From NCBI GenBank assembly GCA_029945725.1, contig JAQSDB010000008.1, positions 372,001 through 436,000 on the forward strand: a stretch of DNA of 64,000 nucleotides, written 5' to 3'. The position numbers and the translations under genes were made by a program. This DNA is from a bacterium. Its GTDB lineage: Bacteria > Pseudomonadota > Gammaproteobacteria > Pseudomonadales > Moraxellaceae. Within the stretch, counting starts at the first letter, position 1. Every line of letters starts with the position of its first letter. Below, one piece after another: positions 1-64,000 of the stretch. Under the pieces are notes generated by a model that worked only from the letters and a program-made list of their open reading frames with translations, had not been told where the DNA came from and did no database searches.

Positions 1-1181
1 ACGACAAGCCTTATGCCCGCCTGCCGCAGTTATTGCTCGTGGGCAGCAAACCCAGCGCGCGCGGCTGGCAGCCCGGCCTGACCACCGAACTCACTTATTT
101 TGAACGCACGATCAACGACAACTCCGGCCCCGAGGTCAATGGTGCCCGTTACCGTCTGGATCCTGCCCTGAGTTATGTCGTTGAATCCGGCTGGGGGCAC
201 CTGACCCCGACGGCCAAGCTGCACACCCTGAACTACGAGCTCAATGGCAGTGGCGTACCCGGAGAGAATGCCCGGCGTGATCAGGCTGTTCCCAGTATGA
301 GCCTTGATGGCGGCCTCGTGTTCGAGCGCGAGCAGGGCCGCTTCCTGCAAACCCTGGAACCGCGTGCCTTTTACCTGTATGCCCCCTACCAGGACCAGAG
401 CGACCTGCCCAATTTTGATACCGCCAACACCACCTTCTCCTATCAGCAGCTGTTTCGTGACAGCCGCTTTTCCGGTGGCGACCGCCTGGATGATGCCAAC
501 CAGTTTTCGCTGGGTCTGACCTCGCGCTTTATTGCCGGCGACTCCGGTGAAGAAATCGTGCGCGCGTCAGCCGGAGAGATTTTTTATCTGCGTGACCGCA
601 AGGTGCGTCTTGATCCCAATGCCGCTATTGCCACCGACAAGACCTCCGGCCTTGCGGCACAACTGGCTGCCCCCATCGGCCGCGGCTGGAGTGGCACCGC
701 TGATGCGCTGTGGACGCCCAGACTCGAACATTCATCGCAATACAGCGTGGGCTTCAATTACCTGCCGGAAACCCGCGACCGCCTCGCCAATCTGGGCTAC
801 AGCTTTCGCCGCGACGATCCCGGTATCGGCCAGAAAGCCCTGCGTCAGGCCAGCGCCTCTTTTGTGCAGCCCGTCGGCATCAACTGGCAACTGCTCGCCC
901 TGTGGCAATACGACCTGCGCGGCAGTGAAACCCAGGACTCGCTGCTCGGCATGCAATATGAGGCCTGCTGCTGGAAGGTACGCCTGTTTGAACGCCGTTT
1001 TCTCGCCGACCCCGACAACATCAGTCAGGGCTCGCAACGTCAACGCAGTGCATTTTTTATCGAAGTCGAACTGAAGGGGCTTGCCGGCATTTCCAGCGGC
1101 GTGAAAAACCTGCTCAGCAACAACATGTTCGGCTACAACCAGTTGATGAATAACAGCCAATCTTCCACGGAGTCACGCTGA
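1..1181 (+). CDS. lptD: LPS-assembly protein LptD, C-terminal part (5' end outside window)
   Basis: This is the C-terminal beta-barrel part of the outer-membrane LPS translocon protein, which with LptE inserts lipopolysaccharide into the outer leaflet. The reading frame is already open at base 3 (reading DKPYARLPQ), so the start lies upstream and about 392 codons are visible. Typical LptD features are the ARLPQ segment at the start of the barrel, many alternating aromatic/polar strands, and a paired cysteine near the C terminus (YEACCW), corresponding to the conserved cysteines that form inter-domain disulfides in the family. The stop overlaps the surA start by one base, so the two are translationally coupled, as in the conserved lptD-surA arrangement; SurA is the chaperone that helps fold LptD. 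Confidence 0.95.
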   Translation, partial: DKPYARLPQLLLVGSKPSARGWQPGLTTELTYFERTINDNSGPEVNGARYRLDPALSYVVESGWGHLTPTAKLHTLNYELNGSGVPGENARRDQAVPSMSLDGGLVFEREQGRFLQTLEPRAFYLYAPYQDQSDLPNFDTANTTFSYQQLFRDSRFSGGDRLDDANQFSLGLTSRFIAGDSGEEIVRASAGEIFYLRDRKVRLDPNAAIATDKTSGLAAQLAAPIGRGWSGTADALWTPRLEHSSQYSVGFNYLPETRDRLANLGYSFRRDDPGIGQKALRQASASFVQPVGINWQLLALWQYDLRGSETQDSLLGMQYEACCWKVRLFERRFLADPDNISQGSQRQRSAFFIEVELKGLAGISSGVKNLLSNNMFGYNQLMNNSQSSTESR

Positions 1182-2467
1182 TGCGCGCTTTCCCGTTTCT
1201 GCTCGCCCTGATCCTGCTTGCACCGCAGGCACAGGCCGCCGTCACCCCCATCGACAAGGTTGCTGTCGTGGTGGATGACTCCCTCATCCTGCAAAGCGAA
1301 ATCGACAAACGCATCAAGGACATCACCTTCCAGTTCAGTCAGCGCAAGAGCCCGCTGCCGCCCGATGATGTGCTGCGCAAGCAGATCATCGAGCAACTCA
1401 TCCTGGAAAACCTGCAGCTCAATCTGGCAAGCCGTGCCGGCATTCGTATTGATGATGCCGAACTCAACACCGCCATCACCGAAATCGCCAGGCAAAACGG
1501 CACTACCCTCGCCGTTTTCCAGCAAAAACTGGATGCCACTCCCGGCAGCAGTTATGCCGAAGTGCGCGAGCAGATAAAGCGCGAGCTGATGATCAACAAG
1601 CTGCGTCAGCGTCGCATGCAGGACCGCATTCGCATCACCGACCAGGACGTACAGAACTTCCTGCGCTCGCCCACCGGCCAGGCTGAGCTCGCCAGCGAAT
1701 ACCGCCTCGGCCATATCGTCATCAACCTGCCCGACGAAGCCACACCGACAGCCATCGCCGCCGCCGAAGAGAAAATCAGGAAGGCGCAGGCAGAGCTCGC
1801 TGCCGGCAAGGATTTTGCGCAAGTGGCGGCCACCTGGTCCAATGCCGAAACCGCGCTGCAGGGCGGCGATCTTGGCTGGCGCAAGGCCGCACAATTACCC
1901 ACGCTGTTTGTCGAACCGGCCGAAAAACTGAAAATCGGTGAAGTCGCCGGCCCCTTGCGCACACCAGGCGGCCTGCACCTGATCAAGTTGCTGGACAAAC
2001 GCGGCGGAGAAGCCATGCGCGTAAAACAGTGGCAGGTCGAACACATCCTGATCAAGCCCACGGAGATCCTGTCCAGCGAAGATGCCAAGCAGAAGCTGGC
2101 GGACATCCGCGCCAGAATCATCAAGGGTAAAAGCTTTGCCGATGAAGCGCGCATTCATTCAGACGATCCCGGCTCTGCCCGTCAGGGCGGCTCACTGGGC
2201 TGGGTCGCGGCTGGCGACATGGTGCCGGAGTTCGACAAGATCATGCGCAGCATTCCGGAAAAGCAGGTCTCGGACGTTTTTCAAAGCTCTTTTGGCTGGC
2301 ACATTCTGGAAGTCACCGGTAGCCGCGAGCAGGACGTGAGCGAACAATACCGCGCCAACATGGCAAGGCAGGCGCTCTACGGCCGCAAATACGACGAAGA
2401 ACTGGCGAGCTGGCTGCGCGAGTTGCGCAACGATGCTTTCGTCGAAATACGCGACGCCAGCAAATAA
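1181..2467 (+). CDS. surA: Periplasmic chaperone/peptidyl-prolyl isomerase SurA
   Basis: SurA escorts unfolded outer-membrane proteins across the periplasm to the BAM complex. The 428-residue product has a signal peptide (hydrophobic core then AQAA), an N-terminal SurA domain of helices, and two parvulin-type PpiC domains, roughly residues 170-275 and 285-385; the repeats GGDLGW and GGSLGW mark equivalent positions in each. Length matches the family. The ATG overlaps the lptD stop (TGATG). An inverted repeat with a T-run follows the stop, so lptD-surA appear to be cut off here from pdxA, which is usually the next gene in the operon; a phospholipase D gene on the other strand intervenes. Confidence 0.97.
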   Translation: MRAFPFLLALILLAPQAQAAVTPIDKVAVVVDDSLILQSEIDKRIKDITFQFSQRKSPLPPDDVLRKQIIEQLILENLQLNLASRAGIRIDDAELNTAITEIARQNGTTLAVFQQKLDATPGSSYAEVREQIKRELMINKLRQRRMQDRIRITDQDVQNFLRSPTGQAELASEYRLGHIVINLPDEATPTAIAAAEEKIRKAQAELAAGKDFAQVAATWSNAETALQGGDLGWRKAAQLPTLFVEPAEKLKIGEVAGPLRTPGGLHLIKLLDKRGGEAMRVKQWQVEHILIKPTEILSSEDAKQKLADIRARIIKGKSFADEARIHSDDPGSARQGGSLGWVAAGDMVPEFDKIMRSIPEKQVSDVFQSSFGWHILEVTGSREQDVSEQYRANMARQALYGRKYDEELASWLRELRNDAFVEIRDASK

Positions 2468-2484
2468 ATACTGCACCACTCAAC

Positions 2485-2512
2485 ATACCGGGGCCCGCCC
2501 CGGTATTTTTTT
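2485..2512. terminator. Bidirectional terminator between surA and the PLD-family gene
   Basis: A perfect 10-bp inverted repeat (2485-2494 and 2497-2506) rich in G/C is followed on the plus strand by a run of Ts. It lies between two convergent stops (surA at 2467, PLD-family gene at 2529) and could serve both strands. Confidence 0.8.
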
Positions 2513-2528
2513 ATCCGCGTATCTCTGT

Positions 2529-4010
2529 TCAAAGCTCGCTCTCTATCGGCAACCACCGCAGCCACCAGACCGCCGTGCGGCGCCAGAAACCTGCATGCGG
2601 CTCCCGGTCAAAAACAGATACCGTATCGTCATCTTTTTCTTCCCAGCGCAAACTGCCGTCCGGATCCAGATAAACGCGATACGCGAGTTCCGGCAACAAT
2701 TCGCGCAAGCCCTGCATCAGGGGCGCGGCCAGCGCCGGGCAATCAAAGAGCAGGCCCATTTCCGTATTCAGTGCCGCCGAACGCGGATCCATATTGAAAG
2801 AACCGACAAAAAGATAGCGCTGATCAAAAAGGTAAGCCTTGCTGTGCAGACTGGCATTGGAGGAACCGCCAAACGCAAAGTGCCAGCGACTCTTTTTCTT
2901 CAGCACCGGCTTCATCTCCCAGAGACGGGCGCCTGCCTGCAAAAGCAGTTCGCGATATCGCTGATACCCGGCATGCACGGCCGGTACATCGGTGGAGGCC
3001 AGTGAATTGGTCACGATCTCGACACCAACGCCATGATCCAGCGCCGCCGTGAACGCTTCACTGCCCTTGTCGCCCGGCACAAAATACGCGGACAGGATCA
3101 GCACGTCTTTCTGCGACCGGCGTAATTGCTGTGCCATGCGGCGAGCCACGGCGCTGCTCTGCGCCGAGTTTTTTTTGTCCGGGCTGTCCGCCAGAACCGC
3201 CGCGGGACACTCCTGCTGCAATGCCCCGCCGGCTGCGCCCGCTCTGGAAAAATCCGAGTTCGCCACCAGATTTTTCAGCGCCTCGCCATCGCGGGCCATC
3301 GCTCCGGAAAGGCGAAGGCGCAACTCCTGCAGTTTTTTCCCGCCCCCCTCTTCTGCATGCCGATCCAGAGGCTTGCTGTGCCGGTTATTCCAGTAAGCCT
3401 CAAACACCTGTTCAAGATCAGGCACGGCAGGACCATCAACCAGCACATCGAGATCGGCAAACGTGACGTCATCACTGACCCCGAAATATTCCTCACCAAT
3501 ATTGCGGCCACCGACAATGCTGGATTCACCATCCACCGTCAGTTGCTTGTTGTGCATGCGCCGGTCCACCCGGTCGAAAGCCAGCACCGCTTCCAGCAAA
3601 TGCAGGCTGCGCATGCGAAACGGGTTGTAGCGCCGGACCTGGATATTGGGATGCTGGTCAAGCGCCTGCATGATGCGGTTATCCACGCCGTGCATGTCAT
3701 CGATCAGCACGCGTATCTGCACACCGCGATCAGCGGCACGCAGCAGGGCTTCACCGAGAAAGCGACCGACCTTGTCGTCGTGATAAAGGTAATACTGGAG
3801 ATCAATGCGCTGGCGGGCATGCTCGACCAGGGCCAGGCGTGCGGCCAGCGCATCCTGCCCCGAAATAAGCGGCTGCACCCGGTTTGGCGTGTAGCGCAGT
3901 GCGGATTCGATTCCGTCAAACGCCGGCAGGGGGCCGGCATTGCCCCCGGCCCATGCCGGCCCGGCGGACACCAGCAATACGGCCATCAGGAGATACGCTT
4001 GCCGCACCAT
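2529..4010 (-). CDS. Phospholipase D / cardiolipin synthase-family protein, exported
   Basis: A 493-residue protein with the two HxKx4D signatures of the phospholipase D superfamily: H153/K155/D160 (HNKQLTVD) and H389/K391/D396 (HSKAYLFD), each followed by the expected GG/GS-N stretch. These residues form one active site for phosphatidyl transfer or phosphodiester hydrolysis. The start at 4010 is chosen over an upstream in-frame start at 4274 because it is preceded by an AGGAAAGG ribosome-binding site and begins a signal peptide (hydrophobic core ending AWAGG), which suggests a periplasmic or membrane-anchored enzyme, unlike the multi-span N terminus of cardiolipin synthase ClsA. It is divergent from pdxA (108 bp between starts). 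The substrate (cardiolipin synthesis versus phospholipid breakdown) cannot be told from sequence. Confidence 0.88.
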   Translation of the reverse strand: MVRQAYLLMAVLLVSAGPAWAGGNAGPLPAFDGIESALRYTPNRVQPLISGQDALAARLALVEHARQRIDLQYYLYHDDKVGRFLGEALLRAADRGVQIRVLIDDMHGVDNRIMQALDQHPNIQVRRYNPFRMRSLHLLEAVLAFDRVDRRMHNKQLTVDGESSIVGGRNIGEEYFGVSDDVTFADLDVLVDGPAVPDLEQVFEAYWNNRHSKPLDRHAEEGGGKKLQELRLRLSGAMARDGEALKNLVANSDFSRAGAAGGALQQECPAAVLADSPDKKNSAQSSAVARRMAQQLRRSQKDVLILSAYFVPGDKGSEAFTAALDHGVGVEIVTNSLASTDVPAVHAGYQRYRELLLQAGARLWEMKPVLKKKSRWHFAFGGSSNASLHSKAYLFDQRYLFVGSFNMDPRSAALNTEMGLLFDCPALAAPLMQGLRELLPELAYRVYLDPDGSLRWEEKDDDTVSVFDREPHAGFWRRTAVWWLRWLPIESEL

Positions 4011-4118
4011 CTGCCTTTCCTTTTTTGTTTGCCCGATTCTGCCTAAAGCCGCACCGGCCTGCCATGCCGCTTGACCCCCGGGCACAGGTGGCGACAATGC
4101 CGTTTTGCGGATGCTCCC

Positions 4119-5117
4119 ATGCCCCTTTCCCCAGTCCTGCCCTGTATCGCCCTCACGCCCGGTGAACCTGCCGGCATCGGCCCCGATCTTGTGATCGCGC
4201 TGGCGCAGCGCAAGCACGCCTGCGCGCTGGTGGCGATTGCCGACCCGGCACTGCTGCGCGACAGGGCCAGACAACTCGGGCTGCCATTAACGCTGCATCC
4301 CTATGATGCCGCCGTCCGCTGCGCCAGTCGCGCCGGCGAACTCACCGTCCTGCCGGTGCCGCTGGCTGCCCCCGCAGTGGCCGGCAGGCTTGATATACGC
4401 AATGCGCCCTACGTGCTGGCGACGCTGGAGCAGGCGGTGCAGGGCTGCCTGAACCATGAGTTCGATGCCATCGTTACCGCGCCCGTGCAGAAATCGGTCA
4501 TCAATGATGCCGGCATCCCCTTCAGCGGCCACACCGAATTCTTTCAGGAAAAAGCCGGCGTGCCACGGGTGGTCATGATGCTGGCCTGTCCCGGCCTGCG
4601 TGTAGCGCTCGCGACCACGCACCTGCCGCTGCGGGAAGTGCCGGATGCCATCACGCCAACGCTGCTGCATGAAATCCTGGGTATCCTCGTGCATGACCTG
4701 CGGAAGAATTTCGGCATTGCCGTGCCGCGTATCCTGGTGGCCGGCCTGAATCCGCATGCCGGCGAGTCCGGCCACCTCGGCCACGAGGAAATCGACACCA
4801 TCATCCCGGCCCTGCAGAGTTTCCCCGACAAAAACTGTACCCTGCTCGGCCCGCTGCCTGCCGACACCCTGTTCACTCCGAAATATCTCGATCATGCCGA
4901 TGCCGTCCTCGCCATGTATCACGACCAGGGATTGCCGGTGCTGAAGTACAAGGGCTTTGGCCATGCCGTGAACATCACCCTCGGCCTGCCCTTTATCCGC
5001 AGCTCGGTGGACCACGGCACGGCACTCGATCTGGCTGGCAGCGGTCGTGCCGACAGCGGCAGCCTGGAGGCCGCACTGGCCAGTGCGCTGGACATGATTT
5101 CCCGTAAAAACCCCTGA
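4119..5117 (+). CDS. pdxA: 4-hydroxythreonine-4-phosphate dehydrogenase
   Basis: PdxA oxidises 4-phosphohydroxy-L-threonine in the DXP-dependent pathway to pyridoxal phosphate. The 332-residue product begins close to the family hallmark [12 protein letters not shown] and carries the three metal-binding histidines in their usual contexts: [17 protein letters not shown] and, after [33 protein letters not shown] closes the active site. ATG 4119 gives the usual family length (about 330 residues); an upstream in-frame TTG at 4071 would add 16 unconserved residues. It is followed after 41 bp by rsmA. Confidence 0.96.
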
Positions 5118-5158
5118 GTGCTCAGGATGAATCACGCAAGGGCCATCAGAGACAAGCA

Positions 5159-6022
5159 ATGAGTCAGCACAGCGAAAAAAAACGCGGAGACAGCCGTCGA
5201 GTGGAAGGCCACATGGCGCGCAAGCGCTTCGGCCAGAACTTCCTCACCGATGAACGAGTGATCAGCCAGATCGTCGCGGCCTTCGCGCCGGTACGCGGCC
5301 AGAACGTGGTAGAGATCGGCCCCGGTCTCGGTGCCATCACGCGCGAGCTGCTGGCGCCGCTGGGCAGGATGACGGTGGTGGAACTCGATCGTGATCTGGC
5401 GAAAGCCCTGCCCATCCGTCTCATGGGCGAGGGCGAACTGGTCGTGCATCAGGCCAACGCCCTCGACTTTGATTTCCGCAGCCTGGCCACCGGCCCGCAC
5501 AGCCTGCGCATCATCGGCAACCTGCCCTACAACATCTCCACGCCCATCCTGTTTTATTTGCTGACGCAGTCCGATGTCATCGCCGACATGACCTTCATGC
5601 TGCAAAAGGAAGTGGTGGAACGCATGGTGGCGGCGCCCGGCTCCGGTGATTACGGCCGTCTTTCCGTCATGCTGCAGGTGGCCTGCGAAGTGGAATGGCT
5701 GCTCGGTGTGCCGCCGGAGTCCTTCAGTCCGCCGCCCAAGGTGGATTCTGCGGTGGTGCGTTTGCGCCCGCATTCCACGCCGCGCTATAAAGGTGTCGAC
5801 GAAAAACGGCTGCAATCCCTGCTCACCGCCGCCTTCAACATGCGCCGCAAGACCCTGCGCAACGCCCTGCGCGGCCAGGGCTCGCCGGAGCAGCTTGAAG
5901 CGGCCGGTATTGATCTCGGCATGCGGCCGGAAGAAGTGGATGTCGCCACCTGGGTCAGGCTGAGCCAGCTGCTGACGCCGCAAGACCAATCCGCCACAGG
6001 CGATGACAAAGCACACCCATGA
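5159..6022 (+). CDS. rsmA: 16S rRNA (adenine(1518)-N6/adenine(1519)-N6)-dimethyltransferase
   Basis: RsmA (KsgA) dimethylates two adjacent adenines in the 3' hairpin of 16S rRNA late in 30S assembly. The 287-residue product shows the KRFGQNFL motif, the SAM-binding EIGPGLGAIT loop and the catalytic NLPYNIS motif (about residue 120). The family usually has ten or so residues before ARKRFGQNFL; starting at 5159 gives about 18, while the internal ATG at 5213 would remove them all, so 5159 is preferred. The stop overlaps apaG by four bases (ATGA), the normal coupling. Confidence 0.96.
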   Translation: MSQHSEKKRGDSRRVEGHMARKRFGQNFLTDERVISQIVAAFAPVRGQNVVEIGPGLGAITRELLAPLGRMTVVELDRDLAKALPIRLMGEGELVVHQANALDFDFRSLATGPHSLRIIGNLPYNISTPILFYLLTQSDVIADMTFMLQKEVVERMVAAPGSGDYGRLSVMLQVACEVEWLLGVPPESFSPPPKVDSAVVRLRPHSTPRYKGVDEKRLQSLLTAAFNMRRKTLRNALRGQGSPEQLEAAGIDLGMRPEEVDVATWVRLSQLLTPQDQSATGDDKAHP

Positions 6023-6435
6023 ACAAGAACACGCCCATGAATACCCCCGCGAAGCCACCTGAACAGAATCACCGCATTCAGGTTCAGGTACAAAGCGAAT
6101 ACCTGGCCAGCCAGAGCAACCCGGACGAGTCGCGCTATGTGTTTGCCTATCACGTCACCATCACCAACACCGGCACCCACAGCGCACAACTGCTGACGCG
6201 GCACTGGGTCATCATGGATGGTGAAGCGCGCGTGCAGGAAGTGCGCGGCGAGGGTGTCGTGGGCGAGCAGCCGCAGCTGGAGCCCGGGGAAAGCTACGAA
6301 TATTCCAGCGGCACCGTGCTGGAAACACCCGTGGGCAGCATGCATGGCTCCTACGGCATGATTGATGCCGATGGCGAGCCCTTCGAGGCCACCATTCCGG
6401 CTTTTACGCTGGCCATTCCCCGTATCCTGCATTGA
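6019..6435 (+). CDS. apaG: ApaG/CorD family protein
   Basis: ApaG is a small fibronectin-like beta-sandwich protein linked in enterobacteria to cobalt/magnesium sensitivity and found beside apaH; its biochemical role is not settled. The 138-residue product aligns by eye with the family over most of its length: RYVFAYHVTITN, then RHWVI, GEGVVGEQP, PGESYEYSSG and PIGSM-like PVGSMHGSY. The start overlaps the rsmA stop. The first dozen residues are an unconserved extension, and a second ATG six codons downstream (6037) is an equally possible start. Confidence 0.95.
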   Translation: MNKNTPMNTPAKPPEQNHRIQVQVQSEYLASQSNPDESRYVFAYHVTITNTGTHSAQLLTRHWVIMDGEARVQEVRGEGVVGEQPQLEPGESYEYSSGTVLETPVGSMHGSYGMIDADGEPFEATIPAFTLAIPRILH

Positions 6436-6470
6436 TCCGTTTTTCGCACCCGGGGTACTTCCTTCGGCGT

Positions 6471-6533
6471 AGGAGCGGCTTCAGCCGCGAACCTATTAAC
6501 GACTCAAGACTGTTCGCGGCTGAAGCCGCTCCT
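6471..6533. repeat. Inverted-repeat element (REP-like), copy 1
   Basis: Perfect 22-bp arms at 6471-6492 and 6512-6533 separated by 19 bp, core AGGAGCGGCTTCAGCCGCGA. A second element with the same core and even longer arms is at 18756-18840. Such dispersed intergenic palindromes are common in Pseudomonas-like genomes. It sits between apaG and apaH and could fold in the mRNA; there is no T-run, so it is not a classical terminator. Confidence 0.9.
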
Positions 6534-6570
6534 GCGAAACCCCAGATCCTGCAGATGCTTCGGAGATTTC

Positions 6571-7407
6571 ATGGCGCTTTATGCCATCGGTGACATACAG
6601 GGCTGCCGCGAGGCGCTCGAAGATGTGCTGGAGCGCATCAAGTTTGATCCGGCCAGGGATCGCCTGTGGTTTGCCGGGGATCTCGTCGCGCGCGGCCCGG
6701 ATTCGCTGGGCACGCTGCGCCTGATCAAGAGCATGGGGCCCGCCGCCGAAACCGTGCTCGGCAATCACGACCTGCACCTGCTGGCCGCCCATTACGGGCT
6801 CAGCCGCCTCAAGCCCCGCGATCTCACCCAGCCCATTCTTGATGCGCATGATCGCGACGAACTCATGGGCTGGCTGCGCCATCGTCCCCTGCTGCTGCAT
6901 GACAAGAATCTGGATTGCGTACTGACGCATGCCGGCATTCCTCCCGGCTGGTCGCTGAAGGCCGCACGCGGCTATGCCCGCGAAGTGGAAGACGTCCTGC
7001 AAAGTAAAGACGCTCACCTTTTTCTGGCCGACATGTACGGCAATGAACCTGCCCTCTGGTCTGACGAGCTCAGGGGTACGGCGCGCTTGCGCGTCATTAC
7101 CAACTTCCTGACGCGCATGCGTCTGGTCAGCATCGAAGGCGCCATGGACTTCGAGCACAAGGAAGACCTCAGCATCATCCCGCCCGGCCTGCACCCCTGG
7201 TTCATGCTGCCCAACCCGGCACTCAAGACCGGTCGTGTCCTGTTCGGGCACTGGGCGGCCATTGCCGGCGTTACCGGCAGCAAGCGCTTCATCGGCCTGG
7301 ATACGGCCTGTGTCTGGGGCGGCTGCCTGACCGTTTACCGGCTTGATGACGGCAAATCCTTTACCAGCCGTCGTGGCTGCAGCGGCACCTCGCCAGCCCA
7401 GCCCTGA
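6571..7407 (+). CDS. apaH: Symmetrical bis(5'-nucleosyl)-tetraphosphatase (Ap4A hydrolase)
   Basis: ApaH hydrolyses Ap4A to two ADP, keeping alarmone and NpnN RNA-cap levels low. The 278-residue product has the calcineurin-type metallophosphatase signatures: YAIGDIQGC (metal-binding D and Q/H region), FAGDLVARGPDS, and LGNHDLHLLA, with later HAGIPPGW and GHWAAI. Family length is about 270-280 residues. It is separated from apaG by the inverted repeat described at 6471-6533 and is convergent with the exporter gene that follows. Confidence 0.96.
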   Translation: MALYAIGDIQGCREALEDVLERIKFDPARDRLWFAGDLVARGPDSLGTLRLIKSMGPAAETVLGNHDLHLLAAHYGLSRLKPRDLTQPILDAHDRDELMGWLRHRPLLLHDKNLDCVLTHAGIPPGWSLKAARGYAREVEDVLQSKDAHLFLADMYGNEPALWSDELRGTARLRVITNFLTRMRLVSIEGAMDFEHKEDLSIIPPGLHPWFMLPNPALKTGRVLFGHWAAIAGVTGSKRFIGLDTACVWGGCLTVYRLDDGKSFTSRRGCSGTSPAQP

Positions 7408-7471
7408 GCCCGCGCAATTTTTTAACGGCCCCGCCCCTGACCGGGCACGCGCCAGCAAATCCCTGATCTAC

Positions 7472-8404
7472 TCATGCCGTCAGCCCTGACGCCGCGCCGG
7501 GACCCATTTCCCGGGCGTAATACGCCAGCAGTCCGAAAAAAATAAGCGCCATGCCCCAGAGTATTTCCACGTGAAAACGCTCGTGGTTGATGCCCATGCC
7601 CAGCAGCAAGGCAATCACCGGCGTTATCAGGGTCGTCAGCGCCACGGTTCCGGCAGAAACATGCCGCAGCAAATAGAAGTAACAGAGCATGGCGACAATC
7701 GAGCCGAAACCCGCCGAATACACCAGGGCAGACACGGTCAGTGCCGAGGGCATATGGCGCGGCACCGGTCCGCCGAGAAAAGGCAGCACCAGCACACAGC
7801 CGAGTGCAGATACCCAGAGTGCCCCGGTCGTTTGCACCAGAGGATGCAGTGGTGCCGGCGCCTGCTTCATGAATACGGCAGAAACCGCGTAGGTCAGCAC
7901 TCCCAGCAACACCAGCAGCACGCTCGCTCCGTCTATCGCCGCCGTACTGCCGCCGCCTGTAAAAATAACGACCAGGCCCGCCAGGCCCAATCCCATGCCA
8001 AGCCACTGCAGCGGCCGCAGGCGCACGCCCGGCAAAAAAACCGAAGACAACACACCCACCATCAGCGGTGACAAACCAAACAAAACCGAAATCATTCCCG
8101 AAGGCAGATGCCGCGCACCGAGATAGGTGAACAGCATGGCGCCAAACATGCTCAGCGAGCCAATGCCGTACAAACGCCACGCTGCCGCATCACGAGCCAG
8201 TTTCAATCTGCTCACGCGCAAGACAACCGCTGCCATTACGGCCGCCAGCAGCATGCGCAGCGCCAGTGACCAGATGGCATCGAGATCGCGCAGGCTCAAT
8301 ACCACGGCCAGTGGCGTGGTCGACCAGATCAGGATCAGGCCGATATAGGCCGGTGCAATCCCTTTTGACGTTTGCGGCGGTTCGCCCTGCGCTCCCGTAT
8401 CCAT
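7472..8404 (-). CDS. EamA/DMT-family exporter, ten transmembrane helices
   Basis: A 310-residue inner-membrane protein made of two repeats of five hydrophobic helices, the layout of the drug/metabolite transporter superfamily (EamA domain twice). Helix signatures include the glycine-rich GLGLAGLVVIFTGG and the C-terminal TPVIALLLG stretch typical of the family. ATG 8404 is preceded by AGGAGCG; an upstream in-frame start at 8539 has no support. Family members export amino acids or metabolites (EamA: cysteine pathway intermediates; RhtA: threonine/homoserine; YddG: aromatic amino acids); the substrate here is not visible from the protein. Its 5' region contains a short Trp-Trp peptide and a terminator (see 8463-8491 and 8511-8606), which would fit control by an amino acid. 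Confidence 0.88.
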   Translation of the reverse strand: MDTGAQGEPPQTSKGIAPAYIGLILIWSTTPLAVVLSLRDLDAIWSLALRMLLAAVMAAVVLRVSRLKLARDAAAWRLYGIGSLSMFGAMLFTYLGARHLPSGMISVLFGLSPLMVGVLSSVFLPGVRLRPLQWLGMGLGLAGLVVIFTGGGSTAAIDGASVLLVLLGVLTYAVSAVFMKQAPAPLHPLVQTTGALWVSALGCVLVLPFLGGPVPRHMPSALTVSALVYSAGFGSIVAMLCYFYLLRHVSAGTVALTTLITPVIALLLGMGINHERFHVEILWGMALIFFGLLAYYAREMGPGAASGLTA

Positions 8405-8462
8405 GATTCGCTCCTGTATGTATTTTTGTGTGCTGCGGTTATTGCCTACATGGCCGAAAAAG

Positions 8463-8491
8463 AAAAAGGCCGCAGAATAGGCGGCCTTTTT
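8463..8491 (-). terminator. Terminator/attenuator hairpin in the leader of the exporter gene
   Basis: Perfect 11-bp stem (8463-8473 with 8481-8491) and 7-nt loop, flanked by A/T runs so that it reads as an intrinsic terminator on both strands. It lies between two divergent genes, where no ordinary gene ends; on the minus strand it sits 58 bp before the exporter start, as an attenuator would. Confidence 0.7.
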
Positions 8492-8510
8492 GGAAAAAAC
8501 GCTGATACGC

Positions 8511-8606
8511 TTAGTCCGGCCGCCACCACACGCGCGCACGCTTGGCTACTGCGAGCCAGCGGACGACAGGAAGGACGGAAGAGGGAAGCAGATTGAGCGT
8601 TAACAT
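8511..8606 (-). CDS. Putative leader peptide with tandem Trp codons
   Basis: A 31-codon frame beginning ATG at 8606 and ending TAA at 8511-8513, with C-terminal sequence ARVWWRPD and a further Trp at codon 17. The Trp-Trp pair is four codons from the stop and about 32 nt before the terminator stem at 8491. Seven bases within and after the Trp codons (8518-8524) are complementary to the first arm of that stem (8480-8486), offering an alternative fold. An in-frame ATG at 8618 could add four residues. No Shine-Dalgarno is evident; a TTGACG...GATGAT pair with 18-bp spacing lies immediately upstream, which would put transcription start almost at the ATG. Too short for most gene callers; assignment is by pattern only. 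Confidence 0.45.
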   Translation of the reverse strand: MLTLNLLPSSVLPVVRWLAVAKRARVWWRPD

Positions 8607-8657
8607 GCGTTTGATCATCAGTGAGAATCAGGAAAGGCGTCAAGGAAATATTTGCAC

Positions 8658-9905
8658 ATGGAAACCTATCTCGTTGGCGGCGCTGTTCGCGATCAGCTTC
8701 TGGGCCGCCCCGTGCATGAACGCGACTGGGTAGTGGTGGGCGCACGCCCCGAGGATCTGCTCACGCGCGGCTTCAGAGCGGTAGGCCGCGACTTTCCCGT
8801 ATTCCTTCATCCTGATTCGCAGGAAGAATACGCACTGGCGCGTACCGAACGAAAATCCGGCAGCGGCCATACCGGATTCATCTGTGATTTCTCGCCGGAC
8901 ATCACGCTTGAAGAAGATCTCGTCCGGCGCGACCTCACCGTCAATGCCATGGCGCGCCATCCTGATGGTGCGCTGATAGACCCCTACGGCGGCCAGAAAG
9001 ATCTTGAAGCCCGCGTGTTGCGGCATGTCTCTTCCGCTTTCCGTGAAGATCCCTTGCGCGTCTTTCGCGTGGCACGTTTTGCCGCCCGTTACGCCGTACT
9101 CGGCTTTCACATTGCCGACGAAACCATGGCGCTGATGCAAACCATGGCCGCCTCCGGCGAGTTGCAGTCACTGACGCCGGAGCGCGTCTGGAAAGAAACC
9201 GAACGCGCGCTTGCCGAGGATTCCCCGGATGTCTATATCAGTGTCCTGCGCGAATGTGGCGCCCTCGCCATCTGGTTTCCTGAAATTGAACGGCTTTTTG
9301 GCGTGCCGCAGCGCCCGGAATATCACCCGGAAATCGATACCGGCGTGCACACCCTGATGGCGCTGAAAATAGCCACCCGGCTTTCGCCGGAAGCCCGTGT
9401 GCGTTTTGCTGCACTGGTGCATGACCTCGGCAAGGCCGATACGCCGATGGCTGAATGGCCACGCCATGTCGGACACGAAAGCCGGGGAGTGGCGCGAATC
9501 CGCACCCTGAGCAATCGCGTGAAAACACCCAGAGCCTTCAAGGAACTGGGTGAGCTGGTATCGCGCTTTCATCTGGATGTGCATCGCGCTACCGAACTGC
9601 GCGCCGCGACCTTGCTGAAAAAACTGCTGGACATGGACGCCCTGCGTCGCCCCGACCGCTTTGAGGAAATCCTGCTGGCCTGTGAAGCCGACGCACGTGG
9701 CCGTCTTGGCCGCGAAGACAATGCCTACCCGCAAAAAGCGTACTGGCAAGCAGCACTGGAAACACTGCGCACCGTGTCCATCAAGGAACTGCAGGAGCAG
9801 GGACTCGAAGGCCAGGATTTTATCAAGGCATTACTGCTGGCACGTGAATCCGCCTTGCAGGTATTTCGCCACGCATGGAAACAGGCACATGACCACGAAC
9901 AATAA
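8658..9905 (+). CDS. cca: Multifunctional CCA tRNA nucleotidyltransferase/phosphatase
   Basis: Adds or repairs the 3'-CCA of tRNAs; the C-terminal HD domain of this gammaproteobacterial type also has phosphohydrolase activity. The 415-residue product starts with YLVGGAVRD and the catalytic DWVVVG (DxD-like) segment, followed by the [10 protein letters not shown] and [12 protein letters not shown] motifs that bind nucleotide and tRNA, and the HD motif LVHDLGKAD near residue 255. Length matches the E. coli enzyme. ATG 8658 is used; a TTG at 8652 is better spaced from AAGGA (8642-8646) and would add two residues. It overlaps the next gene by 17 bp. Confidence 0.95.
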
Positions 9906-10659
9906 CGCCGGACAAGCAGACACCCCGCATCCGGGAAAAGTGGTATTGATCACGGGTGCTGCCAGGCGTCTGGGTGCCGCCACCGCACGCGAGCTGCATG
10001 ACCGTGGCTGGCGCGTACTGGTGCATTGCCGGCAATCCCTGAATACCGCAGAAGCGCTGGCTGCCGAGCTGAATGCAAAGCGCCATGATTCCTGTCGTGT
10101 GCTGCAAGCCGACCTTGGCCGCGATGCAGAAGCAGAAAAGCTGGCAAGGGAGGCCCTGGGCGTATTCGCGCGCGTCGACGCACTGATCAATAATGCCTCC
10201 GCTTTTTACCCGACGCCTGTTGGTACCACAACATCAGCACAATGGGACGATCTCTTTTCCAGCAATGCGCGCGCGCCTTTTTTTCTGGCGCAGGCGCTTG
10301 TGCCGGAACTGAAGCGTCGTCGTGGCGCCATCGTCAACCTGATCGATATTCATGCCAAACGCCCGCTCAGGGAACACACGGTTTACTGCATGGCCAAGGC
10401 GGCACATGCCATGCTGACGCTGTCACTTGCCAAAGAACTGGCACCGGAGATTCGCGTCAATGGCGTGGCGCCAGGCGCCATCCTCTGGCCAGACAACCAG
10501 TCCATGAGCACTGGCGCACAGGAAAAAATCCTGCAGGGCATTCCCCTGCAAAGACTCGGCGAACCGCAGGATATTGCGCGCACCATAGCCTTTCTGCTGG
10601 AGGACTCGCCTTATATCACCGGACAGATCATTGCCGTCGATGGCGGGCGCCGCCTTTAA
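9889..10659 (+). CDS. folM: Pteridine reductase-like SDR (FolM-type dihydrofolate/dihydromonapterin reductase)
   Basis: A 256-residue short-chain dehydrogenase. The cofactor loop reads TGAARRLG, the TGxxxRxG form that distinguishes pteridine reductases (NADPH) from ordinary SDRs with TGxxxGxG. The [10 protein letters not shown] motif and the YCMAK active-site pair (YxxxK) are present, as is the C-terminal VDGG-RRL. It starts inside the end of cca, so the two are co-translated. The neighbouring folK and folB genes support a role in reduced pterin/folate metabolism. Exact substrate (dihydrofolate versus dihydromonapterin) is not determined by sequence. Confidence 0.85.
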
Positions 10660-10685
10660 AATATCCTGCAAGGGAAAACCGGAAT

Positions 10686-10713
10686 AAAAAAGCCACCTTG
10701 CGGTGGCTTTTTT
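10686..10713. terminator. Bidirectional terminator between folM-like gene and thioesterase
   Basis: Perfect 12-bp arms including the A- and T-runs (10686-10697, 10702-10713) around a TTGC loop, lying between convergent stops at 10659 and 10732. Confidence 0.9.
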
Positions 10714-10731
10714 ATTCACAGGACATCCACA

Positions 10732-11127
10732 TCAGGCCGGCATCAAGTGGGCCTCCAGCGCCGCGCGGAAACTTGCCGGCATGGGTTCGCTTTTCTGGGT
10801 CAGGTAATTGAAAAAAACCTGCACGGCCTTGCCGCGCGCCACACAAGCATCCTTCTGCCAGGCTTCCTGCACCACCACAAAAGACGCATTGCCGATTTTC
10901 TCGATACCCGTAATCAGGGTGACGTCATCACCATGATGGGTCTGGGCAACATAATCCACCTCAATCCGGGCCAGGATCAGGTTCCATTCCTTCATGTTCA
11001 GGGCGGGATTGAAAATCCTGAACACGGGATCACGCGCCGTTTCGAACCAGCCGGGAATCACCGTGTTGTTGATATGCCCCATGGCGTCGGTTTCATAAAA
11101 GCGTGGCGTCACTGTCATCGTAAACAT
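10732..11127 (-). CDS. 4HBT/YbgC-type acyl-CoA thioesterase
   Basis: A 131-residue hot-dog-fold protein. The catalytic aspartate context YETDAMGHINNT is the 4-hydroxybenzoyl-CoA thioesterase family motif (Y-x-x-D-x-x-G-H-x-N), and the later segment with G-D-x-V is typical of the same fold. These enzymes hydrolyse acyl- or aroyl-CoA thioesters in the cytoplasm. It is the last gene of the minus-strand run folB-folK-thioesterase, 35 bp behind folK, but nothing links it functionally to folate. Substrate unknown. Confidence 0.85.
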   Translation of the reverse strand: MFTMTVTPRFYETDAMGHINNTVIPGWFETARDPVFRIFNPALNMKEWNLILARIEVDYVAQTHHGDDVTLITGIEKIGNASFVVVQEAWQKDACVARGKAVQVFFNYLTQKSEPMPASFRAALEAHLMPA

Positions 11128-11162
11128 TTCATTCTCCTGCCTTGGGTTCAGGCAATTTTCAG

Positions 11163-11660
11163 TCAGTGATTGTCCAGGGGAAATTCAATGGGCCAGAGCT
11201 TCTGTTTTTTCTGGTCATAGGCATCCCAGTGCTCGGCAAAGGTTCTGGCCGTCCCGGGATGCCGGTCATGACCGGCAACATCGGCCAGCGGGCGCAGTAC
11301 AAAAGCGTTCTTCAGGGTTTCATCGCGAGGCAGCATGACGCCATCAATCTCGCCACAGGCATTGCCGTAGGTGAGGATGTCGATATCCAGCGTTCGTGCA
11401 GAAAACTTCTGGCCATGACGCTCACGGCCATGCGCCTCCTCAATGGCACGCAACTCGGCCGCCAGTGTAGCCACCGGTTTTTCCGTATCAATGCCAACGA
11501 CCAGATTATAGAAAGCATCGCCGGTAAAACCGACCGCCTCACTCTCGTAAACCGTTGAAACCAGCATGTCGCCATAACGGCTTTCCAGCTCATGCAAAGC
11601 ACTGCGGATATTCTTTTCGCGATCAATATTGCTGCCAAGACTCAGGTAAACACGAGGCAT
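11163..11660 (-). CDS. folK: 2-amino-4-hydroxy-6-hydroxymethyldihydropteridine pyrophosphokinase
   Basis: FolK transfers pyrophosphate from ATP to 6-hydroxymethyl-7,8-dihydropterin in folate synthesis. The 165-residue product starts with the YLSLGSNID motif and has the ARTLDIDIL metal/ATP-binding motif and LPRDETLKNAFVLRPLADV, all diagnostic for HPPK. Its ATG overlaps the folB stop by one base, so the two consecutive-pathway enzymes are coupled. Confidence 0.95.
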   Translation of the reverse strand: MPRVYLSLGSNIDREKNIRSALHELESRYGDMLVSTVYESEAVGFTGDAFYNLVVGIDTEKPVATLAAELRAIEEAHGRERHGQKFSARTLDIDILTYGNACGEIDGVMLPRDETLKNAFVLRPLADVAGHDRHPGTARTFAEHWDAYDQKKQKLWPIEFPLDNH

Positions 11661-12016
11661 CAGGCTTTTTCACCCCGCTCAATGATGATGCCCACATCCT
11701 GCGAGCCGCGAATGGCGCCCGGCTTTGACAGGCGCAGGCGCAACCAGGGCACATTGAATTCATTCAGCACAATGGCAGCCACCTCTTCAGACAGCTTTTC
11801 CACCAGCAGGAATTCGGATGCCGTCACAAAGGCAATGATGCGTTTGGAGACAGCCTTGTAATCCAGTGCGTCACTGATGTCGTCACTGGCGGCAGCACGG
11901 CGTATGTCGGTGGCCATTTCCAGATCAATGCTGACGGTCTGGCGAATGCGGCGCTCCCAGTCAAAGATGCCGATGACGGTGTCGATCTTGAGATCGCGGA
12001 TATAAACGATGTCCAT
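11660..12016 (-). CDS. folB: Dihydroneopterin aldolase
   Basis: FolB converts 7,8-dihydroneopterin to 6-hydroxymethyldihydropterin, the substrate of FolK encoded next. The 118-residue product shows the family pattern: IVYIRDLKIDTVIGIFDWERR at the N terminus, the central SDALDYKAVSKRI segment and the VEKLSEEVA active-site helix (catalytic lysine in LVEKL). ATG 12016 is chosen because it places the conserved start right after the initiator; an upstream start at 12052 would add 12 unconserved residues. Divergent from plsY. Confidence 0.94.
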   Translation of the reverse strand: MDIVYIRDLKIDTVIGIFDWERRIRQTVSIDLEMATDIRRAAASDDISDALDYKAVSKRIIAFVTASEFLLVEKLSEEVAAIVLNEFNVPWLRLRLSKPGAIRGSQDVGIIIERGEKA

Positions 12017-12125
12017 GCGGAACCTCTGGCAGGGGAATGAAGCAGTCGACAAGGATAAGCAAGACGTGACAGAAGCCAGACTCTACAATCGGCATTCACC
12101 TGACTGTTGCGCAAGGAATATTCGC

Positions 12126-12746
12126 ATGCTGTCCAACCCGGTCGCCCTCACCCTGATGACTGCAGCGGCCCTGATTTTCGCCTATCTGCTGGGTTCTGTC
12201 TCCACAGCCGTTATTGTTTGCCAGTTGCTGGGCCTGCCTGATCCGCGCAGCGAAGGCTCGCGCAATCCCGGCACCACGAATGTGTTGCGCATCGGCGGCA
12301 AGGGCCCGGCCGCCCTCACGCTCCTCGGCGACATGCTGAAGGGCGTGGTCGCCGTGCTGATCGCCAGGTACGGCCTGCACCTGCCCCCGGTCTGGCTGGC
12401 CGGCATAGGCTTCGCCGCCTTTCTCGGTCATCTTTTCCCGGTATTTTTCGGCTTTGAGGGCGGCAAGGGCGTGGCCACGGCGCTGGGCGTACTGGTCGTG
12501 CTGCACTGGCCCCTCGGCCTTGCCGTGATCGCCCTCTGGGTGATTGCCTTTGGCGCCACCCGCATTTCCTCGCTGGGTGCCATCATCGGCTTTGTCGCCG
12601 CACCGGTTATTTGCTGGTACATGGCGCCGGACTTCCTGGTTGGCGTGACGCTGATGAGCGTCGTGCTGCTGGTCCGCCACCACGGCAATATCCGGGCACT
12701 GCTAACCGGCAAAGAGCGCTCGTTCCGCAAGAACGCCGCCTCCTGA
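12126..12746 (+). CDS. plsY: Acyl-phosphate:glycerol-3-phosphate acyltransferase
   Basis: PlsY uses acyl-phosphate to acylate glycerol-3-phosphate, the first step of phospholipid synthesis. The 206-residue integral membrane protein contains the three conserved cytoplasmic loops: GSRNPGTTNVLR (glycerol-phosphate binding), HLFPVFFGFEGGKGVAT, and the final HHGNIRALLTGKE. Multiple hydrophobic helices fill the rest. The ATG 12126 gives an N-terminal membrane helix and normal length. In Pseudomonas plsY also lies between folB and tsaD; here four accessory genes have been added between plsY and tsaD. Confidence 0.95.
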   Translation: MLSNPVALTLMTAAALIFAYLLGSVSTAVIVCQLLGLPDPRSEGSRNPGTTNVLRIGGKGPAALTLLGDMLKGVVAVLIARYGLHLPPVWLAGIGFAAFLGHLFPVFFGFEGGKGVATALGVLVVLHWPLGLAVIALWVIAFGATRISSLGAIIGFVAAPVICWYMAPDFLVGVTLMSVVLLVRHHGNIRALLTGKERSFRKNAAS

Positions 12747-12760
12747 AACGGCCGGCCCTG

Positions 12761-13651
12761 ATGCGCGCGCGCCCGCTTTCATCGCTTAACCTGCTGCGTG
12801 CCTTTGAGGCCGCCGCGCGCCTCGGCAGCTTCAAGCAGGCCGCCGACGAGCTGTGCATCACGGCATCCGCCGTCAGCCAGCAGGTCAAGACGCTGGAGGA
12901 ACAGCTCAATGTCCTGCTCTTCGACCGGCAGCCGCGCGGCATTTCCCTCACTGCGGCGGGGCAGCGCTACGCCACCGATATCCTTCCGCACCTGGCCGCC
13001 ATCAGCGAGGCCACGGCGCGGGTACAGCAGGCCCAAGAACGCCGCCTGTTGCGGGTGACGATGATGCCGCCTCTGGCGAGCCGCATCGTATTGCCGCGCC
13101 TCGCCGATTTCCAGAACCGCCACCCCGGCATTGAATTGCGCGTGGACACCAGCGTGCGCGATCAGGATCTCCAGCAACGCCAGACTGATCTCGCCATCCG
13201 CTACGGCATGCCGCCGTGGCCGGGCTGTGCGCATGAAAAACTCGCTGACCTGTTTATCCAGGCAATATGCCCGCCGGCCGTGGCGGCCGCTTTCGATCTT
13301 CTGGCCCGGCCACTCAACCTGGTGCGGGCGCCGCTGGTGCACATGACCGAGCGACCGGACAGCTGGCCACGCTTCTTTGCCCAGCTCGGCCTCGGCACAC
13401 CGACGCCCGCCGCCGAATTCTTCGTCAACGACTACCCCGCCGCCATCGAGGCCGCCGAAAGCCTGGGTGCCGCTCTGGCGGTACTGCCGCTTGAAAAAGT
13501 GCTGATCGACAGCGGTCGCGTCACCGCCATAGGCCCGCAACTCGGTCCCTTGCCAGAAGCGATGCACGCCGTGATGCTGACGGAAAAGCAGGATGATCCT
13601 GCCATTCGCGCCTTTCTGGGGTGGCTGCGCGAACAGTTATCCGCGCTGTGA
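12761..13651 (+). CDS. LysR-family transcriptional regulator (GcvA-like)
   Basis: A 296-residue LysR-type regulator: an N-terminal winged helix-turn-helix (about residues 8-65, with AARLGSFKQAADELCITASAVSQ-like pattern, then LFDR and LTAAGQRY) and a periplasmic-binding-protein-like effector domain. The starting PLSSLNLLRAFEAAARLG matches the GcvA/AmpR branch. It lies 14 bp after plsY but is likely functionally tied to the following three genes, which it precedes in the same direction with a 93-bp gap. Effector and targets unknown. Confidence 0.88.
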   Translation: MRARPLSSLNLLRAFEAAARLGSFKQAADELCITASAVSQQVKTLEEQLNVLLFDRQPRGISLTAAGQRYATDILPHLAAISEATARVQQAQERRLLRVTMMPPLASRIVLPRLADFQNRHPGIELRVDTSVRDQDLQQRQTDLAIRYGMPPWPGCAHEKLADLFIQAICPPAVAAAFDLLARPLNLVRAPLVHMTERPDSWPRFFAQLGLGTPTPAAEFFVNDYPAAIEAAESLGAALAVLPLEKVLIDSGRVTAIGPQLGPLPEAMHAVMLTEKQDDPAIRAFLGWLREQLSAL

Positions 13652-13713
13652 TAAGTTTTTCTTGGCCTGACCGGTCGAAAATCTCGTTTGTGACAAGTTA
13701 AGCCTCCGGCGAA

Positions 13714-13743
13714 AGTGCCTCCATCACCACTGACGGAGGCACT
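13714..13743 (+). promoter_or_regulatory. Hairpin covering the ribosome-binding site of the 13745 gene
   Basis: Perfect 9-bp inverted repeat AGTGCCTCC/GGAGGCACT (13714-13722, 13735-13743). The second arm contains the GGAGG Shine-Dalgarno (13735-13739) five bases before the ATG at 13745, so in the mRNA this stem would hide it. It could equally be a DNA operator. Confidence 0.5.
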
Positions 13744-13744
13744 C

Positions 13745-14245
13745 ATGGCCACACCCCTCGCTCTTGCCAGCCCGGCGCCAACCGATCTGCTGCGCCAGCG
13801 CCAAGCGGAACTTGATGCCCTTTTTTCCCTGCTCGCGCCGCCATCACCGGCACAGGCAAAGGGCTACTGGCACGGCACCCTGATGGCCGTGCACGGGCTG
13901 GACTGGCTGCCGCGCGCCCTTGCCGGCAGCCTCTACCGCCTGCTGTCTACCCCCCTCAATCCCTGGCGCGGCAAAAGCTTCGACAGTACCAGCGGCGCCA
14001 ACCGCTGGCTCCTCGTCCACGGCGCTGCCTTCGGGTGCTTCACCATGCACACGACCAACAGTCCGGTCGACGGCCAGCCCGTCCTGCTGCTTGATTACAA
14101 CGTGGCGGGAAACCCCGGCCTCTTGCGCAATATCCGTGGAGAAGCCCGCCAGCTCGGCAACGGCCAGCTGCTGGCGCGCATGAACTGGCAGGGCAGTGCC
14201 GGGCTGCAACGGGTGCTTTATTTCACCCTGACACGGGTGGACTGA
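13745..14245 (+). CDS. Conserved-looking hypothetical protein, 166 aa, next to GMC oxidoreductase
   Basis: I do not recognise a family. The product is soluble, without signal peptide or membrane segment; the middle and C-terminal halves alternate polar and hydrophobic residues with many glycines (for example WHGTLMAVHGLDWLP, NRWLLVHGAAFGCF, LLLDYNVAGNPGLL, VLYFTLTRVD) and look beta-rich, reminiscent of small lipid/steroid-binding barrels, but this is only an impression. It is four bases upstream of a GMC oxidoreductase gene and follows a strong GGAGG site that can be masked by a hairpin, so it is very likely translated together with its neighbour and could be an accessory or substrate-binding partner. 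Confidence 0.7.
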   Translation: MATPLALASPAPTDLLRQRQAELDALFSLLAPPSPAQAKGYWHGTLMAVHGLDWLPRALAGSLYRLLSTPLNPWRGKSFDSTSGANRWLLVHGAAFGCFTMHTTNSPVDGQPVLLLDYNVAGNPGLLRNIRGEARQLGNGQLLARMNWQGSAGLQRVLYFTLTRVD

Positions 14246-14249
14246 GGCC

Positions 14250-15686
14250 ATGACATACGACGCCATCATCATTGGCAGCGGCTTTGGCGGTGCCTTTGCC
14301 GCCGACCATCTCGTGAACGCCGGCATGCGCGTGGCGCTCGTCGAGCGCGGGCCGTGGCGTGACACGGCGCCGGTGCGCGCAGCCGGCATCACGCAACGCA
14401 GCCCGCTGCCGCACGGAGTGCATGCGCTGACGCATCTTGTGCGCAGGATCACCTCGCCACTGCTGCCGGCCGGCGGCCTGTCGCCGCATGCCCACGGCCT
14501 CTTTGACCTGCACCTGGAGGGCGACATGAGTGTGGTCGCCAGCAGCGGTGTCGGCGGCGGCAGCCATGTGTACTCAGCCATGAACACGCGTCCGGCGGCC
14601 GAGCATTACTGGGACCAGCGCGCTGACGGCATCAGTGACAAAACGATGGCACCGTACTACGGGCAGGCACTGGCCCGCATGGGCGCCCGCGCCCCGCGCC
14701 ACGGCGAAGGCATTCCGAACTTCACGGGCGACCGCTTCAGCGGCCATGCGCTGCTGCATGCCGACAAGACACTGCAGCAGCCGGAGATGGGCTTCCGTTT
14801 CGAGCGCGGCGCCTTCCGCAGCAACAGCTATTTCGGCAGTGCCGATGGCAGCAAGGTCACGCTGGATGAACTGCTGGTGGCGCCCGCCATGAGCAAGGGG
14901 CTTGATGTTCTCGACCTGCACGAAGCCGTCGATATCGGCCGCAGTGCCCGCGGCTGGCGCGTGACACTGCGCCACCAGGGCACGGGCGGCTACCGCCATC
15001 TCGATGCACCGCGCCTGCTGCTTGCCGCCGGCACGCTCAACACGATGCGCCTGCTCTTTGCCGCCCGCGCACGCGGCAACCTCGCGGCCCTGCCGGCGCT
15101 GGGACTCGGCTTCAGCGGCAATGGCGACATGCTCGGCTACTGGGCCTGCAACGATGACGGTGCCGACTACAGCCTCGGCACCCCCTGCCATGGCCGGTTC
15201 GCGCTCCGCGCAGATGGCGAGACTCCCTACCTGACGTCATTCGGCATGAACGGTATTGATGACCTGCCCTTGCCGAAAATCCTGCGCGCCCGTCTCCGGC
15301 GCGACCTGATTCTGGTCGCCATGGGCGCGGACGAAGCCAATGGCGTTGCACGCTGGCGCAGCGGACGCCTGAGTCTCCACTACAACCGCGACGCCAACCC
15401 GGTGCTGGCGCGCATCAGCGCCACCTTCCGGCAGATTGCGCAGGCCTCGGGCAAACCGGTGCGCTCACTGCGCCGGTACCCGGTCACCGTGCACCCGCTG
15501 GGTGGCGCCCGCGTCGCCGACGATCCGGCGCTGGGTGTCGTTAACGCCAGCGGCGCCGTGCACGGACATCCAGGCCTGTACATCGCTGACGCCAGTGCCC
15601 TGCCCGGCGCTCCCGGTTCGCCACCCTCAATGAGTATCGCTGCCTGGTCACTGCATGTGGCACACGGCATCACCGCCAACACCTGA
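14250..15686 (+). CDS. GMC-family FAD-dependent oxidoreductase (cholesterol-oxidase-like)
   Basis: A 478-residue flavoprotein. The N terminus carries the FAD dinucleotide-binding motif IIIGSGFGGAFAADHL, then GVGGGSHVYSAM (GMC signature region), an LLLAAGTLNTMRLL segment, and near the C terminus the conserved VHPLGGARVADDP and YIADASALPGAPGSPPSMSI motif ending the FAD domain, with the active-site His in VTVHPLGG. The overall pattern resembles cholesterol oxidase and related alcohol/sterol oxidoreductases rather than choline dehydrogenase. No signal peptide. Gene spacing (4 bp after the unknown gene, 13 bp before the AhpD-like gene) indicates one operon. The physiological alcohol or steroid substrate is unknown. 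Confidence 0.88.
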   Translation: MTYDAIIIGSGFGGAFAADHLVNAGMRVALVERGPWRDTAPVRAAGITQRSPLPHGVHALTHLVRRITSPLLPAGGLSPHAHGLFDLHLEGDMSVVASSGVGGGSHVYSAMNTRPAAEHYWDQRADGISDKTMAPYYGQALARMGARAPRHGEGIPNFTGDRFSGHALLHADKTLQQPEMGFRFERGAFRSNSYFGSADGSKVTLDELLVAPAMSKGLDVLDLHEAVDIGRSARGWRVTLRHQGTGGYRHLDAPRLLLAAGTLNTMRLLFAARARGNLAALPALGLGFSGNGDMLGYWACNDDGADYSLGTPCHGRFALRADGETPYLTSFGMNGIDDLPLPKILRARLRRDLILVAMGADEANGVARWRSGRLSLHYNRDANPVLARISATFRQIAQASGKPVRSLRRYPVTVHPLGGARVADDPALGVVNASGAVHGHPGLYIADASALPGAPGSPPSMSIAAWSLHVAHGITANT

Positions 15687-15699
15687 GAGACAACAATCC

Positions 15700-16305
15700 A
15701 TGACATCTGCTCACACGCGCCCCTTCAGCAAACGCACCTTCACCCTGTCACTGCTTGTCCGCAGCACTGGCGCCGCCGTCATGCACGCTCCCGTGCTGGC
15801 ACGGGCCCTCATGCGTCCCGCCACCTCGCCCGCATTGCGCGAGAAAGTGATGCTCGCCGTCACCGCCGTGAACGACTGCCGTTACTGCAGCTGGGTCCAT
15901 ACCGGCCTGGCGCTGGAAAACGGTGTCGATCTTGATGCACTGCAGCAGATACTGGACGCGCAGACCTTCGGCACGGTCGATACGCGCGAAGGCGTCGCCA
16001 TCCTCTACGCCAAGCATTTTGCCGACACCCTGCGCCGCCCCGGCGCAGAGGCCGAACGCGCCCTGGCACAAGCCTGGAAAACACCGGCTGAACGCGCCGA
16101 AATCATGGCCTATATCCACGCCATCTACTTCGCCAACCTCAGCGGCAACAGCACGGATGCCTGGCTGGCACGACTGCGCGGGCAATCCGTCAGCGACGGC
16201 CATCCGGTCGCCGAAGCCCTGGCCGCCGCCCTGTCGGCACCGGTACTCGCTGCCATTCGCTGGCGCAGCCGTCATTCCCGTCCGGAGCAGATGCCCACCC
16301 TGTAA
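15700..16305 (+). CDS. AhpD-like / carboxymuconolactone decarboxylase-family protein
   Basis: A 201-residue protein with the CMD/AhpD core: the C60-x-x-C63 pair followed by H67 (NDCRYCSWVH), as in alkylhydroperoxidase AhpD where the cysteines are redox-active. The central region is helical. As the last gene of the GMC operon it may remove peroxide made by an oxidase-type GMC enzyme or process its product; that is inference. ATG 15700 follows a short spacer and excludes a poorly supported upstream start. Confidence 0.82.
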   Translation: MTSAHTRPFSKRTFTLSLLVRSTGAAVMHAPVLARALMRPATSPALREKVMLAVTAVNDCRYCSWVHTGLALENGVDLDALQQILDAQTFGTVDTREGVAILYAKHFADTLRRPGAEAERALAQAWKTPAERAEIMAYIHAIYFANLSGNSTDAWLARLRGQSVSDGHPVAEALAAALSAPVLAAIRWRSRHSRPEQMPTL

Positions 16306-16508
16306 CCCGAAAGAGGCGGCAGGCAATGCATTGAAAACCCGCAAGGAAACCGCCCGACTTTCCATGAGGCACCTTTTTGTTTTTTACTTCGGGGAGCATG
16401 ACGTCACTGACAGGCATCACGGTAATAACAACACAATGTAGCCGAGAGGCAGTGCCCGTTATTTTTCTTTGAAAAAATTAAACATCTGTGAATTCATGAC
16501 AGGGAAAA

Positions 16509-16538
16509 TAAAAAATCCCGCAACAAGCGGGCTTTTTT
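16509..16538. terminator. Bidirectional terminator between the AhpD-like gene and tsaD
   Basis: CCCGC/GCGGG stem (16517-16521, 16527-16531) with flanking A- and T-runs, between convergent genes. The 200 bp before it (16306-16508) are AT-richer than the surroundings and contain no frame I would call a gene. Confidence 0.8.
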
Positions 16539-16547
16539 ATGCATCGT

Positions 16548-17582
16548 TTATTTGGCAGCGAGAGGCCGGCCCGGCGCATGCAAGTCGGTCATGGGCCAGC
16601 GCGGCCGCACGGTAATTCCCATGCCTTCTTTTTCACCGGCCAGCAGGCGCTGTGCGCCGGCAAAGGCGATCATGGCGCCGTTGTCCGTACAAAACGGCAG
16701 TGCCGGATAAAAAACGTCTGCCTTGTGTCGAGCCGTCATCTGCGCCAGTGCGGTGCGCAGCAATTTGTTCGCACTGACGCCCCCCGCCACCACCAGGCGC
16801 CTCACACCGGTTTCCTTGAGGGCACGTTCGCATTTGCGCGACAGGGTATCCACGGCGGCCGCCTGAAAACTGGCCGCAATATCAGCTGACTTCTGCGGAT
16901 AATCCTCGGTAGTTCTCAGTGCATTCATGACCGAGGTCTTAAGGCCGCTGAAGGAAAAATCGAGACCGGGCCGGTCCAGCATGGGGCGCGGAAAGGCAAA
17001 GCGGGTGGCATCGCCACCCTCCGCCAGCTTTGCCACCGCCGGGCCACCGGGATAATCCAGCTTCAGCATCTTGGCAACCTTGTCGAAGGCCTCGCCGGCA
17101 GCGTCATCAATGGACTCTCCCAGCAAGTGATAACGACCGATGCCGTCCACCCGCATCAACTGGGTGTGACCGCCGGAAACCAGCAAGGCAATAAAGGGGA
17201 ACGCTGGCGGACTGGCCTCCAGCATGGGCGCCAGCAAATGCCCTTCCATGTGGTGCACGCCGACGGCCGGCACACCCAGCGCCCAGGCCAGGGTACGGCC
17301 AAACACGGCACCCACCATCAGGGCGCCGGCCAGCCCGGGTCCGGCGGTATAGGCAACGCCATCCAGCTCGTCCAGTGTCGTGCCAGCCCCGGCCAGCAAG
17401 TCGCGCAGGAGCGGAATGATCTTGCGCACATGATCACGCGAGGCCAGCTCCGGGACCACACCACCGTAATCGGCATGCAGCTCGATCTGGCTGTAAAGGC
17501 TGTGCGCGAGCAAACCCCGCTCAGTGTCGTAGACCGCCACTCCGGTTTCGTCGCAGGAAGTCTCTATACCGAGTATGCGCAT
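16548..17582 (-). CDS. tsaD: tRNA N6-adenosine threonylcarbamoyltransferase TsaD
   Basis: TsaD, with TsaB and TsaE, transfers threonylcarbamoyl to A37 of ANN-decoding tRNAs. The 344-residue product begins [16 protein letters not shown] (ATP-binding ASKHA fold), has the iron-binding HMEGHLLAP histidine pair, the VSGGHTQLM loop, FSFSGLKT, and ends with [12 protein letters not shown] and [10 protein letters not shown] motifs. Length is normal. It is divergent from rpsU with a 334-bp gap, the conserved arrangement. Confidence 0.96.
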
Positions 17583-17916
17583 GACGTGCAGCCTGTCAGG
17601 TCGTCAGGAAAGGCCGGCATCTTAAGGCCTGGGACTTCCCCCACCAAGCCTGAATGACGGCTGAACAAGCGCCTTTCAGGCGAGGCATCGCGACACGGCC
17701 CGCCAATCTGGCGCGTAACTTATTGATTCATATTGATGCGAGTCAGGATCAGCACCAGAATCCCGGGATAAAACCGGGCAGGATGCTGTTTCCGGCCTTC
17801 CGTTAAAGACCAAATCCGGGCTTGGCAGGCGCGCCTGATGTCGCTAGAATCGGCGCCCTTGTCCGGGGACCCGATCCCGTCCGGGCCTCCAACCGAAATG
17901 AATTAAGGTGAGCTGA
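17583..17916. other. 334-bp divergent intergenic region tsaD/rpsU
   Basis: Between divergent tsaD and rpsU. It holds the rpsU promoter (17822-17850) and several short G/C palindromic stretches (for example around 17760-17785 and 17855-17890) but no convincing coding frame. Confidence 0.7.
17822..17850 (+). promoter_or_regulatory. Sigma70 promoter of rpsU
   Basis: TTGGCA (17822-17827), 17-bp spacer, TAGAAT (17845-17850); predicted start near 17857, giving a leader of about 60 nt before the rpsU ATG. Near-consensus, as expected for a ribosomal protein gene at the head of the rpsU-dnaG-rpoD set. Confidence 0.75.
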
Positions 17917-18132
17917 ATGCCCTCCGTGAAAGTGAAAGAAGGCGAACCGTTTGACGTTGCACTGCGTCGCTTCAAGCGTTCCTGCGAAAAGGCCGGTGTT
18001 CTGGCTGATGTACGCAAGCGTGAATTCTTTGAAAAGCCGACCCAGGAACGCAAGCGCAAGGCTGCTGCCGCTGTAAAGCGTCACGCCAAGAAAGTGGCTC
18101 GCGAAAACCTGAAGACAGTCCGTCTTTACTGA
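17917..18132 (+). CDS. rpsU: 30S ribosomal protein S21
   Basis: A 71-residue, very basic protein identical in layout to S21: starts [20 protein letters not shown] and ends [19 protein letters not shown]21 binds the 30S platform near the anti-Shine-Dalgarno and aids initiation. A strong AAGGTGA site precedes the ATG. First gene of the macromolecular-synthesis group that also contains dnaG and rpoD. Confidence 0.98.
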
Positions 18133-18203
18133 TCCGGCACGGATCACTCTTCACTGAGCTGATCCGTAGCAAACAAAGCCGGGGCGCATGCTCCGGATTT
18201 GCC

Positions 18204-18235
18204 AGCGGCACATTTCCGATGTGCCGCTTTTTGTT
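18204..18235 (+). terminator. Terminator after rpsU
   Basis: Perfect 10-bp stem (18204-18213, 18219-18228), TTCCG loop and T-rich tail. It would let rpsU be made in excess of the downstream dnaG/rpoD messages. Confidence 0.85.
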
Positions 18236-18305
18236 TTTGTAGCTCCTGTTTGCGGCCCCTGCATTATTACTGCCCACGCCGCACCCGTCACGGATGGAAA
18301 AGCCC

Positions 18306-18752
18306 ATGTCTGCATTCAAAGCCGCACTGACTGATGCCATGAAAGACGCCATGCGCGCCCAGGACAAAGAGCGTCTGGGTGTGATCCGCATGGCACTCTC
18401 AGCCCTCAAGCAGATCGAGGTCGACGAGCGTGTTGAGCTGGACGATGCCCGCGTGCTCGCCATCATGGAAAAGCTGATCAAGCAGCGCCGTGAATCCGCA
18501 ACGGCTTTTGAGCAGGGCGGACGGCCTGAACTGGCCGCCAAGGAAAATACCGAGATTCTGGTGCTGCAAAGCTTTTTGCCGGCGCAACTGAGCGAAGCGG
18601 AAATCGACGCACTGATCAGCGAGGTGATTGCCTCGACCGGTGCCGCCTCTGCCCGTGACATGGGCCGCGTCATGAACGAGCTGAAACCAAAGCTTGCCGG
18701 CCGTGCCGACTCTGGCGCCGTGTCGCAAAAAGTGAAAGCACGTTTGAGCTAA
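18306..18752 (+). CDS. yqeY: GatB/YqeY domain-containing protein
   Basis: A 148-residue, all-alpha cytoplasmic protein of the YqeY family, related to the C-terminal tRNA-binding domain of GatB. Visible family features: KDAMRAQDKERLGVIRMALSA, the VDERVELDD segment, and LQSFLPAQLSEAEI followed by a glycine-poor C-terminal helical domain (GRVMNELKPKLAGRAD). Function is not established; a role in tRNA-dependent amidation or as a tRNA-binding factor is only suggested by homology. Start 18306 is preferred over 18294 because the AAAGCCC/GGAAAAG spacing and the family N terminus fit better. Its position between rpsU and dnaG is conserved in Pseudomonas. Confidence 0.92.
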   Translation: MSAFKAALTDAMKDAMRAQDKERLGVIRMALSALKQIEVDERVELDDARVLAIMEKLIKQRRESATAFEQGGRPELAAKENTEILVLQSFLPAQLSEAEIDALISEVIASTGAASARDMGRVMNELKPKLAGRADSGAVSQKVKARLS

Positions 18753-18755
18753 CCG

Positions 18756-18840
18756 GTTTTTCGTAGGAGCGGCTTTAGCCGCGAACATTAGGCTTGAGCC
18801 TTGGCGCACATTCGCGGCTAAAGCCGCTCCTACGAAAAAC
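18756..18840. repeat. Inverted-repeat element (REP-like), copy 2
   Basis: Perfect 30-bp arms (18756-18785, 18811-18840) with a 25-bp spacer; the core TAGGAGCGGCTTTAGCCGCG differs by one base (T for C) from the copy at 6471-6533. Located just after the yqeY stop and before dnaG. Confidence 0.92.
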
Positions 18841-18887
18841 AGCCGCAAAAGTGGCAGCGAAGACAAGCAGATCTCGAGACATTATTG

Positions 18888-20726
18888 ATGGCAGCATACG
18901 GCCGCATTCCTGAATCCTTTATCGACGATGTGCTGTTACGCACGGACATCGTCGATCTCATCGATTCACGGGTAAAGCTCAAGAAAGCCGGCAAGAATTA
19001 CGCCGCCTGCTGTCCGTTTCACCGCGAAAAATCTCCCTCCTTTACCGTCAGCCGCGAAAAACAGTTTTATTACTGTTTCGGCTGTGGCGCCTCGGGCAAT
19101 GCCGTCAGCTTCCTGATGGATTACGAGCGGAAAAGCTTTCTCGACAGCCTGAACGAACTCGCCGGCCGTGTCGGCCTTGACGTCCCCGACACCCGTGACC
19201 CCAATGCCCCGGTACGTGAATCGCAACAGCCTTTGTATGATCAACTGGAAACCGCGGCGAAATATTTCGAGCAGCAATTGCGCACGCATCGTGATCGCGA
19301 AAAAGCCGTAAATTATTTTAAAAAGCGCGGCCTCACCGGGCAAATCGCCAAACATTATCGTCTCGGCTACGCGCCGCCCGGCTGGGACAACCTGCTCAGC
19401 GCACTGGGCAGCAGCGAAGACGCCAGAAAAAACCTGCTGGCGGCAGGCCTGGTCGTCAAGCGCGAAGACACCAACCGCACCTATGACGCCATGCGTGATC
19501 GTGTGATTTTCCCCATCCGGGATTTCCGCGGCCGCGTGATTGCTTTCGGTGGCCGTGTACTCACCGATGAAAAGCCGAAATACCTGAACTCGCCGGAATC
19601 GCCGGTCTTTCACAAGGGCCAGGAGCTGTACGGTCTTTTTGAGGCGAAGCAGGCGCCAGGCAAACTCGAACGCGTGATCGTCGTTGAAGGCTATATGGAC
19701 GTGGTGGCGCTGGCGCAATACGGCATCACCTGTGCCGTCGCCACCCTCGGCACAGCCACCAGCACCACGCATATTGAACGCATCCTGCGTCTCGTACCGG
19801 AAGTCGTGTTCTGCTTTGACGGCGATGAAGCCGGCCGCAAGGCCGCCTGGCGAGCCCTCGAATCGGCGCTGCCAGCCATGCAGGACGGCAAGGGCGCGAC
19901 CTTCCTGTTCTTGCCTGCGGGCGAAGATCCGGATTCCCTGGTGCGCAAGGAAGGCACCGCCCGCTTCATGGATCGCGTGGAAAACGAAGCCGAGCCACTG
20001 GCCGACTTCCTGTTCCGGCATCTGGGCGAAGGCCTGAAACTGGACAGCATGGAAGGCCGCAGCCGCATTGCCATGCTCGCCAAACCGCTGATCGCAACCC
20101 TGCCCGACGGCCTCTACCGTGAAATGCTGCTGGGCAAGCTGGCCGAAATTACCCGCCTGGAAAAAGACACCCTGCGCGCCGCCGTACTGGATACGCCACC
20201 GATTCCTGCCACCCGGAGCGAGGCGCCCGCCCAGGTGGCGCAGGACATCGGAACCGAGGTTGTGCAACCCCGCACGCCACGACCGGCCCAGCGCCAGCCC
20301 CGTGCCCCGGCCAGAGTGCAAACCGTGAGCCTGGCCGATCGCGCCGTACGCCTGCTGCTGCAAAATCCGCAGCAGGCCAGCCTGACCACGAGCGCAGAAC
20401 TCACCCTTCTGGGCCAGGCCACAGACTCCCTGCTGGTGGAACTGGTCAGCCTGCTGGAAGAAAGCCCGGGCATCAGTACACCTGCCCTGCTCGGCGCCTG
20501 GCATGGGACGACACAGGGCGAAGCACTGACCGCGCTGGCGGCCAGCGAGTTCCTGACGCCCGATACCGGACTGGACCGCGAGTTCCGTGATGTACTCCAC
20601 GCCCTCAAGCTTGAGGCCATGGAAGTTGAGCTGCGTGCCAGCGACGATCTTGAGACCATTGACCGCCTGAAACGCGCCATCGAAAATCTCAAACGGGAGG
20701 TCGCCGAGGCCTCCCGGCAGCATTGA
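18888..20726 (+). CDS. dnaG: DNA primase
   Basis: DnaG makes RNA primers at the replication fork and docks on DnaB (also encoded in this window at 56954). The 612-residue product has the CHC2 zinc-binding domain (C42, H45, C63, C66 in CPFH and [10 protein letters not shown]), the primase core with RVIFPIRD and GGRVL, and the TOPRIM motifs [11 protein letters not shown] and [11 protein letters not shown], followed by a variable linker and a helical C-terminal helicase-interaction domain. ATG 18888 is used rather than the overlapping TTG at 18885. Confidence 0.97.
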
Positions 20727-20822
20727 AAAAGCCACCGGATCCCCCATATCAGCTATACCGGAAGAACCCGACAACCACCCGCTTCAAGCGCATATCGACT
20801 GGCTCCGCAGAGGGGCCGCGGG

Positions 20823-20828
20823 TATAAT
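20823..20828 (+). promoter_or_regulatory. Likely -10 element upstream of rpoD
   Basis: A perfect TATAAT in the 238-bp dnaG-rpoD gap, 137 bp before the rpoD start. The -35 at the expected distance is poor (TGGCTC region, about 20800-20805), so strength is uncertain. The gap shows no other gene. Confidence 0.5.
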
Positions 20829-20964
20829 CCGCCGCTTGCCCAATGGCAGACCCCGATTCCAGCCAGAAAGCACCAGGGTTTTTTCTGGTTTCGCCGGGTC
20901 TCCGCCAGACTGCTGGCAGCACTTTTCGCCACAGCACTTTCTTGCAGCACCACGAGAACGACAG

Positions 20965-22860
20965 ATGAATATTATCCCCGACAAAGAAAAGCAGAAATCC
21001 CAACTGAAAGAGCTGATTGCCAAGGGCAAGGAGCAGGGATATCTCACTTATGCCGAGGTCAATGATCACCTTCCCGAGTCGGTGACTGAAACCGAGCAGA
21101 TCGAAGACATCATCCAGATGGTCAACGATCTCGGCATTCCCGTGCACGAACGCGCACCTGAAGCCGATGATCTTTTGCTGGAAGAAACGCCGGATGCCAG
21201 CGACGACGAAGTGGCCGCCGAAGAAGCGGCTGCCGTTCTCGCCTCCGTGGAAAACGAACCCGGCCGCACTACCGATCCCGTGCGCATGTATATGCGCGAA
21301 ATGGGCACGGTTGAACTGCTGACCCGCGAAGGCGAAATCGCCATTGCCAAGCGCATTGAAGAAGGCATTCGTGAAGTCCTGCAGTCCATGGCCTACTGGC
21401 CCGGTGCTGTCGCCGGCATTATCGAGGAATTCGCCAGATTTGAAGCCGGCGAACGCCGTCTCAATGAAATCATTGCCGGTTATCTCGACCCGAATGATGA
21501 CGGTAACGCTGCCGTAAAAGGCCCCGAAGCAGAAGTTGAAGTTGAAGAAGAAGTCGTCATTGCCGGAATCGTTCCCAAGGAAAAAGTCGCCGGCGAAGAA
21601 GAAGATGGCGACGGCACCGCCGATGATGAAGAAGAAGCCGATACCGGCCTCGACCCGATTCTCGCCGCAGAACGCTTCAATAATCTTAAAAAGCTGTATC
21701 TGAAAGTCCAGGCCGCCCTGAAAAAGCACGGCCCGGAAGGCAAAACCGTCGCCAAGGGCATGGAAGAGCTGGCCGAACAGTTCACCATCTTCAAGTTCAC
21801 GCCACGTCTTTTCGATGGCATCGGTAACGGCATTCGTGGCGTTCTCGCCGATGTGCGCGCACAGGAGCGCACCATCATGAACGTGTGTGTGCGGCGCGCG
21901 CGCATGGATCGCAAACACTTCATTGATGAGTTCCCGGGCAACGAAACCAATCTGGAATGGATCGACAAGCAGATCGGCACCAAGAAAGCCTTTGCCAAAA
22001 CCCTCGATGCCTATCGTGACGAAGTACTGCGCGCCCAACGACGCCTGATCTCCATCCAGGAAGAAGTCGGCCTGGACATTGCCGACATCAAGGAAATCAA
22101 TCGTCGCATGTCGATTGGTGAAGCCAAGGCTCGGCGCGCCAAGAAGGAAATGGTCGAGGCCAACCTGCGCCTCGTGATTTCCATCGCCAAGAAGTACACC
22201 AATCGTGGCCTGCAGTTCCTTGACCTGATCCAGGAAGGCAATATCGGCCTGATGAAAGCCGTCGATAAATTCGAATACCGTCGCGGCTACAAGTTCTCGA
22301 CCTATGCTACCTGGTGGATTCGCCAGGCCATCACACGTTCGATTGCTGACCAGGCGCGCACCATCCGTATTCCCGTGCACATGATTGAAACCATCAACAA
22401 GCTCAATCGTGTGTCACGCCAGATGCTGCAGGAAATGGGGCGTGAACCCACGCCTGAAGAACTGGGCGTGCGCCTTGACATGCCGGAAGACAAGGTCCGC
22501 AAGGTGCTGAAGATTGCGAAAGAGCCCATCTCGATGGAAACCCCCATCGGTGATGATGAAGACTCGCATCTGGGCGACTTCATCGAGGATTCCACCATGG
22601 AATCCCCGATTGATGCCGCCACCGCCGAAGGCCTGCGTGAAGCCACACGTGAAGTGCTGGCCAATCTGACGCAACGTGAAGCCAAGGTGCTGCGCATGCG
22701 TTTTGGTATCGACATGAACACGGACCACACCCTGGAAGAAGTCGGCAAGCAGTTCGACGTCACCCGCGAGCGCATCCGCCAGATTGAAGCCAAGGCCCTA
22801 CGCAAGCTGCGACACCCGTCCCGCTCCGAGCACCTGCGCTCATTCCTCGACACGGAATAA
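20965..22860 (+). CDS. rpoD: RNA polymerase sigma factor RpoD (sigma-70)
   Basis: The primary sigma factor. The 631-residue product has region 1.1 ([19 protein letters not shown]), the 1.2 motif [11 protein letters not shown], a long acidic non-conserved region (about residues 180-225, rich in Glu/Asp), region 2 with [25 protein letters not shown] and [10 protein letters not shown] (-10 recognition), region 3, and region 4 with [20 protein letters not shown] (-35 recognition). ATG 20965 matches the family start and follows ACGACAG-type weak ribosome-binding sequence. An intrinsic terminator follows at once. Confidence 0.98.
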
Positions 22861-22867
22861 GCCGGAT

Positions 22868-22901
22868 AAAAAAACGCCCCGTGATCGGGGTGTTTTTTTT
22901 T
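22868..22901 (+). terminator. Terminator after rpoD
   Basis: A7-run, C/G-rich stem with TGAT loop, then a T-run of nine; stem arms at about 22875-22881 and 22886-22892, starting eight bases after the rpoD stop. Confidence 0.9.
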
Positions 22902-23009
22902 GGCAGAATATCCGTCCCGTCCAGACACTGCGGTTCAGCGCGACAATAACGCAAAGAGCGCCAGAACAAACCCTGTCATGAACACCAGAATTTCCGGAGC
23001 CCGCCAGCA

Positions 23010-23552
23010 ATGACCACGCCAGCACCGATCAAGCCCCTGTCCAGCCTGATTTTCATGAGCCGCTGGCTGCAGCTCCCCCTTTACCTGGGCCTGATAGTGG
23101 CGCAAACCGTGTATGCCGGCATTTTCCTGAAAGAAGTCTGGCATCTGGTCAGCCATGCCAGCGAACTCACGGAAGTCGCCATCATGCTGATCGTACTAAG
23201 CCTGATTGATGTCGTGATGGTGTCCAACCTGCTCATCATGGTGATTATCGGCGGCTATGAAACCTTTGTGTCGCGTCTTGGCCTTGAAAATCATCCCGAT
23301 GAACCGGAATGGCTGGATCATGTGAATGCCGGTTTGCTCAAGGTGAAACTGGCCATGGCGCTGATCAGCATTTCCTCCATTCACCTGCTCAAGACCTTTA
23401 TCGAGGCTGATGCCCATGCCAATGACAAAATCATGTGGCAGGTCATTATTCATATCGCCTTCCTCGCCTCGGCCCTGGTCATGGCCTGGGTCGACAAGAT
23501 CAGCACCCCGTCGCACCCGCTGCCGGGCAGTCCGCCGGCCGGCGCGCATTGA
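23010..23552 (+). CDS. YqhA/UPF0114 family inner-membrane protein
   Basis: A 180-residue protein with four hydrophobic segments (about residues 18-42, 55-82, 108-128, 140-162). The pattern SLIDVVMVSNLLIMVIIGGYETFVSR and the following KLAMALISISSIHLLK is the UPF0114/YqhA signature. Function unknown. Stands alone between the rpoD terminator and a tRNA gene; the final ten residues are proline-rich and cytoplasmic-looking. Confidence 0.85.
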   Translation: MTTPAPIKPLSSLIFMSRWLQLPLYLGLIVAQTVYAGIFLKEVWHLVSHASELTEVAIMLIVLSLIDVVMVSNLLIMVIIGGYETFVSRLGLENHPDEPEWLDHVNAGLLKVKLAMALISISSIHLLKTFIEADAHANDKIMWQVIIHIAFLASALVMAWVDKISTPSHPLPGSPPAGAH

Positions 23553-23624
23553 AATTGTTCCGTCTGAAGCCCGGCACTTGCCTGTGGCGGGCTTCAGTTG
23601 CGCGGGGTTTTCGTTATACTCGCG

Positions 23625-23630
23625 CCCCAC
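23625..23630 (+). promoter_or_regulatory. -10 element of the tRNA promoter
   Basis: TATACT followed directly by the G/C-rich discriminator CGCGCCCC, the arrangement typical of stringently controlled stable-RNA promoters. It lies 13 bp before the tRNA. No clear -35 at 17 bp. Confidence 0.5.
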
Positions 23631-23642
23631 AGTACACACTAT

Positions 23643-23719
23643 GGGCCTGTAGCTCAGTTGGTTAGAGCAGAGGACTCATAATCCTTTGGTCGACGGTTCA
23701 AGTCCGTCCGGGCCCACCA
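23643..23719 (+). tRNA. tRNA with CAU anticodon, probably tRNA-Ile2 (lysidine type)
   Basis: A 77-nt cloverleaf with encoded CCA: acceptor GGGCCTG pairs with CGGGCCC, D-loop AGCTCAGTTGGTTAGAGC, anticodon loop CTCATAA, T-arm GACGGTTCAAGTCCGTC. The CAT anticodon can mean elongator Met, initiator Met or Ile2. The initiator is excluded because G1-C72 is paired. The acceptor has C4-G69 and C5-G68, the base pairs recognised by lysidine synthetase TilS, and the anticodon-arm/variable region resembles E. coli Ile2 more than elongator Met, so Ile2 reading AUA is favoured. Confidence 0.9.
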
Positions 23720-23964
23720 CTTACCTCCGCAGCAACAATACCCGAATTGCCCCTGCCCCGCCGGGCACTCCCTGAAAAACGGAACACCCCGCCGGTCGGG
23801 TGTAAATTCCGTGCAAGCCTGCCAGGCATGAACACGTACCGCCTGCCGATAAAAAGATAGGGAAAACCCGAGCCTCCGGCATAAAATCAGGCGGCATATC
23901 TGGCCCATGCCAGTACGCACAGCCATGGGCACCCTCACTCGCTTCGACACGGATCGTCAGACAG

Positions 23965-24795
23965 ATGAAGCAGCCGACGCTACTTTCGTATCAGAACTAT
24001 CGCTACCTGAAGCTCGCTTCACTGTTAGCCATAGCCTCGATGCTGGCCTACATCGCGCACAACCCCTCGGTCAAGCCGAGTGGGGGCACCTGGCTCGGCT
24101 ACACTCTGGGGACGATCGGCACCCTCATCATTCTTTTGCTGCTGGCCTTTGGCATTCGCAAGCGCAGCTACCAGTCCACACTGGGTAAACTGCAGGGCTG
24201 GCTCTCCGCGCACATCTATCTCGGCGCCGCTCTCGTCATCGTCGCCACCCTGCACAGCGGTTTTGAATTCGGCTGGAATATTCACACCCTGGCCTACGTG
24301 CTCACCCTGCTGGTCGTCGCCAGCGGCTTCTGGGGCATGTATTTCTATATCCGCAATCCGGCCCGCATGAGCGCCGCCTTGCGCGGAGAAACACTGGAAC
24401 AGCATTTGCTGGCCATTGCCGAGATCGACAACCATTCACGCACGCTGGCGATGAATCACTACGATCATGTCAATCAAGCCTTGCTGGCCTCCAATAACGC
24501 ACCGCTGTTTGAAAACTTCTGGCAGCAGTTTTCCGGCAAGAACCCGCAGTGCCGCACGGCGGCTGTCACCAGCCTGCTCATCGCCAGCACGGAAAAAATG
24601 ACCGGCGAGCAGGCCAAGATCAATGCCGCCGTCTATGAACTGCAACTACAGAAGCTGGCCCGCCTCAATCGCCTGCGCCATTACACCCGCCTGAAAACCT
24701 GGGTTGATTCCTGGCTCATCGTGCATGTGCCCTTGTCGATTGCGCTGCTGGCCGCACTGACAGCGCATATCGTTTCCGTTTTCTTCTACTGGTAG
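23965..24795 (+). CDS. Di-heme cytochrome b-like membrane protein, first gene of the multihaem cluster
   Basis: A 276-residue inner-membrane protein with about five transmembrane helices. Two helices each carry a pair of histidines 14 residues apart: H83/H97 and H254/H268. That is the bis-histidine spacing used by quinone-linked cytochromes b and ferric-reductase/NOX-type membrane domains to hold two b haems across the membrane. A third histidine (H107) is nearby, and a helical cytoplasmic or periplasmic loop (about 130-245) separates the two haem helices. I cannot place it in a named family. It is followed after 10 bp by a membrane-anchored ten-haem cytochrome, so a role as quinol oxidase/quinone reductase feeding or draining that cytochrome is a reasonable inference. 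Confidence 0.75.
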   Translation: MKQPTLLSYQNYRYLKLASLLAIASMLAYIAHNPSVKPSGGTWLGYTLGTIGTLIILLLLAFGIRKRSYQSTLGKLQGWLSAHIYLGAALVIVATLHSGFEFGWNIHTLAYVLTLLVVASGFWGMYFYIRNPARMSAALRGETLEQHLLAIAEIDNHSRTLAMNHYDHVNQALLASNNAPLFENFWQQFSGKNPQCRTAAVTSLLIASTEKMTGEQAKINAAVYELQLQKLARLNRLRHYTRLKTWVDSWLIVHVPLSIALLAALTAHIVSVFFYW

Positions 24796-24805
24796 TGGTG
24801 ATTCC

Positions 24806-26665
24806 GTGAAAGTCCTTGTCACCACTGTTACGCGCTCCCCCAGGGGCAACCCGATGCGGTCTACCCGCGAGCTGAATGCCGAGCAGATCCGGCTGGGGCG
24901 CGGTGCCGAGTGCGAGCTGAGACTGGCGGACCCGCGCGTTCCGATTCATGCCCGCACCATTCTGCCCGGCAAAAACGGCGCACAGATGTATGAAGTGACC
25001 GAGCAGAATGCCGATGTCACGGCGGTGTATCAGGCGCCGCAGGCACTCAACCCCGGCACCTCGCTGAAAATCGGCCCCTTCCAGCTTGATGTCACGGAGC
25101 CCGGCAGCGCCGACCTCGCTCTCACCATCGAGCTGGTACAGGCGCTGCCGGAAAATTCAAAAGCCGTGGACAAGGCCGTATTCTTTCGCGCAACGCGCCT
25201 GCCGGTTTCACGACGACTGCTGGCATGGGCGCTGTTCCTGCCCATTCTCGCCGGCTTCCTGATCCTGCCTGCACTGAACTTCTTTTTTAACAACCAGAGT
25301 GATGCCCCCAAAAAAATAACGATGGGTGAATCGCGCGCCCTGCATCAGGTAAAAAAAGTGGTGGCGATCGCCGGTGACGGTTCCTGGAATCCCGGCGAGC
25401 TGGCCGCAGGACACCAGGCCTTCGCCAGCAACTGCAAGGCCTGCCACAGCGCATCCTTCACGCGCGTGCAGGATGCGGACTGCAAAGCCTGTCATCAAAA
25501 CATGGGCAGCCATGTCAGCCCGAAAACCGGCCATGTTGCCGCCCTTGATGAAACCCGCTGCGCCAGTTGCCATCGGGATCACCAGGGCGCGCTGGGTTTG
25601 CAGCAGCAGAATACCCATTACTTCATGGGCGAATGCGCCTCCTGCCATGGCAACATCAAGGCGAGCCTGGCCACTGCCCGCAGCGGCAACGTCAGCGACT
25701 TTGCCCGCGAACATCCTGAATTCCGTGTCATGGCAAACACCGGCCCCGGCAAAAACGACATGGCGCGCCTGCGCCTGCCCGACACCGGCATGCTCAGGGA
25801 AAAAAGCACACTCAAGTTCCCGCATGATGTGCACCTCAATCCCAAAGGCGTGAACGGCCCGCAAGGACGCATCAAAACCGGTTGCGCCAGCTGTCACGTC
25901 CCCGACAGCCGCGGCACCGGTTTCAAACCGGTCACGATGAAAGAACACTGCCAGTCCTGCCATGAATTACGTTTTGAACTGGCTGCGCCCGAGCGCCAGG
26001 TAGCACACGGCAGCGTCAGCGATGTCATGACCACGCTGCGCGAGTTCTACAGCTATATCGCCGTGAACGGCATCGTCCTGAATCGTCCTCAAGGCAATGC
26101 AGCGACGGAGCAGCCCCTGCGCGGCCTGCCCGGCAAACCGTTAACGGCGGCCATACGGCTCAGCAGCAGCGCTGATGTCGACAACGAGGTTCATCACGCC
26201 GCCACGGAGATTTTCGAAAAGACGTCCTGTTTCAGCTGCCACGAAATCTCGCGCACGACCACCGCAAGCGGTGCCGCATCCTGGGTGATCAGCCCGGTCA
26301 AGCCGGCACCGGCACGCATGGCGGCTGCCCGCTTCTCGCATGACAAACATGCCATGGCATCCTGTGAAAGCTGTCACGCCGCTCCCGCATCAAAGTCGTC
26401 ACACGATGTGCTGATGCCGAAAATAGACAGCTGTCGCCGCTGTCATGCCGGCAACAAGGCCGAGCCGAAAAAGATTGTTTCCAACTGCGGGCTTTGCCAT
26501 GACTTCCATGTCAATGCGCGCAGCGAAATGCCGTGGAGCAGCAATAAAAAAGACCATGCCGTGACATGGCCTTCGGCCCGTGATGCCGCACTCCTGCACG
26601 CCGGCACGGCATTACCGGCACTTGCGTCCCCGCCTCACCCCGCCCCCCTGGCGCCACGGCCATGA
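24806..26665 (+). CDS. FHA-like domain/transmembrane/decahaem cytochrome c fusion
   Basis: A 619-residue protein with GTG start. Residues about 25-100 resemble a forkhead-associated domain (IRLGRGAECELRL, then IHARTI), although the phosphothreonine-contacting serine position is not conserved. One transmembrane helix follows (about 138-160, LLAWALFLPILAGFLILPAL). The C-terminal part would be periplasmic and carries ten CxxCH haem c motifs (starting near residues 210, 226, 252, 277, 359, 381, 474, 519, 542 and 560), several spaced 15-26 residues as in cytochrome c3-like folds. The topology puts the FHA-like domain in the cytoplasm. The stop overlaps the next start (ATGA). An internal ATG at codon 17 would delete part of the FHA-like region. 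Confidence 0.85.
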   Translation: MKVLVTTVTRSPRGNPMRSTRELNAEQIRLGRGAECELRLADPRVPIHARTILPGKNGAQMYEVTEQNADVTAVYQAPQALNPGTSLKIGPFQLDVTEPGSADLALTIELVQALPENSKAVDKAVFFRATRLPVSRRLLAWALFLPILAGFLILPALNFFFNNQSDAPKKITMGESRALHQVKKVVAIAGDGSWNPGELAAGHQAFASNCKACHSASFTRVQDADCKACHQNMGSHVSPKTGHVAALDETRCASCHRDHQGALGLQQQNTHYFMGECASCHGNIKASLATARSGNVSDFAREHPEFRVMANTGPGKNDMARLRLPDTGMLREKSTLKFPHDVHLNPKGVNGPQGRIKTGCASCHVPDSRGTGFKPVTMKEHCQSCHELRFELAAPERQVAHGSVSDVMTTLREFYSYIAVNGIVLNRPQGNAATEQPLRGLPGKPLTAAIRLSSSADVDNEVHHAATEIFEKTSCFSCHEISRTTTASGAASWVISPVKPAPARMAAARFSHDKHAMASCESCHAAPASKSSHDVLMPKIDSCRRCHAGNKAEPKKIVSNCGLCHDFHVNARSEMPWSSNKKDHAVTWPSARDAALLHAGTALPALASPPHPAPLAPRP

Positions 26666-28581
26666 ACACGCCTTTTTTTTCCGGCACTGGCTCGCCTCGC
26701 CTGCACCAGCGCAGGCAACTGGCCACCACAGCGGCCTTGCTCGTCATGCTTCTGGGCACGGCCTGCGGTGATGGTTCCTCCGGCGATCCCGCACCCGCTG
26801 CGCTGGATTCGGTGTCACTGAGCATCGCTGACGTCAATCGCGTGCTTGCCCAGGGCGTGGCCGAGGCGCAGGCGCGTCAGGTAAAGGCAACGTTTGCGGT
26901 AACGGATCGTGTCGGCAATGTGCTGGCGGTTTATCAAATGGCCGGTGCCGGCAGCACGGTTGATGTCGTCAGCGGCCTTGGCGTGAACGGCGGTCTTGAT
27001 GGCGTGCTCAATACCATTCCCGCCACACTGGCAGCGATCAGCAAGGCGCTGACCGGCGCCTATTTGTCGTCATCGGGCAATGCCTTTTCCACGCGCACGG
27101 CCAGCCAGATCATCCAGAAAAACTTCAATCCGCAGGAAGCCAGCCAACCCAGCGGGCCGCTGTATGGCGTGCAGTTCAGTCAGTTGCCCTGCTCGGATCT
27201 GGTGCGCCGTTTCAGCGATGGCAGTATCGGCCCCAAGCATTCCCCGCTCGGCCTGTCCGGCGATCCCGGCGGCTTGCCGCTGTACAAGAACGGCGTGGTC
27301 GTGGGGGGGGTGGGCGTCGTGGCCGACGGCGTTTACGGCATTGACCTTGATATCACCGACGTCGACAACGACACCGACGAACTGATTGCCGTCGCCGCCA
27401 GCAGCAGCTACAGCGCGCCACAGGATATTCGTGGCAACCGCATTACCGCTGATGGCCGCAGCTTCCGTTACGTCGACTCGGAAGCCATCCGCACCAGTCC
27501 TGCCGCCGCCAGCGTCGCCACCCTGGTGCCGGGCGAATTCAAGGCCGTAACGGGCTACAGCACGGCCGCCGCACGCGCCGGCATTGCCATGGGAACGCCC
27601 GGCTCCGGCATCCGGCCGGATAGCGGAGCGCTCTCGGCTGTTTCTGCCTGGGTGCTGACTGACGCCGCCGACAACAATCGTTATCCGCCCATCGACAGCA
27701 TCAGCCCCGCCACCGCCTTGAACGGCATGACGCAACAGGAAGTGACACAGCTTCTGCTCAGCGCACTGGATGTCGCCAACCATGCCCGCGCCCAGATCCG
27801 CCGCCCTCTGGGATCGGCCGCGCAGGTCACGGTAACGGTGGTCGATACGTCCGGCACCGTACTCGGCCTCGGCAAAACACCCGATGCACCGCTCTTTGGT
27901 GTTGATGTCGCGCTGCAAAAAGCGCGCACCGCCAGTTTCTTTTCCAGCGCCAGCGCCGGCGCCGCTTTGCAGGCACTGCCGCCAGCAGCCTATATCAACG
28001 GCCCGGCCTCGCCGCTTGCCGCTTATGTGACGGATGCCAGAAATTTTTTCAGTGATGCCCTGCTGCTCACCGGCAACACCGCTTTTTCTGCACGCGCGCT
28101 TGGCAACATTCATCGCCCCACGTTTCCCGACGGCATTGCCGGCACACCCCATGGCCCGTTCTCGAAAAGCGCGGGGCAATGGAGCCCGTTCAATGTCGGC
28201 CTGCAGCTTGATCTGGTTTACAACCAGCTGCTGCAGAGTGTGGTGGCTGCCGATTTTTCCGAAGGCTGTACCGGCATTGCCTCCCTTAAAAACGGCATCC
28301 AGATATTTCCGGGCGCCGTGCCGATATACCGCGGCACACAACTGATCGGTGCCATCGGCGTTTCCGGTGACGGCGTTGACCAGGATGACATGGTCGCCCT
28401 GCTCGGCCTTGGCCGCGCCAGCAGGATACTGGCAGGCAGCAGCGTCAATCCGATTGGCAATGCACCCGCCGCGATGCGCGCCGACACCCTCAGCCCGCAA
28501 GGCATCCGGCTGCGTTATGCGCAGTGCCCGCAGTCCCCCTTTAACGGCAGCAGCGCACAAAATGTCTGCGCCGGTCTTTGA
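26662..28581 (+). CDS. Lipoprotein-like protein with two GlcG/HbpS-type domains
   Basis: A 639-residue exported protein. The N terminus is a basic stretch, hydrophobic core and LLGTAC-GDGSSG, which looks like a lipoprotein signal with a slightly unusual lipobox, followed by a flexible linker. The mature part has two similar halves (about 48-285 and 345-575), each beginning with a helix like SLSIADVNRVLAQGVAEAQ or MTQQEVTQLLLSALDVANH and a strand like FAVTDRVGNVLAVYQM or VTVVDTSGTVLGLGK, and each containing a LPLYKNGVVVGGVGVVADG / VPIYRGTQLIGAIGVSGDG segment; this is the GlcG/HbpS (DUF336) pattern, some members of which bind haem or cobalamin-like cofactors. It overlaps both neighbours, so it is co-translated with the cytochromes. 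Suggested role: periplasmic haem- or small-molecule-binding partner. Confidence 0.78.
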   Translation: MNTPFFSGTGSPRLHQRRQLATTAALLVMLLGTACGDGSSGDPAPAALDSVSLSIADVNRVLAQGVAEAQARQVKATFAVTDRVGNVLAVYQMAGAGSTVDVVSGLGVNGGLDGVLNTIPATLAAISKALTGAYLSSSGNAFSTRTASQIIQKNFNPQEASQPSGPLYGVQFSQLPCSDLVRRFSDGSIGPKHSPLGLSGDPGGLPLYKNGVVVGGVGVVADGVYGIDLDITDVDNDTDELIAVAASSSYSAPQDIRGNRITADGRSFRYVDSEAIRTSPAAASVATLVPGEFKAVTGYSTAAARAGIAMGTPGSGIRPDSGALSAVSAWVLTDAADNNRYPPIDSISPATALNGMTQQEVTQLLLSALDVANHARAQIRRPLGSAAQVTVTVVDTSGTVLGLGKTPDAPLFGVDVALQKARTASFFSSASAGAALQALPPAAYINGPASPLAAYVTDARNFFSDALLLTGNTAFSARALGNIHRPTFPDGIAGTPHGPFSKSAGQWSPFNVGLQLDLVYNQLLQSVVAADFSEGCTGIASLKNGIQIFPGAVPIYRGTQLIGAIGVSGDGVDQDDMVALLGLGRASRILAGSSVNPIGNAPAAMRADTLSPQGIRLRYAQCPQSPFNGSSAQNVCAGL

Positions 28582-30703
28582 TTCATGGCGGGCCCGCATC
28601 GCCGGCATCCTGCTGGCAGGCTTCGGGTTGCCCGGACTTTCTGCACCGGCATGGGCTGATGAAAACCGGCAGGCACTGCCGGCAACGGCCGCTGCCACAA
28701 CAGAAAATCCGCTGGCTGGTGCACCCGGTTTTTTTGACCTGCAGGTACTGTCTGCGCACATCGCCATCCACGAAGAGCCTGCCGAGGATTCCAGCGTGCT
28801 GGCCGATATCCGGCGCGGACAAATGCTGCGTGCCGATCAGCGTCGTGGTGACTGGTACCGCATTCGTTTCTCCGACGCTGTTGACGGTGCTTATGGCTGG
28901 ATCAGGCAGGCGCCCGGCGAAGACGGGGACATGCGTTTGTCGGTGCAGGCCTACGGCAGCAGCGCCACACAGAATCCTGCCGACAGCACCCCTGGCACGG
29001 GTGAAGACGCGCTGGCCAGTGCTGAAATACAGCGCTCAAGTGTCGACAGCCGGCGCATGGCCATCGGCCTGCCGCTGATTGATCCCGCCCAGGTAGCGCC
29101 GCCACAAGCCGACCTGCCGCGGGAAATGGTGGCCATCCCCGATCGCTGGCGCATCATGCAGGCACTGGGTTTCCGTTTTCCGCTTTACGATCCCTATCAC
29201 CAGAATCCCCTCAAGGGTGATTTGCCGGTGCTGCCGGCACTCGGTGATGACTGGTTTTTCAATCTCGGCCTGATTGCCGACACCACCTATGAAATGCGCC
29301 GGCTGCCGATTCCGGTGGCACCGCAAACCTCGCCGCAGGCCGGCGCACTCAATGTCTTCGGCGACAGTGCCCGGCAATCCACCCTGACAGAAACACTCGT
29401 CATCAATCTGGGCCTGATCAAGGGCGACACCACCTTCAAGCCCCCGGAATACGAATTCCGCTTTGTTCCCGTGCTCAACTACAACCGTTCGGAAGTGGAT
29501 GAGCCACGGGCACTGCGCGTCGATCCACGCAGTGGCGAAGAGCGCCGCGATCACTTTGCCGGCATCCAGGAACTCTTTGCCGATGTGCATTTGCGCAATG
29601 TCTCCGAGCGTTACGACTTTGACAGCGTGCGTGTCGGCATCCAGCCCATGAACCTCGACTTCCGCGGCTTTTTGTTTCAGGACAATGCACTCGGCGTGCG
29701 CTTCTTTGGCAATCGCGACAACAACCACTGGCAATACAACGCAGGCTGGATGCGGCGACTCGAAAAAGACACCAACAGCGGCCTCAATGATCCGGGCCGG
29801 AGCCCGCGCCGCGATGACGTGTATTTCGCCAATGCCTATCGCCAGGATTTTCCGGTGGCCGGCTTTACCAGCCAGCTGGCGCTTGTGCACAACCGCAATG
29901 CCGAATCCGGCGCGGATTATTACGACAAAAACGGGTTTCAGGTGCGCCCGGCCGTCATCGGTGATGTGCGCCCGCATGATTACCAGGTGACCTACCTCGG
30001 CTACAGCGGCGACGGGCACCTCAGCCGCTATGGCCTCAGCACATCGACTTACCTGGCGCTCGGTCACGATGACTACAACGCCGTGGCGCAAAAATCCCAA
30101 ACCATAGAAGCCTTTTTTCATGCCACCGAGCTGTCGCGTGATTTCGACTGGATACGCCTTCGCGGCAATTTCCTTTATGCCTCGGGCGACAGGAATCCTT
30201 TTGACAATGTCGCCGGTGGTTTTGATGCCATTCTGGAAAATCCGCAGTTCGCCGGTGCCGACACCAGCTTTTTCATTCGCCAGGCGGTGCCGCTGATTGG
30301 CGGTGGCGGTGTCGCCCTGTCGGGACGCAACGGCATCCTGCCGTCGCTGCGCTCCTCCAAGGACCAGGGCCAGTCGAATTTCGTGAATCCGGGTTTGACG
30401 CTGCTCGGTGCCGGCGCCGATCTTGATCTCACGCCCACACTGCGCCTGCTCGGCAATGTTTCCGCCCTGCGCTTTAACGAAACCCAAATCCTGGGCGTGC
30501 TGCGCAACCAGCTGCCGCCGTCGAAAGACATCGGTACCGACGTCTCCGCCGGCATCCAGTACCGCCCGCTGTATTCACAAAACATCGTCATCACCGGCTC
30601 CTTTGCCGCGCTGGTTCCCGGCAAGGGCCTGCGCGAGCTTTACGATGAAGACCAGCGTGGCCCGCAATATTCCGCCCTCATCAACGTGATACTGGCGTTC
30701 TGA
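28562..30703 (+). CDS. Outer-membrane beta-barrel protein with N-terminal SH3-like domain
   Basis: A 713-residue exported protein. A signal peptide ends at AWADEN; residues about 58-117 form a bacterial SH3-like domain (HIAIHEEPAEDSSVLADIR, GDWYRIRF, YGWIR), the rest from about 190 is a series of amphipathic aromatic strands ending with the outer-membrane signature ...INVILAF (C-terminal Phe). Size would allow roughly 20 or more strands. No cysteine is visible, so it lacks the CxxC seen in MtrB-type sheath porins, but by position between multihaem cytochrome genes it is the natural candidate for the barrel of an outer-membrane electron conduit. The start is inside the end of the preceding gene (20-bp overlap) and the next gene begins two bases after its stop. 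Confidence 0.8.
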   Translation: MSAPVFDSWRARIAGILLAGFGLPGLSAPAWADENRQALPATAAATTENPLAGAPGFFDLQVLSAHIAIHEEPAEDSSVLADIRRGQMLRADQRRGDWYRIRFSDAVDGAYGWIRQAPGEDGDMRLSVQAYGSSATQNPADSTPGTGEDALASAEIQRSSVDSRRMAIGLPLIDPAQVAPPQADLPREMVAIPDRWRIMQALGFRFPLYDPYHQNPLKGDLPVLPALGDDWFFNLGLIADTTYEMRRLPIPVAPQTSPQAGALNVFGDSARQSTLTETLVINLGLIKGDTTFKPPEYEFRFVPVLNYNRSEVDEPRALRVDPRSGEERRDHFAGIQELFADVHLRNVSERYDFDSVRVGIQPMNLDFRGFLFQDNALGVRFFGNRDNNHWQYNAGWMRRLEKDTNSGLNDPGRSPRRDDVYFANAYRQDFPVAGFTSQLALVHNRNAESGADYYDKNGFQVRPAVIGDVRPHDYQVTYLGYSGDGHLSRYGLSTSTYLALGHDDYNAVAQKSQTIEAFFHATELSRDFDWIRLRGNFLYASGDRNPFDNVAGGFDAILENPQFAGADTSFFIRQAVPLIGGGGVALSGRNGILPSLRSSKDQGQSNFVNPGLTLLGAGADLDLTPTLRLLGNVSALRFNETQILGVLRNQLPPSKDIGTDVSAGIQYRPLYSQNIVITGSFAALVPGKGLRELYDEDQRGPQYSALINVILAF

Positions 30704-30705
30704 CC

Positions 30706-33700
30706 ATGACGAAGCCTCGCCTGAACTTTTTCCCGGCACGGCCCCTGCGGCAGCTGGCATGCTTCCTGGTGCTGATCCTGCTCGGCAGTGTCGCCCTGCC
30801 CGCCTGTGCCTCCGAGGCGGCAGAGCTCATCAAGCGCAGCTACGTGTTTGCCCCTCCTGCACCGCAGGCACAGGCCGAAGCGGCCGCCATCGGCAAGAGC
30901 GAAGGCTGCATCAGCTGTCATGTCACCACCGACCGCCACACCATGCATGCCAATCCGGGCGTGGTGATCGGCTGCACGGATTGTCATGGCGGCAATGCTG
31001 CCATCACGCGCCCGCTGAATGCCGATTACAAAAACAAGGGTGTCGATGCCTATCGCTACGCCATGGATGCCGCGCACATCCTGCCGCGCGATGTGAAATT
31101 CTGGCGCTATCCTTCATCCGCCAATCCACCGGCCTCCTACACCAGACTCAACAAGGAAAGTCCGGCCTATATCCGCTTCATCAACCCCGGTGACTTGCGC
31201 GTGGCGCGCGCCTCCTGCGGCGCCTGCCACCTCGCCATCATCCAGGCCAGCGAACGAAGCCTGATGTCGACCTCCGCCATGCTCTGGGGCGGTGCTTCCT
31301 ATAACAACGGCATTCTTCCCTTCAAGCGCTACATCGTCGGCGAGGCCTATACCGCCGACAGCCAGCCCGCCGCGCTGGTCGCCCCGGTGCCGCCGGATGC
31401 CTTCATGACCGCCAAAGGCATACTGCCAAAACTGACCGCCCTGCCCGCCTGGGAAACGGCGCCGCCCGCTGATGTGTTCCGTGTTTTTGAAAGCGGCGGA
31501 CGCGTCATCAGCAGCCAGTTTCCGGAAATCGGCCTGCCCAACAGCAGCGGCATATTGCAGAAACTGGATGAGCCTGGCCGGCCCGACATCAAGCAGTCCA
31601 GTCGCGGCCCTGGCACCGGCAGCCGCATTGCCGTGCCGCTGATCAATGTCACCAAGACACGGCTCAATGATCCGCACCTGTGGTTTCTCGGCACCAATGA
31701 CCAGCCCGGTGATTACCGCTCTTCCGGCTGCACCGCCTGCCACACCATCTACGCCAACGACAGGGACCCGAAGCACAGCGGCCCTTATGCCGCAGCCGGC
31801 CATGACGGTGCCACGCAAACGCTGGACCCGACCATTCCCAAAAACGAGGCCGGGCATCCGATCAAGCACGAATTCACCCGTGCCATTCCCTCGTCGCAAT
31901 GCATGGTCTGCCACATGCACCAGCCGAATATTTTCGTGAACTCCTTCTACGGCTACACCATGTGGGATTACGAATCCGATGCGCCGCACATGTGGCCGAA
32001 GCAGCAGAAATATCCCACGGCAAAAGAATCGCGCGAGATTCTTGATCACAATCCGGAAGAAGCCGCCACGCGTGGCAGCTGGAGCGACCCTGCCTTCCTG
32101 AAGAATGTCGCCAGCCTGAATCCGCAGCTCAAGGACACGCAGTTTGCCGACTATCACGGCCACGGCTGGAATTTCCGTGCGGTGTTCAAGCGCAACCGCA
32201 AGGGTGCCCTGCTCGACCAGAAAAACAACATCATCGCCGATGAAGACCCGGACAAGTTCAAGAAAACCGTGCACCTCTCGTCCATCCACCTCGACAAGGG
32301 CATGCATTGCGTGGACTGCCACTTCGCCCAGGACATGCACGGCAACGGTCATATTTACGGCGAAGTCGCCGCCGCCATCGAGGTGGATTGTGCCGACTGC
32401 CACGGCACCGCCACCACGTACCCGACCTTGCGCACCAGCGGCCCTGCCGCCAGACCGGGCGGCATGGACCTGTCCCTGCTGCGCACGCAGGATGGTCGCA
32501 AGCGTTTTGAATGGCGCAATGGCCGGCTCTTCCAGCGCGCTGCACTGGACCCGGAAAAAGAATGGGAAGTGTCGCTGGTCAAGGATTCGGTAAACCCGCA
32601 AAGCTCGCACTACAACGAAAAAGCCGCACGCGCCAAACTGATGGCCGCCGGTGATGAAGGCCGTGACGGAAAATGGGGGCCCGGCGTGAAAAACCTGGCT
32701 CACGACAACAAGAAAATGACCTGCTACACCTGTCATGTTTCGTGGACCACGAGCTGCGCCGGCTGCCATCTGCCGATCCAGGCCAACTGGAAAACCGAAC
32801 GTCATCATTACGAAGGCGGCGAGACCAGAAACTACGCCACCTACAATCCGCAAGTGGTGCGTGACGATGTGTTCCAGCTCGGCCGTGCCGGCCCGGTGAA
32901 AGGCGCTCGCATCACGCCGGTACGTTCCAGCTCGGCACTGGTGCTCTCGTCCACCAATGCCAACCGTGAACGCATCTATATCCAGCAACCCCCGATTGCG
33001 GCCAGCGGCTTCTCTTCACAGGCCTTTGCACCGCATTACCCGCACACGGAAAGAAAGGAAGAAACCAAAACCTGCAGTGACTGTCATCTCTCCAGAAAGA
33101 ATGACAACAACGCCATCATGGCGCAGCTGCTGCTGCAGGGAACCAACTTCGTCAACTTCATCGGTTTCAATGCCTGGCTCGGCGAAGCCGGCCACGTCGA
33201 AGCCGTACAGGTCACCGAGTGGGATGAACCCCAGGCCGTCATCGGCAGCTATCTGCACCGCTACGCCTACCCGGACTGGTTTGCCCGGCACCAGTTGCAT
33301 AATCAGGAATTGCAGACTGCGCACGATCACCGCACAAGCGGCGCCGTCGGCTGCATGCAGATACGGGGTGAATATCTTTTTGCGGCCGAAGCCGATGGCG
33401 GCATGCGTGTCTACGATGTCGCCAGCATCGCCAACAAGGGTGTGGCGCAACGCATCATCACTGCGCCCTACTCCAGCCTTGGCCAGAAAAGCTTTATCCA
33501 TTCAAAAAATGCAACCTGTGTGGCCCTGCCCACCAACCAGCCGATTGCCCCGCTGCGCAACCAGGGCGACCTGATGCGCATCACCAATCAGGAGCAGGCT
33601 TTCCATCCCGTCTACAGCTATGCCGTGATCACGGATGCCAGGGAAGGCCTGATCCTGACCAATGTCGATACGCTGGCCGACGGCAATGCGCGCAACAATT

Positions 33701-34578
33701 TCCTCAAGCGCGCGCTCACCTGGAACCCGGATGGCGTGCTCAACGGCGCCCGTCATGTCACGCTGGGCGGACACATTGCCTATGTCGCAGCCGATGCCGG
33801 CATGGTCATCATTGATCTCGACAAGCCGACCGCGCCAAAACTGCTGGCCGTCATTCCGCTGCCCGGCGTGCGCGCCTCGGCCCTGCAGTTCCGCTACCTT
33901 TTCGTGACCACGAACCTCGGCCTGCAGGTGATTGATGTCACCCATGCGGAAAAAGCAAAACTGCTGCCGGCCATCATTCCGCTGCGCGATGCGCATCATC
34001 TTTATGTCGCGCGCACCTACGCCTATGTCGCCGCCGGCGCGCAGGGCCTGGCCATTATCGATGTCGAAAAACCGGAGTCGCCCGTGCTCTACCAGCTCTA
34101 CACCGCACAGGGAAAACTCGATGATGCGCAGGACGTGATTGTCGGCAGCACCAATGCCTCGCTGTTTGCCTATGTGGCCGATGGCAAAAACGGCCTGAAG
34201 GTAGTGCAGCTGACGTCGCCCGACAGCCAGCCGCGTTTCTATGGTTTCTCGCCCGAACCGAAGCCCGAGATCATTGCCTGGCGTAAAACCGCCTCGGCAG
34301 CGCTCTCCTTGTCCAAGGGCCTTGACCGCGATCGCGCCGTCGATGAAACCGGTGGCCAGATTGCCGTCTTTGGCCGCATCGGTTCGCGCCCGTTCACGCG
34401 CGAGGAAATGGACCGCTTCTACCAGCGCGAAGACGGCTCGGTATGGGGCGTCAGTGACGAGGTTTCCGCCGCGGATTTTGTCGACAGGCAGCGCCCGGTG
34501 GCCGCCCCGGTTCCGGCGGCCGGAAAAACTTCCGCGGGCACGCCTGCCCCCAAAGCACCAGCACGGAAAGCCAAGTGA
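30706..34578 (+). CDS. Giant decahaem cytochrome c with C-terminal LVIVD beta-propeller
   Basis: A 1290-residue exported protein. After a signal peptide (LACFLVLILLG core, ending ACA-SEA) come ten CxxCH motifs, near residues 68, 90, 171, 342, 399, 535, 562, 673, 684 and 790, spread over an unusually long stretch with many extra histidines for axial ligation. From about 860 to 1190 there are repeats of the form YVAADAGMVIIDLDKP, FVTTNLGLQVIDVTH, YVAAGAQGLAIIDVEKP, YVADGKNGLKVV, the LVIVD repeat that builds a beta-propeller and is often found in surface proteins. The tail is Pro/Ala/Lys-rich. No transmembrane helix beyond the signal. Likely the main periplasmic or cell-surface electron carrier of the cluster, paired with the barrel encoded two bases upstream. 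Confidence 0.85.
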   Translation: MTKPRLNFFPARPLRQLACFLVLILLGSVALPACASEAAELIKRSYVFAPPAPQAQAEAAAIGKSEGCISCHVTTDRHTMHANPGVVIGCTDCHGGNAAITRPLNADYKNKGVDAYRYAMDAAHILPRDVKFWRYPSSANPPASYTRLNKESPAYIRFINPGDLRVARASCGACHLAIIQASERSLMSTSAMLWGGASYNNGILPFKRYIVGEAYTADSQPAALVAPVPPDAFMTAKGILPKLTALPAWETAPPADVFRVFESGGRVISSQFPEIGLPNSSGILQKLDEPGRPDIKQSSRGPGTGSRIAVPLINVTKTRLNDPHLWFLGTNDQPGDYRSSGCTACHTIYANDRDPKHSGPYAAAGHDGATQTLDPTIPKNEAGHPIKHEFTRAIPSSQCMVCHMHQPNIFVNSFYGYTMWDYESDAPHMWPKQQKYPTAKESREILDHNPEEAATRGSWSDPAFLKNVASLNPQLKDTQFADYHGHGWNFRAVFKRNRKGALLDQKNNIIADEDPDKFKKTVHLSSIHLDKGMHCVDCHFAQDMHGNGHIYGEVAAAIEVDCADCHGTATTYPTLRTSGPAARPGGMDLSLLRTQDGRKRFEWRNGRLFQRAALDPEKEWEVSLVKDSVNPQSSHYNEKAARAKLMAAGDEGRDGKWGPGVKNLAHDNKKMTCYTCHVSWTTSCAGCHLPIQANWKTERHHYEGGETRNYATYNPQVVRDDVFQLGRAGPVKGARITPVRSSSALVLSSTNANRERIYIQQPPIAASGFSSQAFAPHYPHTERKEETKTCSDCHLSRKNDNNAIMAQLLLQGTNFVNFIGFNAWLGEAGHVEAVQVTEWDEPQAVIGSYLHRYAYPDWFARHQLHNQELQTAHDHRTSGAVGCMQIRGEYLFAAEADGGMRVYDVASIANKGVAQRIITAPYSSLGQKSFIHSKNATCVALPTNQPIAPLRNQGDLMRITNQEQAFHPVYSYAVITDAREGLILTNVDTLADGNARNNFLKRALTWNPDGVLNGARHVTLGGHIAYVAADAGMVIIDLDKPTAPKLLAVIPLPGVRASALQFRYLFVTTNLGLQVIDVTHAEKAKLLPAIIPLRDAHHLYVARTYAYVAAGAQGLAIIDVEKPESPVLYQLYTAQGKLDDAQDVIVGSTNASLFAYVADGKNGLKVVQLTSPDSQPRFYGFSPEPKPEIIAWRKTASAALSLSKGLDRDRAVDETGGQIAVFGRIGSRPFTREEMDRFYQREDGSVWGVSDEVSAADFVDRQRPVAAPVPAAGKTSAGTPAPKAPARKAK

Positions 34579-35978
34579 TGAAACTTGCACACGTGATTCA
34601 TGATTTTTTTCAGCACTGCTCTCACCGCAGGGCGTCATATCGCACGTTCAGCCTGCCGCTGCTGCTACTGGCGCTGCTCGCAGCGCCGGCGGCGAACAGC
34701 GCTGTCATGCCGCAGGACTCCACACACCAGAGCCTGGGCGTCGTCAATTGCGCCTCCAGCATGTGCCATGGCGCCATCAGCCCGTGGAAAGACTCGCACA
34801 TCCTGCACAATGAATATTCCACCTGGCTGCGCCTGGACAAGCATGCCGAGGCCTACAACGTCCTGCTTGGTGACGACTCAAAACGCATTGCCAGAAAACT
34901 CGGCCTGGCCAAACCCGCGTCACAGGAAAAAATCTGTCTCGATTGCCACGCCCATAATCCGGCGCCGGAAAAACGCGGCGAACGCTTTTCCCTCAGCGAC
35001 GGCGTTTCCTGCGAAGGCTGTCATGGCCCGGCCGAACAATGGATAAAAACGCATACCAAAGCCACCGCCACACATGCCAGCAATCTCAGGGACGGTCTTT
35101 ATCCAACCGACCGCCCCGTGGAAGTCGCGAAGCTGTGCCTGTCCTGTCATCTCGGTAATGAAAAGAAACTGGTGACGCATCGCCTCATGGGAGCGGGTCA
35201 TCCACGCCTGGCGTTTGATCTCGATACCTTCTCCGCCATTCAGCCGCCGCACTACCGTATCGACAAGGACTGGCAGGAGCGCAAGGGTGATTACGATGGC
35301 GTGCGCCTGTGGGCCATCGGCCAGGCCATGGCGGTGCGCACGCAGCTGGCGACACTGGCCGATCCCGTGCAGGGCCGTGACGGCCTCTTCCCCGAGCTCG
35401 TGGTGTTTGATTGCCACGCCTGCCATCACCCCATGTCGGATAAAAAATGGCAGCCCCGACAGGGCACCGGCCCCGGACATATTCGCCTGAACGACTCCAA
35501 CCTGCTGATGCTGCGCAATATTGTCAGGGTGGTGAATCCTGCCAGGGCCGCTGCCCTGAGCGCACAAATACAGCGCCTGCACAAAAGCATCGCCGGTGAA
35601 ACCGGCATGCAGGGCAGCGACCCGCTGGCAGAGGCGCGCAAGCTTTCCGCGATGGTCGATGAACAGATTGTTTTTTTTGAAAAGCGCCACTTCTCCGGCG
35701 CCGACCTGCACGCCATCCTGCGCCAGCTGATTGACGAGGGTCTGGCCAATGGCTATACCGACTATGCCGGTGCCGAACAGGCTTTCATGGCCATCGCCAG
35801 CGTCGCCAATTACCTGCAGAAAACCGGCGACCCCGGCGTCGCTCGCGACATCAATCTCCGCCTTGCGGCCATGCGCAAGACATTAAGCAACGATGAGCAT
35901 TACCAGCCCGCACAGTTCAAGGCCGAACTGCAGAAACTTCGTCTTGTAATTGCCGGCTCCGCCGCCCGTGCCCAGTGA
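34578..35978 (+). CDS. Cytochrome c554-like multihaem cytochrome with one Cx4CH motif
   Basis: A 466-residue exported protein. A signal peptide with hydrophobic core LPLLLLALLAAPAANSA is followed by CASSMCHG (C58-x4-C63-H64, a Cx4CH variant) and four ordinary CxxCH motifs near residues 120, 145, 187 and 279. The order C..CHG, CLDCHAH, CEGCHGP, CLSCH resembles the cytochrome c554/hydroxylamine-oxidoreductase-type multihaem family. The last 180 residues have no haem motif and are helical. It starts at the stop of the giant decahaem gene (TGATG) and ends seven bases before the flavoprotein gene. Probably a soluble periplasmic shuttle; a catalytic role cannot be excluded. Confidence 0.82.
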   Translation: MKLAHVIHDFFQHCSHRRASYRTFSLPLLLLALLAAPAANSAVMPQDSTHQSLGVVNCASSMCHGAISPWKDSHILHNEYSTWLRLDKHAEAYNVLLGDDSKRIARKLGLAKPASQEKICLDCHAHNPAPEKRGERFSLSDGVSCEGCHGPAEQWIKTHTKATATHASNLRDGLYPTDRPVEVAKLCLSCHLGNEKKLVTHRLMGAGHPRLAFDLDTFSAIQPPHYRIDKDWQERKGDYDGVRLWAIGQAMAVRTQLATLADPVQGRDGLFPELVVFDCHACHHPMSDKKWQPRQGTGPGHIRLNDSNLLMLRNIVRVVNPARAAALSAQIQRLHKSIAGETGMQGSDPLAEARKLSAMVDEQIVFFEKRHFSGADLHAILRQLIDEGLANGYTDYAGAEQAFMAIASVANYLQKTGDPGVARDINLRLAAMRKTLSNDEHYQPAQFKAELQKLRLVIAGSAARAQ

Positions 35979-35985
35979 GGATGTG

Positions 35986-38436
35986 ATGACCGCCATGGAC
36001 AGCCGCGAAAAAAGCAGCGCCGACGACGTACTGATGGTGGCTATTATCGGCTCCGGCCCGGCCGGTCTTTCGGCGGCGTCGCGTGCCGCCGAACTGCAGG
36101 CATCACATGTTTTGCTGGAAGCAGAAAATCACGCCTCCGACACCATCCACAAGTACCAGAAAGGCAAGCACGTGATGGCCGAACCGTCGGTGCTGCCGCT
36201 GCAAAGCGGCATGAGCTTCAGCGCAGGAAAACGCGAGGCCGTACTCGACACCTGGAACCGTCAGCTGGAAGAACAGGGCGTGAACATCCGCTATGGCTGC
36301 CGCGCCGCAGCAATTGCCCGTGGTGATGACGGCATCTTCACCATCAGCTGTGAAAACGGCAGCGAAGTCCGCGCCCGCAACGTGGTGCTCGGCATCGGCC
36401 TGCAGGGCAACATCCGCAAGCTCGGCGTACCCGGAGAGAACCTGGAGCAGGTGCAATACACCGTGCGTGATCCGGAAGAATACGAAGGCGAAACCATCAT
36501 CGTGGTCGGTGCCGGCGATGCGGCCATCGAAAATGCGCTGGCCTTGTCACGCCAGAACCGCGTCATCCTGATCAACAAGGACGAAGAGTTTGCGCGCTGC
36601 AAGGAAGGCAATCTCGCGCTCATCCTGGCGGCCGGCAAGGATGGCAGTGTCGAAATCCGTTACGGCGCCCGCACCGTCAAGGTGGAGGACACCGGCAGTC
36701 CCGACCAGCCTCTGCTTTATGTCGCCAAAACACCGACCGGCGAGGAAAGCATTCCCTGCCATCGCGTGGTGGCACGCCTCGGCGCCAGCCCGCCACGCAA
36801 GCTCGTGGAAAGTTTCGGTATCCGCTTCCCGAACAATGACCCCAATGCCGTACCGGCTCTCTCCGGCACGTACGAATCCAGCCTGCCGGGGCTCTACATC
36901 GTCGGTGCGCTGGGCGGCTATCCGCTCATCAAGCAGGCCATGAACCAGGGCAATGAAGTGGTTTCCACCATCATGGGCATGGCGGTGGTGCCGGCGGACG
37001 AACTTCTCATCAAATCGCGGCTCGGCAATTTCCGCCGTGAATACACGGTGAGCGAGGCGCTCAGCGTGATCCAGCATTGCGTGCCCCTGTTCGAGGGCAT
37101 GACGGCGCTGCAGATGCGCGACCTCATGCTGGAGTCCAGCATCCTGATACCGGCAGCCGGCGACATCATTTTCAGGAAAAACGATTACACCAACAGTTTC
37201 CTCTCGATTGTCGAAGGCAGTGTGGAAGTCGAGGTATTCGACGCCAACGGCCAGGCCAGCTGGATACACCTGCGCCGCGGCCAGTTCTTTGGTGAAATGG
37301 GCCTGATCTCCGGACGCCGCCGCTCCGCGACGGTGCGTGCCGGTGAAGACTGCGTACTGCTGGAAACACCGCGACGGCTGATGCTGAAGCTGATTGCCTC
37401 CATCGAGGATGTGCGCAAACAGATTGATGAAGTATTCCTGCGCCGCGCCATTTCGACTTACGTCGGCCCCAACCTTTATCTCGCCGAAATCGGCCAGCTC
37501 ATGGAAGGGGGTGTTGAAGTCAGGCGCTACGCCAGCAACGAGATTGTCTTCAATGAGGGTGATGAGCCCGATGCGCTTTACCTGATCCGCCGCGGCTCCG
37601 TCACCGTCTCAAAAAAAGTGGCCGGGCACGATGTGGTGCTGTCCTATGTATCGGCCGGCAACTATGTCGGTGAAATGGCGCTGCTCAATGACATTCCGCG
37701 CACAGCGACCGTGCAGGCGACCGTGCAGACGGAAATGCTGCTGCTGAAAGCCGAAAATTTCAAACGCGTTCTGGCAGGCAATCCCGAGTGGCGTGCCGAA
37801 ATGGATGCGCGCTTCCTGCAGCGCGTTGAAAGCAATGTCAAAAGAGAGCAGCAGCAAAGTGGCGGCAGCGACATCATCCGTTTCCTCATGGGACAGGGTC
37901 TGGGTGAAGGTACCGACGTCCTGCTGATCGACGAATCGCTTTGCATACAATGCAACAACTGTGAAACCGCCTGCGCCGAAACCCACGAAGGAATGTCGCG
38001 CCTGAACCGCGCCGCCGGCCCGTCGTTCCGGAATATTCACGTACCCACTTCATGCCGCCATTGCGAACACCCGCACTGCATGAAGGATTGCCCGCCGGAT
38101 GCCATCCGCCGCTCCGATGCCGGTGAAGTCTTCATCAGCGATGCCTGCATAGGCTGCGGCAACTGCGAGCGCAACTGCCCTTACGGGGTCATCCAGATGC
38201 GTGCCCCGGCGCCGCAAACCGGCAAGACCGGCCTGCTCGCCTGGCTGGTTTTTGGCATCGGCGAAGGTCCCGGTGAAAAAGTCGCGGTGTACGACCCCAA
38301 CCAGCCGAAAAAAGCCGTGAAATGCGATATGTGCAAGGACCAGAAAGGCGGCGCTGCCTGTGTGCGCGCCTGCCCTACCGGCGCTGCCATTCGTGTGGCA
38401 CCGGAACGCTTCATGGATTTCGAGATTGATTCCTGA
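35986..38436 (+). CDS. FAD/NAD(P) reductase, two cNMP-binding domains and 4x[4Fe-4S] ferredoxin in one chain
   Basis: An 816-residue cytoplasmic fusion. Residues about 15-325 are a thioredoxin-reductase-like flavoprotein with GSGPAG (22-27) and GAGDAA (175-180) nucleotide loops and the C-terminal GLYIVGALGG FAD motif; the redox-active CxxC of thioredoxin reductase is absent. Two cyclic-nucleotide-binding domains follow (about 365-470 and 505-600); both keep the phosphate-binding cassette (FFGEMGLISGRRRSATV and YVGEMALLNDIPRTATV) with its Gly-Glu and Arg. The C-terminal 180 residues have 16 cysteines in four groups (CIQCNNCETAC, CRHCEHPHCMKDC, CIGCGNCERNC, CDMC...CVRAC), the DmsB/HycB-type four-cluster ferredoxin. 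An AGGA site precedes ATG 35986. It is the obvious electron input or output module for the cytochromes, possibly gated by cAMP or cGMP. Confidence 0.88.
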   Translation: MTAMDSREKSSADDVLMVAIIGSGPAGLSAASRAAELQASHVLLEAENHASDTIHKYQKGKHVMAEPSVLPLQSGMSFSAGKREAVLDTWNRQLEEQGVNIRYGCRAAAIARGDDGIFTISCENGSEVRARNVVLGIGLQGNIRKLGVPGENLEQVQYTVRDPEEYEGETIIVVGAGDAAIENALALSRQNRVILINKDEEFARCKEGNLALILAAGKDGSVEIRYGARTVKVEDTGSPDQPLLYVAKTPTGEESIPCHRVVARLGASPPRKLVESFGIRFPNNDPNAVPALSGTYESSLPGLYIVGALGGYPLIKQAMNQGNEVVSTIMGMAVVPADELLIKSRLGNFRREYTVSEALSVIQHCVPLFEGMTALQMRDLMLESSILIPAAGDIIFRKNDYTNSFLSIVEGSVEVEVFDANGQASWIHLRRGQFFGEMGLISGRRRSATVRAGEDCVLLETPRRLMLKLIASIEDVRKQIDEVFLRRAISTYVGPNLYLAEIGQLMEGGVEVRRYASNEIVFNEGDEPDALYLIRRGSVTVSKKVAGHDVVLSYVSAGNYVGEMALLNDIPRTATVQATVQTEMLLLKAENFKRVLAGNPEWRAEMDARFLQRVESNVKREQQQSGGSDIIRFLMGQGLGEGTDVLLIDESLCIQCNNCETACAETHEGMSRLNRAAGPSFRNIHVPTSCRHCEHPHCMKDCPPDAIRRSDAGEVFISDACIGCGNCERNCPYGVIQMRAPAPQTGKTGLLAWLVFGIGEGPGEKVAVYDPNQPKKAVKCDMCKDQKGGAACVRACPTGAAIRVAPERFMDFEIDS

Positions 38437-38452
38437 GCAGCACCGCACCAGT

Positions 38453-38474
38453 GCCTTGCCGAACCCGGCAAGGC
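38453..38474. other. Hairpin between convergent flavoprotein and ccmH genes
   Basis: Perfect 9-bp stem (38453-38461, 38466-38474) with AACC loop, 16 bp after the flavoprotein stop. There is no T-run, so termination is only possible. It is followed by the palindrome GGCGTATACGCC (38472-38483). Confidence 0.5.
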
Positions 38475-38498
38475 GTATACGCCATGGCTGTCGACACG

Positions 38499-38981
38499 CT
38501 ATTTTTTATACTGCTGCCAAAGTGCCTCTGCGCGGCTGACCGCAAGCACATCAACTTCTGCGGCAACACTCTCCACTCCGGCACGACGCCGGATCAGGAA
38601 AACGCCAAGGCCGAGTGCCATCACCAGCAGGACAAAAGGGCCGAGCCACAGCAGCAGGGTTGTCGCCTTCAGCGGTGGTGAATACAGGATGAAATCCCCG
38701 TAACGCGACACCATGTAAGTACGGATTTCCTCATCGCTTTTTCCGGCCGCCATCTGCTCACTGATCTGTGTGCGCAAGTCCACGGCCAGTGCCGCACTGG
38801 AATCGGCAATGGACTGGTTCTGGCACACGAGACAACGGAAACCCGCCGCCAGGTGCTGGAAGCGTTGCGCATCGACTACTGCCGCGTCAGCCGCAAAAAC
38901 CGTTGCTGAAAAAAAACAGGCCATGACAAACAGGACGCAACGCCGGTGCACGCGCGCGAAAAAAAGACGATGGGTTTTCAT
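38499..38981 (-). CDS. ccmH: Cytochrome c maturation protein CcmH
   Basis: CcmH holds and reduces the apocytochrome CxxCH cysteines for haem ligation with CcmF. The 160-residue product has a signal peptide/anchor, the FRCLVCQNQSIADS motif (the LRCxxC signature with its redox pair), the YGDFILYSPP segment, and a C-terminal transmembrane helix (TLLLWLGPFVLLVMALGLGVFL). Its start overlaps the ccmG stop by four bases. Last gene of the ccmI-F-G-H operon, ending tail to tail with the multihaem cluster. It is the short, CcmH-only form. Confidence 0.93.
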   Translation of the reverse strand: MKTHRLFFARVHRRCVLFVMACFFSATVFAADAAVVDAQRFQHLAAGFRCLVCQNQSIADSSAALAVDLRTQISEQMAAGKSDEEIRTYMVSRYGDFILYSPPLKATTLLLWLGPFVLLVMALGLGVFLIRRRAGVESVAAEVDVLAVSRAEALWQQYKK

Positions 38982-39511
38982 GGCTGCCTGCCTTTGGCCA
39001 GCAAGGGCAGCACGGCTTCATCAATGAACTGCTGCGTGACCGGCCCGGTATGTTTGGCCCTGATCACGCCAGCGGCATCAATCAGGAAGGTTTCCGGCAC
39101 GCCATAAACACCGAGATCAATGCCGGTGCGGCCATCACGGTCCTGCAGCACCAGCGCATAGGGATTACCGTTACTGGCCAGCCACTCGCGGGCGTCCGCT
39201 GTTTCGTCCTTGTAATCAAGGCCGACAATATCGATAAAGCCGCGCCGTGACAGATCGAGAATCTGCGGGTGTTCGATAACGCAGGCGCTGCACCACGATG
39301 ACCAGACATTGAGCAGCCACACCCTGCCGCGCAGGGAGGACGAACTCACGCGCCGCGCCGGATCATCGAGAGTGGCGAGCGTAAAGGCCGGCAGCGGTTT
39401 GTTGATCAGTGCCGACGGCAGGTCACGCGGATCCAGCGCCAGACCACGCCAGAGAAAAACCGCCAGCATGATCAATACCAGCAGCGGTAACGCCAGGCGC
39501 AGCGCTTTCAT
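38978..39511 (-). CDS. ccmG: Thiol:disulfide interchange protein CcmG/DsbE
   Basis: A membrane-anchored thioredoxin that passes reductant from DsbD/CcdA to the apocytochrome system. The 177-residue product has an N-terminal anchor helix (LALPLLVLIMLAVFLW), the KPLPAFTLATL strand region and the active-site motif WSSWCSACVIEHP, where the CxxC is C-S-A-C rather than the common C-V/P-P/T-C. The GVYGVPETFLIDAAG cis-proline loop is typical of DsbE. Overlaps ccmF and ccmH by four bases each. Confidence 0.93.
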   Translation of the reverse strand: MKALRLALPLLVLIMLAVFLWRGLALDPRDLPSALINKPLPAFTLATLDDPARRVSSSSLRGRVWLLNVWSSWCSACVIEHPQILDLSRRGFIDIVGLDYKDETADAREWLASNGNPYALVLQDRDGRTGIDLGVYGVPETFLIDAAGVIRAKHTGPVTQQFIDEAVLPLLAKGRQP

Positions 39512-41505
39512 GGCGCGGCCCCCGTCGACGACGACAGCGCAACGGCAGGCCGGCGATAACGCCGGTCCAGCACGGCCAGAAAGCCGCCCAGCGCCATCAT
39601 CAGGCAGCCACCCCAGATCCAGTTCACGAAGGGCTTGAAATAAAGCCGCACGCTCCAGGCTTCGCCGTTTTTCCCGGCGTCCGCCGACTGCGCCTGAACC
39701 GGCTCGCCAAGGGCAATATAAATATCACGGAAGAAACCGGAATCAATTGCCGCTTCCGTCATGGTCTGGTCGCCACTGAGGTAATGGCGCTTCTGCGGCT
39801 CCAGCAGGTAAATCACCCGGCCCTCGTCGCGCGTCAATTCAAACACGCCATGCGCCGCGACGTAGTTGGGGCCTTTGACATCGTCCACACCGACAAAGGT
39901 GATGCGCCAGTCGCTGATCGAAACCGTCTGCCCCGGCGTCATGACCACATCACGCTCGACACCATAGCCCTGCACGAGAGTGACGCCGAAAATGAAGACC
40001 GCAATGCCCGCATGTGCGAGCAGCATGCCGTAATAGCTCAGCGGACTGGCGGCAAGACGCTGCGACAAGGGCGTGCCGCTGTGCCGGCTCAGGCGCTCCT
40101 GCAAATGTGCCAGCGTGCCGAAAGCGAGCCATGTCGCCGCCATGATGCCGAGCGCCACCAGCCACGACCAGCGCCCCATCCACCAGGGCAACAATACCAC
40201 TACCGCCAGTGCCGCCAGGAAAACAAGACGCAGCGGCCGCAACAACTCGGCCAGCGACACTTTTTTCCAGCGCGCAAATGGGCCGGCTGCCATGAGAAAA
40301 ACCGCCGGCAGCAAAATGAAAGGGATCACGGTTTCAAAATACGGCGGCCCGACCGATATTTTCCCGAGCCCCAGCACATCGAGAAAAAGCGGATACAGCG
40401 TCCCCGTCATCACGGCTGCCAGCGCCACCATCATCAGCAGGTTATTCAGCAACAAAAATGATTCGCGCGACACCGGCGCAAAACGGCCACCGAGGCCGAC
40501 CCTGTTCATGCGCCAGGCATAAAGACCGAAAGAGCTGCCGATAACGCCCAGCAGCAACACCAGAATGAACACACCGCGTTGCGGGTCGGTGGCAAAGGCA
40601 TGCACCGAGGTCAGCACGCCGGAGCGAACCAGAAACGTGCCGAGAATGGAGAGGGAAAACGTGATGATGGCCAGCAACAGCGTCCAGCTTTTCAGGCTGT
40701 CGCGTTTATCCGTGACCGCCAGCGAGTGAATCAGTGCCGTGCCGGCAAGCCATGGCATCAGCGAGGCATTTTCCACCGGGTCCCAGAACCACCAGCCGCC
40801 CCAGCCGAGTTCGCGATACGCCCAGCTGCTGCCAAGCAGGATGCCGATCGTGAGAAAAGCCCACGCCGCCGCCGTCCACGGCCGTGCCCAGCGTGCCCAG
40901 ACGGCATCCAGACGGCCTTCGATCAGGGCCGCCACGGCAAAGGCAAAGCTCACGGCAAAACCCACATAGCCCATGTAGAGCATGGGCGGGTGTATCACCA
41001 TCAAGGCATCCTGCAGCAGCGGATTGAGATCACGGCCCTCCGTGGCAGCCGGCAGCAAACGCAGGAAAGGGCTGGAAGTGGTCAACATGAAAACAAGAAA
41101 AGCGGCCAGCAGTAGCGACAGCACGGCCATGACACGGGTCCTGAAGCGCGGTGGCAACGATCCGGAAAGCACCGCAAAGACGGCGCTCCATACCGACAGC
41201 AAGGTGATCCACAGCAACAGGGAGCCCTCGTGCGAACCCCAGGTAGCCGCAAACCTGAACGGCGCCGGCAGCAGCACACTCGAATTGGCGGCGACATTCA
41301 TCACGGAAAAATCGCTGCGCAAAAATGCGGTGGCAAGACAGGCAAAAGATGCCAGCATCAGCACGCACTGGATCACCGCTCCCGATGCCGCCAGTGCCGG
41401 CGCCACGGGATAACGGCGCGCAGCGGCAAAAAATCCGAGGCCGGCACTGGCCACTGCCATCACCAGCGCCAGGATGGACAAGAACAATCCGAGTTCGGGA
41501 ATCAT
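39508..41505 (-). CDS. ccmF: Haem lyase CcmF/NrfE-family subunit
   Basis: The large integral-membrane haem lyase that attaches haem delivered by CcmE to apocytochrome c. The 665-residue product has many transmembrane helices, the tryptophan-rich WWD motif GWGGWWFWDPVENASLMPWL flanked by conserved histidines (IHPPMLYMGYVG before it), and a C-terminal periplasmic domain. It belongs to the CcmF/NrfE family; from sequence alone I cannot say whether it is the general lyase or a dedicated second copy. Coupled by four-base overlaps to ccmI upstream and ccmG downstream. Confidence 0.94.
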   Translation of the reverse strand: MIPELGLFLSILALVMAVASAGLGFFAAARRYPVAPALAASGAVIQCVLMLASFACLATAFLRSDFSVMNVAANSSVLLPAPFRFAATWGSHEGSLLLWITLLSVWSAVFAVLSGSLPPRFRTRVMAVLSLLLAAFLVFMLTTSSPFLRLLPAATEGRDLNPLLQDALMVIHPPMLYMGYVGFAVSFAFAVAALIEGRLDAVWARWARPWTAAAWAFLTIGILLGSSWAYRELGWGGWWFWDPVENASLMPWLAGTALIHSLAVTDKRDSLKSWTLLLAIITFSLSILGTFLVRSGVLTSVHAFATDPQRGVFILVLLLGVIGSSFGLYAWRMNRVGLGGRFAPVSRESFLLLNNLLMMVALAAVMTGTLYPLFLDVLGLGKISVGPPYFETVIPFILLPAVFLMAAGPFARWKKVSLAELLRPLRLVFLAALAVVVLLPWWMGRWSWLVALGIMAATWLAFGTLAHLQERLSRHSGTPLSQRLAASPLSYYGMLLAHAGIAVFIFGVTLVQGYGVERDVVMTPGQTVSISDWRITFVGVDDVKGPNYVAAHGVFELTRDEGRVIYLLEPQKRHYLSGDQTMTEAAIDSGFFRDIYIALGEPVQAQSADAGKNGEAWSVRLYFKPFVNWIWGGCLMMALGGFLAVLDRRYRRPAVALSSSTGAAP

Positions 41506-42935
41506 GGCTGCACCGCCGCAATCACGACATGCACATTGCCGCTACCCGGCCTGACGGCCGCCACGCGGCCGCGCAAATCACCGGGCTGCGGTGTCGCCTC
41601 GCCACTGGCGGAAATGCGCGCCTCGACATCCACCAAACCCGCGCCCGACAGATTCATTCCCGGCGCCATCGCCATGGAATCATCCAGCACAAAGCGCAGC
41701 GGAAACGCCGGCACCGGCATGCGGATCACGGCCAGCGGCATGCGCGCTGCCGTGCCGGCAGTGGCTGCGGCGCGTGCATAAATGAACAGGGTGCTGCCGG
41801 CAGGAATTTTTCCCGCCAGCGCCGGCGCCAGCTCGACCACACCGGCAAGCCGTGAATTCTTTGTGGCGGCATTGCTGGCCGCCGCTTTTGCACCGGCCTG
41901 GTTTTCCGGCAAGGCATGCGCTGCGGCGAAAGCCGGTTCATCCGTGGCGATATCGGCAAAGGCATTGCTGATGCCTGCAGCACTTCCCGTGACACCCCCT
42001 GCCGCGCCCAGTTGCGCCAGCACCTGATCAATCGCGGCCGCATCGTCCGAGCCCTCGGCAAACGTGGCGCGCAAACGCTGCCAGAAAGTAATGGCCTCGT
42101 CCTTGTGCCCGCGCTGCATGGCCGCACTCGCCGCCAGTGCCAGGCCCTTGCGGTGCTGCGGATCAAGCGCCAGTGCGGCAGCAATCATCTCGGCCGGGCG
42201 CCCCTGCAGATTGCGCCCCTGCACCATGCCCAGCACATCGGCCGCATCGACGAGCAGGTCCGGATCATCCGGCGCGAGCTTCAGCGCATGGGCGTAGGCG
42301 TCGGACGCCGCGGCAAAATCACCGAGCTGTCCCCTGCTGCGTGCCAGCAAGGCCCAGCCGGAAACATTGTCGGGTTGCGAGGCGAGACGTGCCTCCAGGC
42401 TTTTGACCATGCCCTGCATGGCTTCGGGGGATTCCGCATGGGCCGACGCCGTATTCGCGGCCACTGGCGTTGCAGACACCGCGGCTGCATCCGGCGCGAT
42501 GGCGGCAGGGTTGCCGAGCCAGCCGTAAAGCGCGAACGCAGCGATCAGCACGCCGGCGGCACTCGCCATGGCCGCGCGCCGCAACGGTGCCGGCGACTGC
42601 GCCGGCTCGGCCTGCACGGCGGCGAGCAGCGCATCGGCTCGACCGGCCCATTCACGCACGGATTCGTCCCTGGCATCGGGCGCCAGCATCGCCGCCCCGG
42701 CATCTGCCTCCAGTTCCGTGCGCTGTGCGGCGAGCGTCGCCCAGAGCGCCTGCCATTCGGCCTGCTGCTCGACATCCGCAGCGGATGAATCGCGGCGCTG
42801 CCATGGTGGCGACAGACGCCACAAGGGCCGGAAAAAAACGGCCAGTGCGAGCAGTGCAATAATCACGGCCAGCGCAAAAAAAATGATCAATACCCTCACT
42901 CCCTTGAACGTCGGTACTGCCTTGTCATGCGGCAT
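41502..42935 (-). CDS. ccmI: Cytochrome c maturation chaperone CcmI
   Basis: CcmI presents apocytochrome C-terminal helices to the CcmF/CcmH complex. The 477-residue product has two membrane helices (about 15-35 and 120-140) around a cytoplasmic helical loop, then a TPR domain (MVKSLEARLASQPDNVSGWALLARSR, AYAHALKLAPDDPDLLVD, AALALDPQHRKGLAL) and a C-terminal beta-rich domain (about 365-477). First gene of the operon, whereas it is normally last (ccmABCDEFGHI). The start is uncertain: ATG 42935 has little support, and TTG 42890 or GTG 42899 right at the first membrane helix have a GGGAG/GAGGG sequence before them. Confidence 0.88.
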   Translation of the reverse strand: MPHDKAVPTFKGVRVLIIFFALAVIIALLALAVFFRPLWRLSPPWQRRDSSAADVEQQAEWQALWATLAAQRTELEADAGAAMLAPDARDESVREWAGRADALLAAVQAEPAQSPAPLRRAAMASAAGVLIAAFALYGWLGNPAAIAPDAAAVSATPVAANTASAHAESPEAMQGMVKSLEARLASQPDNVSGWALLARSRGQLGDFAAASDAYAHALKLAPDDPDLLVDAADVLGMVQGRNLQGRPAEMIAAALALDPQHRKGLALAASAAMQRGHKDEAITFWQRLRATFAEGSDDAAAIDQVLAQLGAAGGVTGSAAGISNAFADIATDEPAFAAAHALPENQAGAKAAASNAATKNSRLAGVVELAPALAGKIPAGSTLFIYARAAATAGTAARMPLAVIRMPVPAFPLRFVLDDSMAMAPGMNLSGAGLVDVEARISASGEATPQPGDLRGRVAAVRPGSGNVHVVIAAVQP

Positions 42936-43223
42936 GCTGAAGGTTTATGGCACAGCGGGCCGCCCGCGCGAGCAGCTTAAGGGATGCCCTGAAATCCGGT
43001 GAATTCTTTTTCAGGATTCCGTTGCTGCCGGACACCGCTCGCCGTGCTGATGCACAACACCTCATCCCTTTCCGGATCAGCCATCACCCCAAATTGATAG
43101 TTATTCAGCTTTATGATTGACTGGCCTCCAGCCGGCCAGACGAGCCGGTCTGTGACAAGAAACTGCGGTCCTGCAAACACCGGGTCCGCCTTTATCCCTG
43201 CCGGCTTTTTACGGGACATCATC
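42936..43223. other. 288-bp divergent region between ccmI and the PLP-barrel gene
   Basis: Should contain promoters for both directions; none is clear by eye. A minus-strand frame of 80 codons (43219 down to 42977) spans most of it and reads protein-like, but has no ribosome-binding site and would start four bases from the divergent gene, so I do not call it. Confidence 0.4.
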
Positions 43224-44492
43224 ATGAAACGCAGAAACCTGATTCTCGGCATGACCGGACTGGCCGCTGCCAGCGCCCTGCTGCTGCGCCCGCAGGACAA
43301 GGGCGGCCCCTATCCGCCCTATTTTTCTGCCCTGAACCAGGAACTGCGCCGCAACGGACCGGGCCGGCCCCTGCTGCTCATCGACAAGGACCGTTTGCTG
43401 GCAAACTGCCACAAGGTGAAAGCGCAGCTGCCCGCCAGCAAGGCCTTTCGCATTGTCGCCAAATCGCTGCCTTCACTGCCGCTGCTGCAAACCGTCATGG
43501 ACGTCATGGACAGCAAACGCCTGATGGTTTTTCACCAGCCGCACCTGAACGCCATTGCCGAGGCCATGCCGGCGAGTGACCTGCTGCTGGGCAAGCCCAT
43601 GCCGGTCAATGCTGCCGCACAGTTTTATCGCGCGCTGAAAAACACCGCGTTCAATCCGGCGCTGCAACTGCAGTGGCTGATCGATACGCCGGAGCGCCTG
43701 CGCGAATACCAGCAACTGGCCACCAGCCTCGGCACGCGTCTGCGCATCAGTATCGAACTTGATGTCGGCCTGCACCGCGGCGGTGTCGCCTCACCGGAAG
43801 CACTGAAACCGCTGCTGGATATCATGGCGGGCGACAAGGAGCATCTCGAGCTGGCCGGCTTCATGGGCTACGACGCGCATGTCGGCAAGATTCCCTCGAT
43901 CATTGAAACGCGCGCGCACAGCTTCGAGAAAGCCTGCGCGCACTATCGCAACTGCCAGCAGGCGCTTTACGCCTGGCAGCCGGAGATGGCGCAGAAAGCG
44001 CTGGTGTTCAATGGCGGCGGCAGCCCGACCCTGCGCCTGCACAAGGCCGACTCGCCCGTGAACGAAGTGGCTTCCGGTTCCTGCCTGGTCAAGCCGACGG
44101 ATTTTGATCTGGACTTGCTGGCCGATCTGGAGCCGGCCGCCTTTATTGCCACTCCCGTACTGAAAGTACTCGAAGGCACCACCATTCCCGGCATCGAAGG
44201 CACCCGCCGCCTGTTCTCCCTGCTCAATCCGAATGCCGAACGCAGCTATTTCATTTATGGCGGCCTCTGGCAGGCGCATTACGAATCACCGCCCGGCCTG
44301 TTTGATAACAGCCTCTATGGCAAGAGCAGCAATCAGGCCATCGTGAACAGCTCGCACAACGTGCCCCTGCACGTGAACGACCAGATCTTCATGCGCCCGA
44401 CACAAAGCGAGCGCGTGCTGCTGGAATTCGGTGATCTCGCCGTGATCAGCAACGGCCGGCTCGCGGGCTGGTGGCCCGTACTGCCGACATGA
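43224..44492 (+). CDS. Exported PLP-dependent alanine racemase-fold enzyme (D-threonine aldolase/DSD1-like)
   Basis: A 422-residue protein of the fold-type III PLP barrel group. After a short N-terminal MKRRNLILGMTGLAAASALLL stretch, which could be a twin-arginine signal or an anchor, the barrel shows RPLLLIDKDRL, then FRIVAKSLPSLPLL (K near residue 78 as the likely PLP lysine), IELDVGLHRGG, LAGFMGYDAHVG, FNGGGSPTLRLH and NEVASGSCL, a pattern shared with D-threonine aldolase and D-serine dehydratase-like proteins. Near the C terminus, VPLHVNDQIFMRPTQSERVL resembles the metal-site region (H-x-x-C-like) of that family but with N-D instead of the usual cysteine. ATG 43224 is chosen over a longer frame from 43113. 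Coupled (ATGA) to the next PLP gene. Confidence 0.75.
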   Translation: MKRRNLILGMTGLAAASALLLRPQDKGGPYPPYFSALNQELRRNGPGRPLLLIDKDRLLANCHKVKAQLPASKAFRIVAKSLPSLPLLQTVMDVMDSKRLMVFHQPHLNAIAEAMPASDLLLGKPMPVNAAAQFYRALKNTAFNPALQLQWLIDTPERLREYQQLATSLGTRLRISIELDVGLHRGGVASPEALKPLLDIMAGDKEHLELAGFMGYDAHVGKIPSIIETRAHSFEKACAHYRNCQQALYAWQPEMAQKALVFNGGGSPTLRLHKADSPVNEVASGSCLVKPTDFDLDLLADLEPAAFIATPVLKVLEGTTIPGIEGTRRLFSLLNPNAERSYFIYGGLWQAHYESPPGLFDNSLYGKSSNQAIVNSSHNVPLHVNDQIFMRPTQSERVLLEFGDLAVISNGRLAGWWPVLPT

Positions 44493-45511
44493 AGATCAAT
44501 ACCGCACAGTGGCCGCTGTTTGACGAGTTCCCGAAACTGGCAACCCTGCTGGCGCCGGTGAAGCTGGCTGATCTGCCGACACCGGTACAGGCCATCCCCG
44601 CACTGGGGGGGAATGCCTGGATCAAGCGCGACGACCTCACGCACCGCGTGTATGGCGGCAACAAGATCCGCAAACTTGAATTTGTACTCACCGAAATCCG
44701 CCGCAAACACAGCCGCGAGGTTTTCACCCTGGGTGCCACCGGCACCAATGCCGGCATCGCCGTCAGCATGATCTGTGCGCAGGAAAACATTCCCTGCAGC
44801 ATCATCACGTTTCCGCAGGCAGACTCCGCCACCGTGCGCCGCAACCAGGCATGGATGCAGAAATTCAACGCCCGTTTCGATGTGCAGCCTTCGCTCTGGC
44901 AAGCCGTACTGCGTTACTACCTGCATCCGGCACGGCGCCGAAAAGGCAGTTATTTTCTCTTTGCCGGCTGTTCAAATCCCTCCAGCACCTTTGGCTACCT
45001 CAATGCCGCCTTTGAATTGCGCGAACAGATTCGTGCCGGCGCATGCCCGGAACCGGCGGACATCATTGTGCCGGTCAGCAGCGGCTCAACACTGGCCGGG
45101 TTGACGCTGGGTGTGGCGCTGGCCGGTTTGTCGAGTCGCGTTACCGGCATTCGCGTGGCCGCTGAAAAACTCGGCCCCTTTGCCGCATGCACACCGGCTG
45201 TGGTGGAAAAAATGATGGCACAGGCCATGACCACGATCCGCCAGCAGCACAGCGGCCGCAGCTTCGGCAAGATGCCGGGCGTGATCATGAACGGGGATTA
45301 TTTCGGGAGTGGCTATGGCGACAGCACCGCAGCGGCACAAGCGGCCATCGCCGTGTTTGAACAAGCGACGGGGCTGCCACTGGAAAGCACCTACAGCGGA
45401 AAAGCCGCAGCGGCTTTTCTGGACAGGCTGGCGACACAGGATAAACCGGTGCTGTTCTGGAACACCTTCAACAGCCGCCGTTTTCCTGATGACGCGGCCA
45501 GTTTCTCGTGA
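44489..45511 (+). CDS. PLP-dependent ACC deaminase/D-cysteine desulfhydrase-family protein
   Basis: A 340-residue fold-type II PLP enzyme. The PLP lysine is in YGGNKIRKLE; upstream is WIKRDDLTHRVYGGN, downstream GATGTNAGIAVS, the phosphate-binding SSGSTLAGLTLG loop and DYFGSGYGD near the C terminus, all typical of the 1-aminocyclopropane-1-carboxylate deaminase/D-cysteine desulfhydrase group. No signal peptide. It starts within the stop of the exported PLP-barrel gene, so both act in one pathway, perhaps use of a D-amino acid, but the substrate is not determinable here. Confidence 0.82.
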   Translation: MKINTAQWPLFDEFPKLATLLAPVKLADLPTPVQAIPALGGNAWIKRDDLTHRVYGGNKIRKLEFVLTEIRRKHSREVFTLGATGTNAGIAVSMICAQENIPCSIITFPQADSATVRRNQAWMQKFNARFDVQPSLWQAVLRYYLHPARRRKGSYFLFAGCSNPSSTFGYLNAAFELREQIRAGACPEPADIIVPVSSGSTLAGLTLGVALAGLSSRVTGIRVAAEKLGPFAACTPAVVEKMMAQAMTTIRQQHSGRSFGKMPGVIMNGDYFGSGYGDSTAAAQAAIAVFEQATGLPLESTYSGKAAAAFLDRLATQDKPVLFWNTFNSRRFPDDAASFS

Positions 45512-45568
45512 GCGCGCGCCTTGCATGCTGCACCCGGCCAGTGCAACCGGGTACAGCACACGGCACTG

Positions 45569-45826
45569 CTATTTGCCGTCGGCTTTCAGAAGTTCGCTCA
45601 CCTTGCTGACATAAGCCGCTTCCGCATCGGCTTTGGACATTTTCGCGAGTGCCGCCCAGGCGTCATACTTCATGCGGCCGGCAATGTTCATCATGCCGGG
45701 GCGATCACCCTTGACGTCACCTTCAGTCGCCTGCTTGAAGCGGGCATAAAGCGCCAGCAGGTCACTGGCCCCTGGCTTGCTGCTGAGGGTATGTACATCT
45801 TTCTGTGCCTGTTCGAACGCGCTCAT
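45569..45826 (-). CDS. Acyl-CoA-binding protein
   Basis: An 85-residue four-helix protein that binds long-chain acyl-CoA. Family signature is clear: ALYARFKQATEGDVKGDRPG followed by MKYDAWAALAKMSKADAEAAYV. ATG 45826 places the conserved FEQAQKDVHTL right at the N terminus; a longer frame from 45928 has no support. ACBPs are well known in eukaryotes and patchy in proteobacteria. Convergent with the ACC deaminase-like gene. Confidence 0.93.
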   Translation of the reverse strand: MSAFEQAQKDVHTLSSKPGASDLLALYARFKQATEGDVKGDRPGMMNIAGRMKYDAWAALAKMSKADAEAAYVSKVSELLKADGK

Positions 45827-46044
45827 GTCAGCTCCGGTTATTCCTGAATAAAAAACACTGAAAAACGGCTGTAAAAACCATGGCCGCATCTTACGCGGCA
45901 CTCTCTGCGCTGCACAGTCCTGTGCCATGCTTCACCCTGCACAGGCGAGACAGATACCTGCGGCTACACAAACGCCCACGCGCCACCACAGACGGTAACG
46001 ATGCGGCTGGCGAGAATGAGCCATTCACAGCAAGGAGCCTTCCC

Positions 46045-46731
46045 ATGGACAACAAACCCGGCCTGCACCCTCTGGTCACCGCTGCCGCCATCAGCATCAT
46101 CCTGCTTTCCGGCGTCGGCATCGCGTTCATGACCGGCATCCTGCCACACGCCAGAACCGCAGAGACCCTGCCCGCCACTGCCGGGGTGACGGAACCCGCC
46201 GATATCAACACGGCAGCCGCCACACCCGTTCCTGTCGAAACACTTGCCGCAAGCACAGGCAACACCGAAAAAACCGAGGCGGCCGGAGAGACCGCGACTC
46301 CCCCCCGCAAACCGGTGGCTCACCACACGGCACATCGTGCCGTCGCTCGTAACGAGGAACGCAGCGCACCGGCTGAACGACAGGCCCCCGCTCCCGTGTG
46401 TTACGACTGCGGTACCGTCGTCAGCGTGAATCCTGTCACCGTACAAGGCAGCGCCAGTGGCCTGGGAGCGGTAGGCGGGGCGGTTGCCGGCGGCGTGGTG
46501 GGGCATCAGATCGGGGGCGGCAAGGGCCGCGATGCCCTGACCGTACTGGGCGCCCTGGGGGGGGCTCTGGCCGGCAACCAGATTGAAAAATCCCGGCGCC
46601 AGACCACCCGCTATGACGTTACCGTGCGCATGGAAGATGGCAGCAACCGCACCTTCAGCTACGACACCGTACCCGCCGTCAGCAGTGGTGATCATGTCCG
46701 TGTCAGCAACGGCGAACTGCAACGCAACTAG
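46045..46731 (+). CDS. Glycine-zipper (SlyB/2TM-type) envelope protein
   Basis: A 228-residue protein with an N-terminal membrane anchor or uncleaved signal (LVTAAAISIILLSGVGIAFM), a low-complexity Ala/Thr/Pro/Glu linker to about residue 115, then a segment starting CYDCGTVVSV and a glycine-zipper hairpin (GLGAVGGAVAGGVVGHQIGGG, LGALGGALAGNQIEK), and a C-terminal beta domain (YDVTVRMEDGSNRTFSYDT) that matches the SlyB/PcP family. Such proteins sit in the inner face of the outer membrane or periplasm. AAGGAG precedes the ATG. Stand-alone gene. Confidence 0.85.
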   Translation: MDNKPGLHPLVTAAAISIILLSGVGIAFMTGILPHARTAETLPATAGVTEPADINTAAATPVPVETLAASTGNTEKTEAAGETATPPRKPVAHHTAHRAVARNEERSAPAERQAPAPVCYDCGTVVSVNPVTVQGSASGLGAVGGAVAGGVVGHQIGGGKGRDALTVLGALGGALAGNQIEKSRRQTTRYDVTVRMEDGSNRTFSYDTVPAVSSGDHVRVSNGELQRN

Positions 46732-46764
46732 GTTTCTGCACCTGCCGGTTGCCGCTCGCTTTGC

Positions 46765-46799
46765 ACGGCCCGGCCTGCCCCTCCGGCAGGCCGGGCCGT
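46765..46799. other. Very stable G/C hairpin after the glycine-zipper gene
   Basis: Perfect 15-bp arms (46765-46779, 46785-46799) with a 5-nt loop, no T-run. It may terminate weakly or protect the mRNA 3' end. The rest of the 288-bp gap up to 47020 shows nothing I can name. Confidence 0.7.
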
Positions 46800-47019
46800 C
46801 ACATCCCCCCTGAAGCCGCCGCGACAACCTTCCCGGCATTTTCCGGCCACACTGCTTGCCATTCCTTCACGACCGGCAAGCGCAAGAGCCGCAATAATCC
46901 CCTTCCTTTTCACTTCGGTGTCTCTTGGCAAGCCGGCGGCATCATGGTCGTATGGCCGGCCACCACTGCCTTTCAGCATGGCCATGCGCGCCCGGACACG
47001 GCACGCCCAGGAGAGACTC

Positions 47020-48027
47020 ATGCCATCCATCGCCATCCTTGGTGCCGGCAGCATTGGTTGCTACGTCGGCGGACGCCTGGCGGCGGCCGGCTGCTCCGTC
47101 GTGCTGATCGGGCGGCCGCGCATCGGCGCGATCATCACGGCACAGGGTCTTGACCTGTCTGACTACCATGGCTGGACGACCCATCTCGCACCCGCCGACA
47201 TCCGCTTCAGCACCGCGGCCAGTGCAGCGGCAGAGGCAGACCTGGTGCTGGTCACGGTGAAATCGGCGGACACGGCTGCGGCTGCACAGGACCTGCAGCC
47301 GCACCTGAAGCGGTCAGCCATCGTCATCAGCCTGCAAAACGGCCTGCACAATGCCGAACACCTGCAGCACCTCCTGCCCCGGCAAACCGTCCTGACCGGC
47401 ATGGTGCCCTTCAATGTCGTGCAGCAGACTGCGGGCCATTTTCATCAGGGCTCGGAAGGCGGACTGGCGCTGGAAGACTCGCCCCTGATCCAGGCCTTTG
47501 TGCCGGCCTTTGAAGCCGCCGGACTGCCGCTGGAGCTGCATGCCGACATCAAACCCGTGCAATGGGCCAAGCTGCTGTTCAATCTCAACAATGCCATCAA
47601 TGCGCTCTCCGGCCTGCCGCTTAAAAGCGAACTCTCGCAGCGCGCCTATCGCCGCGTACTGGCAGCAGCACAACGCGAGGGCCTGGCACTGCTGCAGGCA
47701 CGACAGCAAAAGCTGGCTCGTCTCTCACCCCTGTCGGCACACTGGGTTCCGGCATTGCTTGAGGTGCCTGATGCCGTGTTCCGCATTGCTGCCAATAAAA
47801 TGCTGGCGATTGATCCCCTGGCCAGGTCCTCCATGCAGGATGACCTGATCGCCGGCCGCCAAACCGAAATTGATTATCTGCAGGGCGAGATCATCTCGCT
47901 GGCAAAGGCCGCCGGAACATCAGCTCCGGTCAATGAAAAACTGGCGGAACTGATACACATCGCTGAAACAGGCGACCACCGTCACTGGACGGGCGCGGCC
48001 TTGCTCGCCGCCACCGGCCTGCGCTGA
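47020..48027 (+). CDS. 2-dehydropantoate 2-reductase (ketopantoate reductase)-family protein
   Basis: A 335-residue NADP-dependent dehydrogenase. The N terminus has the Rossmann loop ILGAGSIGCYVGGRLAAAG, followed by VKSADT, SLQNGLHN, and the C-terminal catalytic region KPVQWAKLLFNLNNAINALSG with the conserved lysine and asparagines, then MLAIDPLARSSMQDDL (usually R-x-SM-x-D) and GRQTEIDYLQGEI. All are diagnostic for the ApbA/PanE family. Whether it makes pantoate or reduces another 2-oxo acid is not certain. AGGAGAG precedes ATG 47020. Confidence 0.88.
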   Translation: MPSIAILGAGSIGCYVGGRLAAAGCSVVLIGRPRIGAIITAQGLDLSDYHGWTTHLAPADIRFSTAASAAAEADLVLVTVKSADTAAAAQDLQPHLKRSAIVISLQNGLHNAEHLQHLLPRQTVLTGMVPFNVVQQTAGHFHQGSEGGLALEDSPLIQAFVPAFEAAGLPLELHADIKPVQWAKLLFNLNNAINALSGLPLKSELSQRAYRRVLAAAQREGLALLQARQQKLARLSPLSAHWVPALLEVPDAVFRIAANKMLAIDPLARSSMQDDLIAGRQTEIDYLQGEIISLAKAAGTSAPVNEKLAELIHIAETGDHRHWTGAALLAATGLR

Positions 48028-48203
48028 AGTACGTCTTCACTGGCGCTGCGCCTGACCAGACTGCCTGAACAGCACCGGCGCTGCCGGCTGCCACGGAAAA
48101 ACCTGAAAACAGGTAGTTGCGCGAGGTAAAATCTGACGTTGCCGCGCCGCTCACCGTCATCCATCCGGGCAGGATTACCGGCACCCTGAACAGCGAGACC
48201 GCC

Positions 48204-49085
48204 ATGACAAGAATCGGTTTTATCGGTATTGGCCTGATGGGCCTGCCCATGTGCCAGCGCCTGCTCGGCGTGGGCCACCCGCTGGTGGTGTGGAATCGTT
48301 CGCCGGAAAAATGTACCGCCCTGATCAAGGCAGGCGCAAAACTCGCCAGCAGCACCGCCTCTCTCGCGCGGCAGTCTGATGTGATCATGCTCTGTGTATC
48401 GGATACGGCGGCGGTCGCCTCCTTGCTCGGCGATAGCCACGGTTTTCTGGAGAGTTTGTCTGCCGGAAAAATCATCGTGGATTTTTCTTCCATTGATCCC
48501 GTGGCTACACGGGAGTTTGCTGCTGCCGTTCAGGCGCAAGGGGCACACTGGATTGATGCCCCCGTCTCCGGAGGTGTGGCCGGTGCGAAAGCCGGCGCGC
48601 TGGTCATCATGGCCGGCGGAGACGAAGCCATTCTTGATCGCGTCCGCCCCCTGCTCGTTCCGCTCTCGCAACGGCTGACGCATATGGGGCCGAGTGGCGC
48701 CGGACAAGTCACCAAGATCTGCAACCAGCTGATTGTCGCCGCCAATGCCGTATTGATTGCAGAAGCCGTGGCACTCGCCGAAAAAGCCGGGGTTGATGCG
48801 GGCAAGCTGGCACCGGCGCTGGCCGGCGGTTTTGCGGATTCCAAACCCTTTCAGTTGCTGGCACCGCGCATGAGTGCACGCCAGTTCGAGCCCGTGCAGT
48901 GGCGGGTGCAAACCCTGCTCAAGGATCTGGACATGGCGGTCGCACTTTCATCCCGCCTCGACAGCAGCACACCGCTCGCCGCCCATGCCGCCACCCTGTT
49001 GCGCCAGCATGGCGAGCACGGCTTTCTCAGCCATGACCTCAGCAGCCTCATCACGCTGTTTGCCGGCGACAGGAAAGCATGCTGA
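48204..49085 (+). CDS. 2-hydroxy-3-oxopropionate reductase/3-hydroxyisobutyrate dehydrogenase-family protein
   Basis: A 293-residue NAD(P)-dependent beta-hydroxyacid dehydrogenase: IGFIGIGLMGLPMCQRLL Rossmann loop, IDAPVSGGVAGAKAGALVIMAGG substrate loop and the catalytic lysine in GQVTKICNQ. The start at 48204 brings the Rossmann strand to the N terminus. It overlaps by seven bases the hydroxypyruvate isomerase-like gene, the pair used in glyoxylate to glycerate conversion (tartronate semialdehyde reductase GlxR/GarR with Hyi), which favours that specificity. Confidence 0.87.
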   Translation: MTRIGFIGIGLMGLPMCQRLLGVGHPLVVWNRSPEKCTALIKAGAKLASSTASLARQSDVIMLCVSDTAAVASLLGDSHGFLESLSAGKIIVDFSSIDPVATREFAAAVQAQGAHWIDAPVSGGVAGAKAGALVIMAGGDEAILDRVRPLLVPLSQRLTHMGPSGAGQVTKICNQLIVAANAVLIAEAVALAEKAGVDAGKLAPALAGGFADSKPFQLLAPRMSARQFEPVQWRVQTLLKDLDMAVALSSRLDSSTPLAAHAATLLRQHGEHGFLSHDLSSLITLFAGDRKAC

Positions 49086-49870
49086 AGTTTTCCGCCAACC
49101 TTTCCATGCTGTTTACCGATCGTCCGCTGATGGAGCGTTTTGCCGCGGCGCATGCCGCCGGGTTTTCTGCCGTGGAAATCCAGTTTCCCTATGAGCTGGA
49201 TATTCCACGACTGGAAAAGCAGCTGCAGGACAATGCGCTGGAGCTGGTACTGATCAACGCCGGCGCCGGCGATCTCATGTCAGGGGGGGACGGCCTCGCC
49301 TGCGTGCCCGGCAAGGAAGCCGAATTTCGTGCGGCCGTGACGACCGCACTTGAATATGCCGTACCGCTCAATATTCCCGCCATCAACATTCTTTCCGGCC
49401 GGCAGCCCGCCGGAACCAGCCGGGAATCATGCATGGCGGTATTGCTGGAAAACCTGCACTACGCCACAGCGGCCTGCAAGGCTGCTGGTGTAAAAACGCT
49501 GGTGGAAGCCATTAATATTTTCGACATGCCGCGCTTTCTTGTGCACTCGCTGCATGACCTGAATTTCCTCTGCGATCAGGTCAATGGCGTGCAGATGCAG
49601 TTTGACTGCTATCACGTGAGCCGCATGGGTGAAGACGTACTCATGGCCCTGCGTAACCATCTTGCGCAGACAGGCCATATCCAGTTTGCCGACAATCCCG
49701 GCCGCCACGAGCCGGGCAGCGGCCACATTGAATACGAGCAGATTTTTTCATTTCTGCAAACATCCGCTTATGCGGGCTGGTGCGGTGCCGAATACCGGCC
49801 AGCAACAAGTACGGAAAATTCCCTGGCATGGCTGCGCAGCTGGCAGGAACCGGCACACAAACTGCCCTGA
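49079..49870 (+). CDS. Hydroxypyruvate isomerase-family (Hyi/OtnI-like) TIM-barrel protein
   Basis: A 263-residue protein of the xylose-isomerase-like barrel fold. It begins MLKFSANLSMLFTDRPLMERF and has the expected metal ligands in LVEAINIFDMP (Glu), QMQFDCYHVSRMG (Asp), IQFADNPGRHEPGSG (Gln/His) and WCGAEYRP (Glu), as in Hyi and OtnI. It interconverts hydroxypyruvate or a related oxo acid and tartronate semialdehyde in known members. Co-translated with the GarR-like reductase. Confidence 0.88.
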   Translation: MLKFSANLSMLFTDRPLMERFAAAHAAGFSAVEIQFPYELDIPRLEKQLQDNALELVLINAGAGDLMSGGDGLACVPGKEAEFRAAVTTALEYAVPLNIPAINILSGRQPAGTSRESCMAVLLENLHYATAACKAAGVKTLVEAINIFDMPRFLVHSLHDLNFLCDQVNGVQMQFDCYHVSRMGEDVLMALRNHLAQTGHIQFADNPGRHEPGSGHIEYEQIFSFLQTSAYAGWCGAEYRPATSTENSLAWLRSWQEPAHKLP

Positions 49871-49900
49871 AGACAACCGGCGGGCGAACGAGGACTGACG

Positions 49901-50353
49901 ATGACAGACTGTATTTTTTGCAAGATCGTGGCGGGTACGATCCCGTCGATAAAAATCCATGAAGACGATCTGGTGGTGTCTTTCATGGATATCCATCCGC
50001 TGCGTCGTGGTCATGTCCTGACCATTCCCAAAGAACACCAGCAGCAGCTGCATTTGCTGCCGCCAGAAACCCGCGCCCATCTCGTGAATACCGTTGCACG
50101 TATTGCCGAGGCGGTTTACCGGTCCTCCCTCAAGCCCGACGCCGTGCACTATGCGGTAAACGACGGCCCCGCCGCCGAGCAAACCGTTCCGCACGTGCAC
50201 ATGCACCTGCTGCCGCGCTACAAAGGGGATCGCATGAGCTTCATGATGCGCCTGTTGCGCAAACCGTTTGATCTGGTAACCGGGCCGGTGGCCGGTGATG
50301 TACTAATGCGCGATGCCGACGCCATACGGGCGGAGCTTGCACGGGTTTCGTAA
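49901..50353 (+). CDS. HIT-family nucleotide-binding protein
   Basis: A 150-residue histidine-triad protein. CIFCKIVAG at the N terminus and the HVHMHLLPR triad near residue 98 identify the HIT family (Hint-like nucleoside phosphoramidase/hydrolase). A longer than usual C-terminal tail of about 40 residues follows the triad. Thirty bases after the Hyi-like gene, so it may be in the same transcript, with no evident functional link. Confidence 0.92.
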   Translation: MTDCIFCKIVAGTIPSIKIHEDDLVVSFMDIHPLRRGHVLTIPKEHQQQLHLLPPETRAHLVNTVARIAEAVYRSSLKPDAVHYAVNDGPAAEQTVPHVHMHLLPRYKGDRMSFMMRLLRKPFDLVTGPVAGDVLMRDADAIRAELARVS

Positions 50354-50470
50354 GCAGGTTGGCACACAGACAAGCGCTTCATGCCGGCATGATTTCTGCG
50401 CACAAGAAACCTGCCGGGTGAAACATCCTGCTGCAGCCACGCATCCATTGCCGGCAACAGCGGCCGATCA

Positions 50471-51028
50471 TTACGCGCTAAACCAGCCCGGATATCTCAG
50501 CAGCCAGGCACGCACGCTTTCCAGGCGCTGCGCCGCATCGCTTTCTTCCAGCAAGGCCTGACGGGCATCGGCATTCAGGGGCAAACCCTCTGCCAGACGC
50601 CAGGCCAGCATGCCGACATCAGGAATGGCATGTCCCTGATCCTCCAGTGTCGCGGCCAGCAGTTTCAGATCATCGGGTATCGGCACATAGGTTTCTTCCG
50701 ACATCTGATGCACCTGCGCAAAAACCAGCCCGTCCTCTTCTGCACGCCAGTCGGAAAGACGCACACGCTGCTCACCCAGGACCAAAGCCCCGAGCGTTCC
50801 GTCCCGCTGACTGAGTAATTGCTCAAAGAAAACCCGGGTGCCTATTTCATGGGTAAACGCAGGCTCACCGACCTCACGACCTTCGCGAATCCGCACAACG
50901 ACAAAAGGTTGCTGTCTGCCGCACAGATCAACCAGGCGCCGGTAACGCATTTCAAAAATGCGCAGCGGCAGCTCGCCGCCGGGAAACAGCACCGTATCAA
51001 GCGGAAACAGCGGCAATTCTTCAGACAT
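50471..51028 (-). CDS. Lon N-terminal (LON substrate-binding) domain protein
   Basis: A 185-residue protein with only the LON/PUA-like domain: LPLFPLDTVLFPGGELPLRIFEMRYRRLV at the N terminus and the following GRR/VRLSDW strands, then helices. No AAA or protease domain. Stand-alone versions are frequent in gammaproteobacteria; their role is unknown, perhaps peptide or protein binding. Last gene of a minus-strand run radA-plpD-like-LON. Confidence 0.88.
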   Translation of the reverse strand: MSEELPLFPLDTVLFPGGELPLRIFEMRYRRLVDLCGRQQPFVVVRIREGREVGEPAFTHEIGTRVFFEQLLSQRDGTLGALVLGEQRVRLSDWRAEEDGLVFAQVHQMSEETYVPIPDDLKLLAATLEDQGHAIPDVGMLAWRLAEGLPLNADARQALLEESDAAQRLESVRAWLLRYPGWFSA

Positions 51029-51099
51029 GACAGATCATCCCGAAAAACAGGCCTTGCCGGCACTGCCCCTGCAGCAAGACAAGAAGCCCGCAAGCGCAC

Positions 51100-53364
51100 T
51101 CAGAACGTAATACCGAGCGCCATATAAACGGCGGCCTGGTTATTGTTTCCCAGTGCGCCGAGCAGGTAGAAAGGCCCCAGCACGGTATCGGCCGCCACGA
51201 AAAGCCCGCCGGAAAGCGCGCTGCCATTGCTTTGCGTATAACCGTTGAAAGTACTCGTGATGCGCCCTGCCTCCAGCAATGAGCCGGCATAAACCCCCTT
51301 GCCAAGGCCCGCCGGAAGATCATTGATGCGCCGGTACAACATGGCCCGGCCCGAAAACAGCTCTTCACCGCGGAAATAGTCCGGCGGGTAGGCACTGAGA
51401 TTGAAAATTCCGCCAAGAGAAAATCCATCATAAAAAGGCAGCGCCGTACCGAGGCTGCTGCCGGTACGCATGGCCAGAAAAGCGGTATTGCGCCCCCATG
51501 TCAGCGCCTTTGCGCCGCGGAACTCGACCCGGTCATAATTCGCCGCCGCATCAAGGTCGTGACTGGACTTGAAATACGAGAGCCGGGCCGAACCGCCACT
51601 GTGCGGGAAATTCGTGTTGTCGAGCTGATCATAGATACTGCGCAGCGTATAACCGCCCTGCTGGTAGTTTTCATCCGGAGTGGTGAGCAATGATGTCGAC
51701 TTCAGGGTGGCATAAGCACGCATGATGCCGATACGAACCTCACCCCAGCGCCCGAACACGGATCCCAGTTCAAGGCCGCCGCCTTCCTGCTGATATTCAT
51801 AATCCAGCTTTGCCACATTGGTAAGGCGCACATCGTGGTGCTGATCCCTGAAGAAGGCATAAGGTGCCACAAACAGCTCAGAGCCCAGGCTGGCCGGCTG
51901 ATACCACTCGCTATACAGTGCGTTATCACGCCCCACCTGCATGTCCGCCCGCCATTCGGCATCCAGCCGGTTCAGCCAGGCTCGCCGCAACGACGCAATG
52001 GCACTGAATGAAGCATCACCCTGAAAATCGGAATAGAGACTGAGACCAAAACGAACAAAATCACGCCCCGGCTTTTCTTCCGGTGTAATCAGGATATCGG
52101 CCTTGCCGGGAGCGGTATTGACAATGTCGTAGCTGATACTGGAAAAGTCGCCACGGGCATAAACCCGATTGATGTTTTTATGCAGGCTTTCCATATCAAA
52201 ATCATTACCGGGATGGATCTTGAGCAGGTCACTCATCACGTCCTTGTTCACCCACTTCATCGGGGCCATTTTCACACTGTCAATCACCGGCAAAACCGGC
52301 TTGCGTGCCTCTATGGCATCACGCCAGGCAACATACTCGGCTTCACTGACCTGCAAAGGCTTTAGCTCTTCTGCATGATCATTCACCACTTTCTCGCCGG
52401 CATTCACAAGCTCGGACGCTTTCTGGAAATCCGTTCCCGTGAACCTGTCCAGATCCGGCACCAGCAATACATCCTGCGGTGTCAGCAATGCCAGCTCCTC
52501 GCTCATATTGGTCTGCATGCCGATATTGATGACTTGCTCACCAATATTCAGAAAGGAAACCAGCTGGTCCTGCTTGAGATTGGGCGTAGATACATTCACG
52601 GCAATCACCACATCACCGCAAAGCTCACGCCCCGTTGAAACCGGAATGTTTTTTGACAGGCCGCCATCAACCAGCAAATGCCCCTTGTAGGGAATGGGGG
52701 GGAAAACACCCGGCACCGTCATGCTGGCGCGCATGGCTTCCGCGACAGTACCGTCACTCAGCAGCACCGGTTTTCCGGTAATGATGTCCGTTCCGATCGC
52801 GCGAAAAGGCACCGGCAACTCATCGAAACTGGCGACCGAACGCGCGCCAGTCAGCTCACGGAAAAAGAGACCGATATTCTGCACGCCGACAAAATTACGC
52901 GGCGTCTTGAAATTGAAGTTATTGAGTGTCAGGGTGAAATCAAAGTAGGGCTGATAGTCTTCCGACTTGCGGAAATAGGGAATATCGGAACGCTGGGGCC
53001 GATCTGCAAATATGGATGACCAGTCGGCATTGACCACCTTGTTCTCTGCCTCTGCAACGGAAAACCCCGTGGCAAAACTGCCACCGGCAATAGCCCCCAT
53101 GCTGGTGCCGACAATGCAGTCATAGGGCACGCGCATTTTTTCCAGCGCCTTGAAGACCCCGATATGAGCAATGCCGCGCGCACCGCCGCCGGAAAGCACC
53201 AGCGCCACTCGGGGTCGAGTCGTCTTTTTCTGCAGCTTGGCCGCCACCGGTGCAGAAGACCGCGTGGCTACACTTTCAGCCGCATGGATCAACGCGGAGG
53301 AAAACAGCAAGAAAGCCGGCAGTATCAGGCGTAAAGACATTCCCTGTTTCACGACTGAACGCAT
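51100..53364 (-). CDS. Patatin-like phospholipase with C-terminal outer-membrane barrel (PlpD-type)
   Basis: A 754-residue exported protein. A signal peptide (LRLILPAFLLFSSALIHA) is followed by a patatin domain with GGGARG oxyanion loop, GTSMGA nucleophile serine elbow and DGGLSKN catalytic aspartate; then a POTRA-like segment (about 360-420) and a C-terminal 16-strand-type Omp85/BamA-like barrel ending ...AALGITF (terminal Phe). This is the type Vd autotransporter layout of PlpD. ATG 53364 is supported by GGGAGGG; a longer frame from 53406 would break the signal peptide. Likely an A1/A2-type phospholipase delivered to the surface. Confidence 0.9.
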   Translation of the reverse strand: MRSVVKQGMSLRLILPAFLLFSSALIHAAESVATRSSAPVAAKLQKKTTRPRVALVLSGGGARGIAHIGVFKALEKMRVPYDCIVGTSMGAIAGGSFATGFSVAEAENKVVNADWSSIFADRPQRSDIPYFRKSEDYQPYFDFTLTLNNFNFKTPRNFVGVQNIGLFFRELTGARSVASFDELPVPFRAIGTDIITGKPVLLSDGTVAEAMRASMTVPGVFPPIPYKGHLLVDGGLSKNIPVSTGRELCGDVVIAVNVSTPNLKQDQLVSFLNIGEQVINIGMQTNMSEELALLTPQDVLLVPDLDRFTGTDFQKASELVNAGEKVVNDHAEELKPLQVSEAEYVAWRDAIEARKPVLPVIDSVKMAPMKWVNKDVMSDLLKIHPGNDFDMESLHKNINRVYARGDFSSISYDIVNTAPGKADILITPEEKPGRDFVRFGLSLYSDFQGDASFSAIASLRRAWLNRLDAEWRADMQVGRDNALYSEWYQPASLGSELFVAPYAFFRDQHHDVRLTNVAKLDYEYQQEGGGLELGSVFGRWGEVRIGIMRAYATLKSTSLLTTPDENYQQGGYTLRSIYDQLDNTNFPHSGGSARLSYFKSSHDLDAAANYDRVEFRGAKALTWGRNTAFLAMRTGSSLGTALPFYDGFSLGGIFNLSAYPPDYFRGEELFSGRAMLYRRINDLPAGLGKGVYAGSLLEAGRITSTFNGYTQSNGSALSGGLFVAADTVLGPFYLLGALGNNNQAAVYMALGITF

Positions 53365-53402
53365 GCAAACCCTCCCAAAATGACCGGTTTTTCCATCATG
53401 CG

Positions 53403-54752
53403 TCAAACGGCTTCCAGTGCTTCTGAAAGCCGGCTGACGGCAACCACTTCCATGCCCTCAATCGCCTGCTTGGGAGCATTGCCGCGCGGAACAATCGCGC
53501 GCGTGAACCCGTGCTTGGCCGCCTCCTTCAAACGCTCCTGACCATTGGGAACCGGACGGATTTCACCGGACAAACCCACCTCACCAAAGGCCACCAGATC
53601 CGTCGGCAGGGACTGCCCGCGCAAACTGGAGGTCACTGCCAGGAGCAGGGCAAGATCAGAGCCGGTCTCCAGCACCTTGACGCCCCCCACGACATTGACA
53701 AAAACATCCTGCCCGACGGTGGCGATATTGCCATGACGGTGCAAAACGGCCAGCAGCATGGCAAGGCGATTCTGGTCCAGGCCCACGGCAACACGGCGTG
53801 GATTGCCGTAGGACTCGTCAACCAGCGCCTGCACTTCCACCAGCAGGGGACGCGTACCTTCGCGTGTGACCATGACAATGGAGCCGGGAATCGGCTCACT
53901 GTGCCGGGAGAGGAAAATTGCCGATGGATTGCCGACTTCGCGCAGGCCGCGCTCCGTCATGGCGAACACGCCCAGCTCGTTCACCGCACCGAAACGGTTT
54001 TTTACCGCGCGAATCACGCGGAATCGCGAATCCGCTTCGCCTTCAAAATAAAGCACGCAATCCACCATGTGCTCAAGCACACGCGGGCCGGCGAGAGCGC
54101 CTTCCTTGGTGACATGTCCCACCAGAAACAGCGCACAGCCCGAGTGTTTGGCATAGCGCGTCAGCAGCGCAGCGGACTCGCGGATTTGTGACACACCGCC
54201 CGGTGCCGACTGCAGGGCCTCGGTGTAAATGGTCTGGATGGAATCCACCACCAGCACCCGCGGCTTTTTTTCACGCGCCGTGGCGATGATGTTTTCAACC
54301 GAGGTTTCCGCCATAAGCCCGAGATTCTGCAAGGGCAGCTCAAGGCGTTTGGCACGCATGGCCACCTGCCCGAGCGACTCTTCACCGGTGACATACAGTG
54401 CAGGCATGCTCTGTGCCAGATGCGTGAGGGTTTGCAGCAAAATGGTGGACTTGCCGATGCCGGGATCACCGCCAATCAGCACAACCGAGCCGGCGACGAG
54501 GCCACCGCCGAGCACCCGGTCGAGCTCGGAAAGCCCCGTCGGCACCCGCGCCTCGGTATCGGTGCGCACATCAGCCAGCATGGTGACAGCCGCCACCTGC
54601 CCGGCATAACCACCGGCCCGCGGGCCCTTGCCCGTTTCCTTCACGATTTCCGTCAGCGTATTCCAGGCACCGCAGTCGCCGCATTGACCGCCCCATTTGG
54701 AAAATTCCGCTCCGCAGGCAGTGCAGGCATAGGTGTTTTTGGTTTTGCTCAT
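53403..54752 (-). CDS. radA: DNA repair protein RadA
   Basis: RadA (Sms) is a RecA-like helicase that drives branch migration in recombination. The 449-residue product has a four-cysteine zinc finger (CTACGAEFSKWGGQCGDC), Walker A GGDPGIGKST, Walker B-like LVVDSIQTI, the RadA-specific KNRFGAVNELGVFAM motif and a C-terminal Lon-protease-like domain without a protease site (VFVNVVGGVK, LPTDLVAFGEVGLSGEIRPV). ATG 54752 is used because the zinc finger should be close to the N terminus. Confidence 0.96.
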   Translation of the reverse strand: MSKTKNTYACTACGAEFSKWGGQCGDCGAWNTLTEIVKETGKGPRAGGYAGQVAAVTMLADVRTDTEARVPTGLSELDRVLGGGLVAGSVVLIGGDPGIGKSTILLQTLTHLAQSMPALYVTGEESLGQVAMRAKRLELPLQNLGLMAETSVENIIATAREKKPRVLVVDSIQTIYTEALQSAPGGVSQIRESAALLTRYAKHSGCALFLVGHVTKEGALAGPRVLEHMVDCVLYFEGEADSRFRVIRAVKNRFGAVNELGVFAMTERGLREVGNPSAIFLSRHSEPIPGSIVMVTREGTRPLLVEVQALVDESYGNPRRVAVGLDQNRLAMLLAVLHRHGNIATVGQDVFVNVVGGVKVLETGSDLALLLAVTSSLRGQSLPTDLVAFGEVGLSGEIRPVPNGQERLKEAAKHGFTRAIVPRGNAPKQAIEGMEVVAVSRLSEALEAV

Positions 54753-54877
54753 GGCTTCACTGCAACAAGGGCGCACTGATCTGCACCGCAAAAATGGAGG
54801 TACTTGAGTGGAGAGCTTAGAGATTGAAGGCCTGGGGTTAAAGCCCCGAGATTACAGGCACGACTCCTTGACACATG

Positions 54878-55002
54878 TCTGCGCCTCGATCAAGGGATGC
54901 GGCGCAAGGCAAAACCGGTCTAAAAAGCGCAGCATACAAATAGTATGTGAGCATTTTTAGCCCGGTTTTAACGCCGCGATGTGCCCTTCAGCGAGGCGCA
55001 GA
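54878..55002. repeat. 125-bp imperfect inverted repeat
   Basis: Outer arms TCTGCGCCTCG (54878-54888) and CGAGGCGCAGA (54992-55002) are perfect; further complementary blocks lie inside (AAAACCGG with CCGGTTTT; CTAAAAAGCGC-like with GCATTTTTAG) up to the apex CATACAAATAGTATG (54933-54947). It folds into one long, interrupted hairpin on either strand. Confidence 0.75.
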
Positions 55003-55029
55003 AATAAAAACCCCGCCTTGCGGCGGGGT
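55003..55029 (-). terminator. Terminator of the 55126-55677 gene
   Basis: Stem ACCCCGCC/GGCGGGGT (55010-55017, 55022-55029), TTGC loop, with the T-run on the minus strand; 97 bp after the stop of the minus-strand gene at 55126. Confidence 0.8.
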
Positions 55030-55125
55030 CGGGTCTGTGGCTGATCGCAGACCAATCACGCGGCTTTCACCGCTCCATCACTCTTGTCACCACAAGCCTG
55101 GAAACTCACACATTGAGCTCCAGCA

Positions 55126-55677
55126 TCAGGGATGACGCGGGTGAAACCCGGCTTTATCGGACAGGACATCCACACCTGTCGCATCTTCCGCCTCAAACAG
55201 GGCATCCGGATGGCGACGATGCATCACCTGCTTGAGCTCTCGTGCCTTGGCTACTTCACGCACGCTGATCACCATCAGGTATTTCCCCCGGGCAATCGCA
55301 TCATGAAACGGCGCCAGCTTGTAGTGCTCATGGCTGATTCCCACCATGCCTCCCACCCAGGCACCAAAGCAGCCAATGAGGGCGGAAACAAAAAGAAAGG
55401 ACCACAGCGTCAGGGACAGCCCCATGGGCTTCATCGTCACAATCCAGAGGGCAAACAGCAGGCCGCAAAGTCCGCCAACCAGAGCTCCACGCTCCCCGGA
55501 GTGAACCAGATCGGTTTCATCCATTACCGACGCATCATGCAGGTGATGCCGCCGCAAACCATCCCGGTCACGGCTGACAATATAGTAGCCATCCGCGTTG
55601 ATATTGAGACTTTTCAGTGTCTCCACCATGACTTCGGCGGTATCCAGTTTGTCGATGAGGTAATAAAGGGTGCGCAT
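55126..55677 (-). CDS. Hypothetical membrane protein with ferredoxin-like N terminus and glycine-rich helix pair
   Basis: A 183-residue protein. The N terminus YYLIDKLDTAEVMVETLKSLNI and the C-terminal segment KYLMVISVREVAKARELKQVM alternate like small alpha/beta regulatory domains. Between them are two hydrophobic helices (GALVGGLCGLLFALWIV and LFVSALIGCFGAWVGGMVGI) with glycine spacing. This layout occurs in several families of uncharacterised stress/transport-associated proteins (DUF1269-like), but I cannot assign one firmly. AAGGAG precedes the ATG; its own terminator follows. Confidence 0.7.
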   Translation of the reverse strand: MRTLYYLIDKLDTAEVMVETLKSLNINADGYYIVSRDRDGLRRHHLHDASVMDETDLVHSGERGALVGGLCGLLFALWIVTMKPMGLSLTLWSFLFVSALIGCFGAWVGGMVGISHEHYKLAPFHDAIARGKYLMVISVREVAKARELKQVMHRRHPDALFEAEDATGVDVLSDKAGFHPRHP

Positions 55678-55816
55678 GAGATCGGCTCCTTGCTTGATCT
55701 GTCTTCAGGCTAGTCGAAGCAGGCAGGGAGCGTTATACGGATTGGCTGTATGCAAAAAACGCCTTAACGCAAAGTAATTGGTCGGCGCAACAAAAACCAA
55801 ACGGAAGCGACGTGGC

Positions 55817-56902
55817 CTACCAGACTTCGCGCATGACGCGTGAGGTGACCTTGCAGAGCAGCTCATAGCTAATGGTGCCGGCATGCGCTGCGACCACATC
55901 GGCAGAGAGGCCATCACCCCAGAGCACGCACCTGGCGCCCACACCCACAGGCAGACTGCCAAGATCCACCGTGACCATGTCCATGGACACGCGCCCGACC
56001 AGGGGTACGCAATGCCCTTCAACCAGAACCGGGGTGCCATTGCGGGCATGACGCGGATAGCCATCGCCATAGCCGATCGCGACCACACCAATCCGCGTGT
56101 CACGCTCAGCCACCCAGGTTGCGCCATAACCCACGGGCTCGCCTTTTTTAAGCGTGCGCACAGCAATAAGGCGCGAGGTCAGTGTCATGACCGGACGCAG
56201 CCCAAGCTCCTCTGCCGTGCGTTCGGCAAATGGCGAGCAGCCATACAACATGATGCCGGGCCTGACCCAGGCACCGTGCGAGGCCGGCCAAGCCAGAATG
56301 CCGGCCGAGTTGGCAAGGCTGTCCGGCAGTGGAAGCTCTCCGGCCCTGCCCAGCACCTGCTGCAGGGCGCGAAAGCGGCCAATCTGTTTTTCAGTCTGGG
56401 GAGAGTCGAGCTCGTCAGCGGCGGCAAAATGCGTGAGCAAGCCGATGCTGCCGGTCAGACGCGCTGCACGGATACGGCGAAAGGCCATCACTGCCGCCTC
56501 GGGAGAAAAGCCCAGCCGGTGCATGCCGGTATCAATCTTGAGCCAGACATCAACCGGCCCGGTCAGGCGACAGTTTTCCAGAAAACGGATCTGTTCTTCC
56601 TGATGCACCACCACGGAAAAACCCTGACGCACGGCCTCGAACATTTCCAGTTCGGAAAAGACGCCTTCGAGAATGGAAACCGGCTGCCGGATACCGGCTG
56701 CACGCAAGGCCAGAGCCTCCTCAAGAAAGGCCACACCAAAGCCGTCGGATTCGGCCAGGGTTTCTGCCACCAGAGCAGCGCCATGGCCATAGGCATCAGC
56801 CTTCACCATGGAGAGCACGCGCGCATAGGGCGCCGCTTCACGCACCCGCCGAAGATTGTGGTGCAGGGCCTGCCGGCTGATGCCGAGTCGCGCCTCACGC
56901 AT
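55817..56902 (-). CDS. alr: Alanine racemase
   Basis: Interconverts L- and D-alanine for peptidoglycan. The 361-residue product has the PLP lysine in MVKADAYGHG (K34), the LKIDTGMHRLGF loop, NSAGIL, RPGIMLYG and the catalytic tyrosine in IGYGDGYPR, with the C-terminal RVSMDMVTVD beta domain. Length is normal. It lies 51 bp after dnaB, the same order as in Pseudomonas (dnaB-alr). Confidence 0.96.
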   Translation of the reverse strand: MREARLGISRQALHHNLRRVREAAPYARVLSMVKADAYGHGAALVAETLAESDGFGVAFLEEALALRAAGIRQPVSILEGVFSELEMFEAVRQGFSVVVHQEEQIRFLENCRLTGPVDVWLKIDTGMHRLGFSPEAAVMAFRRIRAARLTGSIGLLTHFAAADELDSPQTEKQIGRFRALQQVLGRAGELPLPDSLANSAGILAWPASHGAWVRPGIMLYGCSPFAERTAEELGLRPVMTLTSRLIAVRTLKKGEPVGYGATWVAERDTRIGVVAIGYGDGYPRHARNGTPVLVEGHCVPLVGRVSMDMVTVDLGSLPVGVGARCVLWGDGLSADVVAAHAGTISYELLCKVTSRVMREVW

Positions 56903-56953
56903 GAAGCCTGTCCTTCCCTGGTTTGCCTGCGTCCTGAATGAAGCCGTACTTCA

Positions 56954-58360
56954 TCAGTACTGGTCCTGATCGCGGTCGCGATAAAACTCGGGCGCCAGAT
57001 CCTCGAAGCGCGTGTACTTGCCATGAAAGGCCAGGCGCAGTGTTCCGATAGGGCCGTTACGCTGCTTGCCGATGATGATTTCTGCCGTGCCCTTGTCGGG
57101 TGACTCGGGGTTATAAACCTCATCACGGTAAATAAACATGATGACGTCCGCGTCCTGCTCGATAGCACCGGATTCGCGCAGATCGGACATCACCGGGCGT
57201 TTGTTAGGGCGTTGTTCCAGCGAGCGGTTGAGCTGGGAAAGCGCAACTACCGGACAGTTAAGCTCTTTTGCCAACCCTTTCAGGGAACGCGAGATTTCCG
57301 AGATTTCGTTGACGCGATTGTTTTCCAGACCCGGCACGCGCATGAGCTGGAGATAATCAACCATGATCAGGCCGAGGGCACCGCCGTTTTCACGCGCCAC
57401 ACGGCGTGCCCGCGCCCGAACCTCTGTCGGCGACAAGGACGGCGAATCATCAATAAAAAGCTTTTGCTCATTGAGCATGGCCATGGTCGAGGTCAGGCGC
57501 GGCCAGTCCTCCTCTTCCAGCTTGCCGGAGCGCACGCGCGTCTGGTCAATACGGCCCAGCGAGGACAGCATGCGCATCACCAGCGAGTCGGCCGGCATTT
57601 CCATGGAGAACACCAGCACCGGGGCACCGCCCAGCAAAACATTTTCCACCAGATTCATGGCAAACGTGGTCTTCCCCATGGAAGGACGCGCCGCGACAAT
57701 CACGAGGTCGGATTTTTGCAGGCCGGCGGTGCGCTCATCCAAATCGGCAAAACCGGTGGAAAGCCCGGTGAGGGGATCATTGGAGCTGAACAGCTGTTCA
57801 ATGCGATTGACGGCTTTTGCCAGCAGCGGACGCAGTGCCTGCGGGCCATCGCCCTTGGTCTGCTGCTCGGCAATGGCAAAAATCTTGCGCTCGGCCTCAT
57901 CCAGAATGTCACCGGAGGTCGCGCCCTGTGGCTGATAGGCGTTGTCGGAGATTTCATAGGAAACCCGGATCAGCTGACGCAACACCGAGCGCTCGCGCAC
58001 GATCTCGGCATATGCACCGATATTGGCTGCCGATGCCGTGTTCTTCACGATCTCACCGAGATAGGCCAGTCCGCCGGCATCATCAAGTTCACCCATGCGG
58101 TTCAGTGCCGACGACACGGTCAGCGCATCACGCGGCTTGCTCTCGTTGGCGAGTTCGGCAATGGCACGAAAAATAAGGCGGTGATCGCGACGATAGAAAT
58201 CAGCTTCACTAATGATTTCTGCCGCTCTGTCCCAGGCTGTTTCTTCCAGCATGAGGCCGCCCAGCACAGACTGCTCCGCTTCAAGGGAGTGCGGCGGCAG
58301 CTTGAGGCTGGCAACAGCCTGGTCAGAAGCCGGGCTGGACATGGCAGGAATGTTGTTCAT
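56954..58360 (-). CDS. dnaB: Replicative DNA helicase DnaB
   Basis: Hexameric 5'-3' helicase of the replication fork. The 468-residue product has an N-terminal primase-interaction domain (LPPHSLEAEQSVLGGLML), the linker, and the RecA-like motor with Walker A ARPSMGKTTFAMN, Walker B-like LIMVDYLQLM, and the VVALSQLNRSLEQRPNKRP and DADVIMFIYRDE motifs. ATG 58360 is selected over 58492 because it gives the usual short N-terminal tail. No intein is visible. Confidence 0.97.
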   Translation of the reverse strand: MNNIPAMSSPASDQAVASLKLPPHSLEAEQSVLGGLMLEETAWDRAAEIISEADFYRRDHRLIFRAIAELANESKPRDALTVSSALNRMGELDDAGGLAYLGEIVKNTASAANIGAYAEIVRERSVLRQLIRVSYEISDNAYQPQGATSGDILDEAERKIFAIAEQQTKGDGPQALRPLLAKAVNRIEQLFSSNDPLTGLSTGFADLDERTAGLQKSDLVIVAARPSMGKTTFAMNLVENVLLGGAPVLVFSMEMPADSLVMRMLSSLGRIDQTRVRSGKLEEEDWPRLTSTMAMLNEQKLFIDDSPSLSPTEVRARARRVARENGGALGLIMVDYLQLMRVPGLENNRVNEISEISRSLKGLAKELNCPVVALSQLNRSLEQRPNKRPVMSDLRESGAIEQDADVIMFIYRDEVYNPESPDKGTAEIIIGKQRNGPIGTLRLAFHGKYTRFEDLAPEFYRDRDQDQY

Positions 58361-58479
58361 GGAGTGCTCGTCCGGGAGTCCGAAAAGATTACCCGAGGTG
58401 GGCAGCAAAGGCAGCGAATTTCCGAGCAGCGTCGCGTCGGGGCACAAAAAACCAACAGGCGGCAACGCCGCCAAAAGCA

Positions 58480-58511
58480 AAAGGCGCCGCAACTTTCGTT
58501 ACGACGCCTTT
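58480..58511 (-). terminator. Terminator of the rpsF-rplI operon
   Basis: 14-nt arms pairing with two G-U wobbles (58480-58493, 58498-58511), GAAA-type loop on the minus strand and a T-rich tail, 25 bp after the rplI stop and before dnaB. Confidence 0.75.
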
Positions 58512-58536
58512 GGCAAACCCCAGCAATGCTGTGGTC

Positions 58537-58983
58537 TTACTCGGAAACGACAGTGACCTTGATGGTCACGGTCACTTCATCGTGCAGCTGCAGATCGATG
58601 TCAAAATCACCCGTATTGCGCAGAGCGCCATTGGGGAGACGGACTTCGCTCTTGTCTACGGCTTCGCCAAGCTTGCTTACCGCTTCAGCGATGTCGCGCG
58701 TTCCGACAGAGCCGAAAAGCTTGCCTTCATCGCCTGCCTTGGCAGCGATAACGACAGCCAGGGCACTGATGCGGTCGGCACGAAGCTGGGCGGCTGCCTG
58801 GGCTTCGCTGGCCTTGCGCTCAAGCTCGGCACGGCGGGCTTCAAACTCGGCTACATTCCTGACCGTCGCAGGCACAGCTTTGCCCTGCGGAATCAGGAAG
58901 TTGCGGCCATAGCCGGACTTAACACTGACCTTGGTACCGAGGGCACCGAGGTTCTTGATCTTCTCAAGCAGAATGACTTCCAT
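58537..58983 (-). CDS. rplI: 50S ribosomal protein L9
   Basis: A 148-residue two-domain protein: N-terminal [12 protein letters not shown]...[20 protein letters not shown] 23S-binding domain, long helix rich in Ala/Glu/Arg, and C-terminal domain ([22 protein letters not shown]). Two ATGs are adjacent (58986 and 58983); the second has the better distance from GGGAG. Confidence 0.97.
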
Positions 58984-58997
58984 CATGCGCTCCCGGC

Positions 58998-59225
58998 TTA
59001 CAGGTGGTTGTCAGTGAACGGCAGCAGAGCCAGATAGCGAGCCTGCTTGATAGCGAGGCCCAGCTGGCGCTGGTAACGAGCCTTGGTGCCGGTAATACGG
59101 CTGGGGACAATCTTGCCCGTCTCAGAAACATACTGTTTCAGGGTTTCGGTGTCCTTGTAATCGATGTACTTGGTTGCTTCCGCAGTAAAGCGGCAGAACT
59201 TGCGACGACGGTAGAAACGTGCCAT
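58998..59225 (-). CDS. rpsR: 30S ribosomal protein S18
   Basis: A 75-residue basic protein with the S18 pattern [36 protein letters not shown] and [12 protein letters not shown]18 pairs with S6 on the 30S platform. ATG 59225 matches the family start; the frame extends upstream without support. Confidence 0.98.
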
Positions 59226-59241
59226 GACGTTTGCTCTCCAG

Positions 59242-59565
59242 TTATTCGTGTTTCTCAATCGTTTGCGCGTGTATCAGAAGCTGCTGTGCATCGTGGTGGC
59301 TGGCCTGGGCCAGCAGACCGGTGACGATGATCCGGTTACCCGGAATCAGGCCCTCGACCACTGCCATCGGTTCACGTCCGCTGATCTTGACGATCACCAG
59401 GGCGCGCACCTCACGCATCTGCCCCGCCAGAACCTGACGGGAGCGATGCTCAAGCACCAGTTCGCGATGCTCGACACCGGCGGGGCTGGTGCGCAGAGCC
59501 TTCAGCTCCCGTACCGTACCGCTAAGGCGAACGGTGTTCTGTTCCACAGCTTCTGATTCACGCAA
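59242..59565 (-). CDS. priB: Primosomal replication protein N (PriB)
   Basis: A 107-residue single OB-fold protein, related to SSB, that stabilises PriA at stalled forks during restart. Pattern: [33 protein letters not shown], then a central V-x-V-K-I-S-G strand and the C-terminal [11 protein letters not shown] strand. Its place between rpsF and rpsR is that of enterobacterial priB. Confidence 0.92.
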
Positions 59566-59576
59566 TGAAGGACCGC

Positions 59577-59972
59577 TTACTCACCCGCGTCTTCAGTCGA
59601 TGCATCGGCATCAACGTCGTCGGAACGGGCGGCTTTACGGCTACGCTTCTCTTCCGCGCCCTTGGCCATAATCGATTCCTCGGTAATGGCTTCATCGCGG
59701 CGGATGATGAGATTGCGGATCACCGCGTCGTTGTAACGGAAAGCATCGGACAGCTCATCCAGTGTCGGCTGGGCACATTCGATGTTCATCAGCACATAGT
59801 GAGCCTTGTGCACCTTGTTGATAGGGTACGCCAGCTGGCGACGGCCCCAGTCTTCAAGGCGGTGGATCTGGCCACCTGCTTCCTTGACGAGTCCGGTGTA
59901 ACGCTCGACCATGGCGGGCACTTGCTCGCTCTGATCGGGATGCACCAGGAACACGATTTCGTAATGACGCAT
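59577..59972 (-). CDS. rpsF: 30S ribosomal protein S6
   Basis: A 131-residue protein starting [19 protein letters not shown] and containing [14 protein letters not shown] and HYVLMNIEC, the S6 signature, with an acidic/Ala-rich C-terminal tail (from about residue 105) as in species where RimK adds glutamates. First gene of the rpsF-priB-rpsR-rplI operon. Confidence 0.97.
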
Positions 59973-60320
59973 TCTTAGCTCCTTACGGGTTGGGCAGCCT
60001 CAAACCGTGTCCATTCAGGTACAGGCAAGAGGCAAGGAGTACACGGCAACCTTCCTTTCATGGGGAAGAAGGCACGCGCCCCTTGCAGGGATGCGAGGGG
60101 GCGGCAAGTCTAAGGGAAAGACCCCCACGGCACAAGGCCGGCGGAAATGCCGACCGGCTCGGACTGCGCAGCTGCATGGCTGTTCAGCCATGCAGCTGCC
60201 ACCCAAACCAAATGACACTTCCGCTGGTCTGGCTCATTGCTGGCAGGAAGTGCTTTCCGTTAAGATCATGACTTGGCGTTGCATAACAATAAGAAGCAGA
60301 CCCAAGTCTGTGAGGCGCTC
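59973..60320. other. 348-bp divergent region between rpsF and the 60321 gene
   Basis: Contains a possible rpsF leader structure: on the minus-strand transcript CCGTGT (60046-60041) can pair with ACACGG (60010-60005), 33 nt before the rpsF start, plausible for an S6:S18-type autoregulatory leader. Further out is a perfect 14-bp hairpin (60168-60181, 60186-60199; GTTC loop) of unknown role. Promoters for both directions should lie here; none is clear. No gene seen. Confidence 0.45.
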
Positions 60321-60950
60321 ATGGAGCCATCAGTTCCGCTAAAAGCACTGATACTGGTCCTGACAGGGTTGTCAGCGGTCACCTTTGCGGCTGGCCAGGA
60401 AGAACGTCCGCGCCTTGAAAGCTACCCCTCGTCCTATGAGTTCCTGCAGGCCCTGCAAACCTGGAACCGCGCCCACCCAGACGGCACGGTGACACTCCCC
60501 CGCAAGGCTGCAGAAGCCCCCGCAGCGCCCTCGCTGGCAAATATCGACCCCACCAGCGAACTGGCCCCGCCCCCCATCACCATTACGGGCCCGGAAAATC
60601 TTGATAGTGCCGTCGAGAAGGCCCGGTTTATTTCGCACCCGGCCTACAAAGAAAAAATCCGCTACCACCGCAGCACGCATATAAGCTTTCCCTTGCACTC
60701 CATTGGAAGCCCGGACATGAGTCAGGCCAGTATTGGCGATGCGCTGAATATCAAGAACCCGACAGAAGAGGAAAAGCAGTTGTCGGACGCCAGCATTGCC
60801 AACGGGCTGGATCAGGATCAACGAAAACTGAAAAGTAACCCAATAGGGGCCGGTACTGATCCGATAACAACCAGCCCCTTATCCATCAATGAAAGCATGA
60901 TGACGTCAGGGCCACATGGCCGTGTAAACATATCAGTGAGCGGGCATTAA
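60321..60950 (+). CDS. Secreted protein of unknown function, related in its N terminus to the next gene
   Basis: A 209-residue protein with a signal peptide (PLKALILVLTGLSAVTFAAG) followed by RPRLESYPSSYEFLQALQTWNR, a motif that recurs in the next protein (RPESYTNYSLYIQALFNY). The remainder is polar, with many Pro, Ser, Asn and no recognised domain; segments SFPLHSIGSPDMSQASIGDAL also resemble the neighbour's SFPLNPITANDLSQAGVSGLL. GAGG lies six bases before ATG 60321. Both genes sit between rpsF and rlmB, where Pseudomonas has none. Confidence 0.7.
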   Translation: MEPSVPLKALILVLTGLSAVTFAAGQEERPRLESYPSSYEFLQALQTWNRAHPDGTVTLPRKAAEAPAAPSLANIDPTSELAPPPITITGPENLDSAVEKARFISHPAYKEKIRYHRSTHISFPLHSIGSPDMSQASIGDALNIKNPTEEEKQLSDASIANGLDQDQRKLKSNPIGAGTDPITTSPLSINESMMTSGPHGRVNISVSGH

Positions 60951-61034
60951 CACCTTGCCCGCCCATTACAGAAAAAAGCGTAAGTAATAAGAACAACAAG
61001 AGATCGCCAATACAGGATGGCCGGGGCATCAACA

Positions 61035-62411
61035 ATGAAACAAACTACCACTGCGGCATGGAGCGCCATCATTCTGGCCTCCGTCATGGCCATCGCCTCC
61101 AGCACAAGCACGGCCTCCATGGATACTGACGGGGCCAGCGAAGCCCCACGCCCGGAAAGCTATACAAACTATTCACTGTATATTCAGGCACTGTTCAACT
61201 ACCAGAAAATGCAGGGCAAGGAAAAAAGCACCGACTCAGGAAAACCTTGCCTCGACAAAAAAACCAACCAATCCGGCAAGCAAGACCCCTGCCAGCCAAA
61301 GGCAGTATCGCTCATTGGCGCAGATGAGCCCGGCAACAATCAATATAAAAGTCTGGAAGATGCCATCAGCAGGGGAGTGGCCGACACCCGCACTGACGAT
61401 CTAAGCACCAGCACGCGTCCGCGAAGCACCTTCAGCAGCTTCCCGCTGAACCCGATCACGGCAAACGACCTGAGCCAGGCCGGCGTTAGCGGACTACTCG
61501 GCCTTTTTAAAAGCCTGGTACTTCAGGACCAGACCAGCGCCAGTGCCAACCAGCAACTCAATTACGACAACAAGCCCGTAACTAACGCCGACCCAAGAAT
61601 CAGTAACGACATTGCCTCAATGCTTTACACACAAGTCGTTACCGAAACCCTCGCCATGGGCGGCAATGTTGTACTCAAGGATGGCAGTGGCCATGTCGAT
61701 GTCATAGCAAAAATCGCTGGCACTGGCCTGCAATTACAGCTCAGCTCGAATGTACGAACCGGTTTGTACATTGTGGATCAGGATGGCTATCCAGGCAGCA
61801 GCTTCGATCAAGCGGGGGCGGTAGTCGTAAACTCGCTAGGCATAAGCGTCCCCGACATGACGATCAACATTCAGGGGGTTCATCGCTCCAGCAGCACTTC
61901 CGACCTGATCGAAATGCAGATCAGCAGCCCCGCTGCAATTACTGTGGACTTATCCGGAACCACCATTGGCGTAGCCGATGCAGTGCGCGATGGCAGCAAA
62001 ATTGGACTCGCCACAAACTTTCTCCGCTTTGGTCCACACTCCGTGCTCTCGATCGCTCCGGGCATGACCATGAACACAATGCTATCGCGTCCTGACGGCA
62101 CTACAACTCCGCTTGTTACACTCAATGGCAACATCGGCAGCATCAAGCTGCAGGACATTTCGCTTCTGGATAACGGATTAAGTGTTTTTAATATTGGCTC
62201 CCTCGGCATAGACGGCATACAACTCGTCAACACCCGGGTTTATATTGATGGCCAGAGAATCATTGTTGACGCGGGCACAGGCATCAATAACGCCAGCATC
62301 TCACTGGAGCGGCTCTCGCTCGGCGATGGCATGAGCAGCACCATGCTGGGTGACATCTATGTCAGCCACATCAATGTGGTTAATAACCGGATGACTGTAG
62401 AGGCGCACTAG
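61035..62411 (+). CDS. Secreted beta-rich protein of unknown function (FilE/DUF6160-like appearance)
   Basis: A 458-residue exported protein: signal peptide (AAWSAIILASVMAIASS), an N-terminal motif shared with the preceding protein, a low-complexity Lys/Ser/Gln stretch with two cysteines, and from about residue 150 a regular series of short beta strands (NVVLKDGSGHVDVIAKI, GLQLQLSSNV, TINIQGVH, LSIAPGMTM, GNIGSIKLQDISLL, VFNIGSLGIDGIQLVNTRVYIDG, DIYVSHINVVNNRMTV). This resembles large filamentous-system or DUF6160-type proteins of Moraxellaceae relatives, but I cannot confirm the family. Start 61035 (MKQ...) is preferred; 61017 is possible. The stop is five bases from the convergent rlmB stop. 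Confidence 0.7.
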   Translation: MKQTTTAAWSAIILASVMAIASSTSTASMDTDGASEAPRPESYTNYSLYIQALFNYQKMQGKEKSTDSGKPCLDKKTNQSGKQDPCQPKAVSLIGADEPGNNQYKSLEDAISRGVADTRTDDLSTSTRPRSTFSSFPLNPITANDLSQAGVSGLLGLFKSLVLQDQTSASANQQLNYDNKPVTNADPRISNDIASMLYTQVVTETLAMGGNVVLKDGSGHVDVIAKIAGTGLQLQLSSNVRTGLYIVDQDGYPGSSFDQAGAVVVNSLGISVPDMTINIQGVHRSSSTSDLIEMQISSPAAITVDLSGTTIGVADAVRDGSKIGLATNFLRFGPHSVLSIAPGMTMNTMLSRPDGTTTPLVTLNGNIGSIKLQDISLLDNGLSVFNIGSLGIDGIQLVNTRVYIDGQRIIVDAGTGINNASISLERLSLGDGMSSTMLGDIYVSHINVVNNRMTVEAH

Positions 62412-62416
62412 CCGTA

Positions 62417-63172
62417 TCAGCCTCCGGCAGCCTTGCGCTGCCGAAGCGCCTCAAACAGGGTCACACCCGTAGCCACGGACACATTCAGGCTTTCCACGGT
62501 TCCCGCCATCGGAATATACGCCAGCACATCACAGTGCTCGCGCGTCAGCCGGCGCATACCACTGCCTTCGGCGCCCATGACAATCGCCAGCGGCCCCCTC
62601 AGATCGACCTCGTATAGCGACTTGGCTCCCTCCTCCAGTGCCGTACCGATCAGCCAGACACCCCGATCACGCAGCGCCTTCATCAGCATCGCCAGGTTCG
62701 TGACCTGAAAGAAGGGCAGGCTTTCTGCAGCACCACAGGCCACTTTGCGCACGATGGGCGTAATCGAAGCGGCCCTGTCACGTGGCGTGATTACCGCATG
62801 CACACCGACAGCATCAGCCGTGCGCAGGCACGCCCCCAGATTATGCGGATCCGTTACGTTATCCAGCAGCAACAAAAAAGGGGCTACCGGCAAGGTATCC
62901 AGAAAGTTCATCAAATCATGCTCATCACCCGGCGCCTGCTCGCGCACCCGCGCCACTATGCCCTGGTGATGACTGTCACTGGCCAGATCATCAAGCTGGG
63001 CACGATCCCGCCACTGCAGGGTAATACCCAAAGGCCGCAATGCCTTGATCAGATTATTCAGGCGTTCGTCATCCCGGCTTTTCAGCAGGAAAACCTCCAG
63101 TACATCTTCGGGATGACGTTCAAGATAGGCGTTAACCGCGTGCAGCCCATAAATAACAATATTCTTTGCCAT
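62417..63172 (-). CDS. rlmB: 23S rRNA (guanosine(2251)-2'-O)-methyltransferase RlmB
   Basis: A 251-residue SPOUT methyltransferase with an N-terminal L30e-like substrate-binding domain (IYGLHAVNAYLER) and the knotted C-terminal domain: LLLDNVTDPHNLGACLRTADA, VMGAEGSGMRRLTREHCD, YIPMAGTVESLNVSVATGVTLFEALRQ. It methylates the peptidyl-transferase loop of 23S rRNA. It follows rnr by 61 bp, the usual rnr-rlmB order. Confidence 0.96.
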   Translation of the reverse strand: MAKNIVIYGLHAVNAYLERHPEDVLEVFLLKSRDDERLNNLIKALRPLGITLQWRDRAQLDDLASDSHHQGIVARVREQAPGDEHDLMNFLDTLPVAPFLLLLDNVTDPHNLGACLRTADAVGVHAVITPRDRAASITPIVRKVACGAAESLPFFQVTNLAMLMKALRDRGVWLIGTALEEGAKSLYEVDLRGPLAIVMGAEGSGMRRLTREHCDVLAYIPMAGTVESLNVSVATGVTLFEALRQRKAAGG

Positions 63173-63233
63173 AAAAACTCAGGCGGCCCTGAAAGCCGCC
63201 ATCATCCTGTCTTTGTAAAAGGTTGCTAAAAGT

Positions 63234-64000
63234 TCAGCGCGGCTTTTTCGGCGCCGCCGGTTTTGGCTTTGATGCCCTTGGCGCCCCCGCTCCTGATCGG
63301 GGGGCCTTCGGCTTGTCGCCTCGCGACCGGCCACCACCAGCATCCGACTGCTTGCCGGGAATATCACCTGAGCGCAAACGCTCACGCTCAGACTTTGCAC
63401 CACCGGCCTTGCCGCCACCGCTCCTTGGCGAGCCCTTCGCATCAAACGAATCCGGGCGCTCGCCCGCCTTGCGATGCCGGGTACCGCCCTCCACCAGATC
63501 AAAATCCATCTTGCGTGAATCCATGTTCACCGCAGCAACCTTGATACGAACCTTGTTCCCCAGCGCGAATTGCACACCGGATTTACTGCCCACCAGCTTT
63601 TGCATGGTGGCATCAAACTCGTAGTAGTCGCCCTTGAGGTTGCTGATATGTACCAGCCCCTCAACATAAATATCGGTGAGCTCCACAAAAATACCGAACG
63701 TTGTCACGCTGGCAATCACACCATCAAACTCCGAGCCAACATGATCGCGCATGTATTCACACTTGAGCCAGGCCATGACATCACGCGTCGCCTCGTCGGC
63801 GCGCCGCTCTGTCATGGAGCAGTGCTCACCCAGCGCCAGCATCTGCCCCATGTCCGGCGCATCAGGAGCCGGCTTTTTCGCCTGCGGTTGTCCGCGCAGA
63901 CGGCTGATGCCGGCACCAATGGCCTGCATCATCGTGCGCTCACCACGCAGTTTGGCACGGATAACACGATGCAGCAGCAAGTCCGGATAACGGCGAATCG
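63234..64000 (-). CDS. rnr: Ribonuclease R, C-terminal part (5' end outside window)
   Basis: 3'-5' exoribonuclease that degrades structured RNA and takes part in rRNA quality control. About 255 C-terminal codons are in the window: the end of the RNB domain (RRYPDLLLHRVI, then EHCSMTERRADEATRD) and the S1 RNA-binding domain (GSEFDGVIASVTTFGIFVELTDIYVEGLVHISNL), followed by a long Lys/Arg/Gly/Ser/Pro-rich disordered tail of about 90 residues, longer than in many relatives and typical of RNase R. Confidence 0.93.
   Translation of the reverse strand, partial: IRRYPDLLLHRVIRAKLRGERTMMQAIGAGISRLRGQPQAKKPAPDAPDMGQMLALGEHCSMTERRADEATRDVMAWLKCEYMRDHVGSEFDGVIASVTTFGIFVELTDIYVEGLVHISNLKGDYYEFDATMQKLVGSKSGVQFALGNKVRIKVAAVNMDSRKMDFDLVEGGTRHRKAGERPDSFDAKGSPRSGGGKAGGAKSERERLRSGDIPGKQSDAGGGRSRGDKPKAPRSGAGAPRASKPKPAAPKKPR

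Follow-up and report, generated by a model that had tools for sequence, protein, structure and literature searches.

Seven tightly packed open reading frames lie on the plus strand at positions 23965-38436 in the ORF list of the window, the whole stretch of 64,000 nucleotides that was analysed. With the starts chosen for the barrel gene g4 (28562) and for g7 (35986), the intergenic spacing from g1 to g7 is +10, -4, -20, +2, -4 and +7 bp, which bears out the seven co-directional genes with gaps of -20 to +10 bp reported in the initial annotation. An alternative TTG start of g7 at 35950 would give a g6/g7 overlap of -29. A sigma-70 promoter scan was uninformative, with 0 sites found where shuffled sequences would give 3.7. 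Motif counting in the window yields 10, 10 and 4 CXXCH in g2, g5 and g6, respectively, with one extra CX4CH in g6.

The inner-membrane and cytoplasmic parts are encoded by g1, g2 and g7. Hydropathy and a tree are part of the basis for reading g1 (23965..24795, +) as an inner-membrane cytochrome b with two haems, of the "IMP" type known from PCC3 and PCC4. Its WX3HX13H motifs at residues 79 and 250 and its SGXXG at 120, each present in 55 of 56 relatives, uphold the earlier di-heme cytochrome b assignment, although g1 matches no Pfam family above cut-off (best, Ferric_reduct, 0.0066) and its profile retrieves only four rows from the PDB sequences, at E 0.29-0.66. The g2 protein (24806..26665, +), described by Pfam, CXXCH count and His conservation, comprises a cytoplasmic FHA-like domain, a single TM helix at about residues 138-156 and a periplasmic decahaem part, with 10 haem motifs and 10 invariant non-motif His across 22 sequences. 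The sole Pfam FHA-type match, Yop-YscD_cpl (4e-4), falls below its cut-off, whereas a profile of the g2 family hits GarA FHA structures at 1.4e-7. Phosphothreonine binding is doubtful because the FHA-like consensus is missing the Ser that FHA domains normally have. The cytoplasmic flavo-Fe/S protein g7 (35986..38436, +) has cNMP-binding domains, as the initial annotation proposed; there are two of them, together with a flavin domain resembling that of ferredoxin-NADP reductases, with Pfam matches to cNMP_binding (6.1e-40), Pyr_redox_3 (3.4e-25), several Fer4 and PF13247 (1.5e-8), and further matches to the ferredoxin-NADP reductases 6gar/5ygq and to HycB-type Fe/S proteins. Throughout its relatives (60/60), 16 Cys fall within the last 190 residues and CXXC is absent from the first 350; g7 probably carries four [4Fe-4S] clusters. 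A phosphate-cassette pattern of our own is found in both cNMP motifs of only 34 of 60 g7 proteins, in one motif of 14 and in neither of 12, so that cyclic-nucleotide control is perhaps not universal.

Apart from the barrel, the other parts are g3, g5 and g6. The g3 product (26662..28581, +) is a probable lipoprotein with HbpS/GlcG/EfgA-type domains in three matched stretches, and the HbpS-like (GlcG type) Pfam match at 8.5e-23 agrees with its earlier reading as a GlcG-type lipoprotein. By our reading, N-termini in the window and in four relatives are lipobox-like, and the lipobox pattern occurs in 36 of 64 g3 ORFs, a crude count because ORF starts are untrimmed. The exported decahaem protein g5 (30706..34578, +) ends in a seven-bladed LVIVD propeller (2.4e-14) at about residues 820-1208, defined by Pfam, motif conservation and a structure model; the LVIVD part of the earlier domain reading thus stands, as does the FHA-like part by its GarA match, though not by Pfam. 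All 10 haem motifs of g5 are kept in 79/79 length-filtered relatives, and g5 also has 12 further invariant His. Its haem part is modelled poorly (mean pLDDT 67.5), so that its outer-membrane placement rests on gene linkage, and the g5 profile finds no PDB sequence at E 0.1. VIA structure matches of g5 mostly cover the propeller. The exported c554-like cytochrome g6 (34575..35978, +) has four CXXCH and one CX4CH, the latter kept in 52 of 53 relatives, and five further invariant His; it is probably best counted as pentahaem, which sharpens the earlier tally of 4-5 motifs while the two counts of ten hold. Pfam families among the cluster cytochromes are cytochrome c7/c3/c554, and haem motifs with extra invariant His suggest that g2, g5 and g6 are wire-like.

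The outer-membrane barrel g4 (28562..30703, +) consists of an SH3 domain followed by 18 strands in a predicted model that confidently supports the barrel fold, in keeping with the initial annotation; residues 1-53 and 132-170 have pLDDT below 50. The model aligns with AlgE (3rbh_D; Z 28.8, rmsd 2.8 over 361 residues) and also matches OprD-type pores. Besides SH3, no Pfam family is matched, and no MtrB family appears to E 0.1; the g4 profile finds no PDB sequence at E 1. A barrel profile (A2) matched 12 of 398 genomes, all strongly, with no weak matches there to suggest remote relatives. MtrB has about 26 strands, and CXXC is present in some MtrB-type barrels; the window g4 has no cysteine, and CXXC occurs in 2 of 67 relatives. 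An MtrB-type entry is absent from the 50 VIA-align matches listed for g4, which is not a test of kinship. On the model, g4 has the look of a pore for a substrate, not of a casing around a haem wire.

The cassette is widespread, and the word "unusual" applied to it earlier does not hold as a statement of frequency. A scan of a species-genome collection found at least 580 relatives of g5, and the locus set comprises the best 80 of these, which biases it towards close relatives. Among the 31 loci of this best-80 set that span 23 kb or more, a neighbourhood search, the check suggested for the seven-gene set, recovered all seven genes in 22 and all but g6 in 29; g6 was not found in nine, two of which (L108 and L117) show g3-g4-g5 alone within the locus. 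Blocks with the same gene content reappear in loci whose titles name Alpha-, Beta- and Gammaproteobacteria; genera named in the record titles include Duganella, Limnobacter, Parahaliea, Silanimonas and Steroidobacter. This recurrence across three proteobacterial classes, together with the invariance of the ten g5 motifs, indicates that the gene set is more than chance. Length filtering kept 56/56 sequences for g1, 51/59 for g2, 59/64 for g3, 67/76 for g4, 79/80 for g5, 53/59 for g6 and 60/63 for g7. Besides the window, the alignments hold 65/67 rows for A3 (g4), 54/79 for A4 (g5), 24/53 for A5 (g6), 21/51 for A6 (g2), 19/59 for A7 (g3) and 21/56 for A8 (g1).

The seven genes form a conserved two-module envelope redox cassette, with g7-g1-g2 as module A and g6-g3-g4-g5 as module B. 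In G139, G178 and G310 the modules run convergently on opposite strands, in G265 they lie far from one another, and three genomes, G058, G089 and G204 (the last 76% complete), have module A but not the barrel. In line with the linkage as a unit first proposed, the barrel and g7 co-occur in 12/12 barrel-bearing genomes among the 398 searched. In 41 of 80 loci (39 on the plus strand, 2 on the minus) the gene next upstream of g1 is g7, a position that differs from the window, where g7 closes the operon that g1 opens; g4 and g5 are same-strand neighbours in 76 of 80. The g6 gene is followed in some Gammaproteobacteria by PP2C, FHA and kinase genes; such signalling genes occur in a minority of loci, PP2C adjoining 12 of 80, and L105 has FHA and kinase genes.

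We give about an even chance to a two-module redox machine, sister to the putative PCC4 type, that reduces outward through a gated, pore-coupled decahaem head. The FAD of g7 would accept electrons from NAD(P)H or ferredoxin and pass them through its four [4Fe-4S] clusters to g1, which would transfer them through the inner membrane onto g2, the decahaem anchored there. The pentahaem g6 and the decahaem-propeller g5, held at the outer-membrane side by the lipoprotein g3, would then deliver them there, and g4 may act as a selective pore that admits a substrate or releases a product of g5/g3. Flow might be gated by cNMP binding to g7 and by the FHA-like domain of g2, with the PP2C/FHA/kinase genes after g6 adding a further gate in some Gammaproteobacteria. 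In L186, a PCC4-like locus, the reductase has a gene of its own, from another family (PF00970/PF00175/Fer2), beside that of a cNMP-Fe/S protein homologous to g7 (3e-41); the pairing of one core with two differing flavin modules points to a cytoplasmic end that uses NAD(P)H or ferredoxin. The outward direction is favoured because redox and membrane potential both favour electrons departing cytoplasmic NAD(P)H. More specifically, and tentatively at less than even chance, the cassette may be an NAD(P)H-driven trans-periplasmic reductase, gated by second messengers and phosphorylation, that acts on a substrate passing through its own AlgE-like pore instead of respiring minerals, and whose inner core is re-used with different outer heads (PCC4-like, that of this cassette, or none).

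The complete trans-envelope conduit of the initial annotation survives as a plausible chain from the cytoplasm through the inner membrane to exported cytochromes and a barrel; its haem wire across the outer membrane is unsupported as stated because the predicted g4 is an 18-strand AlgE/OprD-like pore. A true extracellular conduit, with g5 or g6 placed inside or on the barrel and passing electrons to metal oxides, humics or a similar acceptor outside the cell, is accordingly rather unlikely: such a barrel is narrower than MtrB, the cassette contains no identified surface cytochrome, and several named hosts belong to genera of aerobic heterotrophs. Nor is g4 detectably homologous to the putative barrels of L186 and L179 (probability 0.15, with a two-sequence profile whose barrel nature is our own reading). 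The adjacency of g4 and g5 argues the other way, as does the homology of the core to loci of the PCC4-like type, which PMC5566968 puts forward as a conduit.

Electron uptake, in which an external or periplasmic donor (for example Fe(II), Mn(II) or reduced organics) would be oxidised through g1 into the quinone pool with g7 as an NAD(P)+ branch or regulator, is unlikely. Every barrel genome checked has g7, which makes the pyridine-nucleotide end more than an optional branch, and NAD(P)+ reduction from such donors would be uphill and opposed by the membrane potential. In its favour, He et al. 2017 hypothesised that PCC4 takes electrons from a donor outside the cell and delivers them to the quinone pool, the IMP being possibly active on quinones (PMC5566968). 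A sensor, with g3 and the propeller binding a ligand and the chain informing cNMP and Ser/Thr-kinase signalling of the redox state of the envelope, is highly improbable, since about 25 haems and an NAD(P)H reductase-like protein would be costly and PP2C stands beside just 12 of 80 loci. Some HbpS-family proteins are sensors, however, and the propeller, the cNMP and FHA-like domains, and the signalling genes after g6 and in L105 would suit such a role. The outward-reducing cassette remains our preferred reading; should the more specific and more tentative trans-periplasmic reductase hold, it would amount to a kind of envelope redox machine that is widespread yet has so far gone undescribed.

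Among known systems, membership in Mtr/Mto/Pio is out. The barrel gene adjoins decahaem genes as in MtrAB/MtoAB/PioAB, but g4 differs in its 18 predicted strands and absent cysteine, and for the MtrA/DmsE family TIGR03508 g2 and g6 score 19 and 23.7 bits against a cut-off of 192.2, with g5 unlisted; the first impression that the set is unlike these systems was sound. The Geobacter extHIJKLMNOPQS cluster, linked to selenite/tellurite, likewise combines cytochrome b, porin and multihaem cytochromes (PMC5877670, available text), and part of g5 matches ExtM at 60.1 bits against a cut-off of 800. However, g1 against ExtP and g4 against ExtI gave no match at E 0.01, and no Rieske/rhodanese family is among the cassette Pfam matches listed. 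PCC3 (PMC5566968, available text; L182 fits) shares an IMP with two WX3HX13H adjoining multihaem genes, but L182-type cytochromes have 24 and 27 motifs, against 10/10/5 here, and the PCC3-like IMP sits on its own long branch.

The closest likeness is to PCC4, represented here by L179 and L186, which fit the published description but are not named PCC4 sequences; the barrel comparison is confined to these two because in L180, L184, L187 and L188 none of the ORFs selected is an obvious barrel gene. As described in the available text of PMC5566968, the PCC4 IMP has two WX3HX13H and SGXXG, a pfam13247 Fe/S gene lies upstream of it in subgroup II, and three periplasmic multihaem cytochromes carry 4, 5 and 10 haems. 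The cassette has these IMP motifs in g1 and PF13247 in g7, and the order Fe/S - IMP - decahaem is common to both. By profile comparison, four parts are homologous to PCC4-like loci: g1 (probability 99.5, to a PCC4/PCC3-like IMP profile that includes one PCC3-like row), g2 (probability 99.5), g6 (probability 99.2) and g7. The barrel and the third cytochrome (probability 29) are not detectably so, haems number 10/10/5 rather than 4/5/10, the HbpS lipoprotein and LVIVD decahaem are extra, and the flavin domain is fused and of TrxR/FNR type, in contrast to the separate gene of another reductase family in the PCC4-like locus. A literature search, whose reach did not include the supplements of PMC5566968, found no paper describing the cassette and no function assigned to this system of roughly 25 haems, which many Proteobacteria have; the porin-linked cluster of Leptothrix cholodnii in Supplementary Table 6 of that source might be the same cassette. 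Judged from sequence, the cassette is probably a variant of the putative PCC4-like kind, itself uncharacterised; its relation to PCC4, its two modules and the phospho-signalling extension go beyond what the initial annotation could see. The named hosts would allow direct tests of the PCC4-type inner-membrane core, which the cassette suggests serves more than metals, with an exchangeable outer-membrane head that carries a substrate-type pore.

The cassette at 23965-38436 of the window consists of seven genes, g1 to g7, all on the + strand and spaced by -20 to +10 bp, values that assume the starts chosen for g4 (28562) and g7 (35986). By hydropathy, the dihaem cytochrome b g1 has several hydrophobic helices, g2 carries one transmembrane helix between its FHA-like and decahaem parts, the LVIVD decahaem cytochrome g5 and the c554-like cytochrome g6 each begin with an N-terminal hydrophobic stretch, and the flavo/cNMP/Fe-S protein g7 shows no such segment; g3 is a probable lipoprotein with HbpS-type domains, and g4 is a barrel. 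Haem motifs number 10 in g2, 10 in g5, and four CXXCH plus one CX4CH in g6. The close-packed, co-directional set with the contents claimed in the initial annotation is borne out by ORFs, domain assignments and motif counts. Its 5' flank contains dnaG and rpoD (as read from ORFs), a UPF0114 gene and tRNA-Met, while converging - strand genes on the 3' side (38499-42935) are CcmF/NrfE-, DsbE-, NrfF- and NrfG/CcmI-like cytochrome c maturation genes. In 9 of the 80 loci described below, the flanking genes include a family that was CcmH/CycH-like in the member scanned.

The redox proteins retain their motifs across relatives. Two WX3HX13H motifs and SGXXG each occur in 55/56 relatives of g1. Ten CXXCH are found in 50/51 relatives of g2, with 10 invariant non-motif His (22 sequences), and the g2 profile matches the GarA FHA structure and the multi-c7 cytochrome 3ov0, which we take to be GSU1996. 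All 79 relatives of g5 have 10 CXXCH, and we counted 12 invariant non-motif His (55 sequences); its C-terminal part is a propeller in the predicted model (1l0q, Z 29.3, rmsd 2.2, 275 aligned), and the haem part is modelled at low quality. g6, kin to c554 (1.3e-6), keeps four CXXCH in 53/53 relatives, CX4CH in 52/53 and 5 invariant non-motif His (25 sequences), and g3 resembles EfgA/GlcG/HbpS-type structures. The flavin part of g7 is similar to ferredoxin-NADP and thioredoxin reductases, with CXXC absent in 60/60 relatives, and its Fe/S part is HycB-type-subunit-like, with 16 Cys in 60/60.

The cassette is conserved across loci. A g5 search of 58 related genomes gave 8 matches at E 0.001, four at full strength (G000, the window's own, G001, G006 and G007, all of its genus) and four weak, to the propeller only. 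g7 is present in 9/299 genomes of the phylum and the barrel in 12/398. A wider scan yielded at least 580 g5 relatives, of which the best 80, hence the nearest, were kept, with mostly Alpha-, Beta- and Gammaproteobacteria titles. These loci, many on contigs that end early, contain g4 in 76, g3 in 64, g7 in 63, g6 and g2 in 59 each, and g1 in 56. Of the 31 loci that span 23 kb or more, 22 contain the full set proposed for a neighbourhood search, 7 lack g6 alone, and two show g3-g4-g5 only. The more frequent order is 7-1-2-3-4-5(-6); the window's 1-2-3-4-5-6-7 occurs in 8/31, mostly under Burkholderiales-or-relative titles and also in Silanimonas. L055, titled Vicinamibacteria, has g2-g7 in the window's order (g5 67% identity), by inter-phylum transfer or binning error. 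Cassette genes also occur in metagenome bins under the titles Klebsiella pneumoniae, Bordetella parapertussis and Marinimicrobia (L049, L063, L073), where mislabelling is suspected. The window's genus is patchy: the barrel occurs in 3/8 other genomes (G001-G008), several incomplete. A family of ~160 residues appears in 14 loci (L071 and 13 others, e.g. L068-L070 and L073-L076), lying between g2 and g3 in L071 (5752-6237).

The cassette is made of two modules, g7-g1-g2 and g6-g3-g4-g5. They lie on opposite, convergent strands in L034, L035 and L033/L038, and in genome G265 a single contig carries them ~670 kb from each other. g7 accompanies the barrel in 12/12 barrel genomes, and three further genomes have g7-g1-g2 but no barrel: G058, G089 and the 76%-complete G204. 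In L031 and L032, g7 and g1 form a single ORF.

The main disagreement with the initial annotation concerns its conduit through the barrel. The g4 model (mean pLDDT 81.7, 66 sequences) predicts an SH3-like domain and, by our count of strands of at least 9 residues, 18 strands (residues 231-712). Its top match is AlgE (3rbh_D, Z 28.8, rmsd 2.8, 361 aligned, 15% identity), followed by OprD-type pores (Z about 23-26). MtrB has about 26 strands, whereas 18 would leave less room; on these grounds, g4 is read as a selective pore.

The g1 profile matched 35/398 genomes, and ten weakly matching regions (L179-L188) were inspected. Fe/S, inner-membrane dihaem cytochrome b (IMP) and decahaem genes are consecutive, with a c554-like gene ahead, in L179, L180, L184, L186, L187 and L188; L183 has IMP and decahaem, L185 IMP and a 7-motif cytochrome, and L181 ends at a contig end. 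L186 encodes a pentahaem cytochrome, a 459-residue putative barrel (our own reading, no Pfam family being found), a FAD_binding_6/NAD_binding_1/Fer2-type reductase, a tetrahaem cytochrome, a cNMP-Fe/S protein, IMP and a decahaem cytochrome. Its flavin module is a separate gene of other Pfam families, while that of the cassette is fused and of TrxR/FNR type, yet the cNMP-Fe/S, IMP and decahaem core is homologous. Because unlike flavin modules join a homologous core, we infer NAD(P)H or ferredoxin as the cytoplasmic partner. Electrons would flow outward, favoured by redox and membrane potential.

At least where signalling genes adjoin the cassette, gating of this flow is probable. The window's g7 retains a phosphate-cassette motif in each of its two cNMP domains, as do 34/60 relatives. 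By similarity, a PP2C-like gene comes next after g6 in 12/80 loci (L114:14982-17150; also L083, L084, L086, L090, L094, L098, L102, L103, L104, L107 and L115), followed in 10/12 by an FHA-like gene; FHA and kinase genes take that place in L105. Pfam confirms signalling-gene members in L083, L105 and L114.

Among known systems, L182 resembles the putative porin-cytochrome conduit PCC3, its IMP accompanying 24- and 27-motif cytochromes. Geobacter ExtM matches part of g5, far under the ExtM family cut-off. As described in He et al. 2017 (PMC5566968), PCC4 has 4-, 5- and 10-haem cytochromes, an IMP and an upstream pfam13247 gene, a description that L186 and the similar L179, incomplete at a contig end, appear to fit. 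Profile comparison finds PCC4-like loci and the cassette alike in IMP (probability 99.5), c554-like cytochrome (99.2), decahaem cytochrome (99.5) and cNMP-Fe/S protein (3e-41), but the barrel (probability 0.15) and, across 37 columns, the third cytochrome (29) score low. A tree built from 33 IMPs, with the PCC3-like row flagged as a long branch, groups those of the cassette and of g7-g1-g2 alone in one clade (98/95), separate from the PCC4-like IMPs (99/99).
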